A DNA stretch of 64,000 nucleotides from Flavobacterium sp. 5 (GTDB taxonomy: Bacteria > Bacteroidota > Bacteroidia > Flavobacteriales > Flavobacteriaceae), in NCBI RefSeq assembly GCF_002813295.1, contig NZ_PHUE01000001.1, positions 4,216,001-4,280,000 of the forward strand. The letters run 5' to 3'. The translations under genes were made by a program, and so were the position numbers. The notes below the pieces were generated by a model. That model saw only the letters and a program-made list of their open reading frames with translations, did not search any database and was not told where the DNA came from. How positions within the stretch are numbered: position 1 is the stretch's first letter; each line of letters starts with the position of its first letter. This document shows positions 1-64,000 of this stretch, in pieces.

Positions 1-543
1 ATTATTATCAAAGTAATTAGACTATTTTTTTGTGAGGTCATAGATTTTTGTGCTTTTTTATAATTCGTAAACATACTAATTTGAATAATTAAATACTTAC
101 AAATTTTATCAAAAATTTAGGACATACTATTTTTATAACATTTTTATAAGTAGAAGTAAGTAAATATACTCAAATGGTAATTACATCTTAGATTTTAACA
201 AAATATTGAAAAAATAAGTGTCCTTTTATTTTGGATGGATAAAAAAGATATTTAAAGGTTTAATAAATAATAAAGATTGAAAAGTATTTTTAATTAATAT
301 GGGGGTACTGTATCTGTATCAATATTGAATAATAATACAATTTTATTGTAGTATTTTATGGGAGTTGTATAATTGTAGTAATTAGACTTAAATGTTACGT
401 AAGAACAATTCTCTATATAAATTTTTTAGTTAAACAAGGTAACAATAATTTTATGAAAAAATAATGAATAAAAATCGCACACATAAATAATAAATCACTA
501 AATTTGAGTAAGTTATAAAGCTAACAAACTTAATTTTAATGTT
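1..543. other. AT-rich stretch without a recognisable gene
   Basis: Very A+T-rich DNA at the left edge of the window. I see no open frame with a recognisable product, no RNA gene and no strong hairpin. It may hold the promoter of the DUF2853 gene that starts just after it, but no clear TAnnTTTG box sits at a convincing distance. Confidence 0.4.
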
Positions 544-885
544 ATGAGCGCAAAAGATGTATTGATTGTAAAGTATGCAGCCGACTTGAAAGAAAAATGC
601 GGTATTAATCCAGATATGGAGCTATTGACTAAGGTAACAATAGGTTGTGGTCCCTCGATATACAATCCGGATTCTTCCATTATAGCAGGTACACAACAAT
701 CAGAAATAGTTACGGTAAAGAAAAATTTTTTGATTAAGAAATTAGGTTTAGCTGACGGTCCAGCTCTTAAGGCGGGAATTGATGCTGTATTAGAACAATA
801 TGGAAAATCCAATAAAAATAAATATCGTGCAGTGGTTTACTATTTGCTAACTCTTCATTTTGAAAGAGAAAGTGCTTACAATTAA
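544..885 (+). CDS. DUF2853 family protein
   Basis: A 113-residue soluble protein that matches the DUF2853 family over its whole length. The landmarks are an N-terminal DVLIVKYAADLKEKCG segment, a central TIGCGPSIYNPDSS segment, the VKKNFLIKKLGL stretch and a C-terminal KYRAVVYYLLTLHF helix. The family is small, predicted helical and of unknown function, and is found widely in proteobacteria and Bacteroidota. There is no signal peptide or membrane segment, so a cytoplasmic location is expected. The ATG at 544 is chosen because family members begin within a few residues of this motif. It is a single-gene unit, closed by a strong terminator 20 bases downstream. Family assignment is confident; no function is inferred. 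Confidence 0.88.
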   Translation: MSAKDVLIVKYAADLKEKCGINPDMELLTKVTIGCGPSIYNPDSSIIAGTQQSEIVTVKKNFLIKKLGLADGPALKAGIDAVLEQYGKSNKNKYRAVVYYLLTLHFERESAYN

Positions 886-904
886 ATTCAAGAATATTGT
901 TTAG

Positions 905-934
905 AAAAGCGTCTTTATGAGACGCTTTTTTTTT
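905..934 (+). terminator. Rho-independent terminator after DUF2853 gene
   Basis: A perfect 10-bp stem (AAAAGCGTCT, 905-914, with AGACGCTTTT, 920-929) closes a 5-base loop and runs into a T tract to 934. Confidence 0.9.
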
Positions 935-971
935 ATTAAAAATGTTTTATAAATCACGTTTTCAAAGTTCG

Positions 972-979
972 TATCTTTG
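972..979 (+). promoter_or_regulatory. Candidate -7 promoter box of the cvfB-like gene
   Basis: TATCTTTG matches the Bacteroidota -7 consensus TAnnTTTG. It lies 46 bases before the ATG at 1026 and just downstream of the preceding terminator, where a promoter is expected. The -33 element is not clear. Confidence 0.5.
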
Positions 980-1025
980 CCTTTTATAAAATAGTTCGTC
1001 AAAAGCGAAATAGAATCTCAAGATA

Positions 1026-1880
1026 ATGATTGAAATAGGAAAATACAATACACTTACTATATTACGTGATACCAAAGTTGGTTTGTTTTTGGGGAATCCA
1101 GAAAAAGATCCAGAAGGAATACACGATATACTTTTGCCTAATAAATATGTACCCAATGAATTTGAAATAGGTGAGGAGCTTATTATTTTTGCTTATTTGG
1201 ATCATGAACAACGGCCAGTTGCAACTACTTTAGAGCCTTATATTTTTCTGAATGAGTTTGCTCTTTTGCGAGTGAATTACATTAATCAAATAGGGGCTTT
1301 TATGGATTGGGGAATGGAAAAGGATATTTTGGTACCTTTCAAAGAGCAAGCCCGTCCTATGGAAAAAGGAAAACGTTATTTGGTGCATTTGTTTTTGGAT
1401 GAAAAAACAAATCGCTTGGTAGCTTCGAGTAAATTAAATCAATTTTTGAATAACGATCACCTAACTGTTGAAAAAGGTGAGGAAGTAGACTTAATTGTGT
1501 CACACATTACGGAATTAGGCATAAATGTTATCATTAATGAAAAACATAAAGGATTGTTGTACAAAGATGAAGTATATGATGATGCTATTCGAACAGGTGA
1601 CCGTTTACGGGGATTTATAAAAAATATTAGACCTGATAATAAAATTGATGTAGCCTTGCAAATTCAAGGTTATCAAAGTATAGAGCCCAATGCTGAAAAA
1701 ATTATGGACGAATTAAGGGCCAGTAGAGGTTTTTTGCGTTTAACAGACAATTCGCATCCAGAAGACATTAAGACAGTACTGAAGATGAGTAAAAAAAACT
1801 TTAAAAAAGCAATTGGAGCTCTTTATAAAGAAAAATTGATTGAGATAAAGGAAGATGGAATTTACCTAGTTAAGGAATAA
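1026..1880 (+). CDS. cvfB: CvfB-like S1 RNA-binding protein
   Basis: A 284-residue cytoplasmic protein of the CvfB/YitL family. It has tandem S1-like OB-fold domains in the first about 215 residues (for example VNYINQIGAFMDWGMEKDILVPF and a third unit with ITELGINVIINEKHKGLLY) and a small winged-helix domain at the C-terminus (from about residue 225, including KMSKKNFKKAIGALYKEKLI). Known family members bind RNA and influence expression of virulence or stress genes; the exact target here is unknown. Length fits the family (about 280 residues). It is monocistronic, with a promoter box upstream and a strong bidirectional terminator right after the stop. A decayed copy of its last codons lies about 1.1 kb downstream. 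Confidence 0.85.
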   Translation: MIEIGKYNTLTILRDTKVGLFLGNPEKDPEGIHDILLPNKYVPNEFEIGEELIIFAYLDHEQRPVATTLEPYIFLNEFALLRVNYINQIGAFMDWGMEKDILVPFKEQARPMEKGKRYLVHLFLDEKTNRLVASSKLNQFLNNDHLTVEKGEEVDLIVSHITELGINVIINEKHKGLLYKDEVYDDAIRTGDRLRGFIKNIRPDNKIDVALQIQGYQSIEPNAEKIMDELRASRGFLRLTDNSHPEDIKTVLKMSKKNFKKAIGALYKEKLIEIKEDGIYLVKE

Positions 1881-1913
1881 AAAAAAGGCTAATCACTGTG
1901 ATTAGCCTTTTTT
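1881..1913. terminator. Bidirectional terminator between convergent genes
   Basis: GGCTAATCAC (1887-1896) pairs with GTGATTAGCC (1898-1907), flanked by A6 and T6 that extend the stem. The A/T symmetry lets it serve both the cvfB-like gene and the convergent kinase-like gene. Confidence 0.88.
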
Positions 1914-1948
1914 AATAAAATTATTTTTTAGAATAAGTTTGTTAATTA

Positions 1949-2779
1949 CTATTTTACGCTTTCAGATTTTAATATAATTTCTTTAATCACATCATCAAGT
2001 TCTTCGCTTGAAATAATTATATTATCCAAAAAAAATAATTTTTCTTCTTCTGTTGTATTGGTGTTTTTCAAAAGGTCTGCAATAGCCAGTAAGCGAGATA
2101 ATGGAGCTCTAACTACGTGCGATTGTATCCAAGTTATTTCTTTTAATAAATTGTTTTGTTTTTCTATTTTTTTTGCATGAAGAATACTTTCTTTGAAACT
2201 ATCGTCTAATCCATTAAACAGTTTTGGTATTAAAATGCAGATTAAGAAACTAAGAAAAATTAAGTTAGAGAAAACAGCAAAAAGTTCATTTGATTTAAAG
2301 TTCTTATCTGGAATTGTTATAAAATCAAAGGAATACAGAAGAATATAAATAATCGAAATATTTAGATTTAAAAGTGCTGGTGTGTATTTGTTTTTAAAAG
2401 AATACACAAAAACTGATAAAAAACAGGAAGCGAGTAAATAAAGAGAACTATTGATGCCAACATAGTAGAGCAGGAAGAAGCTTAGAATGTAGGTGTTGGC
2501 AATGAATAATAGTTTTCGGTATTCTATTTTTATCCCTTTTTTGAACCCCACCATTATAATGATTAAAACACATAATATGTCAATGAAAGTCATTAGATAA
2601 TGACCAGAATCAACCGCCCATATAATAGAAGGTATTAGTGCGATAAGGCTTAATGGTATGATAAAAATGATAATATTAGAGAACATATCATCACGCCAAT
2701 ATTTCAAATCTTTATTTTGATTTAAAGAATTAAAAATAGTATTCTTTATACCCGAAGTATATTTTTCCCAAATTTCCAT
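1949..2779 (-). CDS. Membrane histidine-kinase-like protein lacking ATPase domain
   Basis: 276 residues. About six hydrophobic segments occupy residues 35-185. A short linker helix follows, then a HisKA-type dimerisation/phosphoacceptor segment with H221 in the H-box WIQSHVVRAPLSRLL. This H-box form is typical of flavobacterial sensor kinases. The protein ends about 55 residues after the histidine, so the HATPase_c domain (N, G1, G2 boxes) is absent. There is no sign of a continuation: the stop is followed by a terminator and no kinase-like frame lies beyond it. It could be a phosphotransfer or dimerisation partner for another kinase, or a truncated gene. No response regulator is adjacent. 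The HisKA call is confident; the role is open. Confidence 0.7.
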   Translation of the reverse strand: MEIWEKYTSGIKNTIFNSLNQNKDLKYWRDDMFSNIIIFIIPLSLIALIPSIIWAVDSGHYLMTFIDILCVLIIIMVGFKKGIKIEYRKLLFIANTYILSFFLLYYVGINSSLYLLASCFLSVFVYSFKNKYTPALLNLNISIIYILLYSFDFITIPDKNFKSNELFAVFSNLIFLSFLICILIPKLFNGLDDSFKESILHAKKIEKQNNLLKEITWIQSHVVRAPLSRLLAIADLLKNTNTTEEEKLFFLDNIIISSEELDDVIKEIILKSESVK

Positions 2780-2997
2780 TTGTTTAGTGTATTAGGTTAA
2801 TAACTAAAGGATAAGCAGGTAGGCCTTGAAAGTAAATGTAATGAAATTATACTAAAAATAGTAATAAACGAATTAAGCTTTTGTAAGATTATTTTTTGTA
2901 GCTGTTTTTTTTGCTTGGAGTCTGTTATTTTAATGATGGTCTAAATATAAGAGGATAAATAGCATCCAGAAAATAGAAAAGGATGCTAGTTAGAGTT

Positions 2998-3057
2998 TTG
3001 TGCGAAGAAAAGTTGATTGAGATAAAGGAAGGCGGTATTTATTGGATTAGCAAATAA
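2998..3057 (+). pseudogene. Relic of a second cvfB-like gene (3' end only)
   Basis: Reading + strand, codons 3004-3057 give EEKLIEIKEGGIYWISK followed by a stop. The end of the intact cvfB-like protein at 1026-1880 is KEKLIEIKEDGIYLVKE. The matching bases include a run identical over LIEIKE. Upstream of the relic the frame is interrupted (TAG near 2983) and no further similarity is obvious. It ends, like the intact gene, at a terminator. A partial duplication or a decayed paralogue would both explain it. Confidence 0.6.
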
Positions 3058-3063
3058 AAAAAA

Positions 3064-3108
3064 AGAAAGACTAGTTATATATATACCTAGTCTTTCTCTT
3101 TTTATTTT
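3064..3108 (+). terminator. Terminator behind the cvfB relic
   Basis: AGAAAGACTAG (3064-3074) pairs perfectly with CTAGTCTTTCT (3087-3097) and is followed by a T-rich tail. It survives although the gene before it has decayed. Confidence 0.75.
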
Positions 3109-3766
3109 TATTTATACCCTATAGGTTTAATTAAAAATAAAACTCTTTTGTACATTTTTAAAAGTATGTTTAACCACATTTAATACTATAGGCATATGTG
3201 TACCAGTATTTACAGCTCGTAAATCACTTTGTTAAATGGATTGTCTATAAATCAAAGCATTGTTGTAATTAGTAAAGGCTAAATTTTACATTACGACCAT
3301 TGGTTAATCAATACATTGAAAGTTTACATTCTTTATACAATTTCTTGTTATGCCACAAAATTATTGTAATGTAAATCTTTTCCTGAACCTTTAGGTGTTA
3401 CTTTTTATCAATTATAATTTTTAACAAACACTTTATTTATTGGCTTGTATTTTAAAATAGTTTTTGAAAAAATTATATAATTTAAAACCATAAAAATAAA
3501 AGCGACAATAATTTTAAATTCACTCAAAAAAATCATTTTTAAAGGTTAATAAATTAGTGAACAATCAGTGCTAATCTGAATTAATAACTAACAATAGTTT
3601 TACTATAAAGTATTGATTAGCAGTAAATAAAAGTAGTAATTATTTTTCCTTACGAATGTTAAATTCTAATTTATTTTTAAATTTTAACGATTTAATTTGC
3701 TTTTAAATTGTAATGAAAGAAATGATTTAATAAAAAGATTGTCAATGTATTAAAACTTCCAATTTA

Positions 3767-4621
3767 TTAAAACTGTATATTTAAATTAAATCCCATAGCG
3801 CTTTTGTTGGTTCCTGGCCCATAACCGACCGGAGTCATATTCGTTTGAATTTTCACTTTTTCTTTATATCCGAAACTATCTAATAGAGTATTGAATGGAT
3901 CCATAAGAAGTAAAGAAGTATATCCTAAGAATCTAGATTTTAAAACCCTGCGATCGTGTCTTAAAATAGTTTTTTTAGCATAAAAGAAACCTTCTCCAAC
4001 AACAGATCCTAATACAGGTGTTATAATAAGATCTTGTTTGGATGGTATTTCTGCAAAAGCTTCAATTCCATATTCCCAGAAACAAGTGGACATGAATGCT
4101 GAATATAGAAAAGATTCAAAAATATTAAAACCACTACTTCTAGCTGTCATATAATAAACACCCCCAGAATATGGGTGTGTTATATAGTTAAGAACCCAGT
4201 CATCATCATCCCAAACTGGACCTGCTTTTACATTTTCCTTCCATTTCCATAAAACTCCCTTTTCTTTAATTTCATCTTTGTCCCAATTACTAACACTTTC
4301 TGGCATAACCCAAAGTACTCCAAAAGCAAGTGTAGCAGTTCCAGCATACATAGCACTTGCATATCCCAGTCTTCTCCAATCTCTTTTTGCAGGAGGGTAA
4401 GCAGTTCCATTTTTCAGCATTGCAGTACTGTCACCAATTGTAAGCATATTATAACTGTCTGCTTTTATTAGTTGAGCATCAGTGAAGGCAATTGAATTTG
4501 CAGTAAGAAATGTAGGTAGTGGGTTTTGGTTTATTGATGTTTCTTCTCCTCGTTGAGCAAAAATTACATTTTGAGAAAGTAAAAGTAGAATGGCGTATAA
4601 ACCGTTTTTAAATGGATTCAT
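3767..4621 (-). CDS. DUF3943 domain protein (paralogue 1)
   Basis: 284 residues with an N-terminal signal peptide (hydrophobic core about residues 8-21, ending ...NVIFAQ) and a DUF3943 domain from about residue 80 to the end. Markers are RDWRRLGYASAMYAG, WKENVKAGPVWDDDDWVLNY, HPYSGGVYYMTARS and YGIEAFAEIPSKQDLIITP. The short hydrophobic stretches and C-terminal NLNIQF suggest an envelope or outer-membrane protein, but the function is unknown. A close paralogue lies at 35451-36317 and shares nearly every block. Both follow a long A+T-rich upstream region and stand alone, with no operon partner. The start is the ATG that gives a proper signal peptide. Confidence 0.8.
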   Translation of the reverse strand: MNPFKNGLYAILLLLSQNVIFAQRGEETSINQNPLPTFLTANSIAFTDAQLIKADSYNMLTIGDSTAMLKNGTAYPPAKRDWRRLGYASAMYAGTATLAFGVLWVMPESVSNWDKDEIKEKGVLWKWKENVKAGPVWDDDDWVLNYITHPYSGGVYYMTARSSGFNIFESFLYSAFMSTCFWEYGIEAFAEIPSKQDLIITPVLGSVVGEGFFYAKKTILRHDRRVLKSRFLGYTSLLLMDPFNTLLDSFGYKEKVKIQTNMTPVGYGPGTNKSAMGFNLNIQF

Positions 4622-5075
4622 TTTATGAATTGAATGCTGTTTGAAAGAAAACCAATTTATATTGGATTCAAAATTAAATATTTTTATAACTACTGAATTA
4701 CAACTATTTTTAGATTGAAATTAGGATAGTTTTAAGACGGCGCAAATATAATTAATTAATTAAGAAAGGTAAGGATTTTTGCAGCTTAATCTCAAATTGT
4801 CAATTAAACGTAATTCATTAGTAAAGATGTTTATTCTCCTTTAATATTTTTCATGTGTTTTTTGTTAAATTCCAATAAGGTATTGCTGCCAGATTGTGTT
4901 TTATTAGGTGTGCTTTATATTAGAGTTAAGAAATTTTAACTGGCTTGAGACTATTTTTTTAAGTAAAATCTAAGGAGAGATGTGCATCCATTTTTGTTTT
5001 TAATCATTTGATTAAAATGTTTGATTAAATTAATTTTTTTTTTTTAATTTTAGAACTCAATTCAAAATAAATAAG
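4622..5075. other. Divergent intergenic region before tetR
   Basis: A+T-rich region between the divergent DUF3943 and tetR genes. It must hold both promoters. The one structured signal I find is the inverted repeat at 4998-5017 close to tetR. Confidence 0.45.
4998..5030. promoter_or_regulatory. Candidate TetR operator
   Basis: TTTTAATCA (4998-5006), TT, TGATTAAAA (5009-5017) is a perfect 9+2+9 inverted repeat. A third half-site, TTTGATTAAAT, follows at 5020-5030. It sits 46-78 bases before the tetR ATG, where an autorepressing TetR dimer would bind. Partly low-complexity sequence, so chance symmetry is possible. Confidence 0.5.
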
Positions 5076-5687
5076 ATGCCCAAGATATCTAAAACAGAAT
5101 CTGAATCTACCGAGGAGAAAATAAAAGAAGCAGCACGAAAGGTTTTCATGCGTAAAGGCTTTTCGGGGACTCGAACTAGAGATATTGCTGAAGAAGCTGG
5201 TATTAATCTGGCTCTGTTGAATTACTATTTTCGAAGCAAACAGAAGCTGTTTGATGAAATAATGCAGGAAAAATTTAAAAAACTATTTGGAGTTATAATA
5301 CCGATTTTGAATGATGCTACTACATCCCTTGAAACAAAAATTGAATTGGTAGTTTCTGGTTATATTGATGTTCTTTCAGAAAGTGCCGACCTACCTATTT
5401 TTGTATTGAACGAACTCAGAAAGGAGAATACAAGTATCGTTCAGAATATTCCGTTCGATAAAGTCATTTTCCAATCCTCATTCATGAAACAGTTGAAAGA
5501 AAGGAGAAGTGATATAAATCCAGTTCACTTTCTGATAAGTATTTTAGGAATGACGGTTTTTCCATTTGTTGCTAAACCGATGATGTTATTTTCTGGTTTA
5601 GCAGATGAAGATTCATTTACTTTATTAATGAAAGAAAGAAAAGAATTAATTCCAATTTGGGTAAAAGCAATGTTAGAATCTACATAA
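5076..5687 (+). CDS. TetR/AcrR family transcriptional regulator
   Basis: 203 residues. An N-terminal TetR helix-turn-helix spans about residues 13-60, with KEAARKVFMRKGFSGTRTRDIAEEAG and LLNYYFRSKQKLFDE, the usual recognition and YYF motifs. The remaining helices form the ligand-binding/dimer domain, which is divergent as is normal. It heads a run of co-directional export genes (SDR, TolC, HlyD, two ABC ATPases, two permeases). This is the gene order of CecR/YbiH-YbhGFSR-like systems, so it probably represses the operon and itself and releases on binding a toxic solute. A candidate operator lies at 4998-5017. The inducer cannot be read from sequence. Confidence 0.9.
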   Translation: MPKISKTESESTEEKIKEAARKVFMRKGFSGTRTRDIAEEAGINLALLNYYFRSKQKLFDEIMQEKFKKLFGVIIPILNDATTSLETKIELVVSGYIDVLSESADLPIFVLNELRKENTSIVQNIPFDKVIFQSSFMKQLKERRSDINPVHFLISILGMTVFPFVAKPMMLFSGLADEDSFTLLMKERKELIPIWVKAMLEST

Positions 5688-5776
5688 CAAGTTACAAGTA
5701 ATCGAAAAATACTTTTAATGGCTTAAAAAAATATTTTATGAAGTAAGAACTTCAATGACTATAATAAATTAGAAAA

Positions 5777-6601
5777 ATGAAAACAGCATTAATAACAGGA
5801 GGAACATCAGGCATTGGTTTATCAATTGCTAAAGAATTGATTTTATTAGACTTCAAAGTCTTGATCGTTGGAAAAAATCGTGAAAGAGGAAAAGCTGCTG
5901 AACAAGAACTCAATGCTAAACGTGCTCAATGCGCTCAATTTGTTGAGTTAGATTTGAGTAATATGAAAAACGTGAATCAATTTTCAGACCAATTTATGAA
6001 AGAGCATAAAAGTTTAGATGTCTTGGCAAACATTGCTGGTGTAATGCTACCCAAAAGACAAGAAACGGCTGAAGGTCTTGAAATGACATTTGCTGTTAAT
6101 TATTTAAGCGGCTTGGTACTTTCAACCAAATTAGCTCCTTTATTAGAAAAAACAGAAGGTTCCAGAATTGTAAATGTAGGCGGTCCTGCATCACAAAATT
6201 TGAAACCAGTCCTTAATTTTGATGACTTGCAATCTGTTAAAAAATATAATGGTTTACTTATAGCCAATAAAACAGTTCATGCAAAATCGGTATTAACTCA
6301 ATTACTTTCTGAGAAATATGCTAGTAAAAACATTGATGTCATCTCGTTTGCACCTGGTTTAATTCGATCTAATTTGGGAAACAATATGCCTTTGGTTATG
6401 CGAATATTATTTAAATTGATGTCACCAATGATGTCTGACACTTCTACAACTGGGGTTGAGGCTTGTTCTTCAAAAGAACTTCAAGGAGTAACAGGAATTC
6501 TTCTCGAAAAGAAAAAACAAACTCCTATAGCTTTTGAAAAAAATTACAAAGAAAAACTGTGGCTGTATAGTGAGGAACTTATCACTAAAATTATGAATTA
6601 A
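5777..6601 (+). CDS. SDR-fold protein with degenerate active site
   Basis: 274 residues with a Rossmann fold: the nucleotide motif TGGTSGIG is at residues 7-14, a DLS acid segment follows, and NIAG with VNYLSG (structural and tetrad Asn regions) is kept. The catalytic positions are not. The usual NVSS strand reads N133-V-G-G136, so the catalytic Ser is Gly. The usual YxxxK after the YNG segment reads A163-N-K-T-V167, so both Tyr and Lys are missing. It may bind NAD(P) but should not do normal SDR chemistry; a sensing or scaffold role, or a changed mechanism, is possible. It lies between tetR and the efflux genes, 33 bases before the TolC-type gene, and is probably co-transcribed. Confidence 0.75.
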   Translation: MKTALITGGTSGIGLSIAKELILLDFKVLIVGKNRERGKAAEQELNAKRAQCAQFVELDLSNMKNVNQFSDQFMKEHKSLDVLANIAGVMLPKRQETAEGLEMTFAVNYLSGLVLSTKLAPLLEKTEGSRIVNVGGPASQNLKPVLNFDDLQSVKKYNGLLIANKTVHAKSVLTQLLSEKYASKNIDVISFAPGLIRSNLGNNMPLVMRILFKLMSPMMSDTSTTGVEACSSKELQGVTGILLEKKKQTPIAFEKNYKEKLWLYSEELITKIMN

Positions 6602-6634
6602 TGAGTTTGAATGAATAATTAATAAATATGTAAA

Positions 6635-7888
6635 ATGAAAAAAATAGTACTCACACTTTTATTTTTATTTCCCATTTCCTACACTTATTCACAATTAAAA
6701 ATTGAATCTTGTCAGGAAAAAGCAAAGGCCAATTATCCGCTCATTAAGGAATACGACCTTATTTCAAAATCACTTGATTATACGCTTTCAAACGCCAATA
6801 AAGCTTGGCTTCCTCAATTAAGCGTTACTGGTATTGGTGGATATCTTATTAAAGGATTACCATCGGTATCATTGCCAGGCAGTGAACCAGCAGACAAAAA
6901 AGATTATATCTTTATAGGTATTGCACAAATCAATCAAAATATTTGGGATGGTGGCGCTACAAAAGCTCAAAAAAATATAGCCAAAGCAAGTGCCGAAGTT
7001 GATAAGGCGAGTACAGATGTAGCTTTTAATAGTATTAAAGAACGAGTAAATCAATTGTATTTTGGGATTTTGGTTGTTGATGAACAATTAAATCAATTAA
7101 AAATTCTGAACGAGAATCTAAATCGTAATCTGAACAGTGCAAAACTGTCAAAAGACAACGGTTTGGGATATCAATCGGATGTTGATGAAGTTAAATCCGA
7201 AATTTTATCCCTTGAACAAAAGAAAATCGAATTCAACTTTACCCGAAAGGGATATGTTGAAATGCTTTCCTATATGATAGGTGAACCCCTCAAAGAAGAT
7301 GTTCAATTAGACAAACCAATAACAGTAGAAAATTATGCGTCATTAACCAATAATAGAGCCGAACTAAATTTATATGCCAATCAAATAAAACTAACAGAAG
7401 CTTCATCTTCTATGGACAAAGTTTCTCTTATGCCTAAAGTTGGTTTACTCGGTGCAGGTATCTTTATAAGTCCGGGAATGAGTTTGGGTACTTCCGAAGT
7501 TTCATCTTTGGCTGTAGCTGGATTAAGTATGTCATGGGATACTCATGGATTATACAAATCATCAAACAACAGGGAACTAGAGAAAATCCAAAAGGAACGA
7601 ATCAATACTCAACAGGATTCTTTTTTGTTCACTAACAATCTTCAACTGCAACAAGCCTCAAACGAAATTGAAAAGCAAAAAGCAATCCTTATCAAAGATG
7701 ACGAAATTGTGTTGCTAAAAGAGAAAATAACAAAAGCATACCAACTAAAAAAAGATAACGGCATGAGTCCAATGAACGATTTGATTACTGCTATAAATAA
7801 AGAAAGTGAGGCACGCAGTAACAAAGCATTACATAATGTACAATTACTTATGAGCTTATACAATTATAAAACAATAAAAGGAAATTGA
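6635..7888 (+). CDS. TolC-family outer membrane efflux protein
   Basis: 417 residues. A Sec signal peptide (about residues 1-19, ...ISYTYS-Q) is followed by two outer-membrane efflux protein repeats, each with long heptad-rich helices and the family-typical LQLEQASNEIE/KKDNGMSPMNDLITA kind of stretch near the end. It should form the trimeric outer-membrane channel for the downstream ABC exporter with the lipoprotein adaptor. Its length is normal for Bacteroidota TolC homologues. The position between the SDR gene and the HlyD gene, all on one strand with short gaps, supports one operon. Confidence 0.88.
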   Translation: MKKIVLTLLFLFPISYTYSQLKIESCQEKAKANYPLIKEYDLISKSLDYTLSNANKAWLPQLSVTGIGGYLIKGLPSVSLPGSEPADKKDYIFIGIAQINQNIWDGGATKAQKNIAKASAEVDKASTDVAFNSIKERVNQLYFGILVVDEQLNQLKILNENLNRNLNSAKLSKDNGLGYQSDVDEVKSEILSLEQKKIEFNFTRKGYVEMLSYMIGEPLKEDVQLDKPITVENYASLTNNRAELNLYANQIKLTEASSSMDKVSLMPKVGLLGAGIFISPGMSLGTSEVSSLAVAGLSMSWDTHGLYKSSNNRELEKIQKERINTQQDSFLFTNNLQLQQASNEIEKQKAILIKDDEIVLLKEKITKAYQLKKDNGMSPMNDLITAINKESEARSNKALHNVQLLMSLYNYKTIKGN

Positions 7889-7988
7889 TTCTAATTGTTA
7901 ATTGTTAATTATGAATTATAAATGATGGAATTCGGTTTTCGAACTTTTAAACCATTAAACAATATTAAACTTTTAAACTTCTTGAAAT

Positions 7989-8888
7989 ATGAAATATAAA
8001 ATAATATCATTGGTAACCCTAACTTTCTTTTTGTTTTCGTGCAAAGACACAAAAAATGAGAATGATGCTTCAGGAACTTTTGAAGCCACAGAAGTAATCG
8101 TTTCAGCAGAAGCTAGCGGTCAGATTTTGGCACTAAATATTAATGAAGGTGATTTATTAAAAGAAGACCAACAAGTAGGTACTATTGACAGTACACAATT
8201 GCATTTGAATAAGACACAATTATCTCAAAATAAAAAGGCAATTCTATCAGGAAGACCTGATGTCAGTGTTCAAATTGCTTCTTTGCAAGAAGAACTCAAA
8301 AATGCAATAAGCGATAAAAAACGTATAGCCAATTTGGTAGCAGGAGACGTGGCTTCTAAAAAACAATTGGATGATGCCAATACTCGTATTACTGTTTTAC
8401 AATCAAAAATAGATGCGCAAAAAAGTATGCTAAACACCACAACTTTATCTCTTAATGAACAAGGAAGTACTGTTAATGCTCAAATGGCGCAAATCAATGA
8501 CCAATTAAAAAAATGTAACATCATTAATCCAATAAACGGCACAGTCCTGGTTAAATATTCTAATGCTTTTGAGATGACAATGGTAGGAAGACCGCTTTAT
8601 AAAATTGCAGATGTGAAAAATATGATCTTGAGAGGGTATATAACTTCAAGTCAACTTTCACAAATTAAGCTAAATCAAAAAGTAAAGGTGTTTGTTGATT
8701 TTGGAAAAGAAGAGAAAAAAGAATATTCAGGAACAATTAGCTGGATATCTGACAAATCTGAATTCACTCCCAAAACCATTCAAACAAAAGATGAAAGAGC
8801 CAATTCGGTTTATGCGGTAAAAATTGCTGTTCCTAACGATGGTTATCTAAAAATTGGAATGTACGGTGAAATTAAAATAGCCCAGTAA
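7989..8888 (+). CDS. HlyD/YbhG-type lipoprotein membrane-fusion adaptor
   Basis: 299 residues. A lipoprotein signal ends in the lipobox LFSC with C18. The order is then a barrel-sandwich (lipoyl-like) half EVIVSAEASGQILALNINEGD, a coiled-coil hairpin (about residues 85-175), the second lipoyl half PINGTVLVKYSNAFEMTMVGRPLYKIAD and a beta-barrel domain. It should link the ABC-2 inner-membrane permeases to the TolC channel across the periplasm. The stop codon overlaps the ATG of the first ATPase gene by one base (TAATG), a sign of translational coupling. The 100-base gap before it contains low-complexity direct repeats of TTGTTAATTG type. Confidence 0.88.
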   Translation: MKYKIISLVTLTFFLFSCKDTKNENDASGTFEATEVIVSAEASGQILALNINEGDLLKEDQQVGTIDSTQLHLNKTQLSQNKKAILSGRPDVSVQIASLQEELKNAISDKKRIANLVAGDVASKKQLDDANTRITVLQSKIDAQKSMLNTTTLSLNEQGSTVNAQMAQINDQLKKCNIINPINGTVLVKYSNAFEMTMVGRPLYKIADVKNMILRGYITSSQLSQIKLNQKVKVFVDFGKEEKKEYSGTISWISDKSEFTPKTIQTKDERANSVYAVKIAVPNDGYLKIGMYGEIKIAQ

Positions 8889-9814
8889 TGAGCGTAGTTT
8901 CAGTAAAGCATATTAATAAAAGTTATGCCAAGCAAAAAGCGCTGGATGATATTTCATTTGAGGTAGGTTCCGGCGAAATATTTGGCATCATTGGACCAGA
9001 TGGAGCAGGAAAAACGACCTTGTTTCGTATTCTGACTACTCTTTTATTACCGGACAGTGGACAAGCTTCTGTAGTTGACTTAGATGTTGTAAAAGATTTT
9101 AAAGAAATACGTAATCATGTTGGATATATGCCTGGGCGATTCTCTTTATATCAGGACTTAACCGTAGAAGAGAATCTTACTTTTTTTGCAACTGTTTTTA
9201 ATACCACTATTGAAGAAAATTACCATCTTATAAAAGATATTTACGAACAAATTGAACCTTTCAAAGACAGAAAAGCTGGTGCTTTATCAGGTGGAATGAA
9301 ACAAAAATTGGCACTGAGTTGTGCTTTGATTCATAAACCATCAGTTTTGTTTCTGGATGAACCAACTACTGGAGTGGATCCCGTTTCCCGAAAAGAATTT
9401 TGGGATATGCTCAAAAGGCTGCAACAACAAGGAATTGCTATTTTGGTTTCTACGCCGTATATGGATGAAGCCACATTGTGCAACAGGATTGCCCTTATCA
9501 CCGATGGGAAAATCTTAAAAATTGATTCTCCCAAAAATATAATTAAACAGTTTGATAAAATTTTATGGGCAGTTCAAAGTAGTAATATGCACACTCTTTT
9601 GTATGATGTTAGGTCGAATAAAAATGTACTCAGTTGTTTTGCGTTTGGAGAAAATCTTCACGTTACCATTGCAAATGAAGACTATTCGATGGATGAGTTA
9701 ACACAGTTTCTAACAGAAAAAGGACATTCAGAAATCCATATTGAACCAATTGAAGCTACTATTGAAGATTGCTTTATGGATTTAGGCAATGATATTAAGA
9801 CCACAGCCGTATGA
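8888..9814 (+). CDS. ABC transporter ATPase, YbhF N-half type
   Basis: 308 residues, one nucleotide-binding domain plus a C-terminal extension of about 90 residues. Walker A is GPDGAGKTT (36-44), the signature is canonical LSGGMKQ (about 134-140) and Walker B is VLFLDEP. The H-loop, however, reads STPYMDE with P190 where the catalytic switch histidine belongs. The N-terminal half of fused YbhF proteins shows the same substitution. It should pair with the second ATPase, which overlaps it by four bases. Together they energise the two ABC-2 permeases further down. Confidence 0.88.
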   Translation: MSVVSVKHINKSYAKQKALDDISFEVGSGEIFGIIGPDGAGKTTLFRILTTLLLPDSGQASVVDLDVVKDFKEIRNHVGYMPGRFSLYQDLTVEENLTFFATVFNTTIEENYHLIKDIYEQIEPFKDRKAGALSGGMKQKLALSCALIHKPSVLFLDEPTTGVDPVSRKEFWDMLKRLQQQGIAILVSTPYMDEATLCNRIALITDGKILKIDSPKNIIKQFDKILWAVQSSNMHTLLYDVRSNKNVLSCFAFGENLHVTIANEDYSMDELTQFLTEKGHSEIHIEPIEATIEDCFMDLGNDIKTTAV

Positions 9815-10548
9815 AAGTAATTGAAGTAAATAATCTTGTAAAACGTTTTGGCGCATTCACTGCTGTCAATCAAATATCTCTTGAAGTAGAGCAAGGCGAA
9901 ATATTTGGTTTTCTAGGAGCCAACGGAGCAGGTAAAACTACCGCAATGCGCATGTTATGTGGATTAAGCATACCGACCGAAGGCAGCGGAATTGTTGCAG
10001 GTTTTGATATCAAAAAAGAGCCTGAAATGATTAAGAAGAATATCGGTTATATGAGTCAGAAGTTTTCTTTGTACAACGATTTAAAAGTCTGGGAAAACAT
10101 TCGATTGTTTGCCGGTATTTATGGAATGGATGAAAAAAGTATTGCTGACAAAACGGACAAATTATTGCACACTCTGAACTTTGAAAGTGAACGAAATACT
10201 TTGGTAAAAGATTTGCCATTGGGTTGGAAACAGAAATTAGCCTTTTCAGTATCGATATTTCATAATCCTAAAATTGTATTTCTGGATGAGCCAACAGGAG
10301 GAGTTGATCCTTTTACACGGCGACAGTTTTGGGAGCTTATTTATCAGGCTGCCGCCGATGGTATTACCGTTTTTGTGACAACACACTATATGGATGAAGC
10401 CGAATATTGCGACAGAGTTTCTATCATGGTTGATGGAAAAATTGAAGCTCTCGATACTCCCAAAAACCTCAAAAAACAGTTTGAAGCTGTAAGTATGGAT
10501 GAAGTTTTCCAGAAATTGGCACGTAAAGCAACACGTCAAGCGGATTAA
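9811..10548 (+). CDS. ABC transporter ATPase, YbhF C-half type
   Basis: 245 residues. Walker A is GANGAGKTT (36-44), Walker B is IVFLDEPTGG and the H-loop is canonical TTHYMDEAE with H192. The signature is degenerate: LPLGWKQ at about 135-141 instead of LSGGQ. The pattern is complementary to that of the upstream ATPase, so a heterodimer would have one consensus and one degenerate ATP site. In YbhF-like proteins these two halves are fused; here they are separate genes whose ATG and TGA overlap (ATGA). The gene is followed by 89 bases with a 14-bp triplicated repeat before the first permease. Confidence 0.88.
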   Translation: MKVIEVNNLVKRFGAFTAVNQISLEVEQGEIFGFLGANGAGKTTAMRMLCGLSIPTEGSGIVAGFDIKKEPEMIKKNIGYMSQKFSLYNDLKVWENIRLFAGIYGMDEKSIADKTDKLLHTLNFESERNTLVKDLPLGWKQKLAFSVSIFHNPKIVFLDEPTGGVDPFTRRQFWELIYQAAADGITVFVTTHYMDEAEYCDRVSIMVDGKIEALDTPKNLKKQFEAVSMDEVFQKLARKATRQAD

Positions 10549-10592
10549 AAGAAGTTGATAGTTAATGGTTGATAGTTGAAAGTCCAAAGGGA

Positions 10593-10634
10593 AAAATTCG
10601 TAATTCAAAATTCGTAATTCAAAATTCGTAAATT
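10593..10634. repeat. 14-bp tandem repeat, three copies
   Basis: AAAATTCGTAATTC occurs at 10593-10606 and 10607-10620, and AAAATTCGTAAATT at 10621-10634, directly before the permease ATG. Sequence of this kind is common as low-complexity spacer in flavobacterial operons. It may affect leader length by slippage. Confidence 0.85.
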
Positions 10635-10637
10635 AAA

Positions 10638-11744
10638 ATGAAGCAGTTTATAACATTTGTAAGAAAGGAATTTTATCACATTTTTCGGGATGCACGAACG
10701 ATGATGATTCTATTGTTGATGCCGATTATTCAAATTATTCTATTTGGATTTGCCATTACCACAGAAGTTAAAAATGCAAAAATTGCGATTTACGATCCTT
10801 CCAAAGATATTTCTACTCAACGAATTATTGAACGATTACAAGCCAGTGATTATTTTGAAGTAACCAGATATTTAAGCAGTTCTTCCGAATTGAACGAAGT
10901 TTTTAAGGATGGAAAAGTAGGTTTGGTTGTTGTATTCAGTGATAAATTTAATGAAACTCTGATGCATACAGGTAAGGCTCAAATACAATTACTTGCCGAT
11001 GCTACTGACCCAAATACAGCAACAACTTTGACTAATTATGCATCGGCTATCATTGGTAGTTATCAGCGAGATTTAATGTCGCAAACCAATATACCTTTTC
11101 AAATTATACCAGAAACAAAATTACTATACAATCCACAGATGAAAGGCGCTTATAATTTTGTTCCTGGTGTATTAGGGATGATATTGATGTTAATTTGTGC
11201 CATGATGACTTCTATCTCCATTGTTAGAGAAAAAGAACTGGGAACAATGGAAATACTACTCGTTTCGCCAATGAAACCAATCTATATCATTTTAGCGAAA
11301 GCTGTACCTTATTTTTTTATTTCCTGTGTGAATCTGGCAACTGTGCTACTTTTATCTGTTTTTGTGTTGGGTGTGCCTATTGCAGGGAGTTTGTTTTGGT
11401 TAATTATTGTTTGTTTAATTTTTATAGTTGTTTCGCTCTCTTTGGGACTTTTGGTTTCGACCATAACTGATACCCAACTGGCTGCAATGTTAGTTTCTGG
11501 GGTGGTTTTTTTGATGCCGGTAATGTTGCTCTCGGGAATGATGTTCCCAACGGAAAACATGCCAATTGTATTGCAATGGATATCGAATATTATTCCAGCC
11601 AAATGGTTCATCATTATTGTAAAAGACATAATGATAAAAGGGGTTGGAATAGGTTCGGTTTGGAAAGAAGTTCTGATACTTTGTGCGATGGCATTGGTAC
11701 TGATTATAGTTAGTTTGAAAAAATTTAAAATAAGACTGGAGTAA
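10638..11744 (+). CDS. ABC-2 type permease (YbhS-like)
   Basis: 368 residues of the ABC2_membrane_3 type. TM1 lies at about residues 20-42, then a large extracytoplasmic domain of about 130 residues, then five TM segments from about residue 175. The conserved REKELGTMEILLVSPM and MLLSGMMFPTENMP motifs of drug/solute exporters are present. It partners the next permease, whose ATG overlaps the TAA of this gene by one base. Substrate unknown; related systems export drugs, bile salts or chloride/sodium. Confidence 0.88.
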   Translation: MKQFITFVRKEFYHIFRDARTMMILLLMPIIQIILFGFAITTEVKNAKIAIYDPSKDISTQRIIERLQASDYFEVTRYLSSSSELNEVFKDGKVGLVVVFSDKFNETLMHTGKAQIQLLADATDPNTATTLTNYASAIIGSYQRDLMSQTNIPFQIIPETKLLYNPQMKGAYNFVPGVLGMILMLICAMMTSISIVREKELGTMEILLVSPMKPIYIILAKAVPYFFISCVNLATVLLLSVFVLGVPIAGSLFWLIIVCLIFIVVSLSLGLLVSTITDTQLAAMLVSGVVFLMPVMLLSGMMFPTENMPIVLQWISNIIPAKWFIIIVKDIMIKGVGIGSVWKEVLILCAMALVLIIVSLKKFKIRLE

Positions 11745-12865
11745 TGATGCTGAAATTTTTATTAGAGAAGGAATTCAAACAGATTCTGAGAAATTCATTC
11801 CTGCCAAGAATGATAATAGGCTATCCTCTCATGGCTATTTTGGTATTTCCATTGGCAGCCAATTTTGAGGTAAAGAATATTAATCTTTGTGTTGTTGATA
11901 ATGATCATAGTACGTATTCGAGACAATTGATTCAGAAGATTAGTTCGGGCGGGTATTTTAAATTGACCGAAGTTGCTACAGATTATAATCAGGGATTAAA
12001 AAGCATTGAAACCGATAAATCCGATATTGTTTTAGAGATACCATCACATTTTGAAAGAGACTTAGTGCGCAATCAAAATGCTAAATTGATGATTGCTGCC
12101 AATGCTGTTAACGGGACTAAAGGTGGTCTGGGGAGCGCTTATTTGTCAAGTGTTGTTGGAGATTTTTCGAATCAAGTTAGGAGTCAATGGATAAATCCTT
12201 CGCAAATGACATCTGGAAATAGTCCTATTATTGAGATTGTTCCTCAAAATAAATTCAACCCACATCTTAGTTATAGCATTTTTATGGTTCCTGCTTTGAT
12301 GGTAATGATACTTACGATGTTATGCGGTTTCCTTCCTGCATTAAATATAGTTGGGGAAAAGGAAAGTGGTACTATGGAACAAATAAATGTAACACCAGTA
12401 ACCAAAGGAATATTCATTTTAGCAAAATTAATACCTTATTGGATTATTGGGTTCATCGTGTTAACCATCAGTTTCGGAGTCGCCTATTTTGCTTATGGTT
12501 TAATACCTGCGGGAAATTTAGGAATCATTTATCTATTTGCAGCAATCTATATTTTGGGTGTTTCTGGTTTTGGATTAGTGATATCCAATTACTCCAATAC
12601 CATGCAACAAGCTATGTTTGTGGTGTTCTTCTTTATGCTTATTTTGATATTACTTAGTGGATTGTTTACGCCAGTAGAAAGTATGCCCCAATGGGCTCAA
12701 TTAATGACTACCATAAATCCATTAAAATACTTTATGCAGGTCATGCGTCTTGTTTACTTAAAAGGGAGCGGTATTTCGGAATTGGGCTCTCAACTCATCG
12801 CTCTTCTTAGTTTTGCTGTAGTTTTTAATACTCTGGCTATTTTGAGTTATAAGAAGAGTAATTGA
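11744..12865 (+). CDS. ABC-2 type permease (YbhR-like)
   Basis: 373 residues, same architecture as the preceding permease but clearly divergent. TM1 spans about residues 22-40, then an extracytoplasmic domain, then GEKESGTMEQINVTPV and five TM segments with ILLSGLFTPVESMPQW near the last. The two probably form a heterodimer. Either ATG (11744 or 11747) could start it; overlap with the preceding stop favours the first. It ends the export operon; no strong intrinsic terminator is obvious in the 240 bases that follow. Confidence 0.88.
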   Translation: MMLKFLLEKEFKQILRNSFLPRMIIGYPLMAILVFPLAANFEVKNINLCVVDNDHSTYSRQLIQKISSGGYFKLTEVATDYNQGLKSIETDKSDIVLEIPSHFERDLVRNQNAKLMIAANAVNGTKGGLGSAYLSSVVGDFSNQVRSQWINPSQMTSGNSPIIEIVPQNKFNPHLSYSIFMVPALMVMILTMLCGFLPALNIVGEKESGTMEQINVTPVTKGIFILAKLIPYWIIGFIVLTISFGVAYFAYGLIPAGNLGIIYLFAAIYILGVSGFGLVISNYSNTMQQAMFVVFFFMLILILLSGLFTPVESMPQWAQLMTTINPLKYFMQVMRLVYLKGSGISELGSQLIALLSFAVVFNTLAILSYKKSN

Positions 12866-13011
12866 TGAGGTTTTTTATGAATGAAAGTTGACTAGTATTG
12901 ACTAATTCTCTCAAAGTTAGGAATAACTTTATGATGGTTTATATAGGGGTTGCAGTTATCTGAAACCATTTATTTTTATAATTCAATTTTGAGTTTTTTC
13001 AAATTATTCTA

Positions 13012-13108
13012 CTTTTTTTTCCATTATGCACAAATTTACCAAGTACAAAACCAGCAGCAAATTTAGCCAAATGCCTAAATCTTGTGTAATGGCTATTATA
13101 AGTAGTTT
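13012..13108. repeat. Cassette-type repeat, degraded copy A
   Basis: From the T-run at 13012, CCATTATGCACAAATTTACC, then AAGTACAAAACC, AGCCAAATGCC and CTTGTG match the right two-thirds of copies B and C in order. The right arm is decayed (AAGTAG replaces GGCAGTAG) and the left arm is missing. It abuts the stop codon of the minus-strand gene at 13109, exactly as copies B and C abut theirs. Confidence 0.7.
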
Positions 13109-13723
13109 TTATTTTTCCTCTGCTATTTGTTCAACTAATTGAAGTCTTTTTACAATTGATTTTTTGGTTAAAATAGTTCCGGGAGACAAGACTGCATTGG
13201 CACCAATTTTTGAGTCATCACCAACGAGTGAACCAAACTTTTCAGAATTAGTTTCAATTACTTGAGAATTATAAAGAACTGAAATTTTCTTATGTTCTCT
13301 TTCGTTATAATGATTGGCAGATATTGACCCCGCTTCAAAATTGACGTTTCTACCAATAATGCTATTTCCTATGTAATTAAAATGGGCGATTGCTGTGTTT
13401 GAAAAAATAATGCTGTTTTTTATTTCACAACCGGGGCCAATTTTAACATTCCTATCTAAATAAATACCTTCTCTGAAATATGCATTAGCACCGATATGAC
13501 AATTTTCTGAAATGATCGCAGGCTTTTTTATAGTGACTCCATTTTCGATAACAGCTGATTTATGAATTGCAACGTTATCTGTAATTAGATAATCTTCATT
13601 CAAGTTTGAGATTGCGCTTTCAATTATGCTTTTTAAATCATTTGTAATATTCCAAGGTTGCATATTTTCCATATTTTTAAATATTCTGGAAAAGTCTTTA
13701 ATATAATCATCAATATTTATCAT
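13109..13723 (-). CDS. Left-handed beta-helix (hexapeptide) transferase-like protein
   Basis: 204 residues. After about 45 helical residues, hexapeptide repeats run from about residue 48 to 180: DNVAIHKSAVIENGVTIKKPAIISENCHIG, then GPGCEIKNSIIFSNTAIAHFNYIGNSIIG. The IAHFNYIGNSIIG segment resembles the GlmU C-terminal acetyltransferase region, where the His is catalytic. There is no N-terminal nucleotidyltransferase domain, so it is shorter than GlmU. It may be a sugar-nucleotide or small-molecule O/N-acyltransferase; the substrate is unknown. It is a lone gene, co-oriented with its two neighbours and separated from them by copies of the same repeat. Confidence 0.75.
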   Translation of the reverse strand: MINIDDYIKDFSRIFKNMENMQPWNITNDLKSIIESAISNLNEDYLITDNVAIHKSAVIENGVTIKKPAIISENCHIGANAYFREGIYLDRNVKIGPGCEIKNSIIFSNTAIAHFNYIGNSIIGRNVNFEAGSISANHYNEREHKKISVLYNSQVIETNSEKFGSLVGDDSKIGANAVLSPGTILTKKSIVKRLQLVEQIAEEK

Positions 13724-13895
13724 CTAAAAATTTATTTATGGATTCATAATTTTCTTACCACTTTTTTTGTCTCTGCGCTAAAATTGCCTATAATGTCAGT
13801 CTGTGAATAAACTCAAAAATACCCTCTGAGAATCGACTGTATGAGATTTTTCTCCGACAGGTCCGAATAGTTTCTTTTTTTTGATTTGTTTTCAC

Positions 13896-14030
13896 AGCCT
13901 GACGTTCTGGCGCTACAAGAGGTTTGGGATTAAAGAGGCGAGTTTTTTCTATTAGGTACAAATTTTACAAGTACAAAACCATCTTTAAATTCCGCCAAAT
14001 GCCCAAATATCTTGTAACGGTTGGCAGTAG
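13896..14030. repeat. Cassette-type palindromic repeat, copy B
   Basis: About 135 bp. The inner arms CGCTACAAGAGGTTTGGG (13911-13928) and, at the other end, CCCAAATATCTTGTAACGG (14002-14020) pair as an imperfect stem. The right outer arm GTTGGCAGTAG is intact, whereas the left outer arm is altered to GCCTGACG. It lies 5 bases from the stop of the next minus-strand gene (14036) and about 170 bases upstream of the start of the previous one. Confidence 0.85.
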
Positions 14031-14035
14031 TTTTT

Positions 14036-14596
14036 TTAGTTTTCAATTTTTACGATAATCTTTTTTTCAAAATTTCTATTATCAGAAGTGCTACAATTAA
14101 ACGTAACTTCATAATCTTCAGACGTAAATACACTTTCGCTTTTAAATTCTTGACTAAATAAAATTACTTTATTAGCGCCTTCGCTAAGACCTTCATATAT
14201 TTTTATTTGATTTTTTATTTCATCAATTTCAAATAAATTTTGATTTGCATTTATAATCAAATTTTTATATTTAAAAGGACGGTCAAATTTTAATGAATAT
14301 GTGTCTTCTAATATATCATTATCAATAGATTGACCTCCTGAAAAGGCATAGCATTTTTCTGACAACCCTAAATCAAGACTTGCCATAGACTGGTATTTAT
14401 ATCCAATTATAAAAATTATATCATTTTTTAATACGTCTGTTTTTGTAAAATAATTATAATTTTTTTCATTATTTAGGTTACTACCTGTTGCTCCGCTAAA
14501 TTCAATATCTGAAATGTAGTCATGCTCATTCAAACAACTTTGATTTACGACAATTAAAAAAAGATAAATTCCTATTATTTTAAGTATTTTTTTCAC
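14036..14596 (-). CDS. Putative lipoprotein of unknown function
   Basis: 186 residues if begun at the GTG at 14594-14596. That start gives a clean lipoprotein signal: KKILKIIGIYLFLIVVNQSC, cysteine at about residue 21. An in-frame TTG further upstream (14621-14623) would place the N-terminus inside the repeat arm and is unlikely. The mature part is polar, probably beta-rich, with one pair of cysteines far apart (EKCYAF and TFNCST). I recognise no family. It is the middle gene of the repeat-separated array, with repeat copy C immediately upstream and copy B 5 bases downstream. Confidence 0.6.
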   Translation of the reverse strand: MKKILKIIGIYLFLIVVNQSCLNEHDYISDIEFSGATGSNLNNEKNYNYFTKTDVLKNDIIFIIGYKYQSMASLDLGLSEKCYAFSGGQSIDNDILEDTYSLKFDRPFKYKNLIINANQNLFEIDEIKNQIKIYEGLSEGANKVILFSQEFKSESVFTSEDYEVTFNCSTSDNRNFEKKIIVKIEN

Positions 14597-14615
14597 TTCT
14601 AATTTTTTTAAAATT

Positions 14616-14753
14616 ACTGCCAACGTTCTGGCGCTACAAGAGGTTTGGGATTAAAGATGCGAGTTTTTTCCATTATGCACAAATTTTCCAAATACAAAAC
14701 CATTTTTAAATTGAGCCAAATGCCCAAATCGCTTGTAACGGTTTGTTGGCAGT
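14616..14753. repeat. Cassette-type palindromic repeat, copy C (most complete)
   Basis: 138 bp. The outer arms ACTGCCAAC (14616-14624) and GTTGGCAGT (14745-14753) are perfect inverted repeats. The inner arms CGCTACAAGAGGTTTGGG (from 14632) and CCCAAATCGCTTGTAACG (14723-14740) pair over about 15 of 18 positions. The middle (GAGTTTTTTCCATTATGCAC ... AATACAAAACC) is shared with copies A and B. On the minus strand the copy begins 16 bases after one stop codon and ends about 20 bases before the next start. Confidence 0.9.
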
Positions 14754-14769
14754 AGTTATTTTATTTCCA

Positions 14770-15630
14770 TTATTCTGTTTTGTATGCATAATAGGTTGGA
14801 TATTCTGTTTTTCGGACATTGGTAATTATATCAATGCAGTTTGTTTTAAAATTTTCTTCATATTCACTAACATTCATTTTTTCGCAACCGTCAATATTAC
14901 TTTGACTAATTCCAAAAAACAAACGTCCCGTGACTAACACTTCACTAATACTATCTATTTTAAAAATTGTATTTTTTTCATCAGCTTTTACTATTCGTAC
15001 TTTGGCAGTTGCTTCAGCTCTATATTCTGGAATATCAAAAGTAATAGTAAATAAACTATCAGTTTCTAAAATATTTGCCTCACTTGTTATTAAATTATTT
15101 AAGATTTGTTTTTTGCTAATTTGTATTGTGAATTCTTTTTCGGATTTAATTTTTACTTTTGCTTCTTGTCTTGGATTTGTATCTGCTAAAAATGAATATA
15201 TTGTTATTACTCCAATTAATGAATTTAGCGCAAAATTATTATTCTTATTCTCCTTTTGTTCTTCATTTTTTTTATGAAAATAATGATAGGAAATTGGTAA
15301 AATTGATAAAGCAATTAGGTCTGTTAAATCTACAGTTCTATGGAAAGCAAAGTCTGTAATTTTTGAAATAAACTTGATGAATTGTTCAGAAATTTCAAGT
15401 TTCCAAAAAATAAATAAAACAAAAGTGAAAATATAAATTTCTTTGGTTTTGTTAGTAAAGAAAACTGAAATAAAATATGGAAAAATAAATAAACCCGCAA
15501 AATCGGATAATTTTCCCGTCATAAAATTATGAAACTCATATTTTAAATAAAAATCATTTAAGAGCAATAAGAACAAACTCAAAATAAAATAATTCGCTGT
15601 AAATAGATTTAAATTTATTTTAGTTTTCAT
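14770..15630 (-). CDS. Membrane protein of unknown function
   Basis: 286 residues. Four or five hydrophobic segments lie in the first about 150 residues (around 12-28, 45-60, 65-80, 100-115, 133-148), with a FMTGKLSDFAGLFIFP motif between the first two. A polar C-terminal domain of about 135 residues follows, with two cysteines (DGCEKM, KTNCID). The GKLSDFAG motif recurs in uncharacterised bacterial membrane proteins, to my knowledge without an assigned function. It is the first gene, in transcription order, of the repeat-separated array. The sequence just before its start contains a single repeat arm, ATTACTGCCAAC. Confidence 0.6.
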   Translation of the reverse strand: MKTKINLNLFTANYFILSLFLLLLNDFYLKYEFHNFMTGKLSDFAGLFIFPYFISVFFTNKTKEIYIFTFVLFIFWKLEISEQFIKFISKITDFAFHRTVDLTDLIALSILPISYHYFHKKNEEQKENKNNNFALNSLIGVITIYSFLADTNPRQEAKVKIKSEKEFTIQISKKQILNNLITSEANILETDSLFTITFDIPEYRAEATAKVRIVKADEKNTIFKIDSISEVLVTGRLFFGISQSNIDGCEKMNVSEYEENFKTNCIDIITNVRKTEYPTYYAYKTE

Positions 15631-15663
15631 TTATTATTGTGTTTTTCGTTATTCTGCGGGATA

Positions 15664-15675
15664 ATTACTGCCAAC
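15664..15675. repeat. Isolated arm of the cassette repeat (array edge)
   Basis: ATTACTGCCAAC is identical to the left outer arm of copy C, but the inner arm does not follow. In the minus-strand reading this is the leading boundary of the first gene. One would expect a lone arm there if the repeats mark insertion points. Confidence 0.65.
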
Positions 15676-15876
15676 TCGTATATATGCGCCATAAAATAGT
15701 ATGTATACACTAATAATAGGCTAGCTTAACAAAGTTTTGTTTCGTTTTATTCTTAATTTCAAATATAGAAATATAAAATTACAAACCGCTACCCATTTTT
15801 TTTGCTTATTTCAGCCATTTTTGTGTTCTTCCCAGTAAAATAGGACTTTCGTAGAAAAACAATGCCCTGATACGAG

Positions 15877-16107
15877 CTTCCGTTGCCTACAAATTATCTT
15901 CCGCCCCCTACAAAAGATCTTCCGTCGCCTTCAAAAGGTCTTCCGTTGCCTACAAATTATCTTCCGTCGCCTTCAAAAGGTCTTCCGCTGCCTACAAATT
16001 ATCTTCCGCCTCCTTCAAAAGATCTTCCGTCGCTTACAAATTATCTTCCGCCTCCTTCAAACATGCTTCCGTGTCCTGCAAATGAGCTTCGGATAACTTC
16101 AAAAGGG
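15877..16107. repeat. 21-bp minisatellite, 11 units
   Basis: Eleven consecutive 21-bp units, each starting CTTCCG (the last CTTCGG). Two unit types mostly alternate: one ends ACAAATTAT and the other TCAAAAGGT/GAT. The plus strand stays open over the array (7-residue repeat LPxPTNY/LPxPSKG) but has no signal peptide, promoter or family. The minus strand has regular stops. I read it as non-coding. It ends 68 bases before a perfect terminator. Confidence 0.85.
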
Positions 16108-16174
16108 ATATTCTCCTTTTTAGCATATATAAGCTATTCATTAAGTATCTTTTTTTTAGTACGTAATAGATAAA

Positions 16175-16208
16175 AAAAAAGCCCTTAAAAATTTTTAAGG
16201 GCTTTTTT
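16175..16208. terminator. Bidirectional terminator of the histone gene
   Basis: A perfect 17-bp palindrome: A6 GCCCTTAAAAA followed by TTTTTAAGGGC T6, with essentially no separate loop. It lies 9 bases beyond the stop of the minus-strand histone gene. Confidence 0.88.
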
Positions 16209-16216
16209 GAAATAAA

Positions 16217-16393
16217 TTATTTTTTAGATTCTTCAACAGAAACTTTTCTAAATTCTTTTAGAAGTTTCTCAATTTCTAAACTTGATTTACGAGCTCTTGC
16301 TCCCGCAGCTTTTACACCTTTTTCAACAAGTGATTCTGATTCAGTTTTAAATGTTTCAATTTCCGCATTAATTTTTGCAACTAAGTCTTTCAT
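16217..16393 (-). CDS. Hc1-like bacterial histone H1 protein
   Basis: 58 residues starting MKDLVAKINAEIETFKTES, a Lys/Glu-rich helical protein with a central GVKAAGARARKSSLEIEKLL segment. It matches the short Hc1/histone H1-like proteins common in Flavobacteria, which bind DNA without sequence specificity and may compact the chromosome. The ATG at 16393 is preferred over an in-frame ATG 21 bases upstream because family members start MKDL. Single gene, closed by a strong terminator. Confidence 0.82.
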   Translation of the reverse strand: MKDLVAKINAEIETFKTESESLVEKGVKAAGARARKSSLEIEKLLKEFRKVSVEESKK

Positions 16394-16880
16394 GATAATT
16401 TTATTTAAATTCAAGGTTACAAAAATAGAAGATTACTACACATAAGCAAATAATTTAGTGTCAAATCTTACGCGAAGGAGTGCTTTTCCAACCGAATGAT
16501 GCTAACTGACGTACTAATCTGTTCACAATTAAGGCTAAACGGTTATGCTTGAAAATTACATTTTTGGTAAAAGCATTACGATATATGACTTGTATGTCAT
16601 TTGTTAGCGATAAAATAGGATTTAAAAAGAGATCCTTTATACCCAAATATCGAGCTTTTATGACATTTTTTAATAATTCAGCCTATTATTCTGTCAACTT
16701 TGAATAGCCAATTATTGGATTTAATTCGCTTAGGAAAACTAACTGAACTACTATTTGATAATCTGAAAATTAGATATAAGCTTGAAAGAATAGGCTATTG
16801 ATTTAATATAAGTGCCAATTAGCTTCCCAATATAAGTACAGCCTTAAATATACCAATTATTAACTTTAAAAAATGATATC
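16394..16880. other. Intergenic region before the oxidase cluster
   Basis: Nearly 490 bases with no gene I can support. A short minus-strand frame (16461-16646) has no recognisable family and no good start context. The promoter of the five-gene cluster probably lies in the last 150 bases, but I see no clear TAnnTTTG box. Confidence 0.4.
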
Positions 16881-18470
16881 ATGTTAAAACGTAAAGACTC
16901 TTCAGATGAAATAAATTTACCTAATTCAGCCGCCAATTTGGTTGAAAAAGCAAAACAAATGTTATTTGGTGCCACTGAAGAAGAAGACAAAGGCATATTA
17001 GGAAATCTGATGGACAAATATTCAAAAGTCCAAATAGAAGATCCAATTAGACCTTTTTATGAGAATGACCTACCGAAAATAGCTAGCAATGTTGATTATG
17101 GTATTTTACAAGTATTAGAGGGTACTTGGGTTAGCTATAATAATGACAGTCAGAAAAAAATGATTGGAACTGGTATACATACTACCATTATGCCTTCTCC
17201 AGGTACAAATTCTGGAGGTATTCCTGGGAAATATAGTTTCGTATGTGAAGAGTATATAGAAAAATTGACTTTTGATCTAGTTCCAGGAGGAGTTCGCAAT
17301 CGCGGTGGAGGTAATGAACAATTTTGTGGAGCTGTAAAATACGATCAAAGTATTAAGAGCGTAAACAGTGTAGAGGGTCAAACAGATCTAAAATACACTT
17401 CAATTCACGAGGAGAACGGTATGTATTTATGGCTTAGTGATGTATTTAATTATGCTGCTACTGAAAAATCTATTGAAGAAGACCGCGGTATACACGCTAT
17501 ATCACCAGATAACCCGAATAAAGATTTATATAAAAGCGGCTATCAGGATGAGACTCTTTTTCATGTTTTAAATGATGAGGGTAAAAAAGAATATGTAACT
17601 CTGGAAAATTTGAATGGACGACCATATTTGGATATTATTGCAGCCAAAGAACTTAAAAAAGGAGCAGGACAGACAGGCCCTTATTTTATACCAGATTATT
17701 CTATTTCCAGAAGCGGAGTAATTCCTCATGGAAGTACTATAACTTTATTAGGAGATTTGATTCCAAGTGCTCCAAAACCAGGAGATTCAGAACCAAAGCA
17801 TTCCCCTTATTTAGTTGATGGTTCGCCACAATTTCCAGAAGGTGATGCAGCTTGGAAGTATGATCATCTTTCAATTTCGAGAACAATGGGAGGAGCTGGT
17901 GCAAACGAAACCAATAAAGCTATAAATCTTGATAAACCTGCACCTGCCTGGGTGCATGAAAAACTTGATGATGTAAATGATCCTGGAGAAAATAAAATCT
18001 ATACACAAAGAATACTTGCTCATGATTTATATCCGTATTCGGTAAGACCAGATTTAAGACTTCGTGATTCCATCAAAGGAGAAAATATAAAAAATCACGT
18101 ACTTATTCAGATGTCATCCAAAAATAAAACTGGGGCACAAGGAGGGATATTAAATGTTCCATTTGTAAATCGTTTTGTACCTACAGTCGAAATGAATATG
18201 CGAATGTGGATTGAAACAGTTGTAGAGGACGGAAGGGAAATTCTTCAGTTGCAATACGAACAAATTATATTTTTCGAATTTCATTTTGGAGATGACGGAG
18301 GTACTACGAGCTGGCCACACATACAGATTAATACACTCCGAAAAATAGAAGATGTTCCTGCCGATCAAAGAGCTTTGGCAGAAGAGCAATTCGGTATTAA
18401 AAAAACGGATGGAAGTTATAAACCTGAATCTTCTGCGGCAGCTTCAGGATGTCCTTACAACAAAGGATAA
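16881..18470 (+). CDS. Uncharacterised protein, first gene of the LodA-like cluster
   Basis: 529 residues, no signal peptide or membrane segment. I do not recognise the family. Visible features are LQVLEGTWVSYN followed by GTGIHTTIMPSPGT (the GTW-type strand start recalls lipocalin-like beta-barrels, a weak clue), a VPGGVRNRGGGNEQFCG segment, Gly/Pro-rich loops in the middle, and a C-terminal half with HDLYPYSVRPDLRLRDSI and NRFVPTVEMNMRMWIETV. The extreme C-terminus ends SGCPYNKG. It precedes the ferritin-like and LodA-like genes on the same strand, but a hairpin-T tract follows its stop, so downstream expression may be attenuated or separately promoted. Role possibly substrate, scaffold or accessory subunit. 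Confidence 0.6.
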   Translation: MLKRKDSSDEINLPNSAANLVEKAKQMLFGATEEEDKGILGNLMDKYSKVQIEDPIRPFYENDLPKIASNVDYGILQVLEGTWVSYNNDSQKKMIGTGIHTTIMPSPGTNSGGIPGKYSFVCEEYIEKLTFDLVPGGVRNRGGGNEQFCGAVKYDQSIKSVNSVEGQTDLKYTSIHEENGMYLWLSDVFNYAATEKSIEEDRGIHAISPDNPNKDLYKSGYQDETLFHVLNDEGKKEYVTLENLNGRPYLDIIAAKELKKGAGQTGPYFIPDYSISRSGVIPHGSTITLLGDLIPSAPKPGDSEPKHSPYLVDGSPQFPEGDAAWKYDHLSISRTMGGAGANETNKAINLDKPAPAWVHEKLDDVNDPGENKIYTQRILAHDLYPYSVRPDLRLRDSIKGENIKNHVLIQMSSKNKTGAQGGILNVPFVNRFVPTVEMNMRMWIETVVEDGREILQLQYEQIIFFEFHFGDDGGTTSWPHIQINTLRKIEDVPADQRALAEEQFGIKKTDGSYKPESSAAASGCPYNKG

Positions 18471-18477
18471 AATGTTT

Positions 18478-18525
18478 AAAAACTCCATAGTGTCTTTATA
18501 TAAAGAGATACTGTGGAGTTTTTTG
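18478..18525 (+). terminator. Hairpin terminator/attenuator inside the cluster
   Basis: AAACTCCATAGT near 18480 pairs with ACTGTGGAGTTT (one G-T pair), further extended by CTTTA/TAAAG, and runs into T6 at about 18520. It lies between the first and second genes of the cluster. Confidence 0.7.
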
Positions 18526-18647
18526 CATCTAAAGATTACAGTTTTTATAGATTTTAAAAGCATACTATTTATAAATACTAATAGTCATTGTTTTTCAAGG
18601 CTATAATCTTTGAATGATTAAATAGAAATTTAACTAAACAATATATT

Positions 18648-20150
18648 ATGAATTTCAACCAGAAAAGAGACCATTTTATTTTACCAATATTAGAATGGGC
18701 AAAAAGTAATAATGAGCTAAAAGACACCTCTTCAAAAAAAATGTTTATGGCTGATAATAGTGTTATAAGTACTTATGACACGACAGAAAGTGAAAGTAAA
18801 AAACCATTTAAGGTACCTTCTCAATTTAATGGGAAAGACTACATTACGATGTTACTTCAAATAGATGCCGAAATTGAGCAAGGACTGATGTTGCAGTATT
18901 TATATTCTGCTTATAGTATGGGTGGGGCACAAATTCCAAAAGAGCATCAAGAAAAAGTACATACTTGGCAAAACATAATTTTGGGTATTGCAAAAGAAGA
19001 AATGGGGCATTTTATTTCGGTTCAAAATGTATTGAAAGTGATTGGAGCGCCCTTAAATTTTGGAAGAGAAAGTTATCCTTGGGATAGTCCTTTTTATCCT
19101 TTTCCTTTTACTTTAGAAAAATTTTCTATGAACTCACTTGCTAAGTATGTTTATGCGGAGGCTCCTGCTGATTGGCTGGAAAGTGATGATCCTTTGGCAA
19201 AAGAAATTTTAAAGAATGTAGATTCAACCGTATCAGATCCGCATACAGTTGGGGCCTTATTTATAGTATTGCTTCAATTAATCAAAGATCCTGAGGTAAT
19301 ATCTGATGAAACCTTTCAAGCTGCAACGTATAATTGCCAAGCTAAGTTTGATGAATGGGGAAGAGGATATACTGGAGGTAACAGAGGAAGTGATGGAAAA
19401 AATATTTATACCAAAAGCCCCGATGTATTGGTGGCACCATTATTATCTCGTGATGATGCTTATAATGCATTGTCAGAAATAGCAGAGCAAGGGGAAGGTT
19501 TAGATACAAAAGAGGATGCTACGCCATCTCATTTTGAACGGTTTTTGCATATCTACAAAGAATACAAAGAGATATTGGAAGTAAACGAATATTTTGAGCC
19601 TTCTCGTAATGTAGCTACGAATCCTTATGTGGGCTCTAAAAATGATGCAGCAGTGGATTCCAATTCTACTATTCCATCAATAGAAGATGGAGCTGATGAA
19701 ATTACAAATCCAGAAGCAATACTTTGGGCAAATTTATGTGATATCCGTTATCGATTATTACTTAATTTCCTAAATCATAGTTTTTTATTGGATAATGGTT
19801 TTAACAATTCAGGGAATTCTTCTCCTCGTGGTATGATCATCAATTCTGCCTTCGGTGAAATGTATAATTTAAGAAGTTTGGCGACTATCTTAGTTCAAAC
19901 TCCTACTATTGAAGATGGTAAAATAATGGCTGGGCCACCATTTACACTCCCTTATACATTTGATTTGCCTTTTGGAGAACACAATCGATGGAGATTACAT
20001 CAAGATCTTCTGGAAGCATCAAATAACATCATAAAAGAGTTAAAGCACTTTAAAAACCAACCACATATTCAATATTTGAATGGATTACAAGAAGCCGATC
20101 AAAAATTACTACTTGCAATTGCGAACTTAACACAAGATAATCTGGTTTAG
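18648..20150 (+). CDS. VioB/RebD-type ferritin-like domain protein
   Basis: 500 residues. A ferritin-like domain of the iminophenyl-pyruvate dimer synthase type (as in VioB/StaD/RebD C-terminal regions) covers about residues 65-260. The metal-ligand-like helices are TMLLQIDAEIEQGLMLQYLY and ILGIAKEEMGHFISVQNVL. The C-terminal half (NLCDIRYRLLLNFLNHSF, then MYNLRSLATILVQTP and PFTLPYTFDLPFGEHNRWRLHQDLLEAS) belongs to the same family region. It is soluble and predicted to bind iron. In violacein-type pathways the domain couples oxidised amino-acid imines. Beside an amino-acid-oxidase-like gene, an imine-handling role is plausible but unproven. Confidence 0.75.
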   Translation: MNFNQKRDHFILPILEWAKSNNELKDTSSKKMFMADNSVISTYDTTESESKKPFKVPSQFNGKDYITMLLQIDAEIEQGLMLQYLYSAYSMGGAQIPKEHQEKVHTWQNIILGIAKEEMGHFISVQNVLKVIGAPLNFGRESYPWDSPFYPFPFTLEKFSMNSLAKYVYAEAPADWLESDDPLAKEILKNVDSTVSDPHTVGALFIVLLQLIKDPEVISDETFQAATYNCQAKFDEWGRGYTGGNRGSDGKNIYTKSPDVLVAPLLSRDDAYNALSEIAEQGEGLDTKEDATPSHFERFLHIYKEYKEILEVNEYFEPSRNVATNPYVGSKNDAAVDSNSTIPSIEDGADEITNPEAILWANLCDIRYRLLLNFLNHSFLLDNGFNNSGNSSPRGMIINSAFGEMYNLRSLATILVQTPTIEDGKIMAGPPFTLPYTFDLPFGEHNRWRLHQDLLEASNNIIKELKHFKNQPHIQYLNGLQEADQKLLLAIANLTQDNLV

Positions 20151-20192
20151 CTTTAAATTAATTCAATTAAAATATTTAAAAAATACTACGAT

Positions 20193-22484
20193 ATGAAAAT
20201 TATAGAATTACGAATTCTTCCGCCTATTGCAATTGGCAGATTAGGAGAATCAAATGAACCAATGGCTGCGTATGATCTTCAATTATCAAAAGAAAAACCA
20301 CTTGACTATAGAGAGATTACTCCACAAACGACTTTATCAGTAGATCCATACTCAGGAGAAATTAAAGCTCATGTGCCTACAAATATAAAATTCAAAGAAG
20401 TTACAAGTCTAGCTGATAGAAAAGGAAAGATACATCCGGTTTCTCCTTTTTTGGAAGTGTTTGCTATTACAGACCAAAATCCGAAGGATTTAGTACCTCT
20501 TACAGAAGAACTACTTAAGCAATGTCAATTAAGTTTAGAAGATATCAGCTGGGATGTAAATGTAGCCAACATAAAAATATTCAGAAGAACTGGGGATGTA
20601 AATGATAAAATGACAGCAACAATCAAAGGAATTAATTCACATGAATTAAAACCATTGTTAGCTGATTGTGAAAATTTTCTCCCAAACAAAAAACTACCGC
20701 TGGGTTCTATTCAGTATGTAAAACCGACAGCAGAATTTCCAGAATTAAGATTGCGATATACACCTGCTGGAGGAAAAGTGTATGGTTCAGATTTATACAG
20801 AAAAACAGGTCAAGGTGATAATGATATAGAGCTAGATCCGACTTTTAAAAGTGAAGATCAAATACTGTATGATAAAAACAAAGGAAAATGGCGTGATTAC
20901 AAAGAAGGTAGCACTGCTAATATATTCTACACTGCTCCGGCACAAATTTTTGCGGGCTATTCATATACTGATGATAAACAAGAAAGTTGGCAGGTAAGCT
21001 GGGGATATGTTGATGATGAATGTGATGGTTTTGTAACTGTTAAACTAAAAGTTTCAGGTGAAAAGACATTAACAGCCAAAGCACATATCAGTGCTGGACC
21101 TCCTTCTTTCGCTCCAGATACTTTGCCAATTCGTGTAGTATCAGATGAGTTAGAACAAATTATATTGGGTACGGATATAGAAGGAGAAGTAAGTATAGAA
21201 GAAGCCGAAGAAATTATTCGCAGAGCTTTTGAGACCATTCGTTTGATGAATACAACGATTATGAATGGTAATAGTTATGAAGGGAAACAGAATGTTGCCA
21301 GCACTATGGTACGTCAAAATACAAATGATTTTGGACGTTTTTTTGAACCTATTATGGCAACCTCTCTTGTTGATAATCTTGCTTTGCAAGTATTACATGA
21401 AAGAGTGTTTAATGGTTTAAGTTCTGGGGCATCGCCTTGGTTTGGTGATTTATTACGTAAACCTACAGAAATAGGAGATTTATCAAGTAAAGCACTTCGA
21501 AAAATGCCTGCATTAATGCGTGGTGCCGATGGTAGGTCACTTACTTTTACCTATCGACAAATCAATATGATTGTAAAGGCAGCAGCTACTTCTATGTTTA
21601 AGGATATTAATCCGGATACGTTGCCAGTATCGTATGGCTCGCCTTTAGTTGCCAATAATTTAACAGCGCAATTACATTATAGAGGAACAGGAAATCCTAT
21701 TGCAGTTTTACCAAGAACAGCAATATCAAATTGCTTTCCTGGACTGGAATTTGATTTTAGAAATCTTTGGAGAAGAGCATTTAATGGAATTGTCCTTATT
21801 GAAAATAATAATTATGTACTGGAATGCGATGAAATTTATAAATTAAAAGGTCATCGATTGGTTGCTATAGAACGTAAACCTACAATGGTACAAACCTTTG
21901 GACCTGTATTTCCAGAGGGACCAAGTGTACCCTTAAAAACAGATTCGAATCCAAACGGTGTTTCATTTATGGAATGGTCGAACTCTATGGTTGAAGTTTT
22001 GCAAAAACAAGGACAGGAAGTAATATGCCATTTTACAGCTGAGGAATCAACAGAAGAAGTAGTGGTTGATTTAAAGGAATTGGATAATCCGAAAAAGTAC
22101 ACTGCAGTAAAATTAACAGTTAATAAAATATTTGATGGCAATAGTGCTGCATTTTCAGATACTATTTTACAACCCGGTGAATTGACTCAAGGTCTTTGTG
22201 CTCCTTGGCAAAATGATTACCGTGAATGTTCTTGTTACTATTGGGCAGCCAGCAGACCTGATTTTGTAAATATCGTTCCAGATGAAAATGGTTTGAGTAC
22301 AGGGGATTTATGGATGTCAAAAAAACGAACAGGATCTTACATCCCGGATGATTGGCAAAACTCAAGATTGATTTCCTACCAAGATCTCTTTGAAAATTGG
22401 CAAGGAGAACTCAATTTTATTATTGAAGGAAAAGATGCAATAGAAAGTAAGCCAGTAAAACCTAAATCAACAAAAAAGAAATGA
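20193..22484 (+). CDS. LodA/GoxA-like CTQ-dependent amino-acid oxidase family protein
   Basis: 763 residues, cytoplasmic-looking. The N-terminal IIELRILPPIAIGRLGES is the LodA-family opening. The family hallmark SNCFPGLEFDFRNLWRR begins at about residue 512 (C514 is a candidate for the Cys of cysteine tryptophylquinone, CTQ). A MEWSNSMVEVL segment follows (W595, a candidate Trp), and near the C-terminus GLCAPWQNDYRECSCYYW and AASRPDFVN (C679, C681, W684). Known members (LodA lysine 6-oxidase, GoxA glycine oxidase) release H2O2 and can be antibacterial. Substrate and the exact CTQ pair cannot be read here. Its ATGA overlap with the radical SAM gene indicates coupling. Confidence 0.8.
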   Translation: MKIIELRILPPIAIGRLGESNEPMAAYDLQLSKEKPLDYREITPQTTLSVDPYSGEIKAHVPTNIKFKEVTSLADRKGKIHPVSPFLEVFAITDQNPKDLVPLTEELLKQCQLSLEDISWDVNVANIKIFRRTGDVNDKMTATIKGINSHELKPLLADCENFLPNKKLPLGSIQYVKPTAEFPELRLRYTPAGGKVYGSDLYRKTGQGDNDIELDPTFKSEDQILYDKNKGKWRDYKEGSTANIFYTAPAQIFAGYSYTDDKQESWQVSWGYVDDECDGFVTVKLKVSGEKTLTAKAHISAGPPSFAPDTLPIRVVSDELEQIILGTDIEGEVSIEEAEEIIRRAFETIRLMNTTIMNGNSYEGKQNVASTMVRQNTNDFGRFFEPIMATSLVDNLALQVLHERVFNGLSSGASPWFGDLLRKPTEIGDLSSKALRKMPALMRGADGRSLTFTYRQINMIVKAAATSMFKDINPDTLPVSYGSPLVANNLTAQLHYRGTGNPIAVLPRTAISNCFPGLEFDFRNLWRRAFNGIVLIENNNYVLECDEIYKLKGHRLVAIERKPTMVQTFGPVFPEGPSVPLKTDSNPNGVSFMEWSNSMVEVLQKQGQEVICHFTAEESTEEVVVDLKELDNPKKYTAVKLTVNKIFDGNSAAFSDTILQPGELTQGLCAPWQNDYRECSCYYWAASRPDFVNIVPDENGLSTGDLWMSKKRTGSYIPDDWQNSRLISYQDLFENWQGELNFIIEGKDAIESKPVKPKSTKKK

Positions 22485-23866
22485 TAGCGGCTACTGAAAG
22501 TTTCATAGAGGAGGAAAAAAATGTGCCAATTGCAACGAAGTTGGCACAAATGATTGTCCCCCAATCAAGACCACGTTCTGCTACAGCACATTTGATAAAA
22601 GGAGGTCAATCGACTCAGATTTTTATTCCAAATGGAAGCAGACTTTATACTATTTCTCAGGAAGTAGAGCAAAGAATAACTTCTTTAATGGATCAAAAGA
22701 ATGAAAAAGGTCTGCAAAATGAGTTAGTTCTTTTGGGACTGGACGCTCCGGAATATATTACGGACGAGCCATTACAAAGTCCTCGATTGTATGCTTTATC
22801 ATTAGCAATAGCTCAAAAGTGCAATATGGGTTGTACGTATTGCTATGCAGATCAGGGTGATTTTGGAGGACCTACAAAAAATATGTCTTTGGAAACCGCT
22901 TTTAAGGCTATCGATTTATTGTTAAAAGATTGCCCCGAAGGTGGAAAAGCACAACTTACCTTCCTGGGAGGAGAACCACTTATTAATAGACAAGCGATTA
23001 GAGAAGCAACCATTTATGCAGAAACAATCGCAAAAAGCAAAAACATACAAGTCAGTTATTCTATTACTACAAACGGAACTTTGGTTACAGAAAGTGATGC
23101 AATCTTTTTTGAAGAATATGGCTTTTCGGTAACCATTAGTTTGGACGGAATAGGTAAAGATCATGATATTAATCGCCCAATGAAGGGAGGTAAAGGAAGT
23201 TATGATACCATTATAAAAAATATTCAGCCCTTATTGTCTTTGCAAAAAAAAATGCAGGTATCTGCGAGAGTAACAGTAACTCCTGAAAATACTAACCTTC
23301 CGGCAGTTTTGGATGAATTTATTCAGATGGGGTTTCATGGGGTGGGTTTTTCACCTTTGTTAAGATCCAGTAATGGACAAAACGAAATGAATAAAGAGCA
23401 GCTGTCTGTTATGTTAGAAAACATGATTGCTTGCGGACTTAATTTTGAGAAAAATGTATTAGCAGGAAAACGATATCCTTTTTTGAATATGGTTAATGCA
23501 TTGAAAGAAATTTCCAAAGGAACCCATAGACCTTATCCATGCGGTGCAGGTGCAGGTTACATGGGCGTATCTGCGGATGAAGATTTATTTGCGTGTCATC
23601 GTTTTGTAAACGAAGATGTTGGAAAAATGGGCGATTTAAATAATGGCATACAAGCTGATCTTCAAAACAATTGGCTTGCTTCACGACATGTAAATAAACA
23701 AGACCCCTGTTCACAATGTTGGGCTCGTTATCTTTGTGGAGGCGGATGTCATCATGAAGTAATTGAAAAAGGAAGACCGGCCTGTGATTATATAAGATCA
23801 TGGTTGTTCTATACCATTCAAGCCAATGAAAGATTATCACGATTAAAACCCAATTGGAATAATTAA
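22481..23866 (+). CDS. Radical SAM/SPASM peptide maturase, QhpD-like
   Basis: 461 residues. The radical SAM motif CNMGCTYCY is at about residues 114-122 (CxxxCxxC), with FLGGEP, SITTNGT and SLDG core motifs after it. A SPASM/twitch-type C-terminal cysteine set follows: PCGAGAG, FACHRF, CSQCWARYLCGGGCHHEV, CDYIR. The YLCGGGCHHE ending is typical of maturases of the QhpD/PeaB/anSME group that modify peptides or proteins. QhpD makes thioether crosslinks in the CTQ subunit of quinohemoprotein amine dehydrogenase. Placed between a LodA-like gene and a LodB/QhpG-like flavoprotein, its likely substrate is the LodA-like protein. It overlaps the upstream gene by 4 bases. Confidence 0.88.
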   Translation: MIAATESFIEEEKNVPIATKLAQMIVPQSRPRSATAHLIKGGQSTQIFIPNGSRLYTISQEVEQRITSLMDQKNEKGLQNELVLLGLDAPEYITDEPLQSPRLYALSLAIAQKCNMGCTYCYADQGDFGGPTKNMSLETAFKAIDLLLKDCPEGGKAQLTFLGGEPLINRQAIREATIYAETIAKSKNIQVSYSITTNGTLVTESDAIFFEEYGFSVTISLDGIGKDHDINRPMKGGKGSYDTIIKNIQPLLSLQKKMQVSARVTVTPENTNLPAVLDEFIQMGFHGVGFSPLLRSSNGQNEMNKEQLSVMLENMIACGLNFEKNVLAGKRYPFLNMVNALKEISKGTHRPYPCGAGAGYMGVSADEDLFACHRFVNEDVGKMGDLNNGIQADLQNNWLASRHVNKQDPCSQCWARYLCGGGCHHEVIEKGRPACDYIRSWLFYTIQANERLSRLKPNWNN

Positions 23867-23872
23867 TTGTCG

Positions 23873-25363
23873 ATGAAAACATTCCCTGAAATTTTTGATG
23901 TGTTTATTCTAGGAGCTGGCCCTGCTGGATTATGTGCTGCGATACGACTATTGGATATGGGATATTCGGTAGGTATGTTGGAGCAGGAGCAATTTCCAAG
24001 ACCACAAATAGGGGAGTCACTTTCCCCCGGGATTCACAATATTTTTGAATATTTAAATGCGGATCATCTTTTAGAAGATTCAATGTATTTAAAAAATATT
24101 TCCGCTAAGGTAATTTGGGAAGATAAGGAGAATATTTATCATCGTCCGAGTCAAAACAATGGAGGGATAATTGTTGATAGAAGTAAGCTCGATCATGAAT
24201 TACTTAAGTTCGCTGTTTCTAAAGGTTTATATTTAATACAGCCTGGGAAATTAAAACATTCCATAAGCTCCAAAAACATATGGATATTAGATATAATAAA
24301 GGATTCGACCGAAATTAAAATCAATTCAAAAATTGTATTAGACGCACGGGGTCGCAAAGGGTCACTTTTAAATGAAAGAGTTCCAATTGCTCCATCGGCT
24401 GTTGCAATGTGGACTCATGTCGATAATTCTATTTATAAAGAAGCATGTATTGAAGCTGTTGATAATGGTTGGTTATGGGGATCACCGGTTTGTGGAAATC
24501 GCTATCGGATTATGACTTTTACAGACCCAATCACACTAAAAAAGAATAAACAGTCACATCTTTTAGATGTAATGAGTAAAACAAAATTATTTTCTCCTTT
24601 TCTAAACAAAATTGAGAGTAGTTTTATAGAAACTTGCTCCGTTACTTCGTTTGTTAATCAGGTACCTTGGAATAATCAGTTTATAAAAATAGGGGAAGCT
24701 GCTTTTACATTAGACCCACTTTCTTCTACTGGTGTAGAAAAAGCAATGCGCTTTTCTTTGCAGGTGGCTATTGCCATAAATACCTATTTGAAAGATCCAG
24801 ATTCACAACACCCAAAGGAGTTCTATGAAGAAAAATTGATTGAGTCGGTTGTAAATCATGCACATTGGACAGCAGATTATTATAGTCAAGCATGGGCTTG
24901 TTCTGAAGAGTCAGAATTCTGGATGAAAAGAGCCAACTTTCAACTTGATATCTCTAAAAACAAAACCGATTTCACACTGAAATTAGAAAAGGAGTTTAAT
25001 AAAGAAAGGACTGTATTTGAAAAAAAACAAGTAGAACCAATCCCTGTTGATTTTGTTTTATACAGACTTTGGGATGAGGTAATTACTGTTTCTTCTAATA
25101 TTACGTTTAAAACTGTTTATGCAATTGATAATGATTGTATAATACTAAAACAAGCCCTAATTCACCCTAATTTGGAGAGACCTTTAGTGTATCTGGATCA
25201 AGTAGAATTGTTTTTGCTTTTGAAAAACATGAATGGTAAAGTAGTTTCAAGCATTCTAGATCATTTGAATAATTATATGCCAATAGAAAAGGCAAAAAAA
25301 ATACTTGTATTTCTTTTGTCAAATCAGCTGCTTACGGTAAGCCAAAAAGAAATAATAGTGTAA
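23873..25363 (+). CDS. LodB/QhpG-like FAD-dependent modifying flavoprotein
   Basis: 496 residues from the ATG at 23873, 6 bases after the radical SAM stop (an in-frame TTG at 23867 is less likely). The N-terminal dinucleotide motif is FILGAGPAGLCAAIRL, and FPRPQIGESLSPG follows, as in tryptophan-halogenase-like monooxygenases. GEAAFTLDPLSSTGVEKAMRFS is the family FAD motif as seen in LodB and QhpG. The halogenase WxWxIP motif is not evident, so halogenation is unlikely. LodB is required to form CTQ in LodA, and QhpG hydroxylates the CTQ-precursor Trp in amine dehydrogenase. An equivalent role for the upstream LodA-like protein is the natural inference. The last about 120 residues are less conserved. 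Ends the cluster; a terminator follows. Confidence 0.85.
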   Translation: MKTFPEIFDVFILGAGPAGLCAAIRLLDMGYSVGMLEQEQFPRPQIGESLSPGIHNIFEYLNADHLLEDSMYLKNISAKVIWEDKENIYHRPSQNNGGIIVDRSKLDHELLKFAVSKGLYLIQPGKLKHSISSKNIWILDIIKDSTEIKINSKIVLDARGRKGSLLNERVPIAPSAVAMWTHVDNSIYKEACIEAVDNGWLWGSPVCGNRYRIMTFTDPITLKKNKQSHLLDVMSKTKLFSPFLNKIESSFIETCSVTSFVNQVPWNNQFIKIGEAAFTLDPLSSTGVEKAMRFSLQVAIAINTYLKDPDSQHPKEFYEEKLIESVVNHAHWTADYYSQAWACSEESEFWMKRANFQLDISKNKTDFTLKLEKEFNKERTVFEKKQVEPIPVDFVLYRLWDEVITVSSNITFKTVYAIDNDCIILKQALIHPNLERPLVYLDQVELFLLLKNMNGKVVSSILDHLNNYMPIEKAKKILVFLLSNQLLTVSQKEIIV

Positions 25364-25399
25364 TAGGAATTTTTATTTTCTCACGGATATCAAAATATA

Positions 25400-25436
25400 A
25401 AAGGCGTTAATTCATTGATGAAATTAACGCCTTTTT
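25400..25436 (+). terminator. Terminator of the oxidase cluster
   Basis: AAAGGCGTTAATT (25400-25412) pairs with AATTAACGCCTTT (25422-25434), followed by Ts. Confidence 0.88.
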
Positions 25437-25520
25437 ATACTATTTTAAAGGATTTTATTTCCCGATGCAGAAAATAACATTCCTTATTTTAATAGAGTTT
25501 TCAACTTTAGTGGTACAATT

Positions 25521-25583
25521 ATGGTACAATTTAAAGCAAACTATCGCAAAACAAAACAAAGTATCCTTATCAAGATAACATAA
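25521..25583 (+). pseudogene. Possible 5' relic of a tyrosine recombinase
   Basis: A 20-codon frame from the ATG at 25521 reads MVQFKANYRKTKQSILIKIT and then a stop. The pattern (basic residues, then a short strand ending IKIT) resembles the first strand of Bacteroidota integrases. The ATG sits in an 11-bp tandem repeat (TGGTACAATTA, 25511-25532). An excisionase-like HTH gene lies about 140 bases away. This is weak evidence from a very short stretch; it may be chance. Confidence 0.25.
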
Positions 25584-25701
25584 ACTCATAGGAGTTGTTT
25601 ACACAAAAATAGTTATAAACTTTTAATATTGATTATATCATTGATATAAAAAAAGCTGAGTAATATATGATTAGAGTACTTACACATGAAGGTTAAAAAG
25701 T

Positions 25702-25743
25702 AAAAAGGTCAAAAATCTAAATATTAGATTTTTGACCTTTTTT
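25702..25743 (-). terminator. Terminator overlapping the 3' end of the HTH gene
   Basis: A perfect 19-bp stem (AAAAAGGTCAAAAATCTAA, 25702-25720, with its complement at 25724-25742). The stop and last codons of the minus-strand HTH gene form one arm. Confidence 0.85.
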
Positions 25744-26047
25744 CAATATCGTTTTGGATTTCTAAATAAGTTTTTACCCGACCAGACTTAATCCATTTCA
25801 TTAACTCATGTCTATAAAAATAAATACGTTTACCTTGTTTATTAACTGGGATTTCCCTTTTACACACTTTACTATAAATTGTTGATACCGATAGATCCAA
25901 AAGTTTTGATGCTTCTTGAATGTTTAGAACTTCTTCTTTATTTTCTTCTACATTGGAAATTCTTACAATAAGTTTTTCCAAATGCTCTAATTTATCATGA
26001 ATTTTGTTCATCATTATAGGTATTTGGTCAAAAGTAAATGGCTTCAT
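25724..26047 (-). CDS. Excisionase-like helix-turn-helix protein
   Basis: 107 residues. An N-terminal helix (about residues 8-35, a likely coiled coil) is followed by a MerR/excisionase-type HTH_17 domain at about 40-90: NIQEASKLLDLSVSTIYSKVCKREIPVNKQGKRIYFYRHEL. Such proteins are common on Bacteroidota integrative elements as Xis-like or mobilisation regulators. It stands alone between the oxidase cluster and the metal-resistance genes, near a possible integrase relic, and may mark the scar of an element. A second, divergent relative of the same type starts at 52223. Confidence 0.8.
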   Translation of the reverse strand: MKPFTFDQIPIMMNKIHDKLEHLEKLIVRISNVEENKEEVLNIQEASKLLDLSVSTIYSKVCKREIPVNKQGKRIYFYRHELMKWIKSGRVKTYLEIQNDIEKRSKI

Positions 26048-26386
26048 GGTGATCGGTTATTTAAATCTCATGTAAAAGTATTTATTACCGACTTTGAAGA
26101 TATAAGATGTCCTTAAAAAGGGGAGTTTGGCTTTTAATTTCTAATCATTATAGGTTATAGGACTATAAGAAATCTAATCCATTAAGGAGAAATGTTGGCT
26201 CTAATATTTGGTCTATTAGCCCCATCCGAATAAATTTGAACTATTGCATCGAAGATTTGTAAAAATTGAAAAATATTTCCAAGTAGTATTTGTTCTTATC
26301 TTTAGTTACTGTTAAGTTATCTTATTCAGTATTTTAAAATTTTTAATTTCAAAAGCATAAAATAAAAAAAAACTATTTTTACAGTC
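26048..26386. other. Intergenic region before the metal-resistance genes
   Basis: About 340 A+T-rich bases between divergent genes. Just before the TTG start at 26387 is TATTTTTACAGTC, and the same block precedes the paralogue start at 27024. This is a candidate shared promoter/operator element. Nothing else is recognisable. Confidence 0.4.
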
Positions 26387-26704
26387 TTGAAACTTACAAA
26401 CACCATATTGTCAATTATAATTCTGATTCTTTCCTGTATGCCTTGTGCAGATAAGGAACAAGATGTATCGTTTGAAAAAATGACTATAAACAATAGTTCA
26501 AAGCAACATCACAATAAAGATATTTGCTCCCCTTTATGTGTTTGTAGTTGCTGTGGATGTCAAGGTCACGTTCACAACACTATTTGTTCTTATAATATCT
26601 TTTCGGTTAAAACTATAATTGATAAAAATCTTCCTGAATACAAATCAATTATTACTTCCAATTTCTTCGGGAGTATTTGGCTGCCCCCACAAATTATTGC
26701 TTAA
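26387..26704 (+). CDS. Cys/His-rich small periplasmic protein (DUF6660-like), copy 1
   Basis: 105 residues from a TTG start, chosen because the paralogue at 27024 uses the same TTG in the same context and because it gives a signal peptide (KLTNTILSIIILILSCMPCA). The lipobox-like LSC and the MPC leave the processing site uncertain. The mature part has a metal-binding look: KQHHNKDICSPLCVCSCCGCQGH. The conserved end reads GSIWLPPQI. Proteins of this type (DUF6660-like) sit beside CusA/CzcA pumps in Bacteroidota. A role in periplasmic metal binding or delivery is inferred from composition and neighbours. Confidence 0.65.
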   Translation: MKLTNTILSIIILILSCMPCADKEQDVSFEKMTINNSSKQHHNKDICSPLCVCSCCGCQGHVHNTICSYNIFSVKTIIDKNLPEYKSIITSNFFGSIWLPPQIIA

Positions 26705-26796
26705 TTTTTTTGATGATTAAAAGAATACAATTCTACTTGATAGAGTTAGTTACAAAGTTTTCTTTATTTAAATTAATTACAGTTATAGATATAATA

Positions 26797-26964
26797 ATGG
26801 CAAAGCAAAAAACAAAAAGACCGAACAACCCTAAACCTAAATCCAAAAAGCCAATAACGGTTTACACTGTTATTCGTACTATAATGATAATACTACTTTT
26901 GTTGCTTTTGTTATTGGGAGTTGCTGCAAAATATTGGTACTACTACAATAAATATTACAAATAA
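26797..26964 (+). CDS. Small single-pass membrane protein
   Basis: 55 residues beginning MAKQKTKRPNNPKPKSKKP, a basic Pro/Lys-rich cytoplasmic head. One strongly hydrophobic segment (about residues 28-44, ten Ile/Leu in a row) and a Tyr-rich tail YWYYYNKYYK follow. The ATG at 26797 is preferred to an upstream in-frame ATG that would overlap the previous gene. No family recognised. Its place between the two Cys/His-rich paralogues suggests a link to the metal-efflux operon. Confidence 0.5.
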   Translation: MAKQKTKRPNNPKPKSKKPITVYTVIRTIMIILLLLLLLLGVAAKYWYYYNKYYK

Positions 26965-27023
26965 TTAATAATCATTATAAATAATTTATTAATTATAAAA
27001 ATAAAAATCATATTTTTACAGTC

Positions 27024-27341
27024 TTGAAATTTACAAACATCATATTGTCAATTATCATCGTAGTACTTTCCTGTATGCCTTGTGCAGACAAGGAACAAGG
27101 CGTTTCGTCTGTAAAAGTAACTATAACCAATAGCTCAAAACAGCACCACGAAAAAGACACCTGTTCTCCTTTGTGCATTTGTAACTGTTGTGGTTGCCAA
27201 GGTTTCGCCTACAATACAATATGCAATTACAATTTTGTTGCCATTAAAAACATAATTGACAAAAAACTGCCTGAATACAAATCAATTCTTACTTCCAATT
27301 TCTACGGAAGCATTTGGCAACCGCCACAAATTAATGCTTAA
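27024..27341 (+). CDS. Cys/His-rich small periplasmic protein (DUF6660-like), copy 2
   Basis: 105 residues, TTG start, a close paralogue of the protein at 26387: same length, signal peptide, cysteine/histidine block (KQHHEKDTCSPLCICNCCGCQG) and ending (GSIWQPPQI). The two share almost every residue in the metal-like block, suggesting a recent tandem duplication with the small membrane-protein gene between them. It is followed 149 bases later by the RND pump gene. Metal binding is inferred, not shown. Confidence 0.65.
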   Translation: MKFTNIILSIIIVVLSCMPCADKEQGVSSVKVTITNSSKQHHEKDTCSPLCICNCCGCQGFAYNTICNYNFVAIKNIIDKKLPEYKSILTSNFYGSIWQPPQINA

Positions 27342-27489
27342 TTTTTTTTGATTAATGTTTAAATGAATGGCTATTAATGACTTGTGCATTAATAACACTA
27401 TTAATTTTCATTAATCACTTTTACAGTATTTGATGCATTCAATTACTGTGAATTATAAATTAATTAATAAACATTAATCATTATAAATA

Positions 27490-30400
27490 GTGTTAAACAG
27501 AATCATTCATTTTAGTATAAATAATAAATTCATCATTGGTTTGATGACTTTATTCTTAATCATTTGGGGGGTTTGGAGTGCTTCCAAATTACCTATTGAT
27601 GCAGTACCGGATATTACAAACAATCAGGTACAAATTATTACGCTTTGCCCCACTTTGGCAGGGCAGGAAGTGGAACAATTGGTAACTTTCCCAATAGAAC
27701 AAAGTATTGCAAATCTTCCCGATTTAGAAGAAACCCGAAGTATTTCACGCTTTGGTTTATCAGTAATCACAGTCGTTTTTGATGATGATGTCAATATTTA
27801 TTTTGCACGACAACTTATTAGTGAACGCCTCAAAGAAGCGATTAGTCAAATACCACAAGGAATAGGAACACCCGAATTAGGTCCCGTTAGTACAGGACTT
27901 GGCGAAGTGTACCAATATATTTTACATCCAAAAAAAGGAAGTGAAAATAAATATTCTGCAATGGATTTGCGATCTATGCAAGATTGGATAGTAGCAAGAC
28001 AACTCAACGGAACTCCCGGAATTGCTGAAATAAATAGTTTTGGTGGTAAATTAAAGCAATATGAAGTTGGCGTGAACCCAAATCGCTTAAAAGCAATGGG
28101 AGTAACAATTCCTGATATTTTTAATGCTTTAGAAAAAAACAATCAAAATACAGGCGGTGCTTACATTGACAAAAAACCAAGTGCTTATTTTATTCGTGGT
28201 GTTGGTCTGGTTACTTCTTTAGAAGACGTAAGAAATATTGTTGTGAAGAGCAACCCAAATAGTGTTCCTATTTTTATTAAAGACGTTGCTGATGTCAAGT
28301 TTGGAAGTGCAGTGCGTTATGGAGCAATGACTTATAACGGGAAAGTAGATGCAGTTGGTGGTATTGTAATGATGCTAAAAGGTGCAAACAGTAATGAAGT
28401 CGTACAAAGGATAAAAGACAAAATGATTGTCATACAAAAATCATTACCAGATGATGTTGTAGTTGAACCATTTATTGACCGAAGCACCTTTGTTAACCGT
28501 GCCATTTCTACCGTTGAAAAAAATCTGATTGAAGGTGCATTAATTGTAATTTTTGTATTGGTTTTATTTCTAGGAAATCTTCGTGCGGGACTTATCGTAG
28601 CGTCTGCTATACCTCTTTCTATGTTGTTTGCTTTGGGATTGATGAAAGTTTTTGGAGTAAGTGCAAATCTGATGAGTTTAGGAGCCATAGATTTTGGTCT
28701 AATTGTAGATGGTGCCGTAATTATCGTAGAAGCTTCCCTCTATTTTTTAGAACACAATAAAACTAAGGTGAAACTGACACAACCACAAATGGATCACGCT
28801 GTAGAATATAGTGCTAAAAAAATGATGAGCAGTGCAGCTTTTGGCCAAATCATTATTATGATCGTTTATTTCCCAATTCTATCTTTGGTGGGAATTGAAG
28901 GAAAAATGTTTGGGCCAATGGCTAAAACAGTTTCGTTTGCCATTATTGGAGCAATGATACTTTCATTGACCTATATTCCTATGATGAGTGCCCTGTTTTT
29001 ACCTAAGCTTATCAGTCATAAAAAGACATTTTCTGATAAGATGATGGACTTTTTGTATAAAAAATACGAGCCTCTTTTGGTAAAGGTTATTGAGATAAAA
29101 TACAAAATAGTTGGAATTACTGTTGCATTGCTTTTAGTTACCTTTTTTATTTTTAGCAAAATGGGTGGAGAGTTTATCCCAAATTTAGCGGAAGGAGATT
29201 ATGCGTTTGAATTTAAAATGCCTCTCGAAACTTCTTTATCCCAAAGTATTGAAACCTCAATGCAAGGCGCAAGAATTGTAAAACAATTTGACGAAGTAAA
29301 AATTGTAGTGGGAAAAACTGGAGCAGGCGAAGTGCCTACTGATCCTATGCCTCCTGGAGCAACCGATTTAATGATTATTCTGAAACCGCAAGACGAATGG
29401 AAATCAGGTAGAACTTATGATGAACTAGGTGATGCAATAGAAGAAAAATTAAGTGTGATACCCGGTGTTTTTATCGAAAAAAGTCAACCGATTCAAATGC
29501 GTTTCAATGAATTAATGACTGGAATCAAACAAGATGTCGCTATAAAAATATTTGGAGAAAACTTGGACAGCCTTTCCGTATATGCAAAAAAAGTCGAAAA
29601 TGTGATTGTAAATGTAAAAGGGGTTTCATCTCCTCAAGTAGAACAAGTAGATGGTTTGCCACAAATCAATATAGAATATGACCGTTTGCGAATTGCTAAT
29701 TATGGTCTAAATGTAGAAGACATAAATAGTATTGTAAGTACTGCTTTTGCAGGAAAAGCTGCAGGTGTAGTTTACGAAAACGAGCGAAAATTTGATTTAG
29801 TGGTGCGGTTGGACAGTACATCAAGAAGAAGTATTGAGGACGTGAATAATTTATTGATACCGACACCTTCAGGAAATCAAATACCATTATCACAAGTGGC
29901 AAAAGTTGATTTTAAATTAGGCCCTGCGCAAATTAGTAGAGAAGCTGGAAAACGTAGAATCGTTATTGGTTTCAATATACAGGATAGAGATGTACAAAGT
30001 GTTGTAAAAGAAATTCAAGACAAATTAGCAACAAAAGTAAAATTACCATCTGGTTATTATTTTACTTATGGAGGAACATTTGAGAACTTACAAAAAGCGT
30101 CTAATCGATTGATGATTGCAGTTCCTATTTCCCTATTATTGATTTTTATGCTTTTGTACTTTACATTCAATTCTATGAAACAAGCCAGTTTAATATTTTC
30201 TGCAATTCCAATGAGTGCAATTGGAGGAGTATTCGCATTAATCCTTCGCGGAATGCCTTTTAGTATTTCAGCAGGAATAGGTTTTATTGCATTGTTTGGA
30301 GTAGCTGTATTGAATGGAATTGTACTTATAGGTACATTCAACCAACTCGAAAAAGAGGGCTGGGATGACGTTATCAAACGCGTTATTGAAGGAACAAAAA

Positions 30401-31800
30401 TCAGACTGCGCCCCGTTTTAATGACGGCTACCGTTGCCTCATTAGGTTTCTTACCAATGGCAATGTCACACAGTGCAGGTGCCGAGGTGCAAAAACCATT
30501 AGCAACTGTAGTAATTGGCGGACTGCTCTCAGCAACATTTTTGACTTTATTTGTGTTGCCTTTACTATATATCATATTCAATACAAAAATTAAAATAAAA
30601 GGAAAATCGATAACAACCATTTTAGTTGTCGGACTGTTTCTTTCATTCAGCAATGGTCAGGCACAATCACGCAAATCTATCGATGAAGTCTTGAATTTGG
30701 GTCTAAAGGATAATTTGCAATACAATATCAATCAGTCACAAATAACAAAAAACCAGCTTTTGATAAAAGGAAATAAGGAGTTTCCTAAAACTGGCATATT
30801 TGTCGAGAACGAAGATCTTCGCCCTTCGGATAAAACCGGTATTTGGAAAATTGGTTTACAACAAGCTTTCTATATGCCGCAAGTAAACCAAGCCAAGAAG
30901 AATTACTATAGTGAGCAAACCAAGTACTACGAGGTTAACAAAGAAGTAATCAATACAGAGCTGAAAAAAAACATCCGTTCTGTTTATTACCAATTATGGT
31001 ATTTGCAAGACAAGGCAGCTTTATATCAGCAATTAGACACTATTTATGCAGGCTTACTAAAAACGACCACCATAAAAGTAAAAACTGGAGAAAGCGCTGG
31101 TATTGAGAAAATTTCAGCAAACGTGAAGTTGAAAGAAATTGAAACAAACATCACGCAGCTTCAAAAAGAAATGGTAGTGCAACAGCAAGTACTAATGCAA
31201 TTATTAAATAGCTCAGAAGCCATTTTGCCTCTTTCAAAATCTTTAGAAAAGTTGGAATATGGTTTGCAGAATTCAACCGAAAATCATCCAAGTCTTCTGT
31301 TATTGCAACAAAACATAGCGATTGCCAATAGTGAAATTGCTATTCAAAAAAGCAATAATTTACCTGAATTTTCCGGTCGTATTTTTTCACAGAAATTATA
31401 TGGTGTAGATGACCCGTATAGTGGTTTTTCATTTTCAACATTATTCCCAATATTCGGAAGCGGTGCCAATCATAATAAAATAAAAGCCGCCAGAACCGAA
31501 AAGGAAGTACAAGAACAACAACTGCAATACAAAACGCAAATACTTAAATCTGACCTGACTCAACGTCAAACCGAAGTGGAAAAAAGCTTATCTGGTTTGC
31601 AATTTTATGAAACTTTGGGTTTGCAGCAAGCTGATGAAATTATCAAAGCCGCTAACCAATCCTACCGAGCTGGAGAAACAAGTTATGCTGATTTCTCATT
31701 GTATTTGAGTCAAGCCATCGAAATAAGGAAAAATTATTTAGACAATCTAAATGCCTACAACCACGCCATAATTGAATTCAATTATTTCACAAATAAATAA
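27490..31800 (+). CDS. CusA/CzcA heavy-metal RND pump fused to a CzcC-like outer membrane factor
   Basis: 1436 residues from a GTG start. Residues 1 to about 1035 are a full HME-RND proton-driven pump: VWSASKLPIDAVPDITNNQV near the start, TM4 motif DFGLIVDGAV with D401 and D407 (proton relay), and 12 TM segments. Residues about 1060-1436 are an outer-membrane efflux (TolC/CzcC) domain. Between them lies an internal signal-peptide-like segment, KSITTILVVGLFLSFSNGQA (1039-1058), with a GxA cleavage pattern. Fusions of this type are known in Bacteroidota. Signal peptidase could split the product so each half reaches its own membrane. The adaptor gene follows at once. Likely substrates are Cu+/Ag+ or Zn2+/Co2+/Cd2+; which is not certain. 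Confidence 0.9.
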   Translation: MLNRIIHFSINNKFIIGLMTLFLIIWGVWSASKLPIDAVPDITNNQVQIITLCPTLAGQEVEQLVTFPIEQSIANLPDLEETRSISRFGLSVITVVFDDDVNIYFARQLISERLKEAISQIPQGIGTPELGPVSTGLGEVYQYILHPKKGSENKYSAMDLRSMQDWIVARQLNGTPGIAEINSFGGKLKQYEVGVNPNRLKAMGVTIPDIFNALEKNNQNTGGAYIDKKPSAYFIRGVGLVTSLEDVRNIVVKSNPNSVPIFIKDVADVKFGSAVRYGAMTYNGKVDAVGGIVMMLKGANSNEVVQRIKDKMIVIQKSLPDDVVVEPFIDRSTFVNRAISTVEKNLIEGALIVIFVLVLFLGNLRAGLIVASAIPLSMLFALGLMKVFGVSANLMSLGAIDFGLIVDGAVIIVEASLYFLEHNKTKVKLTQPQMDHAVEYSAKKMMSSAAFGQIIIMIVYFPILSLVGIEGKMFGPMAKTVSFAIIGAMILSLTYIPMMSALFLPKLISHKKTFSDKMMDFLYKKYEPLLVKVIEIKYKIVGITVALLLVTFFIFSKMGGEFIPNLAEGDYAFEFKMPLETSLSQSIETSMQGARIVKQFDEVKIVVGKTGAGEVPTDPMPPGATDLMIILKPQDEWKSGRTYDELGDAIEEKLSVIPGVFIEKSQPIQMRFNELMTGIKQDVAIKIFGENLDSLSVYAKKVENVIVNVKGVSSPQVEQVDGLPQINIEYDRLRIANYGLNVEDINSIVSTAFAGKAAGVVYENERKFDLVVRLDSTSRRSIEDVNNLLIPTPSGNQIPLSQVAKVDFKLGPAQISREAGKRRIVIGFNIQDRDVQSVVKEIQDKLATKVKLPSGYYFTYGGTFENLQKASNRLMIAVPISLLLIFMLLYFTFNSMKQASLIFSAIPMSAIGGVFALILRGMPFSISAGIGFIALFGVAVLNGIVLIGTFNQLEKEGWDDVIKRVIEGTKIRLRPVLMTATVASLGFLPMAMSHSAGAEVQKPLATVVIGGLLSATFLTLFVLPLLYIIFNTKIKIKGKSITTILVVGLFLSFSNGQAQSRKSIDEVLNLGLKDNLQYNINQSQITKNQLLIKGNKEFPKTGIFVENEDLRPSDKTGIWKIGLQQAFYMPQVNQAKKNYYSEQTKYYEVNKEVINTELKKNIRSVYYQLWYLQDKAALYQQLDTIYAGLLKTTTIKVKTGESAGIEKISANVKLKEIETNITQLQKEMVVQQQVLMQLLNSSEAILPLSKSLEKLEYGLQNSTENHPSLLLLQQNIAIANSEIAIQKSNNLPEFSGRIFSQKLYGVDDPYSGFSFSTLFPIFGSGANHNKIKAARTEKEVQEQQLQYKTQILKSDLTQRQTEVEKSLSGLQFYETLGLQQADEIIKAANQSYRAGETSYADFSLYLSQAIEIRKNYLDNLNAYNHAIIEFNYFTNK

Positions 31801-31810
31801 ATTAAAAAAA

Positions 31811-33043
31811 ATGAAATCTTTAAAATTATATAAGAATCCCCTTTTGTTGTTTGCCTCTTGTCTTTTGCTTGTTTCTTGCGGTAAGACCGAAACTAAGCCA
31901 GAAGAAGAACAAAAAGCAACAACAGAAGAAGCAGCTCCTACAATCGCGTCACTCACAGCCGAGCAAATAAAAACGGTAGACATACAATTCGGGACTATAG
32001 AACAAAAACAATTAACGGCAACACTCAGAGCCAACGGCGCATTGCGAGTGCCTAACAATAACAAAGCCAATGCCACTTCAATGTACGGGGGTGTTATAAA
32101 AACCATTAATGTACAGTTAGGTGATTTTGTAAAAAAAGGTCAAGTAATTGCTACAATAGCTAATCCACAATTTATACAATTGCAGGAAGAATATTTGAGT
32201 ACTTCCAGTAAAATAATCTTTGCCGAACAAGAATTAGCAAGACAGAAAGAACTCAATGCAGGGAATGCGGGGGCATTAAAAAACTATCAAAATGCCGATG
32301 CAGAACTAAAATCAATTAGAACTCGCCGCGCTTCTTTGCAACAGCAAATTCAGTTAATGGGTATTAATCCAAATAGTTTAAACAATAGTAATTTGCGTTC
32401 TGCATTGTCAGTGACCAGTCCAATAACTGGCACCATAAGCAATGTGTTTTCCAAAATTGGAAGTTATGTTGATGTGTCTTCACCAGTTGCCGAAATTGTA
32501 GACAATTCACAACTGCATTTGGATTTGAATATTTTTGAAAAAGATTTGCCTATGCTAAAGGTGGGGCAAATTATACATTTTAGAATTACGAATAACTCAG
32601 GACAAGATTACAATGCCAAAGTGTATTCAATAGGTGCAGCCTTTGAGAATGACAGTAAAAGTATTCCTGTGCACGCTACCGTTCAAGGTAATAAAACGGG
32701 ACTAATAGACGGAATGAATATAACTGCAATTGTAAGTTTAAATAATGTTACTACTGACGCAGTCCCTACTGATGCCATTGTAAGTGCAGATGGAAAGGAA
32801 TATATTTTCGTTGTAACCGATAAAAAAGCGGAAGAAGAACCACAAGAAGAAGAAAACAAATCCGAAGAACCAAAAAGCAAGGAACCAACAACAAATTTTG
32901 AAAAAATTGAAGTAGCAATAGGCGTTTCTAATATGGGTTATACCGCTATAACATTGGTAAAAGAGGTTCCTGCAAATGCAAAAATTGTAACAAAAGGTGC
33001 ATTTTTTGTAAATGCAAAATTAACCAACAAGGGAGAAGAATAA
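31811..33043 (+). CDS. CusB/CzcB-type periplasmic adaptor lipoprotein
   Basis: 410 residues from the ATG at 31811, chosen because it yields a lipoprotein signal with lipobox LLVSC (C23); an earlier in-frame start would overlap the pump gene. The lipoyl/barrel-sandwich halves (NATSMYGGVIKTINVQLGDFVKKGQVIATIAN and TSPITGTISNVFSKIGSYVD) flank a helical hairpin, and beta-barrel domains follow. An acidic insertion of repeated EE/KSEEP residues lies at about 345-375. It should connect the RND pump to the outer-membrane factor. The start is 10 bases after the pump stop. Confidence 0.88.
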   Translation: MKSLKLYKNPLLLFASCLLLVSCGKTETKPEEEQKATTEEAAPTIASLTAEQIKTVDIQFGTIEQKQLTATLRANGALRVPNNNKANATSMYGGVIKTINVQLGDFVKKGQVIATIANPQFIQLQEEYLSTSSKIIFAEQELARQKELNAGNAGALKNYQNADAELKSIRTRRASLQQQIQLMGINPNSLNNSNLRSALSVTSPITGTISNVFSKIGSYVDVSSPVAEIVDNSQLHLDLNIFEKDLPMLKVGQIIHFRITNNSGQDYNAKVYSIGAAFENDSKSIPVHATVQGNKTGLIDGMNITAIVSLNNVTTDAVPTDAIVSADGKEYIFVVTDKKAEEEPQEEENKSEEPKSKEPTTNFEKIEVAIGVSNMGYTAITLVKEVPANAKIVTKGAFFVNAKLTNKGEE

Positions 33044-33052
33044 AGAGTAATC

Positions 33053-33121
33053 AACCCATTGGTGTAATTATTATAAATAGCAGTTCACTAAAATTTTAAA
33101 AACTAATTACCCTAATGGGTT
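33053..33121. repeat. Imperfect inverted repeat before the P-type ATPase gene
   Basis: AACCCATTGGTGTAATT (33053-33069) and AATTACCCTAATGGGTT (33105-33121) are inverted repeats matching at 15 of 17 positions, separated by 35 bases. They fill most of the gap between adaptor and ATPase genes. No T tract follows, so it is not a typical terminator. It could be an mRNA stabiliser, an operator or a small repeat element. Confidence 0.6.
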
Positions 33122-33135
33122 AATAAATCTAAAAA

Positions 33136-35163
33136 ATGAAACACCAACACAAATACGATGCAAACGGCAAACAGCTTTGTTGCACATTGGAAGAAAAAAT
33201 AAATCACAAAACCGACAAACAAACTGGCTGTTGTACAACTCACAATGAACCTGAAAATCATTCGGACGATGATGGACACGACCATGATCATTCAACCGAA
33301 GGAAAGTCTACTTTTCAATTGTTCTTGCCAGCAATAATAAGTTTTGCGTTATTACTCATTGCTATTGGTTTTGACAACTATTTTCCTCAATCGTGGTTCA
33401 CAGGATGGGTGCGTATTGCTTGGTATGGAGTAGCTTATGTACCTGTGGGTTTTCCTGTAATAAAAGAAGCTTTTGAAAGCATTCGTAATGGCGAAATATT
33501 TTCGGAATTTTTATTAATGGTAATTGCAACTATTGGAGCATTTGCCATTGGTGAATATCCCGAAGGTGTTGCTGTTATGTTATTTTATGCTGTTGGCGAA
33601 GTATTTCAAACATTAGCTGTTCAAAGAGCAAAAAGTAACATCAAATTATTATTGGATCAAAGACCTGATACCGCTACAGTAATCAAAGATGGAAATACTA
33701 TTGATAAAAAAGCATCTGAAATTACTATCGGCGAAATCATCCAATTAAAACCTGGAGAAAAATTAGCTCTCGACGGAAAATTACTTTCTGACAATGCTTC
33801 CTTAAATACATCTGCTTTAACGGGTGAAAGTAAACCCGATACGAAACAAAAAGGAGAAACTGTTCTTGCCGGAATGATTAATCTAAATACTGTTGTTCAG
33901 GTGGAAGTTACAACTGCCTATTCTGATAGTAAACTCTCAAAAATCTTGGAAATGGTTCAGGATGCAACAGCGAAAAAAGCACCAACAGAACTATTCATCC
34001 GAAAGTTTGCTAAAATTTATACGCCTATAGTTGTTTTTTTAGCAATTGCAATTTGTGTGTTACCTATGCTTTTTGTCGATAATTATGTGTTTAGAGAGTG
34101 GTTATACAGAGCATTAGTTTTCTTGGTTATTTCTTGTCCTTGTGCGTTAGTAATTTCGATTCCTTTAGGATATTTTGGTGGAATTGGTTCCGCTAGTAAA
34201 AACGGAATCTTATTCAAAGGTTCTACTTTTCTCGATATAATGGCATCAATCCAAGTAGTGGTAATGGATAAAACAGGAACGTTGACCAAAGGTGTTTTCA
34301 AAGTTCAAAAAGTTGTAGCCGTTGATATTCCCGAAGCCGATTTAGTAAAATATACATCGGCACTCGAAACCAAATCTACTCATCCTGTTGGAACTGCTAT
34401 TATTGAATATGCAAAAGGCGCTGAAAAAAGTGTAGTCGTTACCGATGTCGAAGAAATTGCAGGACACGGACTAAAAGGCAGAGTAGATGGAAACGAAATC
34501 TTGGCAGGAAACGTAAAATTGATGAAGAAATTCAACATCAGTTACGATGCTGAAATTGACAATACGCCATTTACAATAATCGTTATTGCTATCAATCAAA
34601 AATATGCAGGATACTTTCTAATTGCTGATGAAATCAAAGAAGATGCCAAACAAGCAATCCAAAGTTTGCATAAAATAAATGTAAAAACAGTAATGCTTTC
34701 AGGCGATAAACAAGCTGTTGTTGATGCTGTGGCAAAAGAGTTAAATATAGATCAGGCTTATGGTGATTTATTGCCTGAAAACAAAGTCGAAAAAGTCGAG
34801 GAATTAAAATCTCAAAACTTAAAAATTGCCTTTGTTGGCGATGGCGTAAATGATGCGCCAGTAGTTGCCCTTGCTGATGCAGGGATTGCAATGGGCGGTT
34901 TAGGCAGTGATGCAACAATTGAAACTGCAGATATTGTCATTCAAAATGACCAGCCTTATAAAATATTTACAGCGATAAACATCGGTAAAAAAACCAAGCA
35001 GATTGTTTATCAAAACATTGGTTTGGCTTTTGCGGTAAAAGCAATTGTTCTTGTTCTTGGAGCTGGTGGTTTGGCAACAATGTGGGAAGCCGTTTTTGCA
35101 GATGTAGGTGTAGCATTGCTTGCCATTTTAAACGCAGTTAGAATACAACGAATGAAGTTTTAA
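33136..35163 (+). CDS. CPx-type heavy-metal P1B ATPase (ZntA/CadA-like)
   Basis: 675 residues. The N-terminus is a short His/Cys-rich metal-binding tail (HKYDANGKQLCC, GCCTTH, DDDGHDHDH) in place of a folded HMA domain. Core motifs are the TGES phosphatase loop, SCPCALVIS with C334-P-C336 in the membrane, D378KTGTLT phosphorylation site, the STHPVG HP-locus, and MLSGDK with GDGVNDAPV. Six to eight TM segments fit the family. The CPC plus His-rich head points to Zn2+/Cd2+/Pb2+ export. It ends the metal-efflux run. Confidence 0.9.
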   Translation: MKHQHKYDANGKQLCCTLEEKINHKTDKQTGCCTTHNEPENHSDDDGHDHDHSTEGKSTFQLFLPAIISFALLLIAIGFDNYFPQSWFTGWVRIAWYGVAYVPVGFPVIKEAFESIRNGEIFSEFLLMVIATIGAFAIGEYPEGVAVMLFYAVGEVFQTLAVQRAKSNIKLLLDQRPDTATVIKDGNTIDKKASEITIGEIIQLKPGEKLALDGKLLSDNASLNTSALTGESKPDTKQKGETVLAGMINLNTVVQVEVTTAYSDSKLSKILEMVQDATAKKAPTELFIRKFAKIYTPIVVFLAIAICVLPMLFVDNYVFREWLYRALVFLVISCPCALVISIPLGYFGGIGSASKNGILFKGSTFLDIMASIQVVVMDKTGTLTKGVFKVQKVVAVDIPEADLVKYTSALETKSTHPVGTAIIEYAKGAEKSVVVTDVEEIAGHGLKGRVDGNEILAGNVKLMKKFNISYDAEIDNTPFTIIVIAINQKYAGYFLIADEIKEDAKQAIQSLHKINVKTVMLSGDKQAVVDAVAKELNIDQAYGDLLPENKVEKVEELKSQNLKIAFVGDGVNDAPVVALADAGIAMGGLGSDATIETADIVIQNDQPYKIFTAINIGKKTKQIVYQNIGLAFAVKAIVLVLGAGGLATMWEAVFADVGVALLAILNAVRIQRMKF

Positions 35164-35334
35164 AAATTCGATTAAAATAATGCTCTTTTCAACGAGAAGC
35201 ATTCAATATTTCAAGAAAAGAACAAATCGAATAAAAAATAAAAGGATTCAAACTATAATTAATAAAAAATCAGATATAACGGTTCAAAAACTTACAAATT
35301 GAGTTGATCTATAATAGCATTCATATAAATACTT

Positions 35335-35373
35335 TTTCCTGCTCAAATAAATCTATTTAAGCAGGAAATTTTT
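35335..35373 (+). terminator. Terminator between the metal ATPase and DUF3943 genes
   Basis: TTTCCTGCTCAAATA (35335-35349) pairs with TATTTAAGCAGGAAA (35354-35368) with one mismatch and is followed by T5. It lies 172 bases after the ATPase stop; the DNA in between has no gene. Confidence 0.75.
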
Positions 35374-35450
35374 ATATGCTATTTGAAAGACGTCAAATCT
35401 GAGATATACACCTGATAACAATATTAAATAAAATATTTTTAACATTACCA

Positions 35451-36317
35451 ATGATTCAAACAAAGAAAAATATTTACAGCTTACTTTTTACATTGATGGG
35501 AATTGCAACATTTGCACAACAAATCAGCACCAGTAGTACTAACCAATTCTCATTTGACAACTCTTTATTAACTTTTAATTCTAGTATTGATAAATTAGAA
35601 AATGACAATACTAACAGTTATCCTTTTGACAAAGAGGATTCATTCCAATTAGACTCTTCTTTTTATGTTAAAGATTCCCTTGTATATCCACCTACAACAA
35701 AAGATTATAGAAAATTAGGATATAATACCGCTCTTTTCGCAGGTACTACTGTTGTTATTTACGGTGTTTTATTGTTGCTTCCTGAAAGCGTAACGAAATG
35801 GGACAAAGAAGAAATGAGAAAAAACGGAATTACAGCCAAATGGAAAGAGAATGTGAAAGCGGGTCCTGTAGTAGATAGTGACAACTTTTTTTTTAATTAT
35901 GTTACCCATCCCTATGCTGGAGCGGTGTACTATATGACAGCTCGTAGTTGTGGCTTTAATATCTTTGAATCCTTTACTTATTCGGCTATAATGTCAACTT
36001 TCTTCTGGGAATACGGTGTTGAAGCTTTTGCAGAGATTCCTTCAGTGCAAGATTTAATTATTACACCTATTGTTGGTTCTGCAATGGGTGAGGGATTTTT
36101 TTATGCGAAGAAAAGCATTCTTAAAAATGATTCCAGAGTTTTAAATTCGCGCTTTTTAGGAAAAACGTCTTTATTTTTTATGGATCCATTTAATACTATA
36201 ATGGATGGTTGCGGCTACAAGCAAAAGGTAAAAACACAACTTAATGTAGCTCCGGTAGGATTCAATCCATATACTAAAAATACTACATGGGGACTTAGTT
36301 TTTCGGCCAGTTTTTAA
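35451..36317 (+). CDS. DUF3943 domain protein (paralogue 2)
   Basis: 288 residues: signal peptide (hydrophobic core about 9-21, ending ATFAQQ), a Ser/Asn-rich linker to about residue 75, then the DUF3943 domain with KDYRKLGYNTALFAG, WKENVKAGPVVDSDNFFFNY, HPYAGAVYYMTARS and YGVEAFAEIPSVQDLIITP. Blocks match those of the gene at 3767-4621 in the same order and spacing; the linkers differ. Likely an envelope protein; function unknown. It sits after the metal-efflux genes but has its own upstream region behind a terminator, so no operon link is implied. Confidence 0.8.
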   Translation: MIQTKKNIYSLLFTLMGIATFAQQISTSSTNQFSFDNSLLTFNSSIDKLENDNTNSYPFDKEDSFQLDSSFYVKDSLVYPPTTKDYRKLGYNTALFAGTTVVIYGVLLLLPESVTKWDKEEMRKNGITAKWKENVKAGPVVDSDNFFFNYVTHPYAGAVYYMTARSCGFNIFESFTYSAIMSTFFWEYGVEAFAEIPSVQDLIITPIVGSAMGEGFFYAKKSILKNDSRVLNSRFLGKTSLFFMDPFNTIMDGCGYKQKVKTQLNVAPVGFNPYTKNTTWGLSFSASF

Positions 36318-36326
36318 TTTTTTTGA

Positions 36327-36479
36327 AATAAGCTTCCCTCTCAAGTAAAGCCCAACAAACCAGAACTCAACAAACTCTATTATTTTCATACCAATCCATC
36401 CCTCAAAGATAAAATGGTGATTCCCGTAATGATGTATCCTAAATTCGAATACTCCCGATTTGACAAGTATTCGTTATAA
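36327..36479 (+). pseudogene. 3' fragment of an unidentified protein gene
   Basis: Directly after the DUF3943 stop, one frame is open for 50 codons to a TAA and reads like real protein: PNKPELNKLYYFHTNPSLKD, then KMVIPVMMYPKF and EYSRFDKYSL. It has no plausible start (an in-frame TGA lies just before it) and is followed by a terminator at 36483. I do not recognise the family. It looks like the C-terminal end of a gene whose body was deleted or replaced. Confidence 0.45.
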
Positions 36480-36482
36480 AAT

Positions 36483-36510
36483 AAAAAGATGCTTTTTATA
36501 GCATCTTTTT
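36483..36510 (+). terminator. Terminator after the gene fragment
   Basis: AAAAAGATGCT (36483-36493) and AGCATCTTTTT (36500-36510) form a perfect 11-bp stem with a 6-base loop and a T tail. The DNA from here to 36894 is A+T-rich with no recognisable gene. Confidence 0.88.
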
Positions 36511-36894
36511 AGTAGTGGTATTTATTAAGATCAATTTTTAGTTTTTGTTATTTATGTTTAATTTTTTATCAACTTCTTAAACTCTTTTTAAAAAAATGAA
36601 ATAATTGTTTTATGAGATTTATATAGTAAAAATAGACCAGTTAAAGTGAATAAAATTTTAAAAATCTCACTCTATTTTACTAACCCACGCACTAAATATA
36701 TTCCGAAATTTATAAACTCCGGATACAATCATTAAGAAATTAAAAGGAAATAATATTTTATTTATTGTTTCTTTCATTATATTATTGAATTCGTCTTTAT
36801 TTCAGCAAATTGCCTACAATTTGTTTTTTTTGCGAACCATAAAATGATCACAATAAGTTCATAAAGTTTCTTTTTATGTCTATAAGTGAAGTTT

Positions 36895-37131
36895 TCACAA
36901 CGCCTTATCTGGCCAAAAGTCTTTTGGAGAACAATCTAAAGCTTTCGCAATTAAATTCAAATGTACAACATTGTATTTGGCTTTTTTTGATGGTGCTTCT
37001 ATTTGAGAAATAAATGTAATGTTTTTACCAATTGATAATGACAGCTCTTCTTGTGTAACATTTTTAGTTTCTCTAATTTCTCTGACTTTAGAGATAACAT
37101 AACGTTCTATTTCATCTAATGATTCATGCAT
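36895..37131 (-). CDS. XRE-family helix-turn-helix regulator
   Basis: 78 residues, essentially one Cro/CI-type HTH: ISKVREIRETKNVTQEELSLSIGKNITFISQIEAPSKKAKYNVVHLNLIAKAL, followed by CSPKDFWPDK. It is divergent from susC, and an 18-bp perfect palindrome lies between them, 34 bases before its ATG. It probably regulates itself and perhaps the susC promoter. Single-domain XRE proteins of this type are frequent on mobile elements. Confidence 0.85.
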   Translation of the reverse strand: MHESLDEIERYVISKVREIRETKNVTQEELSLSIGKNITFISQIEAPSKKAKYNVVHLNLIAKALDCSPKDFWPDKAL

Positions 37132-37164
37132 AAGTCAAATTGAAACAAAAAACGATTAATATGT

Positions 37165-37182
37165 TATGTACTATAGTACATA
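37165..37182. promoter_or_regulatory. Candidate XRE operator palindrome
   Basis: TATGTACTATAGTACATA is a perfect 18-bp palindrome between the divergent XRE gene and the susC promoter. The length suits a small XRE dimer. Confidence 0.6.
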
Positions 37183-37208
37183 TTTGAAATATTGTTATAT
37201 ATTTGTAA

Positions 37209-37236
37209 TTGGATTACATTGAAAAATGTATTTTTG
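37209..37236 (+). promoter_or_regulatory. Candidate susC promoter
   Basis: TTG at 37209-37211, a 17-base spacer, then TATTTTTG at 37229-37236 fit the Bacteroidota TTG-N17-23-TAnnTTTG promoter. Transcription would start near 37243, giving a leader of about 490 bases before susC. Confidence 0.6.
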
Positions 37237-37266
37237 CGATTCTTCAAATAAAACATTGAAGCATTC

Positions 37267-37391
37267 GCTTAGAATCTCGTATCAGAAAACTGGTAATTTT
37301 TAGCAACGAGGTAATAAGTATGATGCTCACGTCCTATGGCGTGGGCTCACTTATTGTTGCTCGGTATACCAGTACCTCTGATGCAGTAAGC
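37267..37391 (+). ncRNA. Structured RNA element in the susC leader
   Basis: Four nested helices read directly from sequence. GCTTA (37267-37271) pairs with TAAGC (37387-37391). ATCAGA (37281-37286) with TCTGAT (37377-37382) and ACTGGTA (37289-37295) with TACCAGT (37367-37373) form the next stem. AGCAAC (37302-37307) plus AATAAGT (37313-37319) pair with ACTTATTGTTGCT (37349-37361), leaving the bulge GAGGT. GCTCACG (37325-37331) pairs with CGTGGGC (37340-37346), one G-T, closing the loop TCCTATGG. It begins about 25 bases after the predicted transcription start. No T tract ends it, so it is not a plain terminator. Could be a cis-regulatory RNA (ligand- or protein-sensing) or a processed small RNA. 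I cannot match it to a named class. Confidence 0.65.
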
Positions 37392-37392
37392 T

Positions 37393-37731
37393 GAGTTCCA
37401 TGCCATTTTTTTATGCCCATTATTTAGGCATAACTCAACTTCAATTCTTAGCACTGCTTCTTTTTTTAAGTTTCGCAATATCATTAATTATTAATGAATT
37501 AGTAGGGAAAGACACTGCCACCGTCTGGCTGCAACAGGCAACGGCAGTAGGCTTTCCTGTTTAAAAAACTTTTTAAAAAATTGCCAATGAATTAAAAAAA
37601 ACACAAAAAAACACAAAAAAACTTTGTGCCTTAGCAGTACAACAAAAAAATGGCCCTCTAACTCGTCGGCAAAACTAGACTAGAGGACCGTAGCTAAATT
37701 AACTAACGTTTCACTTAACTAACCCAATATT
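37393..37731 (+). promoter_or_regulatory. Remaining susC leader with further hairpins
   Basis: Three more hairpins lie between the structured RNA and the susC ATG. GAGTT plus ATGCC (37393-37404) pair with GGCATAACTC (37427-37436), leaving a CC bulge, with a T run inside the loop. GGAAAG and ACTGCC (37506-37519) pair with GGCAGT and CTTTCC (37543-37557). GGCCCTCTA (37652-37660) pairs with TAGAGGACC (37681-37689), one mismatch. No open frame of note is present. Confidence 0.5.
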
Positions 37732-40700
37732 ATGAATAATTTTTCATTTTTCAGGGGTGGAAAGGCTTTTTGTTTCCTTTTTTTAATGGGTGTCATCCTG
37801 TCTTTTTCCCCTTTACAAGCCAACAATTCACTACGGCATAGTCTTGTAACTATCCAACAGTTTAAAATTCAAGGAACTGTAACCGATGGTGGCAATCCCT
37901 TAGCAGGCGTAAGCATTTCGATAAAAGGAAAACCAAATGCCACCGTAACAGATTACAATGGTCATTACACCCTTTCTGCCTCACCAGAAGATATTTTAGT
38001 TTTTTCGTATATAGGATACAGAACGCAACAGGTTTCCGTGCAAGGGCGCACCACAATCAACATCAGCTTACAGGAAAACACGACCAAACTTCAGGAGGTC
38101 AAGATCAATGCGGGATACTATTCTGTAAAGAACAGTGAACGCACCGGTAGCATTTCCAAAATAACTACCAAAGACATCGAGAAACAACCTGTTACCAATG
38201 TATTGGCCACGATGCAGGGGCGTATGGCGGGAGTAGATATCACGCAAGACACAGGAACTCCCGGCGGTGGGTTTCAAATAAAGATACGAGGACTCAACAG
38301 TCTTCGTGAAGAAGGCAATGAACCACTGTATATTATTGATGGCGTGCCGTATTCGTCGGAAGTAATCGGATACAGCAATACTACTAGTGGAATACCTACA
38401 CCTACCAGTCCGTTAAACAGTATTAATCCCAACGATATTGAGAGCATAGAAGTTCTAAAAGATGCCGATGCAACGGCTATCTACGGTTCACGCGGTGCCA
38501 ATGGCGTGGTACTGATTACTACCAAAAAAGGCAAGGCAGGGAAAACTAATGTAACAGTTTCTGCCTCCTCAGGAATTGGAAAAGTTACCAAAATGATAGA
38601 CCTGATGAATACCCAGCAGTATCTGGAAATGAGAAGACAGGGTTTTGCCAATGATGGTGTTACTACATATCCCGATTGGGCGTATGACATTAATGGAACC
38701 TGGGATCAAAACCGCAATACCGATTGGCAGAAGGAACTTTTGGGCGGTACTGCGGTAATCACCAATATGCAGGCATCCGTATCGGGTGGTTCCGATTTAA
38801 CTCAATACCTGTTGAGTGGTACCTATCACACTGAAACAACGGTACTCCCGGGAGATTTTGAGTACGATAAAGCGGCTGTTCATTTTAGCATGAACCATAG
38901 GAGTGAAGATAAAAAGTTTAAACTCACTTTTTCAACAGGCTATACCGCCCAAGACAATCTACAGCCTGAAACCGATATTAGCCGCACTGCACGAAATCTG
39001 GCTCCAAATGCCCCCGCTTTATATGATGCCGACGGTAACCTGAATTTTGAAAACAGTACCTTTAGAAATCCATTGGCAGCACTTCGCGCCATCACCACTG
39101 CAAAAACAAATGATCTTATTGCCAATACCGTACTTAGCTATCAAATATCCCCCAGTTGGGAACTCAAGGCTAACTTAGGCTTAACGGATTTAAAGAATGC
39201 TGAACAGCGACTATTGCCTTCGACGATGTATGATCCTGCCTATGGATTGGGAAGTAACCGCTCATCGATGTTTTCCAACAATACTCAAAGAAAATCATGG
39301 ATTGTGGAACCGCAGCTTCGCTGGAACCATGATTTTGGAATAAGTAAAATTGACATACTGGTGGGGGGTACTGCGCAGCAGCAAACTTCTTCAAGGCTGT
39401 ACCTGTTCGGATATGGTTTTGCCAGCAACAGCCAGATTACAGATATAGCTTCTGCCACGCAAAAATCCATTTATGTAAGCGATGAAACTCTGTATAAATA
39501 CCAAGCCTTTTTTGGGCGGCTCAATTACAATTGGGATCAAAAATACATTGTGAACATAACAGGAAGAAGGGACGGCTCCAGCCGATTTGGTCCAGGTAAG
39601 CAGTTTGCCACTTTCGGAGCTGTAGGCGCCGCTTGGCTGTTCTCGAAAGAAAATTTCCTCAAGGAAAACACCGTTTTGAGTTTTGGAAAGCTTAGAGCGA
39701 GTTACGGCAGTTCGGGCAGTGATCAAATAGGGGATTATCAGTATTTGGATACCTATACTTCTTCAGGTCTGAATTATAATGGTGCAATAGGTTTGGATCC
39801 TACACGACTCTACAATCCAGATTTTAGTTGGGAAATCAATAAAAAATTGGAAGCTGCATTGGAAATGGGGCTTCTAAGTGATCGAATATTCTTTACGCTG
39901 GCTTGGTATCGAAATCGATCGTCCAATCAGCTGGTGGGAATTCCTTTGCCTGGCACCACTGGATTCAGCTCTATTAATGCCAATTTAAACGCGACCGTCC
40001 AAAATATGGGTCTGGAATTTACACTGCGAACCTTAAATTTTGAAAGTAGAAATTTTAAATGGACAACTAACTTTAATATCTCGGCTTCCCACAACAAACT
40101 GCTTTCTTTTCCAGGACTCGAAGGATCTACTTATTCTAATCGCTATGTTATCGGAGAATCTACAAGCATTGTAAAGACATATCAGTTAAATGGGGTCAAT
40201 CCGCAAACCGGACTCTATGAAGTGGAAGATATCAATAAAGATGGAATGATTACTTCTTTGGAAGACAAAAAAAATATTGAGGATCTCACTCCAAAATATT
40301 TCGGAGGTTTAGAAAACCAGTTTCAATATGGAAATTGGCAATTGGATTTTCTTTTTCAATTTGTAAAACAGAAAAATTATGACTACAGTCCCAGCGTTCC
40401 TGGAGGAAGTTTCTTTAATCAGAATTCGGATATGACCAATGCATGGCAACATGCAGGCGATCAAGTTCCCTTTCAAATGAATACATCAGGTGAAAATGGG
40501 GATGCCGTAAATGCCTATTATAATTATCTGGACAGTAATGCCTCCATTGTAAATGCCTCTTTTATTCGATTAAAAAATGTTGCACTAAGTTATGACTTGC
40601 CACAACAGGCCATCAAAGGGGTGCACTGCAAAATCTCACTGCTGGGACAGAATGTGTTAACATTTACCCCATACAAAGGCGGTGATCCCGAATTTAAATA

Positions 40701-40758
40701 TACTGCCTACCTGCCTCCGTTAAGAATAATCACGGCTGGTGTACAGCTTACTTTTTAA
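37732..40758 (+). CDS. SusC/RagA family TonB-linked outer membrane receptor
   Basis: 1008 residues. A signal peptide (about 1-30, ending LQANNS) is followed by a carboxypeptidase-regulatory-like domain at about 44-125 (FKIQGTVTDGGNPLAGVSISIKG ... DYNGHYTLSAS). The plug has ATMQGRMAGVDI, PLYIIDGVPY, IESIEVLKDADATAIYGSRGANGVVLITTKKG. A 22-strand barrel extends to the C-terminus. It imports large solutes (glycans or peptides) with TonB energy together with the SusD-like lipoprotein that follows 17 bases later. The peptidase downstream suggests peptides, as in RagAB. It lacks an anti-sigma-interacting N-terminal extension. Its DNA is clearly less A+T-rich than the first 36 kb. Confidence 0.93.
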   Translation: MNNFSFFRGGKAFCFLFLMGVILSFSPLQANNSLRHSLVTIQQFKIQGTVTDGGNPLAGVSISIKGKPNATVTDYNGHYTLSASPEDILVFSYIGYRTQQVSVQGRTTINISLQENTTKLQEVKINAGYYSVKNSERTGSISKITTKDIEKQPVTNVLATMQGRMAGVDITQDTGTPGGGFQIKIRGLNSLREEGNEPLYIIDGVPYSSEVIGYSNTTSGIPTPTSPLNSINPNDIESIEVLKDADATAIYGSRGANGVVLITTKKGKAGKTNVTVSASSGIGKVTKMIDLMNTQQYLEMRRQGFANDGVTTYPDWAYDINGTWDQNRNTDWQKELLGGTAVITNMQASVSGGSDLTQYLLSGTYHTETTVLPGDFEYDKAAVHFSMNHRSEDKKFKLTFSTGYTAQDNLQPETDISRTARNLAPNAPALYDADGNLNFENSTFRNPLAALRAITTAKTNDLIANTVLSYQISPSWELKANLGLTDLKNAEQRLLPSTMYDPAYGLGSNRSSMFSNNTQRKSWIVEPQLRWNHDFGISKIDILVGGTAQQQTSSRLYLFGYGFASNSQITDIASATQKSIYVSDETLYKYQAFFGRLNYNWDQKYIVNITGRRDGSSRFGPGKQFATFGAVGAAWLFSKENFLKENTVLSFGKLRASYGSSGSDQIGDYQYLDTYTSSGLNYNGAIGLDPTRLYNPDFSWEINKKLEAALEMGLLSDRIFFTLAWYRNRSSNQLVGIPLPGTTGFSSINANLNATVQNMGLEFTLRTLNFESRNFKWTTNFNISASHNKLLSFPGLEGSTYSNRYVIGESTSIVKTYQLNGVNPQTGLYEVEDINKDGMITSLEDKKNIEDLTPKYFGGLENQFQYGNWQLDFLFQFVKQKNYDYSPSVPGGSFFNQNSDMTNAWQHAGDQVPFQMNTSGENGDAVNAYYNYLDSNASIVNASFIRLKNVALSYDLPQQAIKGVHCKISLLGQNVLTFTPYKGGDPEFKYTAYLPPLRIITAGVQLTF

Positions 40759-40775
40759 CCTTAATACATACAGCC

Positions 40776-42194
40776 ATGATATATATACTTATTATTTTTA
40801 AAAAGCTACTTCATAAAAGTGCTAAAGAATTGACTGCTAATAGTTGTTTCCTTATAGCGGTATGTCTAACACTAGCTGGCTGCGACAGCTTTGTGGAAGT
40901 GGATCTTCCTGCTTCACAACTGACAGCCAAAACCGTGTTCGAAGATGCAGGAACTGCTAATGCCGCAATGGAGGGTTTGTATGCCAAAATGAGAGATGGC
41001 GGCTTGTTAAATGGAAATTCAAATGGTGTTTCCTGTAATCTTGGCCTCTACGCCGATGAATTTGACTACTACTACGCATATGACGTAAGCAATTTTTATA
41101 CCAATTCGCTATTTCCTGGTGAACTAGGTGTAAACGATATCTGGAACAAGAGTTACAGCCAGATTTATAGCGCCAATGCAGTTCTTGAAGGATTGGATAA
41201 TTCCATATCCATTGCCGAAGCCAATAAAAAACAGTTGCAAGGGGAAGCTATCTTTGTGAGGGCATTGCTTCATTTTTATCTGTTAAATCTTTATGGCGAT
41301 ATTCCTTATATCACCACAACGGATTATCTGCTGAACAGCAAAGTGTCCAGAATGCCAGCCGATAAAATCTACAGCCTAATTCTGATGGACCTGAACAAAG
41401 CTGTTGAATTACTATCAGAGGATTATGTTTCGCCTGAGCGCATTCTTCCCAACCGAAGTACTGCTAAAGCACTTTTGGCAAGGGTCTATTTGTATATGGG
41501 AATGTATCCTGAAGCATCCAATGCCGCCTCTTCTGTGATTAATAATCCACTCTATAGCTGGGAAACGGATTTGGATAAAATCTTTCTAAAAGAAAGCCGC
41601 ACTACAATCTGGCAATTTATGCCTAACACATCCGACAGCAATACTGCTGAGGGAAGTCTTTACATTTTTACTTCTGGTCCACCACCGGTCGTGGGGCTTA
41701 AACCGGATTTTGTAAATGCTTTTGAAGCGGGTGATCTGAGAAAAACACATTGGACAACTGAAGTGACTGACGGAGTCTCAACTTGGTACCATGCCTCTAA
41801 ATACAAACAGCAATCCACCACTCCAAGCTCGGTAGAATATTCTATAGTGTTTCGTTTGGCTGAGCAATACCTAATCCGCGCCGAAGCCAGAGCGTATCAG
41901 GGCGATCTGATAGGTGCTAAGGAGGATCTAAATGTGATTCGAACTACTGCGGGACTTACCAATACAACTGCAGTTACCGCTGAAGAAATTATAACCGATA
42001 TTCTCAATCAGAGGCGGTTTGAGTTGTTTACTGAATTTGGGCAGCGTTTTTTTGATCTGAAACGAACCGGAAAACTTGACGAGACCTTGTCTGCTTCTAA
42101 GACTGGCTGGAATACCACCGATAGTTTGTGGCCATTGCCTGCCCTTGAATTGAACTCCAATCCGAATCTGAATCCACAAAATCCAGGATACTAA
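40776..42194 (+). CDS. SusD/RagB family nutrient-binding lipoprotein
   Basis: 472 residues with a lipoprotein signal ending LTLAGC (C36). The SusD-like N-terminal domain (KTVFEDAGTANAAMEGLYAKMRDGG) and TPR-like helices (KKQLQGEAIFVRALLHFYLLNLYGDIPYI) follow, then the RagB/SusD C-terminal domain ending in the usual ERRFELFTEFGQRFFDLKRTGKL-type segment and WPLPALELNSNPNLNPQNPGY. It caps the SusC barrel at the cell surface and binds the substrate. It is 17 bases from susC and 7 bases from the peptidase gene, so one operon is likely. Confidence 0.92.
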   Translation: MIYILIIFKKLLHKSAKELTANSCFLIAVCLTLAGCDSFVEVDLPASQLTAKTVFEDAGTANAAMEGLYAKMRDGGLLNGNSNGVSCNLGLYADEFDYYYAYDVSNFYTNSLFPGELGVNDIWNKSYSQIYSANAVLEGLDNSISIAEANKKQLQGEAIFVRALLHFYLLNLYGDIPYITTTDYLLNSKVSRMPADKIYSLILMDLNKAVELLSEDYVSPERILPNRSTAKALLARVYLYMGMYPEASNAASSVINNPLYSWETDLDKIFLKESRTTIWQFMPNTSDSNTAEGSLYIFTSGPPPVVGLKPDFVNAFEAGDLRKTHWTTEVTDGVSTWYHASKYKQQSTTPSSVEYSIVFRLAEQYLIRAEARAYQGDLIGAKEDLNVIRTTAGLTNTTAVTAEEIITDILNQRRFELFTEFGQRFFDLKRTGKLDETLSASKTGWNTTDSLWPLPALELNSNPNLNPQNPGY

Positions 42195-42201
42195 AATCAT
42201 T

Positions 42202-44853
42202 ATGAAAGCAATGCTTATAGTAAGAAAAAAAATTGACTTCGAAATTTTGAGTTTAGTATTGGCTACACTTCTTTTGTTACTGTCCTGTCCCTGTATGGGG
42301 CAGGTACAACAAAAGAAGGCATTAACCGAGAACGATTACCAGAGATGGGGAACACTAGAAGTAAAAGCCATTTCTGACCAAGGGAAATGGGCAAGTTATG
42401 CGATGCGTTACGAAAACCACAGTGATACTTTATTTGTGCAGAACATCGCTAAAAATAAAAGCTATGTTTTCCCAAAAGGAAATGACGGTCGTTTTGGAGG
42501 GGAACAACTCTTTGCTTTTCTAGCTCCCGATTCAAAACTAAAAGTAATGGAGCTGCCCACAGGCAAAATTGCGGTTTATGACAATGTTAAGCGGTATGAG
42601 CTGGCAAAGGATGGCCAATATATAATCACCCTGAATAAAGGTTACGGTGAAAAATGCCTGATGCAGATCCGCAACCCAAATGGTAAGGTGATTGACAGTA
42701 TTGACGGTATCTCTGAATATGTGTTAAATGCAGATAAGGATGCGATTGTGTATGCTTCGAGTCAAAAGGATTATAGCGAGATAGGGATTATTCATTTTAC
42801 CCTCTATTCACATACTGCTGTTTCAAAAGCAAACGGCAGTCACTTTTTTAACTTGATGTGGGCTAAGGACTCTAAATCGGTGGCTTTTTTACGGGAGACA
42901 GATTCAGCTACTAAGGAAGTTACCGTGAATTATTATAGAATTGCTGATAAAAAGCTCTTCTCACTGGATTATGCCTCTAAAGCGGATTCAAAGAATATGG
43001 AAGTTTTTAAAAGGACCACATATGCCATTTCCGACGATGGAAAAAAAGTTTTTTTTATGTTAGCCAAAAAGAAGGATCCTAATTTAGAAAAGCCGGATGT
43101 GCCTGAAATTTGGCACGGCAACGACAAATGGCTTTATGCAGACAGACAACGGCAGCAGACTGAGGGCGATATTCCCAAAGTAGCTCTCTGGTATCCTGAA
43201 ACGGGTTTATGTTTACAGATCAGCGATGACGAGCTACCGTCAATCATGCTGAGCGGACAACAGCAGTATGCTGTTTTATATAATAAGTTTTCCTATGGCC
43301 TGCAATCGAAATATTATGAAGAAGCGGATTTTTATTTAACCAATCTAAAGGATGGTTCCAAGGAGCTGATACTGAAAAAGCAATCCGTTGATTTGAACCA
43401 GATGGGCTTTGATCCTTTCAGCAACAGAATACTGTATTATCGGGAAAGTAATTGGTGGTTGTATGATCCTGTGAAAAAAACACATACCAACCTGACCAAA
43501 AAAGTTGCAATTCACTGGGACAACTATAATACTTCTGATGCTCCCCATCAATTTGGAGCCTATGGCAATCCGGGCTGGACCAATGATGGAAAGAATGTTT
43601 TATTGTATGATGCCTATGATATCTGGCTGGTGGCTATCGATGGTTCTTCTTGTAAGCGATTAACCAGAGGATACGAGAAAAACCTAGTTTACAGGATAAC
43701 TCCCATTGAATATGACTGGCGATCACAGAGTAACTATGATGGAAGGAAACCCACCATTTTTGATCTATCCGAAGACCTACTGCTCGAAGCCACCAATAGT
43801 GAAAACTGGTCAACGGGATATTTTATTTACAATGATAAATCGAAAGAACAACCCATAGTATATGAAGCCAGTAAAATAGATGAAATCCGCAAGAGTAAAA
43901 ACAGTGCTTATATCTTCCAGACTCAAACTTTCAATCAGTCGCCGCGATTGGAATTCAGAAGGAAAAACCAGACCGCTTCCAAAATTTTATTTCAGTCCAA
44001 CAAACCGCAAAAAGAGTATTCTTTTGGAAAATCTGAATTACTGTATTACTACAATAGTAAAGGTCAAAAACTAAAAGCGGCGCTGTTCTATCCTGCCAAT
44101 TATGACCCAACAAAAAAATATCCAATGGTAGTCCATATCTATGATGTAATGTCTGATGAACTTCATCAGTATGTCAATCCCAGCTTCTTGAATAGGGAGG
44201 GGTTTAATGTAACCAATTATACGCTCAATGGTTATTTTGTGCTGATGCCCGATATCATCTACCAGATGGGTAATCCTGGAAGTTCGGCCGTTGATTGTGT
44301 AACAGCCGGAGTCAATGCGGTTACAGGCAAAGGATTGGTGGATAAAGATAAGATCGGTTTGTTCGGGCATTCTTTCGGGGGTTATGAAACCAATTTCATC
44401 ATATCGCAGACCAATATTTTTAAAGCCGCCGTTTCCGGAGCCGGAGTGAGCGACATCATTTCTTATTACTTTAATATCAGCAGGAATGGTTATTTTCAGT
44501 CTGATATGTGGCGATTTGAAAATCAGCAGTTCCGCATTGGAAAATCGCTGTATGAAGATAAGGAAGCATATGTCAGCAACTCACCCATTATGCACGCCGA
44601 AAACGTAAAAACCCCGCTGTTGCTATGGGCAGGTAAAAATGACAGGATTATTCCGTGGAATCAAAGCATTGCCTTTTATCTAGCGCTTCGAAAATTGGAA
44701 GTTCCAACACAGATGCACGTTTATCCTGACGAAGACCATTCACTAGAGAATCCAGAAAACCAGAAGAATCTCAGTCAGCGAATGATGGAATGGTTTGATT
44801 ATTGGCTGAAAGGGGAAGCTGAATTTAAAGCAGTATCAAAAGAAACGGAATAG
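42202..44853 (+). CDS. S9 prolyl-oligopeptidase family serine peptidase
   Basis: 883 residues: a signal-anchor-like segment (about 15-33, LSLVLATLLLLLSCPCMG, a possible lipoprotein cysteine), a long beta-propeller-like region (about 45-620) and a C-terminal alpha/beta-hydrolase domain. The catalytic triad is visible: S724 in GLFGHSFGGYE, D814 in WAGKNDRIIPW and H846 in YPDEDHSLENP. It should be a periplasmic dipeptidyl- or oligopeptidase acting on peptides brought in by the SusCD pair, with which it is probably co-transcribed (7-base gap). Substrate preference is not readable. Confidence 0.9.
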   Translation: MKAMLIVRKKIDFEILSLVLATLLLLLSCPCMGQVQQKKALTENDYQRWGTLEVKAISDQGKWASYAMRYENHSDTLFVQNIAKNKSYVFPKGNDGRFGGEQLFAFLAPDSKLKVMELPTGKIAVYDNVKRYELAKDGQYIITLNKGYGEKCLMQIRNPNGKVIDSIDGISEYVLNADKDAIVYASSQKDYSEIGIIHFTLYSHTAVSKANGSHFFNLMWAKDSKSVAFLRETDSATKEVTVNYYRIADKKLFSLDYASKADSKNMEVFKRTTYAISDDGKKVFFMLAKKKDPNLEKPDVPEIWHGNDKWLYADRQRQQTEGDIPKVALWYPETGLCLQISDDELPSIMLSGQQQYAVLYNKFSYGLQSKYYEEADFYLTNLKDGSKELILKKQSVDLNQMGFDPFSNRILYYRESNWWLYDPVKKTHTNLTKKVAIHWDNYNTSDAPHQFGAYGNPGWTNDGKNVLLYDAYDIWLVAIDGSSCKRLTRGYEKNLVYRITPIEYDWRSQSNYDGRKPTIFDLSEDLLLEATNSENWSTGYFIYNDKSKEQPIVYEASKIDEIRKSKNSAYIFQTQTFNQSPRLEFRRKNQTASKILFQSNKPQKEYSFGKSELLYYYNSKGQKLKAALFYPANYDPTKKYPMVVHIYDVMSDELHQYVNPSFLNREGFNVTNYTLNGYFVLMPDIIYQMGNPGSSAVDCVTAGVNAVTGKGLVDKDKIGLFGHSFGGYETNFIISQTNIFKAAVSGAGVSDIISYYFNISRNGYFQSDMWRFENQQFRIGKSLYEDKEAYVSNSPIMHAENVKTPLLLWAGKNDRIIPWNQSIAFYLALRKLEVPTQMHVYPDEDHSLENPENQKNLSQRMMEWFDYWLKGEAEFKAVSKETE

Positions 44854-44870
44854 GGAATAAACATAAAAAA

Positions 44871-44903
44871 ATAATGCAGTTTTTCAAAAAAACTGCATTA
44901 TCT
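44871..44903. terminator. Bidirectional terminator between convergent genes
   Basis: ATAATGCAGTTTTT (44871-44884) pairs perfectly with AAAAACTGCATTAT (44888-44901). It separates the peptidase gene from the convergent small peptide gene. Confidence 0.88.
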
Positions 44904-44922
44904 TCATTGAAAAATGATTTTA

Positions 44923-45189
44923 CTAATTGCGGTGCAATTGTTGATTACAAGAAGTTTCACTTCCACCGTAGGCTGTAAAGCCCCCACTAAGACAGGCAGG
45001 TCCGGAACCCGGGCTACAGTCCACATTCTTCACTTCCTGACAGTTGTCTACAGGTGGATTGTGAATGTAAGCTGTAATCAAAACATCTGTTTTGCTTACA
45101 TCCGAAGTGTTAGTACTTACTGCACCAGCACTGGCCAGAGCAAATGCTGCAATTGGCAGCATAAAGGCTCTTAAAATGGTTGTTTTCAT
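44923..45189 (-). CDS. DUF6520-like secreted cysteine peptide
   Basis: 88 residues. A signal peptide (about 1-24, MLPIAAFALASAGAVS) leaves a mature peptide of about 64 residues. Four cysteines are spaced NCQEVKNVDC, PACLSGG, TSCNQ and no others occur, which suggests one or two disulfides. The layout matches DUF6520-type small exported proteins of Flavobacteria, which recur next to MauE-domain genes as here. Function unknown. Possibilities include a surface or envelope peptide, a signal or a precursor. It lies 106 bases downstream of the MauE-domain gene on the same strand. Confidence 0.7.
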   Translation of the reverse strand: MKTTILRAFMLPIAAFALASAGAVSTNTSDVSKTDVLITAYIHNPPVDNCQEVKNVDCSPGSGPACLSGGFTAYGGSETSCNQQLHRN

Positions 45190-45295
45190 AATGTTAAAAT
45201 TTAAATTAATAGAATTTGATCTACTCTTTTCTACAGGTTTTCGATCGTTACTCCTGTCACCGGCCGGTATCTTTCAATAATATTTATATACTTTA

Positions 45296-46774
45296 CTAAA
45301 TTTTGGATTGGATTCTTTTCCCGTATCCGTATTTCAGCATATAATGTCCCGAAAGGATATACATCGCTGAATCGCCAGCGAAAAAGTTTTTCATTCGCCC
45401 CGCTTCTTCATCATACACGTAAAAACTCAAAAGATAAGTCTGTTTTGACAAATCATAAACGTCAACTACAGAAGCATACTTCCACACATCAATCTCTTCA
45501 TATTTGCCTCGTAACAGGGAATTAACGAAAAGTAAGTTACCCCGTACTGTTGTGTGACGATTAACCATATACGGTGGTGCTGCCAATTTTATGTCCCCGG
45601 ATTGTTTTATTTTTATCACTTCTAATTTTGCTTTAGTAGTAGTGTCAATGGTATTGGCACGATGCTCAACGGTTAGGTTTTCCTTTGTAATAATATATTG
45701 GTTGCGATAGTAGTAAGTGTAAATCAGTTTATGCAATGTGGCGCTATATTGTAGTGTACCATCGGTATCAAAAATTCCTTCCATCTGTTTTTGCAGAACC
45801 TGTGGATTGTATTTGATTTTTGGATTCTCATAGTTGTTGGCAATCCCCAGAATATTTTCTCCTGTCGGAGGTTTTTGGGTTCTAAAAGCCAGCTGCTCAT
45901 CATTGATAAAGACTATATCTGAAAAATAGAATTGTTTTTCCATCATTACTTTGGCTTTCCAGTGGGAAATCAAACCTCTGTAAATGACAGGAACCGTCCC
46001 ATCAATTACATAGAAATATGGAGCGTTAATCCGAATCTCGACTGCCTTAAAATTAAAATTCTCACGGTCCAATTGGATGGTGTATTTCTTTTTGCTTTTT
46101 AGATTGGAATCAATTTCAAGAATTTGGAGAGGTGCCAAACGATTGGCTAAATAAATTTTATTTTTATTAGTACCAGCAACATAATAAGATGTATTTCTTA
46201 AATCAATGCTGCCTACTTTGGCTGCTGTCGCTTGTGGAAAGCGTCTAATAAAAGGGTTTTCCTTTTGCATGATGTCTTCCGAGAAAAGAAATAATCCTGT
46301 AATGACCAAAACACTTCCTAAAACTAATAAGGATAGTCGAATCAGAATGCGGCTATTCATGGATCGCAATAAAATGGCGAATATTGCCAAAAACAGGAAT
46401 GCCAGATTAAAAATAAGATGTTCTTTCCATCCTAACTTTTCCAAAATACCACCGCATGAACAGGGAATAAAATAACTGAAGTGCAGTATGATAACTATAT
46501 AAGTAGTAAACATACTCATCAAGGCTACTGCAGCACATAAAGCAAAATATCTAAATCTAGGGACACTCAGTAGAACTGCAATAATCAGTTCCAGAACAAT
46601 TACTGTAATAGACACAAAATCTGCAAAGGGACTTAAAAGGGGAGACTGTCCCAACTGAGCCTGAAAGTTTTCAAAATCCAATAGTTTACTGACTGCTGCA
46701 TAGACAAAAAGTATAATATAGAGCAAACAAATAAACTCTAAAAACAAGTTCTGTATTTTGATATTGAATCTCAT
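45296..46774 (-). CDS. MauE/DoxX-domain membrane protein with C-terminal beta-propeller-like domain
   Basis: 492 residues from the ATG at 46774 (MRFNIKIQNLF); an in-frame upstream ATG adds 17 polar residues unlike the family. Four TM segments lie at about 8-27, 51-68, 75-95 and 115-135, with YAAVSKLLDFENFQAQLGQSP and SYFIPCSCGG. The latter holds the CxC typical of MauE-type redox membrane proteins. A fifth TM is at about 145-162. The rest (about 180-492) is extracytoplasmic and beta-rich, probably a propeller (IYLANRLAPLQILEID, FYVIDGTVP). MauE proteins support disulfide formation, so a link to the neighbouring four-cysteine peptide is a fair inference. Confidence 0.75.
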   Translation of the reverse strand: MRFNIKIQNLFLEFICLLYIILFVYAAVSKLLDFENFQAQLGQSPLLSPFADFVSITVIVLELIIAVLLSVPRFRYFALCAAVALMSMFTTYIVIILHFSYFIPCSCGGILEKLGWKEHLIFNLAFLFLAIFAILLRSMNSRILIRLSLLVLGSVLVITGLFLFSEDIMQKENPFIRRFPQATAAKVGSIDLRNTSYYVAGTNKNKIYLANRLAPLQILEIDSNLKSKKKYTIQLDRENFNFKAVEIRINAPYFYVIDGTVPVIYRGLISHWKAKVMMEKQFYFSDIVFINDEQLAFRTQKPPTGENILGIANNYENPKIKYNPQVLQKQMEGIFDTDGTLQYSATLHKLIYTYYYRNQYIITKENLTVEHRANTIDTTTKAKLEVIKIKQSGDIKLAAPPYMVNRHTTVRGNLLFVNSLLRGKYEEIDVWKYASVVDVYDLSKQTYLLSFYVYDEEAGRMKNFFAGDSAMYILSGHYMLKYGYGKRIQSKI

Positions 46775-46886
46775 AGCTTCATAGATTTTAGTTCTACATA
46801 GCAAAATTCTGAATTCAAAAGCCAAAAGACTTGTCTTATTGGGAGCAAAACTTGGTCAAAACGGATAAAGTTTGAAAAAGTAAAAT

Positions 46887-47804
46887 TTAACCTTCCAGTA
46901 TAGAAGTAGAACCGGTTTCATTTCGCTTTATTTCATATGGAGAAAAACCAAATCGTTTTTTAAAGGATTTTGAAAAATTGGGATAATCGTTAAAACCATT
47001 CATCACCGATATATTTTTCAAAGGTATCGTAGTGTGTTCAATCATAAAATAAGCTCTTTTCAAACGCTCATCATTATAAAACTGGTAAATACTGGTCTTA
47101 AAAAAATGACGAAAGCCATCTTTTAATTTATGTTCATTAGTACCAAATTCAGATGAAAGCACTTTTAGCGATGGAAGCGGTTCTTCAAGGTGTGCTAATA
47201 TATAGTCATAAAGTTTCTGAATCAATAGTGCATCAGCTTTTCGAGTTTTAAAATATTTCTCGTTTTCATTTTCGTACATCAAAGGACGATAAGAATCTTT
47301 ACGGGCAGGAGTAACAAAATTTAATATAATTTCCGAACTATTAACTAACTTTCCAATAGTACAGGAAACAGAAACAGGCAAATGTTTATTAGGTGTAAAA
47401 TCTAAAGCAATAGTTGTAGGCAATGAAACATTTGCATCGAGTACATCATAAAGTTGTTGCAAAGAAACTGTAGTAATAATGCCCGCCAAAGGCAGGTCTA
47501 TCAATTCAGATTCCGAATAACCTAAAAAATAAGCAATTTCAGGAGTAAAGCTCTTGATAGAAAAAGAGGCGTCCAAAACAAGTGAACTTTGAGCTATAAA
47601 TTGAAGTTTTCTATGGGCATTAACATAGCCGACATTAAAAATCGACTCTTTCATTTCTTCTGCGACCATATTAATTAAAGCAACTAGCGTTTCCAATTCG
47701 TCCTCATTGGAGCTTAAGGGAATGCTACTGCTAAAATTGCCACGTGCCATCTCAAATAACATTTGATGAATGGTAACAATACGTTCTTTATTGTACGCTT
47801 TCAT
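46887..47804 (-). CDS. AraC-family regulator with PAS-like sensor domain
   Basis: 305 residues. The N-terminal helical segment resembles a HAMP-like linker (MLFEMARGNFSSSIPLSSNEDELETLVALINMV). A PAS domain lies at about 65-165 (SSLVLDASFSIKSFTPEIAYFLGYSESELIDLPL). The C-terminal AraC-type double HTH covers about 200-297 (LKVLSSEFGTNEHKLKDGFRHFF and NISVMNGFNDYPNFSKSFKKRFGFSPYEI). There is no TM segment, so it senses something in the cytoplasm. It is transcribed away from the oxoamine-synthase gene together with the STAS-like gene. Three direct repeats in that divergent promoter are candidate binding sites. Confidence 0.85.
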   Translation of the reverse strand: MKAYNKERIVTIHQMLFEMARGNFSSSIPLSSNEDELETLVALINMVAEEMKESIFNVGYVNAHRKLQFIAQSSLVLDASFSIKSFTPEIAYFLGYSESELIDLPLAGIITTVSLQQLYDVLDANVSLPTTIALDFTPNKHLPVSVSCTIGKLVNSSEIILNFVTPARKDSYRPLMYENENEKYFKTRKADALLIQKLYDYILAHLEEPLPSLKVLSSEFGTNEHKLKDGFRHFFKTSIYQFYNDERLKRAYFMIEHTTIPLKNISVMNGFNDYPNFSKSFKKRFGFSPYEIKRNETGSTSILEG

Positions 47805-47836
47805 AAAATTAAACTCTTAATTTTTCTTTCTAAAAA

Positions 47837-48220
47837 CTAAATAAACCCTTTCAGATAAACTAAAGCATCTTCTTCTTTAGTGAAAATTTGAGTAGGTACA
47901 GAAGGTTTACTAATCTGTACATAAAAAGTGCTTATCGTCAACAATACTTTCTCGTGCACAATAAGACCAACGGCTTGTGTCAATATAGACCCAGATTGTG
48001 CCAAATAATCTCTACCTGATTTCTCAGTCGCAACAATACCACGAATATCACACAGAATAGGATAAGATTTTTCGTTTTGAAAATGAATTCTATCAGTTAC
48101 AACACATTGGGCTACCTTAAGATCAATAATAGTATTGGGTTTATATTCAAAAAAAAGTATACCGTCGGTTATCCAAAACCGCGCAAAATCATTCTCATAA
48201 AGATCATGGGCTGCAATCAT
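47837..48220 (-). CDS. STAS/SpoIIAA-like small protein
   Basis: 127 residues, no signal or membrane segment. The order of strands and helices (ARFWITDGILFFEYKPNTIIDLKVAQCVVTDRIHF, PILCDIRGIVATEKSGRDYLAQ, GLIVHEKVLLTISTFYVQ and a C-terminal FTKEEDALVYLKGF helix) resembles the SpoIIAA/STAS-like proteins that often accompany regulators in Bacteroidota (DUF7793-like). Ligand and partner are unknown. It is the first gene of the minus-strand unit, 32 bases before the AraC-type gene, so a regulatory pairing is likely. Confidence 0.6.
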   Translation of the reverse strand: MIAAHDLYENDFARFWITDGILFFEYKPNTIIDLKVAQCVVTDRIHFQNEKSYPILCDIRGIVATEKSGRDYLAQSGSILTQAVGLIVHEKVLLTISTFYVQISKPSVPTQIFTKEEDALVYLKGFI

Positions 48221-48270
48221 GTTCTATGAATTAAAGTTTTATAATTTAACAAAAATATAAACATTTATTA

Positions 48271-48357
48271 ACAAGCGCTTGTTAATTTGGGAATATTTGT
48301 TGCTTTTTGCAGTATTTGTTGTTAATTCGGGAATTTGACTTGTCAATTTGGGAGTAT
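48271..48357. promoter_or_regulatory. Operator-like direct repeats in a divergent promoter
   Basis: Three 18-bp direct repeats with consensus TTGTtAATTtGGGAaTnT start at 48279, 48319 and 48340, so they are spaced 40 and 21 bases (four and two helical turns). A perfect 12-bp palindrome ACAAGCGCTTGT (48271-48282) overlaps the first. They lie between the STAS/AraC unit and the oxoamine-synthase gene, 82 bases or more before the latter's ATG. Same-face spacing suits an AraC-type activator. Confidence 0.65.
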
Positions 48358-48438
48358 TGAAGAAGTAGTTGAAATAACTTTCATTTTTTTTATGAAATTT
48401 ATGACTCTATTTTAAAAAACACCAAAAATAAGTAACCA

Positions 48439-50868
48439 ATGGCAAAAATTAGACACAATAACTTTATCGATACTGTGGATGAAGTTTTTTCGGAAGCAAA
48501 GAAAGAAGGCATACTGCACTTATATGCAGAAGACAAGGTATTAACAGGCAGGACAATCCAAATTAAGGGAAAAGAAATGTTTCATTTCGGGACAACTGGT
48601 TATCTGGGACTCGAACAAGATATTAGACTGAAAGAGGCAGCAATAACAGCCATACGTAATTATGGTACGCAATTCCCCCTTTCAAAATCATATATTTCAC
48701 ATCCATTATATAGTGAATTGGAAAGTAAAATCGAACAAATGTATGGTATACCACCTATTATAACCAAGAACAGTACATTGGGGCATTTAGCTATTATCCC
48801 AACGCTCATTAGAGATGAGGATGCAGTAATAATAGATCACCAGGTCCACTGGAGTGTGCAAAATGCTTGTCAACTTTTAAAACTGCGAGGAATTCCGGTA
48901 GAAATGATCAGACACAGCAATTTGGATATGTTGGAAGATAAAATAAAACAACTAAGTACTAAATGCAACAAAATTTGGTATATGGCCGATGGAGTATATT
49001 CCATGTTTGGGGATTATGCACCCATACCTGAATTATTGGCTTTAACTCAAAAATACACACAGCTAAATCTTTATTTTGATGATGTTCATGGAATGAGTTG
49101 GAAAGGCAAAAACGGTACTGGTTTTATTTTTGATGCTATCAAAGAATTACCTGAAAATTGCATTGTAGTGAGTACACTAAGTAAAACCTTTGGAGCCAGT
49201 GGGGCAACATTATTTTGCAAGAATCAAAAATTGAGAGACAAAATCAAAAATTTTGGAGGACCCTTAACTTTTTCCGCTCAGTTGGAACCAGCGTCTGTTG
49301 CAGCAGCAATTGCCTCTGCAGACATACATTTATCTCCTGAAATACAATTGAAACAAAAAGATTTGGCGGATAAAATTGCTCACTTCAATCAATTATTGAC
49401 ATTAGGAAGTCTTCCAATAATTTCAAAAAATGATTCACCAGTTTTCTTTTTAGGAATGGGTACACCCGCAACTGCTTATAACTTTTCGAAACGTTTATTC
49501 AAGGAAGGATTTTTTCTAAATTTGGGGATTTATCCTGCCGTACCAATCAAGAATACCGGAATTAGAATTACGCTATCCAGTCACAATCAGCAACAGGACA
49601 TTACAGCCTTGTCCGAAGCGTTGGAATTCCATTTTCCTAAAGCGTTGGAAGAAACAAACAACAGTGAAAACAAAATCAGACAGGCTTTTGGAATTGACAG
49701 TAAAAAAGTAGAAAAGATTGTCGACTCAAATAATCAGCAACTTTTTATTGAAGAAAAAAATACCATTCAAGATATCGAAAAATCAGAATGGAATCAATAC
49801 ATGGGAAAATATAATATTTTCGATTGGGAAGGACTGGTTTATTTAGAGAATACATTCAGCCAGCATCCAGACCCGACAAACCAATGGGATTTTTATTATT
49901 ACACTATTAAAGATAATAAAGGTGATACAATACTTATGACCTTTTTTACTTATGCCCTTTGGAAAGACGATATGTTGGCAACTGAATCTGTCTCCATCCA
50001 TTTGGAAGAAATTAGAAAAACCAATCCCTTATACCTCACTTCAAGAGTATTGAATATGGGGACTCTATTTACTGAGGGAAAACACTGTTTTATCAATCAA
50101 GAACACCCTTTGGCAGAAAAGGCGTTGAAACTTCTTTTGGATAAATTAGAAGAAAAGTACAATGCTTTAAACGCAGATATGTTAGTTTTAAGAGATTTCG
50201 AAAAAGACAATTGCTTCAACAAAACAATTGTAGATCAAGGATATTTTAAAATAGACATGCCTGAATCTTGTGTAGTTCAAAACCATGTTTGGCATACCTA
50301 CGAAGAGTTTACAGAAACATTATCTCCGCGTTCCCGTAAACATTTTAGTAAAGAGATAGAACCTTATGAAAAGTACTATGATGTTACAATAAAAGATAAA
50401 TTGAGCAAATCAGAAACAGAAAGAGCATACCAACTATACCACAATGTAAAAGACAATAATTACGCTATCAATACATTTAAATATTCTCAAGAAGTTTTCG
50501 AAAACATGAATGAAAGTCAAAACTGGGAGTTCATATTATTAGCATTGAAAACAGAAACAGAAAATCCATTTGTAGGAGTTATGTTTTGCTACAAAAATAA
50601 TAATCACACCTATGTCCCGGAATTAATAGGGATGGACTATAAATGGGCTAAAGAATACCAACTCTACAGGCAACTGTTATTTCAAACCATAAAAAGAGCT
50701 AATGAACTGCAGTTTCAAAAAATAGATTTTGGAGTATCAGCTTCCTTTGAAAAAAGAAAATTAGGAGCCCAAATAATTCCAAAAGTAGCCTATGTTCAGG
50801 CAAGAGACAATTACGCGATGGAAGTTATGAATACTTTGCAAAATGATTACAAATCAATTGCAAAATGA
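48439..50868 (+). CDS. Alpha-oxoamine synthase (PLP) fused to GNAT/FemAB-like acyltransferase domain
   Basis: 809 residues. Residues about 1-395 form a fold-type I PLP enzyme of the AONS/serine palmitoyltransferase/CqsA group: HFGTTGYLGLEQD near the start, YFDDVHGMSWKG (PLP-binding DDxH) and VVSTLSKTFGASGA with K249 as the Schiff-base lysine. Residues about 440-809 resemble GNAT/peptidoglycan-recognition acyltransferases (IDFGVSASFEKRKLGAQ near the end). Such enzymes condense an amino acid with an acyl-CoA; the second domain could N-acylate the product. A lipid base, a signal or a peptide tag are all possible. It overlaps rteC by 26 bases, tying it to transfer control. Confidence 0.85.
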   Translation: MAKIRHNNFIDTVDEVFSEAKKEGILHLYAEDKVLTGRTIQIKGKEMFHFGTTGYLGLEQDIRLKEAAITAIRNYGTQFPLSKSYISHPLYSELESKIEQMYGIPPIITKNSTLGHLAIIPTLIRDEDAVIIDHQVHWSVQNACQLLKLRGIPVEMIRHSNLDMLEDKIKQLSTKCNKIWYMADGVYSMFGDYAPIPELLALTQKYTQLNLYFDDVHGMSWKGKNGTGFIFDAIKELPENCIVVSTLSKTFGASGATLFCKNQKLRDKIKNFGGPLTFSAQLEPASVAAAIASADIHLSPEIQLKQKDLADKIAHFNQLLTLGSLPIISKNDSPVFFLGMGTPATAYNFSKRLFKEGFFLNLGIYPAVPIKNTGIRITLSSHNQQQDITALSEALEFHFPKALEETNNSENKIRQAFGIDSKKVEKIVDSNNQQLFIEEKNTIQDIEKSEWNQYMGKYNIFDWEGLVYLENTFSQHPDPTNQWDFYYYTIKDNKGDTILMTFFTYALWKDDMLATESVSIHLEEIRKTNPLYLTSRVLNMGTLFTEGKHCFINQEHPLAEKALKLLLDKLEEKYNALNADMLVLRDFEKDNCFNKTIVDQGYFKIDMPESCVVQNHVWHTYEEFTETLSPRSRKHFSKEIEPYEKYYDVTIKDKLSKSETERAYQLYHNVKDNNYAINTFKYSQEVFENMNESQNWEFILLALKTETENPFVGVMFCYKNNNHTYVPELIGMDYKWAKEYQLYRQLLFQTIKRANELQFQKIDFGVSASFEKRKLGAQIIPKVAYVQARDNYAMEVMNTLQNDYKSIAK

Positions 50869-51733
50869 CGAAGGCATATTGACAACTAATATTAAAAAGA
50901 TGTTTGAAAAAGCAATTGAATCATTTAATACTGTCTGTAATGAAATTTTAGAGGCAAACGAAACAATGCAAAATAAGGCTTGCAATGGAATTGTATTGTG
51001 TAATAAAACATTAACGAACTTAAAAGAGATAGTCGATAAAAATGACTTCAACACTGTTCCAGAGGAGATTGATTTTTTCAAAAATATCAAACCCGTTCCT
51101 ATGAGTTTATTGATTTATTTCACCGAAGTACGCTCCTGTGAATTAAGAATGCCTAAGGCGGGCAACACTTATAAGGTCCAATTCCTCCAAAAAGAACTGC
51201 GAAAAATCAATAAGTTTTTTTACAGAAATGCCGATTTTGTGCATTATATGGAACAAGGATACTGTTACCTAGACCATCAATTCTTTACCAGAAACCATCG
51301 GGATAATTTTCCTTTTACCCCCATGACAGATTACTACCAGTTTCCCGAATTTTCAACATCACAAGACATGCTTTGGGCAAAAGTAAAGGCAATGTACCGA
51401 TTCATTCACTACATCCGGCAAGCACTAAAAAGACTAAAAGTCGATGATTCCGAAATATTTGAAGAAAAAAAACACAAAGTATTGGTATGGACAGGGCCAA
51501 AAACAGCTTTAACAGAATTGATTTATGCATTGTTTTCTAATGGGACAATTAATCATGGTGCTGCAGATATTAATAGTATAACAGCATCCTTTGAAGATTT
51601 TTTCAACATCAAACTAGATAACATCTATAAAACCTATACCGAAATCAAAGCCCGTAAAAGCAGTAAGACAAAATTTCTAGAAGAATTAACGTTAAACTTA
51701 CAGCAAAAAATGTCGAGAGAAGACCAAGAGTAA
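50843..51733 (+). CDS. rteC: RteC-domain regulator of conjugative element
   Basis: 296 residues, or 277 if the ATG at 50900 (MFEKAIESFN) is the true start. Matches RteC-family proteins over most of its length (EIDFFKNIKPVPMSLLIYFTEVRSCELRMPKAG, FYRNADFVHYMEQGYCYLDHQFFTRNH, KHKVLVWTGPKTALTELIYALFSNGTINHG). RteC of CTnDOT is a helix-turn-helix protein that activates the excision operon by binding inverted half-sites upstream of it. Here the same kind of operon (Xis-like, DUF3945, topoisomerase) follows. Two duplicated palindromic segments lie in the gap. Overlap with the upstream PLP gene implies co-translation. Confidence 0.85.
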   Translation: MITNQLQNDEGILTTNIKKMFEKAIESFNTVCNEILEANETMQNKACNGIVLCNKTLTNLKEIVDKNDFNTVPEEIDFFKNIKPVPMSLLIYFTEVRSCELRMPKAGNTYKVQFLQKELRKINKFFYRNADFVHYMEQGYCYLDHQFFTRNHRDNFPFTPMTDYYQFPEFSTSQDMLWAKVKAMYRFIHYIRQALKRLKVDDSEIFEEKKHKVLVWTGPKTALTELIYALFSNGTINHGAADINSITASFEDFFNIKLDNIYKTYTEIKARKSSKTKFLEELTLNLQQKMSREDQE

Positions 51734-52222
51734 AGTCGTAACTACGAAAGCACACAAGCAGTAAATCCATATTTAAAAGGATATACTGCTTTTTTTATGC
51801 TAGAACTAATCAAAGAATAATTCCTAGTAAAAATTAAGGTTTTTACAGATTTTAAATGTTAATTTTTTTCGTACTACGAAAGCCATTGGGATAAAATCCA
51901 ATAAATGCCACTAAATGGACTAATCAATATCGATCTAAAACAGAAATCATCACTGTATTCATCTTTTATGACAGAATCACTCAAATAATTGAGGCCTAAA
52001 AAGAGAATATTTTAAATCGAATAAGAAATCATCATTTTTTAGAGAATTATTTTCCAGTAAAACCGAGGCTTTAAGAATTTTAAATGTTAAAATTTTTCGG
52101 AACTACGAAAGCCATTGGGATAAAATCTAAAAAAAGCAAATGAATTTTGTATAGGCATATTAAACAGTACCTCAATCTGAAAGAATTGCTATGAACTGTG
52201 TATTGAACTTAAAATATTGATC
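51734..52222. promoter_or_regulatory. RteC-to-Xis control region with duplicated segment
   Basis: An about 85-bp segment is present twice, at about 51816-51899 and 52043-52128. Both copies share AGTAAAA, TTTTAAATGTTAA and a 25-base identical run that begins CTACGAAAGCC. In copy 1 the core is a near-perfect palindrome, TTTCGTA-C-TACGAAA (51867-51881). A third site, TCGTA-AC-TACGA, lies just after the rteC stop (51735-51746). No gene is visible. The sites are good candidates for RteC binding to drive the downstream operon. Confidence 0.6.
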
Positions 52223-52558
52223 ATGAATATTGACAGAATAGAATTTATGGCTTGGATGGAGCGAATAATGGAGCGGTTCGACATCCTTATGGAATTGGTA
52301 AGCGGGGCTAAAAATCAAAGTGCTATTATTGATGGAGAAGAGCTACTGGACAATCAGGATATTTTGCAAATGTTGAAGATAAGTACACGATCCCTACAGC
52401 GCTATCGTTCCTCCGGCAAGCTTCCCTATTATACAATTAGTGGGAAAATTTATTATAAGCTCTCAGATGTGCATCAGTTCATCAGAGAAAGTTTTACCGC
52501 TTCCATGCCCAAAGTAAAAGCCAACGGGCGACAAATAGTGCCAATAAATGACATTTAG
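52223..52558 (+). CDS. Xis2-like helix-turn-helix excision protein
   Basis: 111 residues from the ATG at 52223 (the in-frame TTG two codons earlier is less likely). An N-terminal helix (MAWMERIMERFDILMELV) precedes a MerR/excisionase-type HTH at about 44-95: DNQDILQMLKISTRSLQRYRSSGKLPYYTISGKIYYKLSDVHQFI. In CTnDOT-type elements small HTH proteins at this spot (Xis2c/Xis2d) are recombination directionality factors for excision. Position after rteC and before DUF3945 and topB genes matches that operon. Confidence 0.82.
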   Translation: MNIDRIEFMAWMERIMERFDILMELVSGAKNQSAIIDGEELLDNQDILQMLKISTRSLQRYRSSGKLPYYTISGKIYYKLSDVHQFIRESFTASMPKVKANGRQIVPINDI

Positions 52559-52614
52559 TGCAAAACAGTGGAAGCTTCTTTTACTTTCGATATCGAACTT
52601 AAATATTTCAAATT

Positions 52615-54066
52615 ATGAGCGAACAAACTTTAGATAAACCGCAATCTCCCGAACAATTATCCGAGATATTACTGGTGCTGGATAAAGAGAAAAAGAAAAT
52701 TCAGGCTGTAAAGGGAATCGATGAAAATGGCAAGCTGGAAACCGTTGACCCTACAAAGAAGAACCAGAACCAGTTTATGCGGGTTGATAAGCAGGGTGAT
52801 TTCTTTTCCAACTTCTTCTCTAATTTCTTCAGCCAGTTGAAGAACCCTACCAATTTCTCGTTCTTCAAAGTCCCTGTACCATTGGCTATTAATATGGCAA
52901 AAGAAATGCAAAAACAGTTAGATCATCCAACATTTGAAGGAGAACAACTAATGAAGCAACACGAAGTAAAATCGGAACTAGATAAAAATAATAAACAAGA
53001 AAATAAAAATAGTATGGAAACAAAACAGACAACATCGGAAACAAGCGAGTACCGCTATAAACCGGAACAGATTGATTGGGAAACAATGAACAATCTCGGA
53101 CTGAACAAAGAAAAACTTGAAAAGATGAACCTCCTTGATCCTTTACTGAGAGGTTTTAAAACCAATGAGCTAGTGCCTGTAAGCCTTAATCTCGGCACAG
53201 CTGTTACCCGTATGGATGCACGGCTGTCTCTGCAACAAAATGATGAAGGGGCGGTTGTGGTTGCCATTCATGGTATCCGCAAAGAACCTAACCTGAATTT
53301 TCCTTTTTTCGGTCACGAGTTCACTAAGGAAGATAAAGACAACCTGCTTCAGGCAGGCAATATGGGTCGTGTAGTCAATCTGACCAATCCAAAAACGAAT
53401 GAGAGCATTCCATCCATTGTCAGCGTGGACAGGCTTACCAATGAGCTTGTTGCACTGCGAACAGACAAAATCAAAATCCCTGATGAGATCAAAGGCGTGA
53501 AACTAGATGATGTACAAAAGCAAATCCTAATGGAAGGCAAACCACTTTATATAGAAGGAATGACTTCCAAAAAAGGAACTGCGTTTGATGCAACCGTACA
53601 ATTCAATGCTGATAAACATTTTGTAGAGTTCCTGTTTGACAGGGGTAACTCCAATAAGCAGATGCAAGGTAATCAGCAAGCCCAATCGCAGGAAGTTCCG
53701 AAAACCTTTAGGGACAAAGAGCTGGATAAGGAGCAATATCAGAAATTCAAAGACGGACAAACTGTTTATGTCAGCGGATTGGTAGATAAGAAAGGTAAGG
53801 AATATAATGGTTACATCACCTTTAACAAGGAAACCAATAAAACAGATTTCTCTTTTCAAAATCCGAATAAGGTTAAAGAGCAGGCGAAGCCCACCGAAGC
53901 ATACAAAACACAGACAGCTGTTAATTCAGAAGGTAAAACCAATGAAGCAACCAAGAATATCAAAGAGCCTTTGAAATCAGGCCAAAAAAATCCCGACAGT
54001 AAGGAACAGCAGGAACAACAAGAAGCAGCTCAAGCACCTGCCAAATCCAAAGGGCGTAAAATGTAA
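52615..54066 (+). CDS. DUF4099/DUF3945 domain mobile-element protein
   Basis: 483 residues. The N-terminal region matches the DUF4099-type start (LSEILLVLDKEKKKIQAVKGIDENGKLETVDP). An FFSNFFSNFFSQLKNPTNFSFFKVP low-complexity aromatic stretch follows, then two DUF3945-like repeats (LRGFKTNELVPVSLNLGTAVTRMDARLSLQ; later PLYIEGMTSKKGTAFDATVQFNADKHFVEF and VYVSGLVDKKGKEYNGYITFNKET). The tail is Lys/Gln-rich. Equivalent to orf3 of the CTnDOT excision operon; function unknown but constantly linked to topoisomerase III on such elements. No signal or TM. Confidence 0.85.
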   Translation: MSEQTLDKPQSPEQLSEILLVLDKEKKKIQAVKGIDENGKLETVDPTKKNQNQFMRVDKQGDFFSNFFSNFFSQLKNPTNFSFFKVPVPLAINMAKEMQKQLDHPTFEGEQLMKQHEVKSELDKNNKQENKNSMETKQTTSETSEYRYKPEQIDWETMNNLGLNKEKLEKMNLLDPLLRGFKTNELVPVSLNLGTAVTRMDARLSLQQNDEGAVVVAIHGIRKEPNLNFPFFGHEFTKEDKDNLLQAGNMGRVVNLTNPKTNESIPSIVSVDRLTNELVALRTDKIKIPDEIKGVKLDDVQKQILMEGKPLYIEGMTSKKGTAFDATVQFNADKHFVEFLFDRGNSNKQMQGNQQAQSQEVPKTFRDKELDKEQYQKFKDGQTVYVSGLVDKKGKEYNGYITFNKETNKTDFSFQNPNKVKEQAKPTEAYKTQTAVNSEGKTNEATKNIKEPLKSGQKNPDSKEQQEQQEAAQAPAKSKGRKM

Positions 54067-54072
54067 TGTGTG

Positions 54073-56160
54073 ATGAAAGTAGTTATTGCAGAAAAACCAA
54101 GTGTAGCAAGAGAAATAGCCGTCTTGTTAGGAGCCACCGAAAAGAATGATGGTTACCTGAAAGGCAATGGCTATTTTGTTACTTGGGCTTTTGGACATTT
54201 AGTAGGATTGGGTATGCCGGAAGATTACGGAATTTCAGGATTTCAGAAATTATCTCTGCCAATACTGCCCAATCCCTTTTTATTAACCGTTCGCAAGACA
54301 AAAAAAGACAAGGGCTATACGGCAGATACAGGAGCATTAAAGCAACTGAAAGTAATAGAACAGCTCATTGACCGTAGTGAAAAGATTATTGTCGCAACCG
54401 ATGCTGGACGTGAGGGCGAATTGATATTTCGTTATATCTATGAATACCTCAAATGTAACAAACCCTTTGAACGTCTTTGGATTAGCTCGCTCACCGAAAA
54501 ATCAATCAAACAGGGCCTTGACAACTTGAAATCCGGCAGCGATTTTGACGGATTATATCAGGCAGCACAGGGCAGGAGCCGAGCTGACTGGCTAGTAGGA
54601 ATCAATGCTTCGCAGGCATTGAGTATTGCCGCAGGAAATGGCAACTATTCGCTCGGAAGAGTGCAGACACCTACACTGGTTTTGATATGTAAGCGTTATC
54701 AGGAAAACAGAAATTTTTCGGTGCAACAATACTGGCAGATACAGTTGTCCCATACAAAAGAGTTCACAGACTTTAAAAGCCTTTCCGAAAACAAATGGGA
54801 AGATAAAAAGCAGGCGGAAGATATATTAAAGTCAATCGAAAGAAATGGCAATACAGTTACGGTTACCGTTGTAGAAACCAAAAACGTGACGGAACAGCCG
54901 CCTTTGCTGTTTGACCTGACGGGTTTGCAAAAGGAAGCTAATAAAAAATTGAACCTGACAGCTGAAGAAACCCTGAACATTGCCCAAAGCTTGTATGAAA
55001 AGAAATTTATTACTTACCCGCGTACCGGAAGTAAATACATTCCAGAAGATATGTGGGGAGAGATTCCTAACCTTATCAGAGCTTTGCAGAATATGGGAGC
55101 TTTCAAGCAAGCGGTAACCAAACTGAAATGGGGACATTTCAATAAACGTATCGTGAATGATCTTCGTGTTACCGATCATCATGGTCTGCTGATTACGGAC
55201 AAAATCCCTTCGGCTTTATCGGCAAGGGAAAATGCAGTTTACAATATGATTGCTTTTCGATTGCTGGAAGCTACCTCCCAAGCCTGTACTAAAGAAATAA
55301 CCGATATTACTTTACAGGCTCTACATTATGATTTTGTATTGAAAGGCTGTAAGATATTGGAATCAGGTTGGCGTTCCATTAAAGGCAGTTTTTCAGATGA
55401 TGATGTCGAACTTCTACAGGAATTACCCAAACTGAAAAAAGATGATGAACTCAAAATTAAACATGCCTCGGTCCTGGAGAAGAAAACCAAACCACCCGTG
55501 CTTTATACCGAAGCAGGACTTTTATCAGCTATGGAAACTGCCGGAAAGGAAATAGAGAACGAGGAAGAGCGTAAGGCATTAAAAAGCATAGGTATCGGTA
55601 CACCAGCCACAAGAGCCACCATTATTGAAACCCTGTTTAGCCGTAACTATATTCAAAGGGAAAATAAATCCCTGATACCTACCGGTAAAGGATTACAGGT
55701 CTATGAACTTATAAAAGATAAAAAGATTGCGGACGTAGCGATGACTGCAGAATGGGAGTTGACTTTGCAGAAAATTGAAAACAACGAAAGTAATGCATAT
55801 GCTTTCCAAAAAGAAATGGAAAACTATGCAGCATTAATTACCAATGAATTATTGCAAACTGCCATTGCACAAGAAAATCGGGCTATGCTTGACTGTCCCA
55901 AATGCAAAAATAGGCAACTGATTATAAGGGATAAAATTGTCAAATGTCCTGATGAGAACTGTAATTGGGTACAATTTCGAAATGTGTGTGGTGTGCAAAT
56001 CAGTATAGCCGATATAGAAAACCTTGTAATCAAAAGAAAAACTACTCTCATCAAAGGGATGAAAAGCAAATCCGGAAAGAAATTCGATGCCTATATCGTA
56101 TTAAATGAGAAAGCCGAAAGCTCTTTTGAATTTGAAAAATCTAAACTTCCGAAGAAATAA
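54073..56160 (+). CDS. topB: Type IA DNA topoisomerase III (Exc-like)
   Basis: 695 residues from the ATG at 54073 (MKVVIAEKPSVAREIA); a GTG one codon upstream is possible. TOPRIM motifs IAEKPSVAREIA and VATDAGREGELIF are intact. The catalytic tyrosine is Y315 in FITYPRTGSKYIPEDM. Near the C-terminus a Cys4-type zinc segment CPKCKNRQLI...KCPDENC and a final KGMKSKSGKKFDAYIVLNE domain are present. In CTnDOT the homologous Exc protein is the topoisomerase of the excision operon. Its TAA overlaps the next ATG by one base. Confidence 0.93.
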   Translation: MKVVIAEKPSVAREIAVLLGATEKNDGYLKGNGYFVTWAFGHLVGLGMPEDYGISGFQKLSLPILPNPFLLTVRKTKKDKGYTADTGALKQLKVIEQLIDRSEKIIVATDAGREGELIFRYIYEYLKCNKPFERLWISSLTEKSIKQGLDNLKSGSDFDGLYQAAQGRSRADWLVGINASQALSIAAGNGNYSLGRVQTPTLVLICKRYQENRNFSVQQYWQIQLSHTKEFTDFKSLSENKWEDKKQAEDILKSIERNGNTVTVTVVETKNVTEQPPLLFDLTGLQKEANKKLNLTAEETLNIAQSLYEKKFITYPRTGSKYIPEDMWGEIPNLIRALQNMGAFKQAVTKLKWGHFNKRIVNDLRVTDHHGLLITDKIPSALSARENAVYNMIAFRLLEATSQACTKEITDITLQALHYDFVLKGCKILESGWRSIKGSFSDDDVELLQELPKLKKDDELKIKHASVLEKKTKPPVLYTEAGLLSAMETAGKEIENEEERKALKSIGIGTPATRATIIETLFSRNYIQRENKSLIPTGKGLQVYELIKDKKIADVAMTAEWELTLQKIENNESNAYAFQKEMENYAALITNELLQTAIAQENRAMLDCPKCKNRQLIIRDKIVKCPDENCNWVQFRNVCGVQISIADIENLVIKRKTTLIKGMKSKSGKKFDAYIVLNEKAESSFEFEKSKLPKK

Positions 56161-57041
56161 TGAGTGATTCTATCATTACCCGTCCGGAAATTGAGAACCG
56201 CATTTATACTATAAGAGGACAACAGGTTATGCTCGACAGTGATCTCGCAAGGATTTATCAGGTAGAAACCAAAGTCTTTAATCAGACTGTAAAGCGTAAT
56301 ACAGACCGCTTTCCTGAATCCTTTTGTTTTCAATTGACACAGGATGAATTTGATGCAATTAACTTGAGGTCACAATTTGTGACCTCAAGTTTGAATTACG
56401 GGGGAAGACGTTATCTGCCTTATGTTTTTTCCGAACAAGGAATTGCGATGCTTTCAGCTGTACTCCGTAGCAATATTGCCATAAAAGTAAGCATCGAGAT
56501 AATGAATGCCTTTGTGGAAATGCGCAAGATACTTGTTAATAACGCAGCCTTGTTTCATCGACTGGATAAGATTGAACTGAAACAGATAGATGCAGACCAG
56601 AAATTTGAAGAAATCTTTAAGGCACTGGAAAGCGGAAAGTTGTACAGTGAAAAGGGCATTTTCTATAATGGGCAAATTTTTGATGCCTATGCTTTTGTTT
56701 CCGATATTATCCGCAGTGCCCAAAGTTCCATTATCCTTATTGATAATTATGTAGACGATACTGTGCTAACCTTGTTGGGTAAGAGAAATAGTGATGTTAC
56801 CGCAACAATCTATACTAAAAGCATAAGTAATCAGTTACGGCTAGATGTGCAACGATATAACAGTCAATATCCCCTGATTGAAGTTGAGGTTTTTTCGGAT
56901 GTCCATGACCGTTTTCTCATAATTGATAATACTGAACTCTACCACATAGGAGCATCATTAAAAGATCTGGGTAAAAAATGGTTTGCATTTTCGAGAATGG
57001 ATATTGAGGTTGGCAGGATGCTCCAAATTTTAGCCATTTAG
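56160..57041 (+). CDS. ORF6N-domain protein with PLD-like C-terminal region
   Basis: 293 residues. An N-terminal ORF6N DNA-binding domain at about 10-100 (IENRIYTIRGQQVMLDSDLARIYQVETKVFNQTVKRNTDRFPESFCFQL, GRRYLPYVFSEQGIAMLSAVLRS) is followed by a helical linker. A C-terminal domain (SSIILIDNYVDDTVLTLL ... FSDVHDRFLIIDNTELYHIGASLKDLGKKWFAFS) has the HDRFLIID and GASLKDLG pattern of phospholipase-D-like folds without a full HxKxxxxD motif. Common on Bacteroidota mobile elements and prophages; function unknown. It is coupled to topB by a one-base overlap. Confidence 0.85.
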   Translation: MSDSIITRPEIENRIYTIRGQQVMLDSDLARIYQVETKVFNQTVKRNTDRFPESFCFQLTQDEFDAINLRSQFVTSSLNYGGRRYLPYVFSEQGIAMLSAVLRSNIAIKVSIEIMNAFVEMRKILVNNAALFHRLDKIELKQIDADQKFEEIFKALESGKLYSEKGIFYNGQIFDAYAFVSDIIRSAQSSIILIDNYVDDTVLTLLGKRNSDVTATIYTKSISNQLRLDVQRYNSQYPLIEVEVFSDVHDRFLIIDNTELYHIGASLKDLGKKWFAFSRMDIEVGRMLQILAI

Positions 57042-57065
57042 CAAAATTCTAAATAAAAATATAGT

Positions 57066-57503
57066 ATGAATACACAGCAAAAAGACCTGTCATATTTCAG
57101 GTTACGACTACAAGAATTATTAACTATAAGCTTTCCCGAAAAAGCGTATGATGTTAAATTTATTGACCAGCGTTCAAGTTGGGCTTCCAATGCTTATGAA
57201 GATGCTTTTCGAGCAGGAAACCCAATAAACCAATGTGATCATATTGCCGATTATGTCTTATTTGAAGGATTGCACTTTTCAAAATTTGATACCCTTTTTC
57301 AAGTAGTCTGCAATGAGTTTGATGCGAGAATGGCAGATGAAGAATTACGACCGTTTGCCTTAAAGATGTTGCCTATTTGCTACCCTGTTTTTACAAACTA
57401 CAAATTAACGGATGACTTCGCCTATACAACGGAGTTTGATTTGCTCTATACGGAACTGACAGGAACCATAGCAATATGGATAGAGGAACATGGGCTTCAG
57501 TAA
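57066..57503 (+). CDS. DUF1896 family protein
   Basis: 145 residues, acidic, soluble: [70 protein letters not shown]. Matches the DUF1896 family that lies directly before the large methylase-helicase on Bacteroidota conjugative elements. No motif suggests an enzyme. Its 3' end overlaps the methylase-helicase start by 14 bases, so the two are translationally linked and may act together, perhaps as anti-restriction or DNA-processing factors. Confidence 0.8.
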
Positions 57504-60500
57504 ACGTCAACATCTCCAATCGAATATTGATTCCCTGCGAATTGCTTTTAAACTGGAAAAGGAGAACAGAAAAGCCTCCGCAGGCGAAAGACTGCTAATG
57601 ATGCAATACAGCGGATTTGGTGGTCTTAAATTTGTGTTGAATCCTGCCCAAAATCCGATAGATATTAACCATTGGAGAAAGACCGAATATGAACTTTTTC
57701 CAGTTACACAGGAACTCCATCAGCTTCTAAAAGAAAATGCAACTGATGAAAAACAATACCGTAGATATGTGGACAGTATGCGGAGTTCTGTACTGACTGC
57801 ATTTTACACACCACCTTTGATTATTGATGCTATTTCCACCACATTAAAAGAAAATGGTGTAAGCATTCAAAAACTTTTAGAACCATCTGCCGGTAACGGT
57901 TCTTTCATACAATCCTTTGCAGATAAAGATATGCCACAGGTTACCGCTTATGAAAAGGACTTGCTCACTGGAAAAATTTTAAAACAGCTCTATCCAGATA
58001 ATACGATCCGCATTAGCGGCTTTGAAGAAATACCCGAAAGGGAAAAAAACAGCTATGATGTGGTAGCTAGCAATATCCCTTTCGGTGATACGTCCGTCTT
58101 TGATCTTTCCTATTCCAGAAGCAGGGACGCTGCAAAAGTACAGGCTGCCCGAAGCATACACAATTACTTCTTTATGAAGGGAGCCGAAATGCTCCGTGAA
58201 GGTGGTGTGCTGGCTTTTATCACTTCACAAGGTGTGCTGAACAGCCCGAAGAACGAACCCATACGCAAGGTATTGATGCAGGACAACAACCTAGTTTCAG
58301 TCGTTCGGTTGCCAAATAATTTATTTACCGACTATGCTGGTACAGAGGTAGGAAGTGATCTAATAATTCTGCAAAAGAATACTGCAAAACAAAGTTTGAC
58401 CGAAGCGGAAGAACTGTTTTGTCAGAGTCAAATAACGGAATACAATACGCCAAGCAACGCCTTGTTTCAAGACAACGGAAGGATTATACATACTACACAG
58501 ATGTTGGCTACCGATCCTTATGGACAACCTGCATTTGTCTATACGCACAGGGATGGTGTGGAAGGAATTGCCAAGGACCTAAAGCAAATGCTATCGGAAG
58601 ATTTTGGAAAACATCTGGATATTGGCTTGTATAAAGGTGAACGAAACGATGCGCCAATCAAACAAATTCCTATAACACCAACGGTTGCAACTCCCGTTGC
58701 CGGATCTGCAACCATTTCACAGAAAACGCAGACATTAACTGCTCAAACAATAAATAAAGACATTGTAAAAGAAGAAAGGCAACTAAGCATTTTTGATCTC
58801 TTTGAAAATTCAAAAGAACTGGCGTCTTTTACCACTCCTGTTAAAGCAGTCACAACAACAAAACTACCAGCCAAAAGAAAAAGAACTGTGAGCGGATATC
58901 AGGGAAACCTGTTCAGCGGTTTGATGCAACAACCTCCCATTTCTACTTCTCCAGTAAATAGCAATATACCAAATGAGAGAAATACACAGGAAGTTATCGG
59001 CGATTTGTTTTCAGGACTGAAAGGAAATAATCTCTCCGAAAAGATTACCGCAGGCAACACCATTCCCGAACCAGCAATTTATACCAAAGAAATACAGTCT
59101 TTTCATCGTAACGATAGCCTTGCAGTGGATAACGGCTGGGTCGGCTATCTTAAAGATTTTGATAGCGATAAGAAACAGGCGATGTTTCATCCTTTGCAAT
59201 TATCGTCCTTACAGAAAGGAAGAGCTGAAGCCTATATTTCTGTACGAGATAACTACCTCGATTTATATCAGAAGGAAGCCAAACTGCAAACCGAACATAA
59301 AGAAGAGAGAGAAACATTTAATAAGGTTTACGATGCCTTCGTAAAAAGGTACGGCAACCTGAACAGTGCCGATAATATCAAGCTTATCAAAACAGACAGT
59401 TCCGGTAAGGAAATGGCTTATTTGGAACGTGTTGTGGGCGGTGTGGTACATAAGGCGGATATCTTCCACCGTCCGGTAAGCTTCTCCATTACCACATTAG
59501 CTACCGATAATCCCGATGAGGCTTTAGCCGCATCATTGAACAAATACGGGAACGTTGATCTAGACTTTATGTCCAAAATCAGCGGTATATCATCCGACGA
59601 TTTGAAAGCGGTATTGCACGGACGCATCTTTTATAATCCTTTGGAAAAGGAATATGAAATAGCTGAAAGATGGGTAGCTGGCAATGTGGTGGAGAAAGCC
59701 ACAGCCTTAAAAAGCTATCTCGAAAGCAATCCCCATGATAGGCAGGCCAAAGAAAGCCTTACGTCTTTAGAAGAAGCCCGACCAAGACGTATCGAATTTG
59801 AAGAGTTAGATTTCAATCTTGGTGAACGCTGGATACCGACAGGGATCTATGCCCGTTTTGCTTCTCATCTTTTTGATACGGAGGTGCGTATCCAGTATTC
59901 TGAAACTTCCGATGACTTTTCTATAAAATGCGATCAGAAAAATGTACATATATGGGATAAATATGCCGTCAAGTCTGAAAGTCGAACATTTGACGGGATT
60001 GCTCTACTGAAAAACGCATTAGTCAATACTACTCCTGATATTACCAAAAAAGTAATGATTGATGATAAGGAAGTCAAGGTAAGGGATATGGAAGCTATAC
60101 AGATGGCGAATACCAAGATTGATGAAATACGTACCGCCTTTACCGAATGGCTTCACACTCAAAACGATGAGTTTAAAAAAAGGCTGACCGACCAGTATAA
60201 CGATACCTTTAACTGTTTTGTGCGTCCGCAGTACGACGGAAGCCATCAGGAATTTCCAGGACTGGACAGAAAAGGCTTAGGCATTAACGATTTATATTCG
60301 AGCCAAAAGGATACAGTATGGATGATCAAGCTGAACAACGGTGCGATTTGCGATCACGAAGTAGGAGCCGGCAAGACATTGGTGATGTGTACCGCAGCAC
60401 AGGAGATGAAACGTTTGGGAATGGTACACAAACCTATGATAATAGGATTGAAAGCCAATGTCCATGAGATTGCAGAAACGTACCGTAAAGCCTACCCACA

Positions 60501-62871
60501 CGCTAAAATTATGTATCCTGGCAAAGAAGATTTTACCCCACAGAAAAGGCAACGGATTTTCGGAGATATTAAAAACAACGATTGGGACTGCGTGATATTG
60601 ACCCATGACCAGTTTGGCATGATACCCCAGTCGCCAGAAATGCAAAAGGAAATCCTACAAGTCGAACTGAACAGCGTGGAAGATAATCTTGCCGCTTTGG
60701 AAGCACAGGGCAAAGAGATTTCAAGGGGTATGCTCAAAGGTGTAATCATCAGGAGACAGAACCTTGAAGTTAGGCTGAAAACTTTGGAACATGACATCGA
60801 AAACCGAAAAGATGATGTAGTGGATTTTAAGATGATGGGCATCGACCACTTATTTGCTGATGAAAGCCACCAGTTCAAAAACCTGATGTTCAATACGCGT
60901 CATGACCGGGTTGCAGGTTTGGGCAATATGATGGGAAGCCAAAAGGCCATGAACCTGCTTTTTGCCATCCGCACCATTCAGGATCGCATACAAGGCGATA
61001 TGGGTGCTACCTTTCTTTCAGGTACAACTATCAGCAATTCCTTAACCGAGTTATATCTATTGTTTAAATATCTCCGTCCAAGAGCATTGGAAAAACAAGG
61101 TATTAACTGTTTTGATGCGTGGGCGGCTATCTATGCAAGGAAAACGACTGATTATGAGTTTTCGGTAGCGAATAATATCGTGTCAAAAGAACGCTTCCGC
61201 TACTTTATCAAAGTGCCGGAACTGGCACAGTTCTATTCGGAAATCACGGATTACAGAACCGCTAAGGATATTGGTATAGATCGTCCGGAAAAGAACGAGG
61301 TACTTTATAATATACCGCCTACGCCCGATCAGGAAGTATTCATCCAGAAATTGATGGAGTTTGCTAAATCAGGTAATGCGACCTTATTGGGAAGACCTCC
61401 GCTAACAGATAGGGAAGAAAAAGCAAAGATGCTGATTGCTACGGATTATGCCCGTAAGATGTCCCTCGATATGCGGATGGTAAGCAGTAAATATAATGAC
61501 CACCCCGATAACAAAGCTTCTCATTGTGCAACCAATATTGCAAAGTATTACCAAAAATTCCATGCGCAGAAAGGAACGCAGTTTGTTTTTTCAGATTTAG
61601 GCACTTACAAGCCAGGAGAATGGAATGTATATGGGGAAATCAAGCGCAAACTTGTAGATGATTATGGTATACCGGAACATGAAGTCCGTTTTATACAGGA
61701 AGCTAAAAATGATAAGCAACGCAAGGAGCTTATAGGCGGTATGAATGAGGGGAAAATCCGTGTGCTGTTTGGTTCTACCGGCATGTTGGGAACTGGTGTA
61801 AATGCACAGAAAAGAGCTGTTGCCGTTCATCATTTGGATACCCCGTGGAGACCAAGCGATCTTGCTCAACGTGACGGAAGGGCTGTGCGAAAAGGCAATG
61901 AAATTGCCAAATTTTTCGCCGATAACAAGGTGGATGTAATTATCTATGCAGTCGAAAAATCGCTGGACAGCTACAAGTTTAATCTTTTGTACAATAAACA
62001 GCTTTTTATTGACCAACTCAAAACCAACAATCTAGGAAAGCGAACCATTGATGAGGGGAGTATGGATGAAAAATCGGGAATGAATTTCTCTGAATACGTA
62101 GCTATACTTTCGGGAAATACGGATTTATTGGAAAAAGCAAAACTGGAAAAACAGGTCGCTGGATTGGAAAGTGAGAAGCAGGCATTCAATCGTTCCAAGT
62201 TCAGCTCCAAATACAAGCTGGAAGATATTTCTGCGACACTAGAGTCTGCCAAGTCACGATTGGAACGAATGGGTCACGATTGGAAAAATCTGCAACAGCG
62301 CTTACAAAAAGGGCAGGATGGAACGATACTGAACCTTGTACAGCTAGACGGATTGTCACCTAATGCCGATGTGAAACAGATTGGGACCAAACTTAACCAG
62401 ATTGCGGATAAAGCCCGTACTGGAGGTCAGTATGACGAAATAGGCAGCCTGTATGGGTTTACATTATTGGTTAAAACTGAAATATCCGAAAAAGAAGGTG
62501 CTGATATTAAAGTCAATCGTTTTTTGGTACAGGGTGAAGGCAATATAAAATACACTTATAATAATGGCTTGATTGCTAATGACGCAAAGCTTGCGTCAAT
62601 GAATTTCCTTAGTGCTTTGGAAAAAATACCTAGCTATATTGATCAGGAACAAAAGAAAATTACCGAATTACAAAAAGACCTGCCTGTACTTCAGGAAGTA
62701 GTCAATGGTATATGGACGAAGGAAAGCAGGTTGAGTCAACTGAAAACGGGATTGGCGGCCATTGACAGGAAAATACAGTTGTCTATTACTTCCGAGCCCA
62801 AAGAACAGAAAGAAGCTATAAAAATAAATAATGTTCAGGAAAGGTCTTCTGTAGGTTTGAAAGCAATGTAA
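57490..62871 (+). CDS. Giant N6-adenine methylase / SF2 helicase fusion
   Basis: 1793 residues. Residues about 70-330 hold an adenine methyltransferase-like domain: [22 protein letters not shown] (SAM site) and [10 protein letters not shown] at about 193 in place of NPPF/Y. A less conserved middle follows. Residues about 930-1500 form an SF2 helicase: HEVGAGKT (Walker A, about 958), ADESHQFKN (DExH, about 1124), [10 protein letters not shown], and [14 protein letters not shown] (motif VI, about 1463). A coiled-coil C-terminus ends it. The class occurs on CTnDOT-like elements. The NIPF variant may reduce or retain methylation activity. It ends the mobilisation operon seen here. Confidence 0.9.
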
Positions 62872-63065
62872 TTTCATTGGTAAAAACAAAACATTCTTTT
62901 TTATTTGGTAGTAAATTTTGAAAAACACCTTAATTTTTTGTCTTCTGATGCGTAACTATGATAGCTAACTTGTTAAGAAAAGTGTAGCGAAAATGTGATT
63001 TTTAACACGTTGTTAGTAAAAAATCAATATAAATTGATTAATTTTGGATTTAAATTAAACTACAA

Positions 63066-63437
63066 ATGAATACATTTCACATTTTAGTAATAGTATTATT
63101 TGGTTTCTTATTGATACCAAGTAATTCTTTTGCCTGTGAAAATAATTCAACAAAACATTCTTCTACAAAAGAGACATCTTCAAATATGGACAAAGACGAT
63201 TGTTGCAAAAATGACAATCATTCCAAAACGAAAAATCACGAAGGTTGTGGAGGAAAATGTAACCATTCTAGATGCAGTTGCGCTACTTCTTGCAACAGTA
63301 GTACTGTTGCTATTAATGAATTGAAATTTAATAGCAATCTTTTTAATTTCTCTTCTGAAAAACAAAAATTTTATAATTACAAAACCACTATTTCTTCTGG
63401 TTTTAATTCTCTTTGGCTTATACCTAAAATAAGCTAA
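63066..63437 (+). CDS. Cys/His-rich secreted protein, metal-related
   Basis: 123 residues with a signal peptide (about 1-23, LLIPSNSFAC, possibly a lipoprotein). A Lys/Ser/His-rich segment carries many cysteines (DDCCKNDNHSKTKNHEGCGGKCNHSRCSCATSC), then a tail ending FNSLWLIPKIS. Composition, layout and the W-L-x-P-x-I ending parallel the two DUF6660-like proteins at 26387 and 27024. It lies directly before an HMA-domain gene. Inferred periplasmic metal binding. TAATTTTG at 63039-63046 is a candidate -7 box. Confidence 0.6.
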   Translation: MNTFHILVIVLFGFLLIPSNSFACENNSTKHSSTKETSSNMDKDDCCKNDNHSKTKNHEGCGGKCNHSRCSCATSCNSSTVAINELKFNSNLFNFSSEKQKFYNYKTTISSGFNSLWLIPKIS

Positions 63438-63596
63438 AATCTATAGTTGATAGCCATAATTATATCTTATTGATAACTATTATTGGTCTCCAAATCATTT
63501 ATTTTATCGGTTAATTTCAATTTCAAGATGATGGGTATTCTATGATTTCATTTTTGTTATTGCTTAACTAATTCAATTTAACATTATTTACATACA

Positions 63597-64000
63597 ATGA
63601 ACTCATTAAAAAAAATAATGATAGCAATACTTCTATTGTTATCAGTAGTGGTATCCAACGCACAAATTAAAAATGCTAAAATAGAGTCCGTTAAAATTTA
63701 CGGAAACTGCGGAATGTGCGAAGCCAAAATAGAAAAAGCAGGTAGTCTAAAAAATGTCGCAAACGTTGACTGGAACGCAGATACAAAAATGGCTGTCCTT
63801 AGTTATGATCCTAAAATAACCAGTCAAGACGAAATACTCAAACGTATTGCATTGTCAGGTTATGACAGTGATAAATTTCTTGCTCCAGATGATACATATT
63901 CAAAACTTGCAGGATGTTGTCAATATGATCGTGAGGCAAAAGTTCCTGTTAAAACAGAACCAAAAAGCGAAATGACAGGAATGGAAAGCAACAGACTTTC
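63597..64000 (+). CDS. Heavy-metal-associated (HMA) domain protein, cut by window end
   Basis: The first 134 codons are present; the frame is open at 64000. A signal peptide (MNSLKKIMIAILLLLSVVVSNAQ with cleavage after SNA) is followed by one HMA domain, VKIYGNCGMCEAKIEKAG ... VDWNADTKMAVLSYDPKITSQDEILKRIALSGYD, with a GMCxxxI form of the GMxCxxC loop: C in GNC and C in GMC are the likely ligands. A second cysteine pair, GCCQYD, follows. Likely a periplasmic copper or related metal chaperone linked to an efflux system beyond the window. Confidence 0.75.
   Translation, partial: MNSLKKIMIAILLLLSVVVSNAQIKNAKIESVKIYGNCGMCEAKIEKAGSLKNVANVDWNADTKMAVLSYDPKITSQDEILKRIALSGYDSDKFLAPDDTYSKLAGCCQYDREAKVPVKTEPKSEMTGMESNRL

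Follow-up and report, generated by a model that had tools for sequence, protein, structure and literature searches.

Does the LodA-like protein encoded in the window, the 64,000-nucleotide stretch of Flavobacterium DNA analysed here, carry a CTQ cofactor, and by which route would that cofactor be made? The question arises from a cluster in which the LodA-like gene stands with genes for a radical SAM protein, a flavoprotein and a ferritin-like protein, and the original prediction held that it fuses two maturation strategies on a LodA scaffold. An ORF check of the window bore out the predicted list of five genes and their positions, all on the + strand and together spanning 16881-25363:

16881..18470, + strand: gene for an FMP-type haem peroxidase, 529 aa, an optional member of the cluster (NF040571 and NF040572 scores; linkage count)
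18648..20150, + strand: ferritin-like gene, 500 aa, with a PF12902 domain at residues 71-303 and a further four-helix bundle over about 350-500
20193..22484, + strand: LodA/GoxA-fold protein, presumed CTQ oxidase, 763 aa, a single chain in the window
21732..21749, + strand: C514-F-P-G-L-E519, candidate first thioether pair and presumed counterpart of QhpC Cys7/Glu16 (residue conservation)
22194..22262, + strand: residues L668-D690, holding the quinone site and the presumed cross-links, with C669/D675 and C681/D690 as candidate thioethers and C679/W684 as candidate CTQ (conservation; LodA and QhpC alignments)
22481..23866, + strand: gene for a QhpD-like radical SAM/SPASM maturase, 461 aa (TIGR03906 score, Cys conservation, tree)
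22820..22843, + strand: CNMGCTYC, radical SAM 4Fe-4S site, residues 114-121 (sequence; kept in all 81 aligned)
23540..23785, + strand: SPASM region, C354 to C435 (Cys conservation in the alignment)
23867..25363, + strand: gene for a QhpG-type FAD monooxygenase, 498 aa from a TTG start, with an in-frame ATG at 23873 as alternative (NF049967 score, tree)

The close packing predicted for the last three genes was confirmed. The radical SAM ORF overlaps the LodA-like ORF by 4 nt, and the flavoprotein ATG at 23873 lies 6 nt past the radical SAM stop. The motifs SNCFPGLEFDFRNLWRR (C514), CNMGCTYC and DPLSSTGVEKA were likewise found as described.

To place the family we looked at its distribution at several levels. 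The LodA-like protein was found in 1 of 199 genomes in the family sample and 1 of 395 in the phylum sample, in each case the window's own genome, and in 4 of 101 in the genus sample, own genome counted. Among 72,556 plasmid records, a translated search detected it in 20. For a species scan (one genome per species, 84,980 species) the query was an alignment of 15 quinone-half sequences; the scan confirmed 200 related stretches, of which the best 80 were retained: 38 from Bacteroidota, 33 from Pseudomonadota, two each from Acidobacteriota, Planctomycetota and Myxococcota, one each from Verrucomicrobiota and Gemmatimonadota, and one unplaced. This distribution, rare among relatives and patchy but wide elsewhere, suggests horizontal transfer. 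The order ferritin-like, LodA-like, radical SAM, flavoprotein recurs across seven phyla. In the neighbourhood survey proposed with the original prediction, which covered the best 80 of the 200, both maturase genes were present within 4 kb of the LodA-like gene in 79 of 80 loci each and the ferritin-like (VioB-like) gene in 76, with the FMP peroxidase in 10. The recurring order and these linkage counts across 80 loci rule out a chance neighbourhood of the genes. The single miss for radical SAM and flavoprotein is the same locus, L092; on its contig the radical SAM gene sits upstream, ahead of the ferritin-like gene, and the sequence examined gave no match to the flavoprotein. The ferritin-like gene was missed at L051, L099, L101 and L103; the contigs of the last three end near the LodA-like gene, and L051 has no match to either the LodA-like first half or the ferritin-like protein.

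The association also holds in the reverse direction. A search with the window's radical SAM protein matched 66 plasmid records, and among the best 60 of these the 19 closest radical SAM proteins all (19/19) sit in LodA-like-bearing records; the next tier, among the matches listed, is annotated QhpD. The 20th LodA-like plasmid record (Azospirillum) carries a cut-short radical SAM gene adjoining a transposase. That the radical SAM protein is a stray RiPP maturase was considered and rejected, its closest plasmid matches coinciding with LodA-like-bearing records.

Structural alignments found the LodA/GoxA fold over the whole chain of the LodA-like protein, at 14-18% identity to LodA/GoxA. Foldseek TM-scores to GoxA and LodA were low (0.24-0.34), in contrast to the VIA alignment, and the protein scored under every LodA/GoxA cut-off tested, both in Pfam (LodA_C, 23.3 bits against 25; LodA_N, 19 against 26.3) and in NCBIfam (GoxA, 25.4 bits against 750; LodA, 22.7 against 600). 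Searched alone against PDB sequences it gave no match at E 0.001, and a PDB profile search ranked LodA second (E 0.023), behind an unrelated protein. In the PDB profile alignment LodA C516 falls on C679. Judged from this alignment, the quinone pair is C679/W684 and not C514, which the original prediction had named with W595 as one of two sites to place by structure; C679 and W684 are kept in 16/16 members gathered by plain similarity. The structure prediction proposed for placing C514/W595 or C679/C681/W684 could not serve that purpose, because pLDDT is below 50 at 515-518, 669-676 and 686-694 and the geometry of the CTQ loop is therefore not usable; it is the LodA alignment that gives C679/W684.

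Conservation around this site is strong. C669, W672, D675, C679, C681, Y683, W684 and D690 are present in 80/80 loci, counts that are partly circular because the retrieval patterns of the species scan lay within the same C669-D690 stretch. In the plain-similarity set (which includes L017, probably the same as locus L030), C669, D675, C681 and D690 are, like C679 and W684, in 16/16, and C514 in 14; the two members lacking C514, L014 and L020, still carry C679, W684 and D675. The L668-D690 site residues are invariant in 55 sequences, C514 and E519 are found in 79/79 readable loci, and C514 and W595 are both conserved in fused members. In a set of eleven classical LodA/GoxA-type proteins the D675 and C679 sites are retained throughout (11/11 each), but none has Cys at the C669, C681 or C514 site (0/11), and the D690 site is Asp in 3/11.

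The added cysteines and acidic residues recall QhpC. Searches with the QhpC model gave one weak match, under cut-off, in 33 cluster-bearing genomes and none in 143 genomes of the class of genome G685 (a search without positive control), and QhpC sequences were therefore drawn from five QHNDH operons on plasmid records. The QhpG study describes QhpC as having a 28-residue leader and three Cys-to-Asp/Glu thioethers in total, among them Cys41-Asp49, with Cys37/Trp43 as CTQ precursors and Asp33 corresponding to Asp678 of GoxA (PMC7876137). QhpC shares residue order and near-same spacing with the window family at C669/D675, C679/W684 and C681/D690. With the leader counted, Cys41-Asp49 corresponds to C681/D690 and Cys37/Trp43 to C679/W684, and the remaining thioether pairs, which we take to be Cys7-Glu16 and Cys27-Asp33, to C514/E519 and C669/D675. 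At C514/E519 the resemblance is in kind only, the spacing being 5 as against 9 (QhpC in locus L112 reads CTTSFDPGWE ..., the window NCFPGLE ... LCAPWQNDYRECSCYYWAASRPD). The equivalence of C514 is the softest part of the comparison, because the classical proteins have their own Cys seven residues before PG (near PGxE) in 11/11. As far as sequence goes, C669/D675 and C681/D690, and less strictly C514/E519, fit the QhpC thioether signature.

Of the two putative maturases, the radical SAM protein has QhpD as its best family (TIGR03906, 294.9 bits, under the cut-off of 453); it also matches the PapB (270.6 bits), nif11 and SCIFF maturase models. Its CxxxCxxC motif and seven SPASM Cys are kept in 98-100% of 81 radical SAM sequences. 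In a quick tree of 39 sequences, 25 of them from LodA-like family clusters, the family forms one clade (97) apart from a second branch described below (92) and from QhpD (100), in a tree whose very long outgroup branches leave the branching order of these three unsettled. Neither a leader peptide nor a QhpE protease was identified for the LodA-like system. The flavoprotein scores 251.3 bits with NF049967 (QhpG), just over the cut-off of 240, and 134.4 with LodB. In a quick tree of 44 sequences, 20 family members and 5 QhpG sequences grouped together (91), apart from 11 LodB-type sequences (of which L114 and L115 scored under the LodB cut-off). Within that group the family is separate from the five QhpG sequences, its own unity having low support (65), and the sole second-branch sequence is too long-branched to place. 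By score and tree the flavoprotein is QhpG-type rather than LodB-type, and of the "LodB/QhpG-like" label first given to it only the QhpG half is retained. At five plasmid loci of classical LodA/GoxA a flavoprotein gene was present, and the 4 kb flanks gave no radical SAM match.

The remaining two genes were assigned by family scores. The ferritin-like protein has a clear PF12902 domain (92.9 bits) and reaches 45.8 bits of the 1250 that define the VioB equivalog TIGR04492; "VioB-type" thus holds for the domain and not for VioB itself. The 529-aa protein, originally called uncharacterised, belongs clearly to NF040571, "peroxidase, FMP-type", with 614.8 bits over a cut-off of 300, and also scores with NF040572 (287.4 bits, cut-off 150). 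Against the PDB the ferritin-like protein gave no match at E 1 and the FMP peroxidase only chance-level matches, and no paper was found for the FMP names in the open-access literature. Three oxidase types in the same genome each have a ferritin-like PF12902 protein and a haem protein of the FMP kind nearby, a hint of a wider oxidase module; two of the three, one a GMC oxidase and the other a flavin amine oxidase, do not need CTQ.

The LodA-like protein is not always a single chain. ORF calling gave one gene in 47/80 loci and two genes in 33/80, with 37 fused and 1 split (L086) in Bacteroidota and 6 fused and 27 split in Pseudomonadota. Three of the 33 split loci are open to doubt, L086 being broken, L101 beginning at the end of a contig and L051 having no first half. 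The break lies near residues 470-490, and the second chain, which in most cases with a clear start measures about 260-300 residues, therefore carries all quinone-site residues. A second, more distant branch occurs on plasmids of Streptomyces, Nostoc, Rhizobium and Microvirga (five loci: L015, L016, L023, L025, L027) and consists of an N-half gene, a radical SAM gene and a quinone half joined to a ferritin-like part, the last recognised by annotation, by matches for L015, L025 and L027, and by Pfam for L015. Short QhpG-like flavoproteins are present in three of the five (L015, L023, L025), and the window's flavoprotein as query found no match in L016 and L027.

We consider it probable that the cluster encodes a CTQ amine or amino-acid oxidase with a LodA scaffold, which enzymes of the QhpD and QhpG types mature and which works with a ferritin-like iron protein. 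The analysis shows the linkage of the genes, the fold, and which residues are conserved and how they are spaced relative to QhpC; the chemistry and the substrate are inferred. The QhpD-like radical SAM protein would join Cys to Asp/Glu side chains by thioethers, at C669-D675 and C681-D690 in every member and at C514-E519 in nearly all, and the QhpG-type flavoprotein would hydroxylate W684, which C679 would then join to give CTQ. By analogy with LodA/GoxA, the enzyme would deaminate a primary amine to an imine or carbonyl with release of H2O2, O2 being the probable re-oxidant because no haem subunit adjoins. The ferritin-like protein, probably a di-iron enzyme complexed with the oxidase, would use H2O2 and/or the imine, as might the FMP peroxidase where present; the fusion of the ferritin-like domain to the quinone half in the second branch counts in favour of this explanation. 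The predicted fusion of two strategies is partly supported, by the LodA fold, the QhpD-like and QhpG-type genes in 79/80 loci and the QhpC-like signature; C514 as the CTQ cysteine was rejected, and the flavoprotein groups with QhpG and not with LodB.

There are four rival explanations. The ferritin-like protein could serve in maturation and not as a catalytic partner, for instance as a di-iron oxygenase for the first Trp hydroxylation. Its linkage (76/80) is nearly as tight as that of the maturases, and fungal lodA-like genes with a lodB-like gene also adjoin a ferritin-like gene (PMC4417212). However, the PF12902 and FMP proteins that accompany CTQ-independent GMC and flavin amine oxidases in the same genome, together with the description of QhpG alone adding both oxygens in QHNDH (PMC7876137), make this role unlikely. 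We regard it as quite unlikely that CTQ forms as proposed while the radical SAM enzyme makes some other bond (an alpha-carbon sactionine, a C-C cross-link or another change), with C669, C681 and C514 as disulfides or free thiols. Such a reading is consistent with the PapB, nif11 and SCIFF scores, the score under the QhpD cut-off and a C514 spacing unlike that of QhpC, but QhpD remains the best family, the acidic partners D675 and D690 vary no more than the cysteines do, and the D690 site is mostly not Asp in classical LodA.

The identity of only 14-18% to LodA/GoxA in structural alignments would also agree with a cross-linked structural or toxic protein that is no oxidase at all, a very improbable reading given invariant quinone-site residues and a Trp-hydroxylase-type flavoprotein linked in 79/80 loci. 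Formation of CTQ from C514 and a nearby Trp such as W595, with the CxC motif serving another purpose, draws on the conservation of both residues in fused members; we judge it extremely improbable, as LodA C516 aligns with C679, and C679, W684 and D675 persist in 16/16 members including the two without C514. Our preferred explanation therefore remains a CTQ oxidase matured by QhpD/QhpG-type enzymes. Among the matches listed in a search of the open-access literature, no paper was found on a LodA-like protein combined with a radical SAM maturase. Real and conserved, the cluster is undescribed in the open literature covered by that search. Should the proposed chemistry prove right, it would represent a further CTQ maturation route, show radical SAM enzymes forming thioethers in a large enzyme as well as in a short peptide, and offer a haem-free system for asking what the thioethers do.

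The resemblance to QHNDH raises the further question of common descent. An hhalign comparison of the quinone half with QhpC placed the match on the quinone stretch (P 0.01, probability 4.1), and 0/63 column shuffles scored as high; classical LodA against QhpC gave P 0.002 and probability 13.4. The QH_gamma model matches 11/15 members when E values up to 1 are admitted (the best being 0.022) and 1/2 classical LodA in Pfam (E 0.16). QHNDH alpha domain IV is faintly similar to the LodA N-terminal domain, a likeness that PDB profile searches did not confirm. Each of these links is weak on its own; taken with the maturases of QhpD-like and QhpG type, they make common descent a possibility worth testing and no more. 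The 2021 QhpG study takes tryptophylquinone cofactors to suggest convergent evolution in different proteins (PMC7876137). We tentatively raise the opposite, which we think possible though still doubtful: the CTQ sites of LodA/GoxA and QHNDH would not be convergent, and the cross-linked, often two-chain LodA would be a living intermediate, from which the quinone half would have split off and shrunk to QhpC, with its QhpD and QhpG, while the N-terminal beta domain would survive as QHNDH alpha domain IV. Here a SPASM enzyme would cross-link internal loops of a large oxidase, not a short peptide. Two CTQ systems believed separate in origin may thus be connected, as the window family suggests, and its LodA body, QhpC-like signature and QhpD/QhpG-type maturases make the convergence question directly testable.

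Compared with known systems, the cluster has features of three. VioB/RebD-type ferritin-like proteins stand beside imine-forming oxidases, as in violacein chemistry; the window's protein has in common with them the PF12902 domain and an amine-oxidising-type enzyme as neighbour, at half the length of VioB. With QHNDH (QhpA-QhpG) the cluster has in common a QhpD-like radical SAM protein, a flavoprotein of QhpG type and the order in which Cys, Asp and Trp surround CTQ in QhpC. Unlike QHNDH, its five genes include a ferritin-like partner and, by ORF and family scans, no di-haem alpha, beta-propeller or small gamma subunit (nor was QH_gamma found in the window's own genome, in a search without positive control), and the quinone half is a chain of about 270-300 residues or part of a 763-residue chain, whereas QhpC is a 108-residue peptide. 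With LodA/GoxA and LodB/GoxB it shares the overall fold, the sites of the CTQ Cys and Trp and the catalytic Asp, and a neighbouring flavoprotein gene; to these the window family adds C669, C681, D690, a radical SAM gene, a flavoprotein of QhpG-type and not LodB-type and, often, a division into two chains.

In a second branch of the family, the ferritin-like part and the quinone half of the LodA-like protein lie in one chain. This arrangement is found at three loci (L015, L025 and L027) and, by annotation, at two more (L016 and L023):

L015:11930-13819, quinone half fused to ferritin-like part
L025:8962-10857, quinone half fused to ferritin-like part
L027:12002-13735, quinone half fused to ferritin-like part
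L016:9962-11758, quinone half fused to ferritin-like part (by annotation)
L023:11938-13692, quinone half fused to ferritin-like part (by annotation)

At L025 the N-half (6016-7650) carries a ferritin-like domain at its end as well. The C514 equivalent is absent from two members, L014:10394-11377 and L020:9249-11303, which keep the other signature residues and provide natural tests of the candidate third cross-link.

At five loci (L011, L019, L032, L036 and L098) the radical-SAM-type cluster has a classical LodA gene no more than a few kilobases away, for example:

L011:448-2400 together with 7522-14263, classical LodA gene and radical-SAM-type cluster

An Azospirillum plasmid holds an interrupted cluster, with an N-half gene, a cut-short radical SAM gene and an IS3 transposase (L026:8977-12483). 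In an acidobacterial locus (L092:307-1599 and 7222-10798) some 5.6 kb separates the ferritin-like gene from the radical SAM gene upstream of it, and no flavoprotein match was found in the sequence examined.

Elsewhere in the window, a tandem pair of similar, cysteine-containing ORFs of 105 residues each (26387-27341) is followed by a 1436-residue ORF (27490-31800) that on visual inspection resembles an RND efflux pump. Outside the window, the same genome has two more loci that combine a PF12902 ferritin-like protein and an FMP haem-binding protein with an oxidase of another type:

L156:4300-11226, with GMC oxidase
L157:6778-13560, with flavin amine oxidase

The C-terminal domain of the QHNDH alpha subunit (L112:4158-5696) begins IxPxxxIARxGG, much as the LodA N-terminus reads IxPxxGIARVG; in profile and structure comparisons the likeness is weak. 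A classical LodA-type protein of Paraburkholderia caribensis (L152:3989-7399) has a short CTQ loop, CNTAWWPIARPD, which is nearer to QhpC and the radical-SAM-type family than are the loops of the other ten classical sequences.
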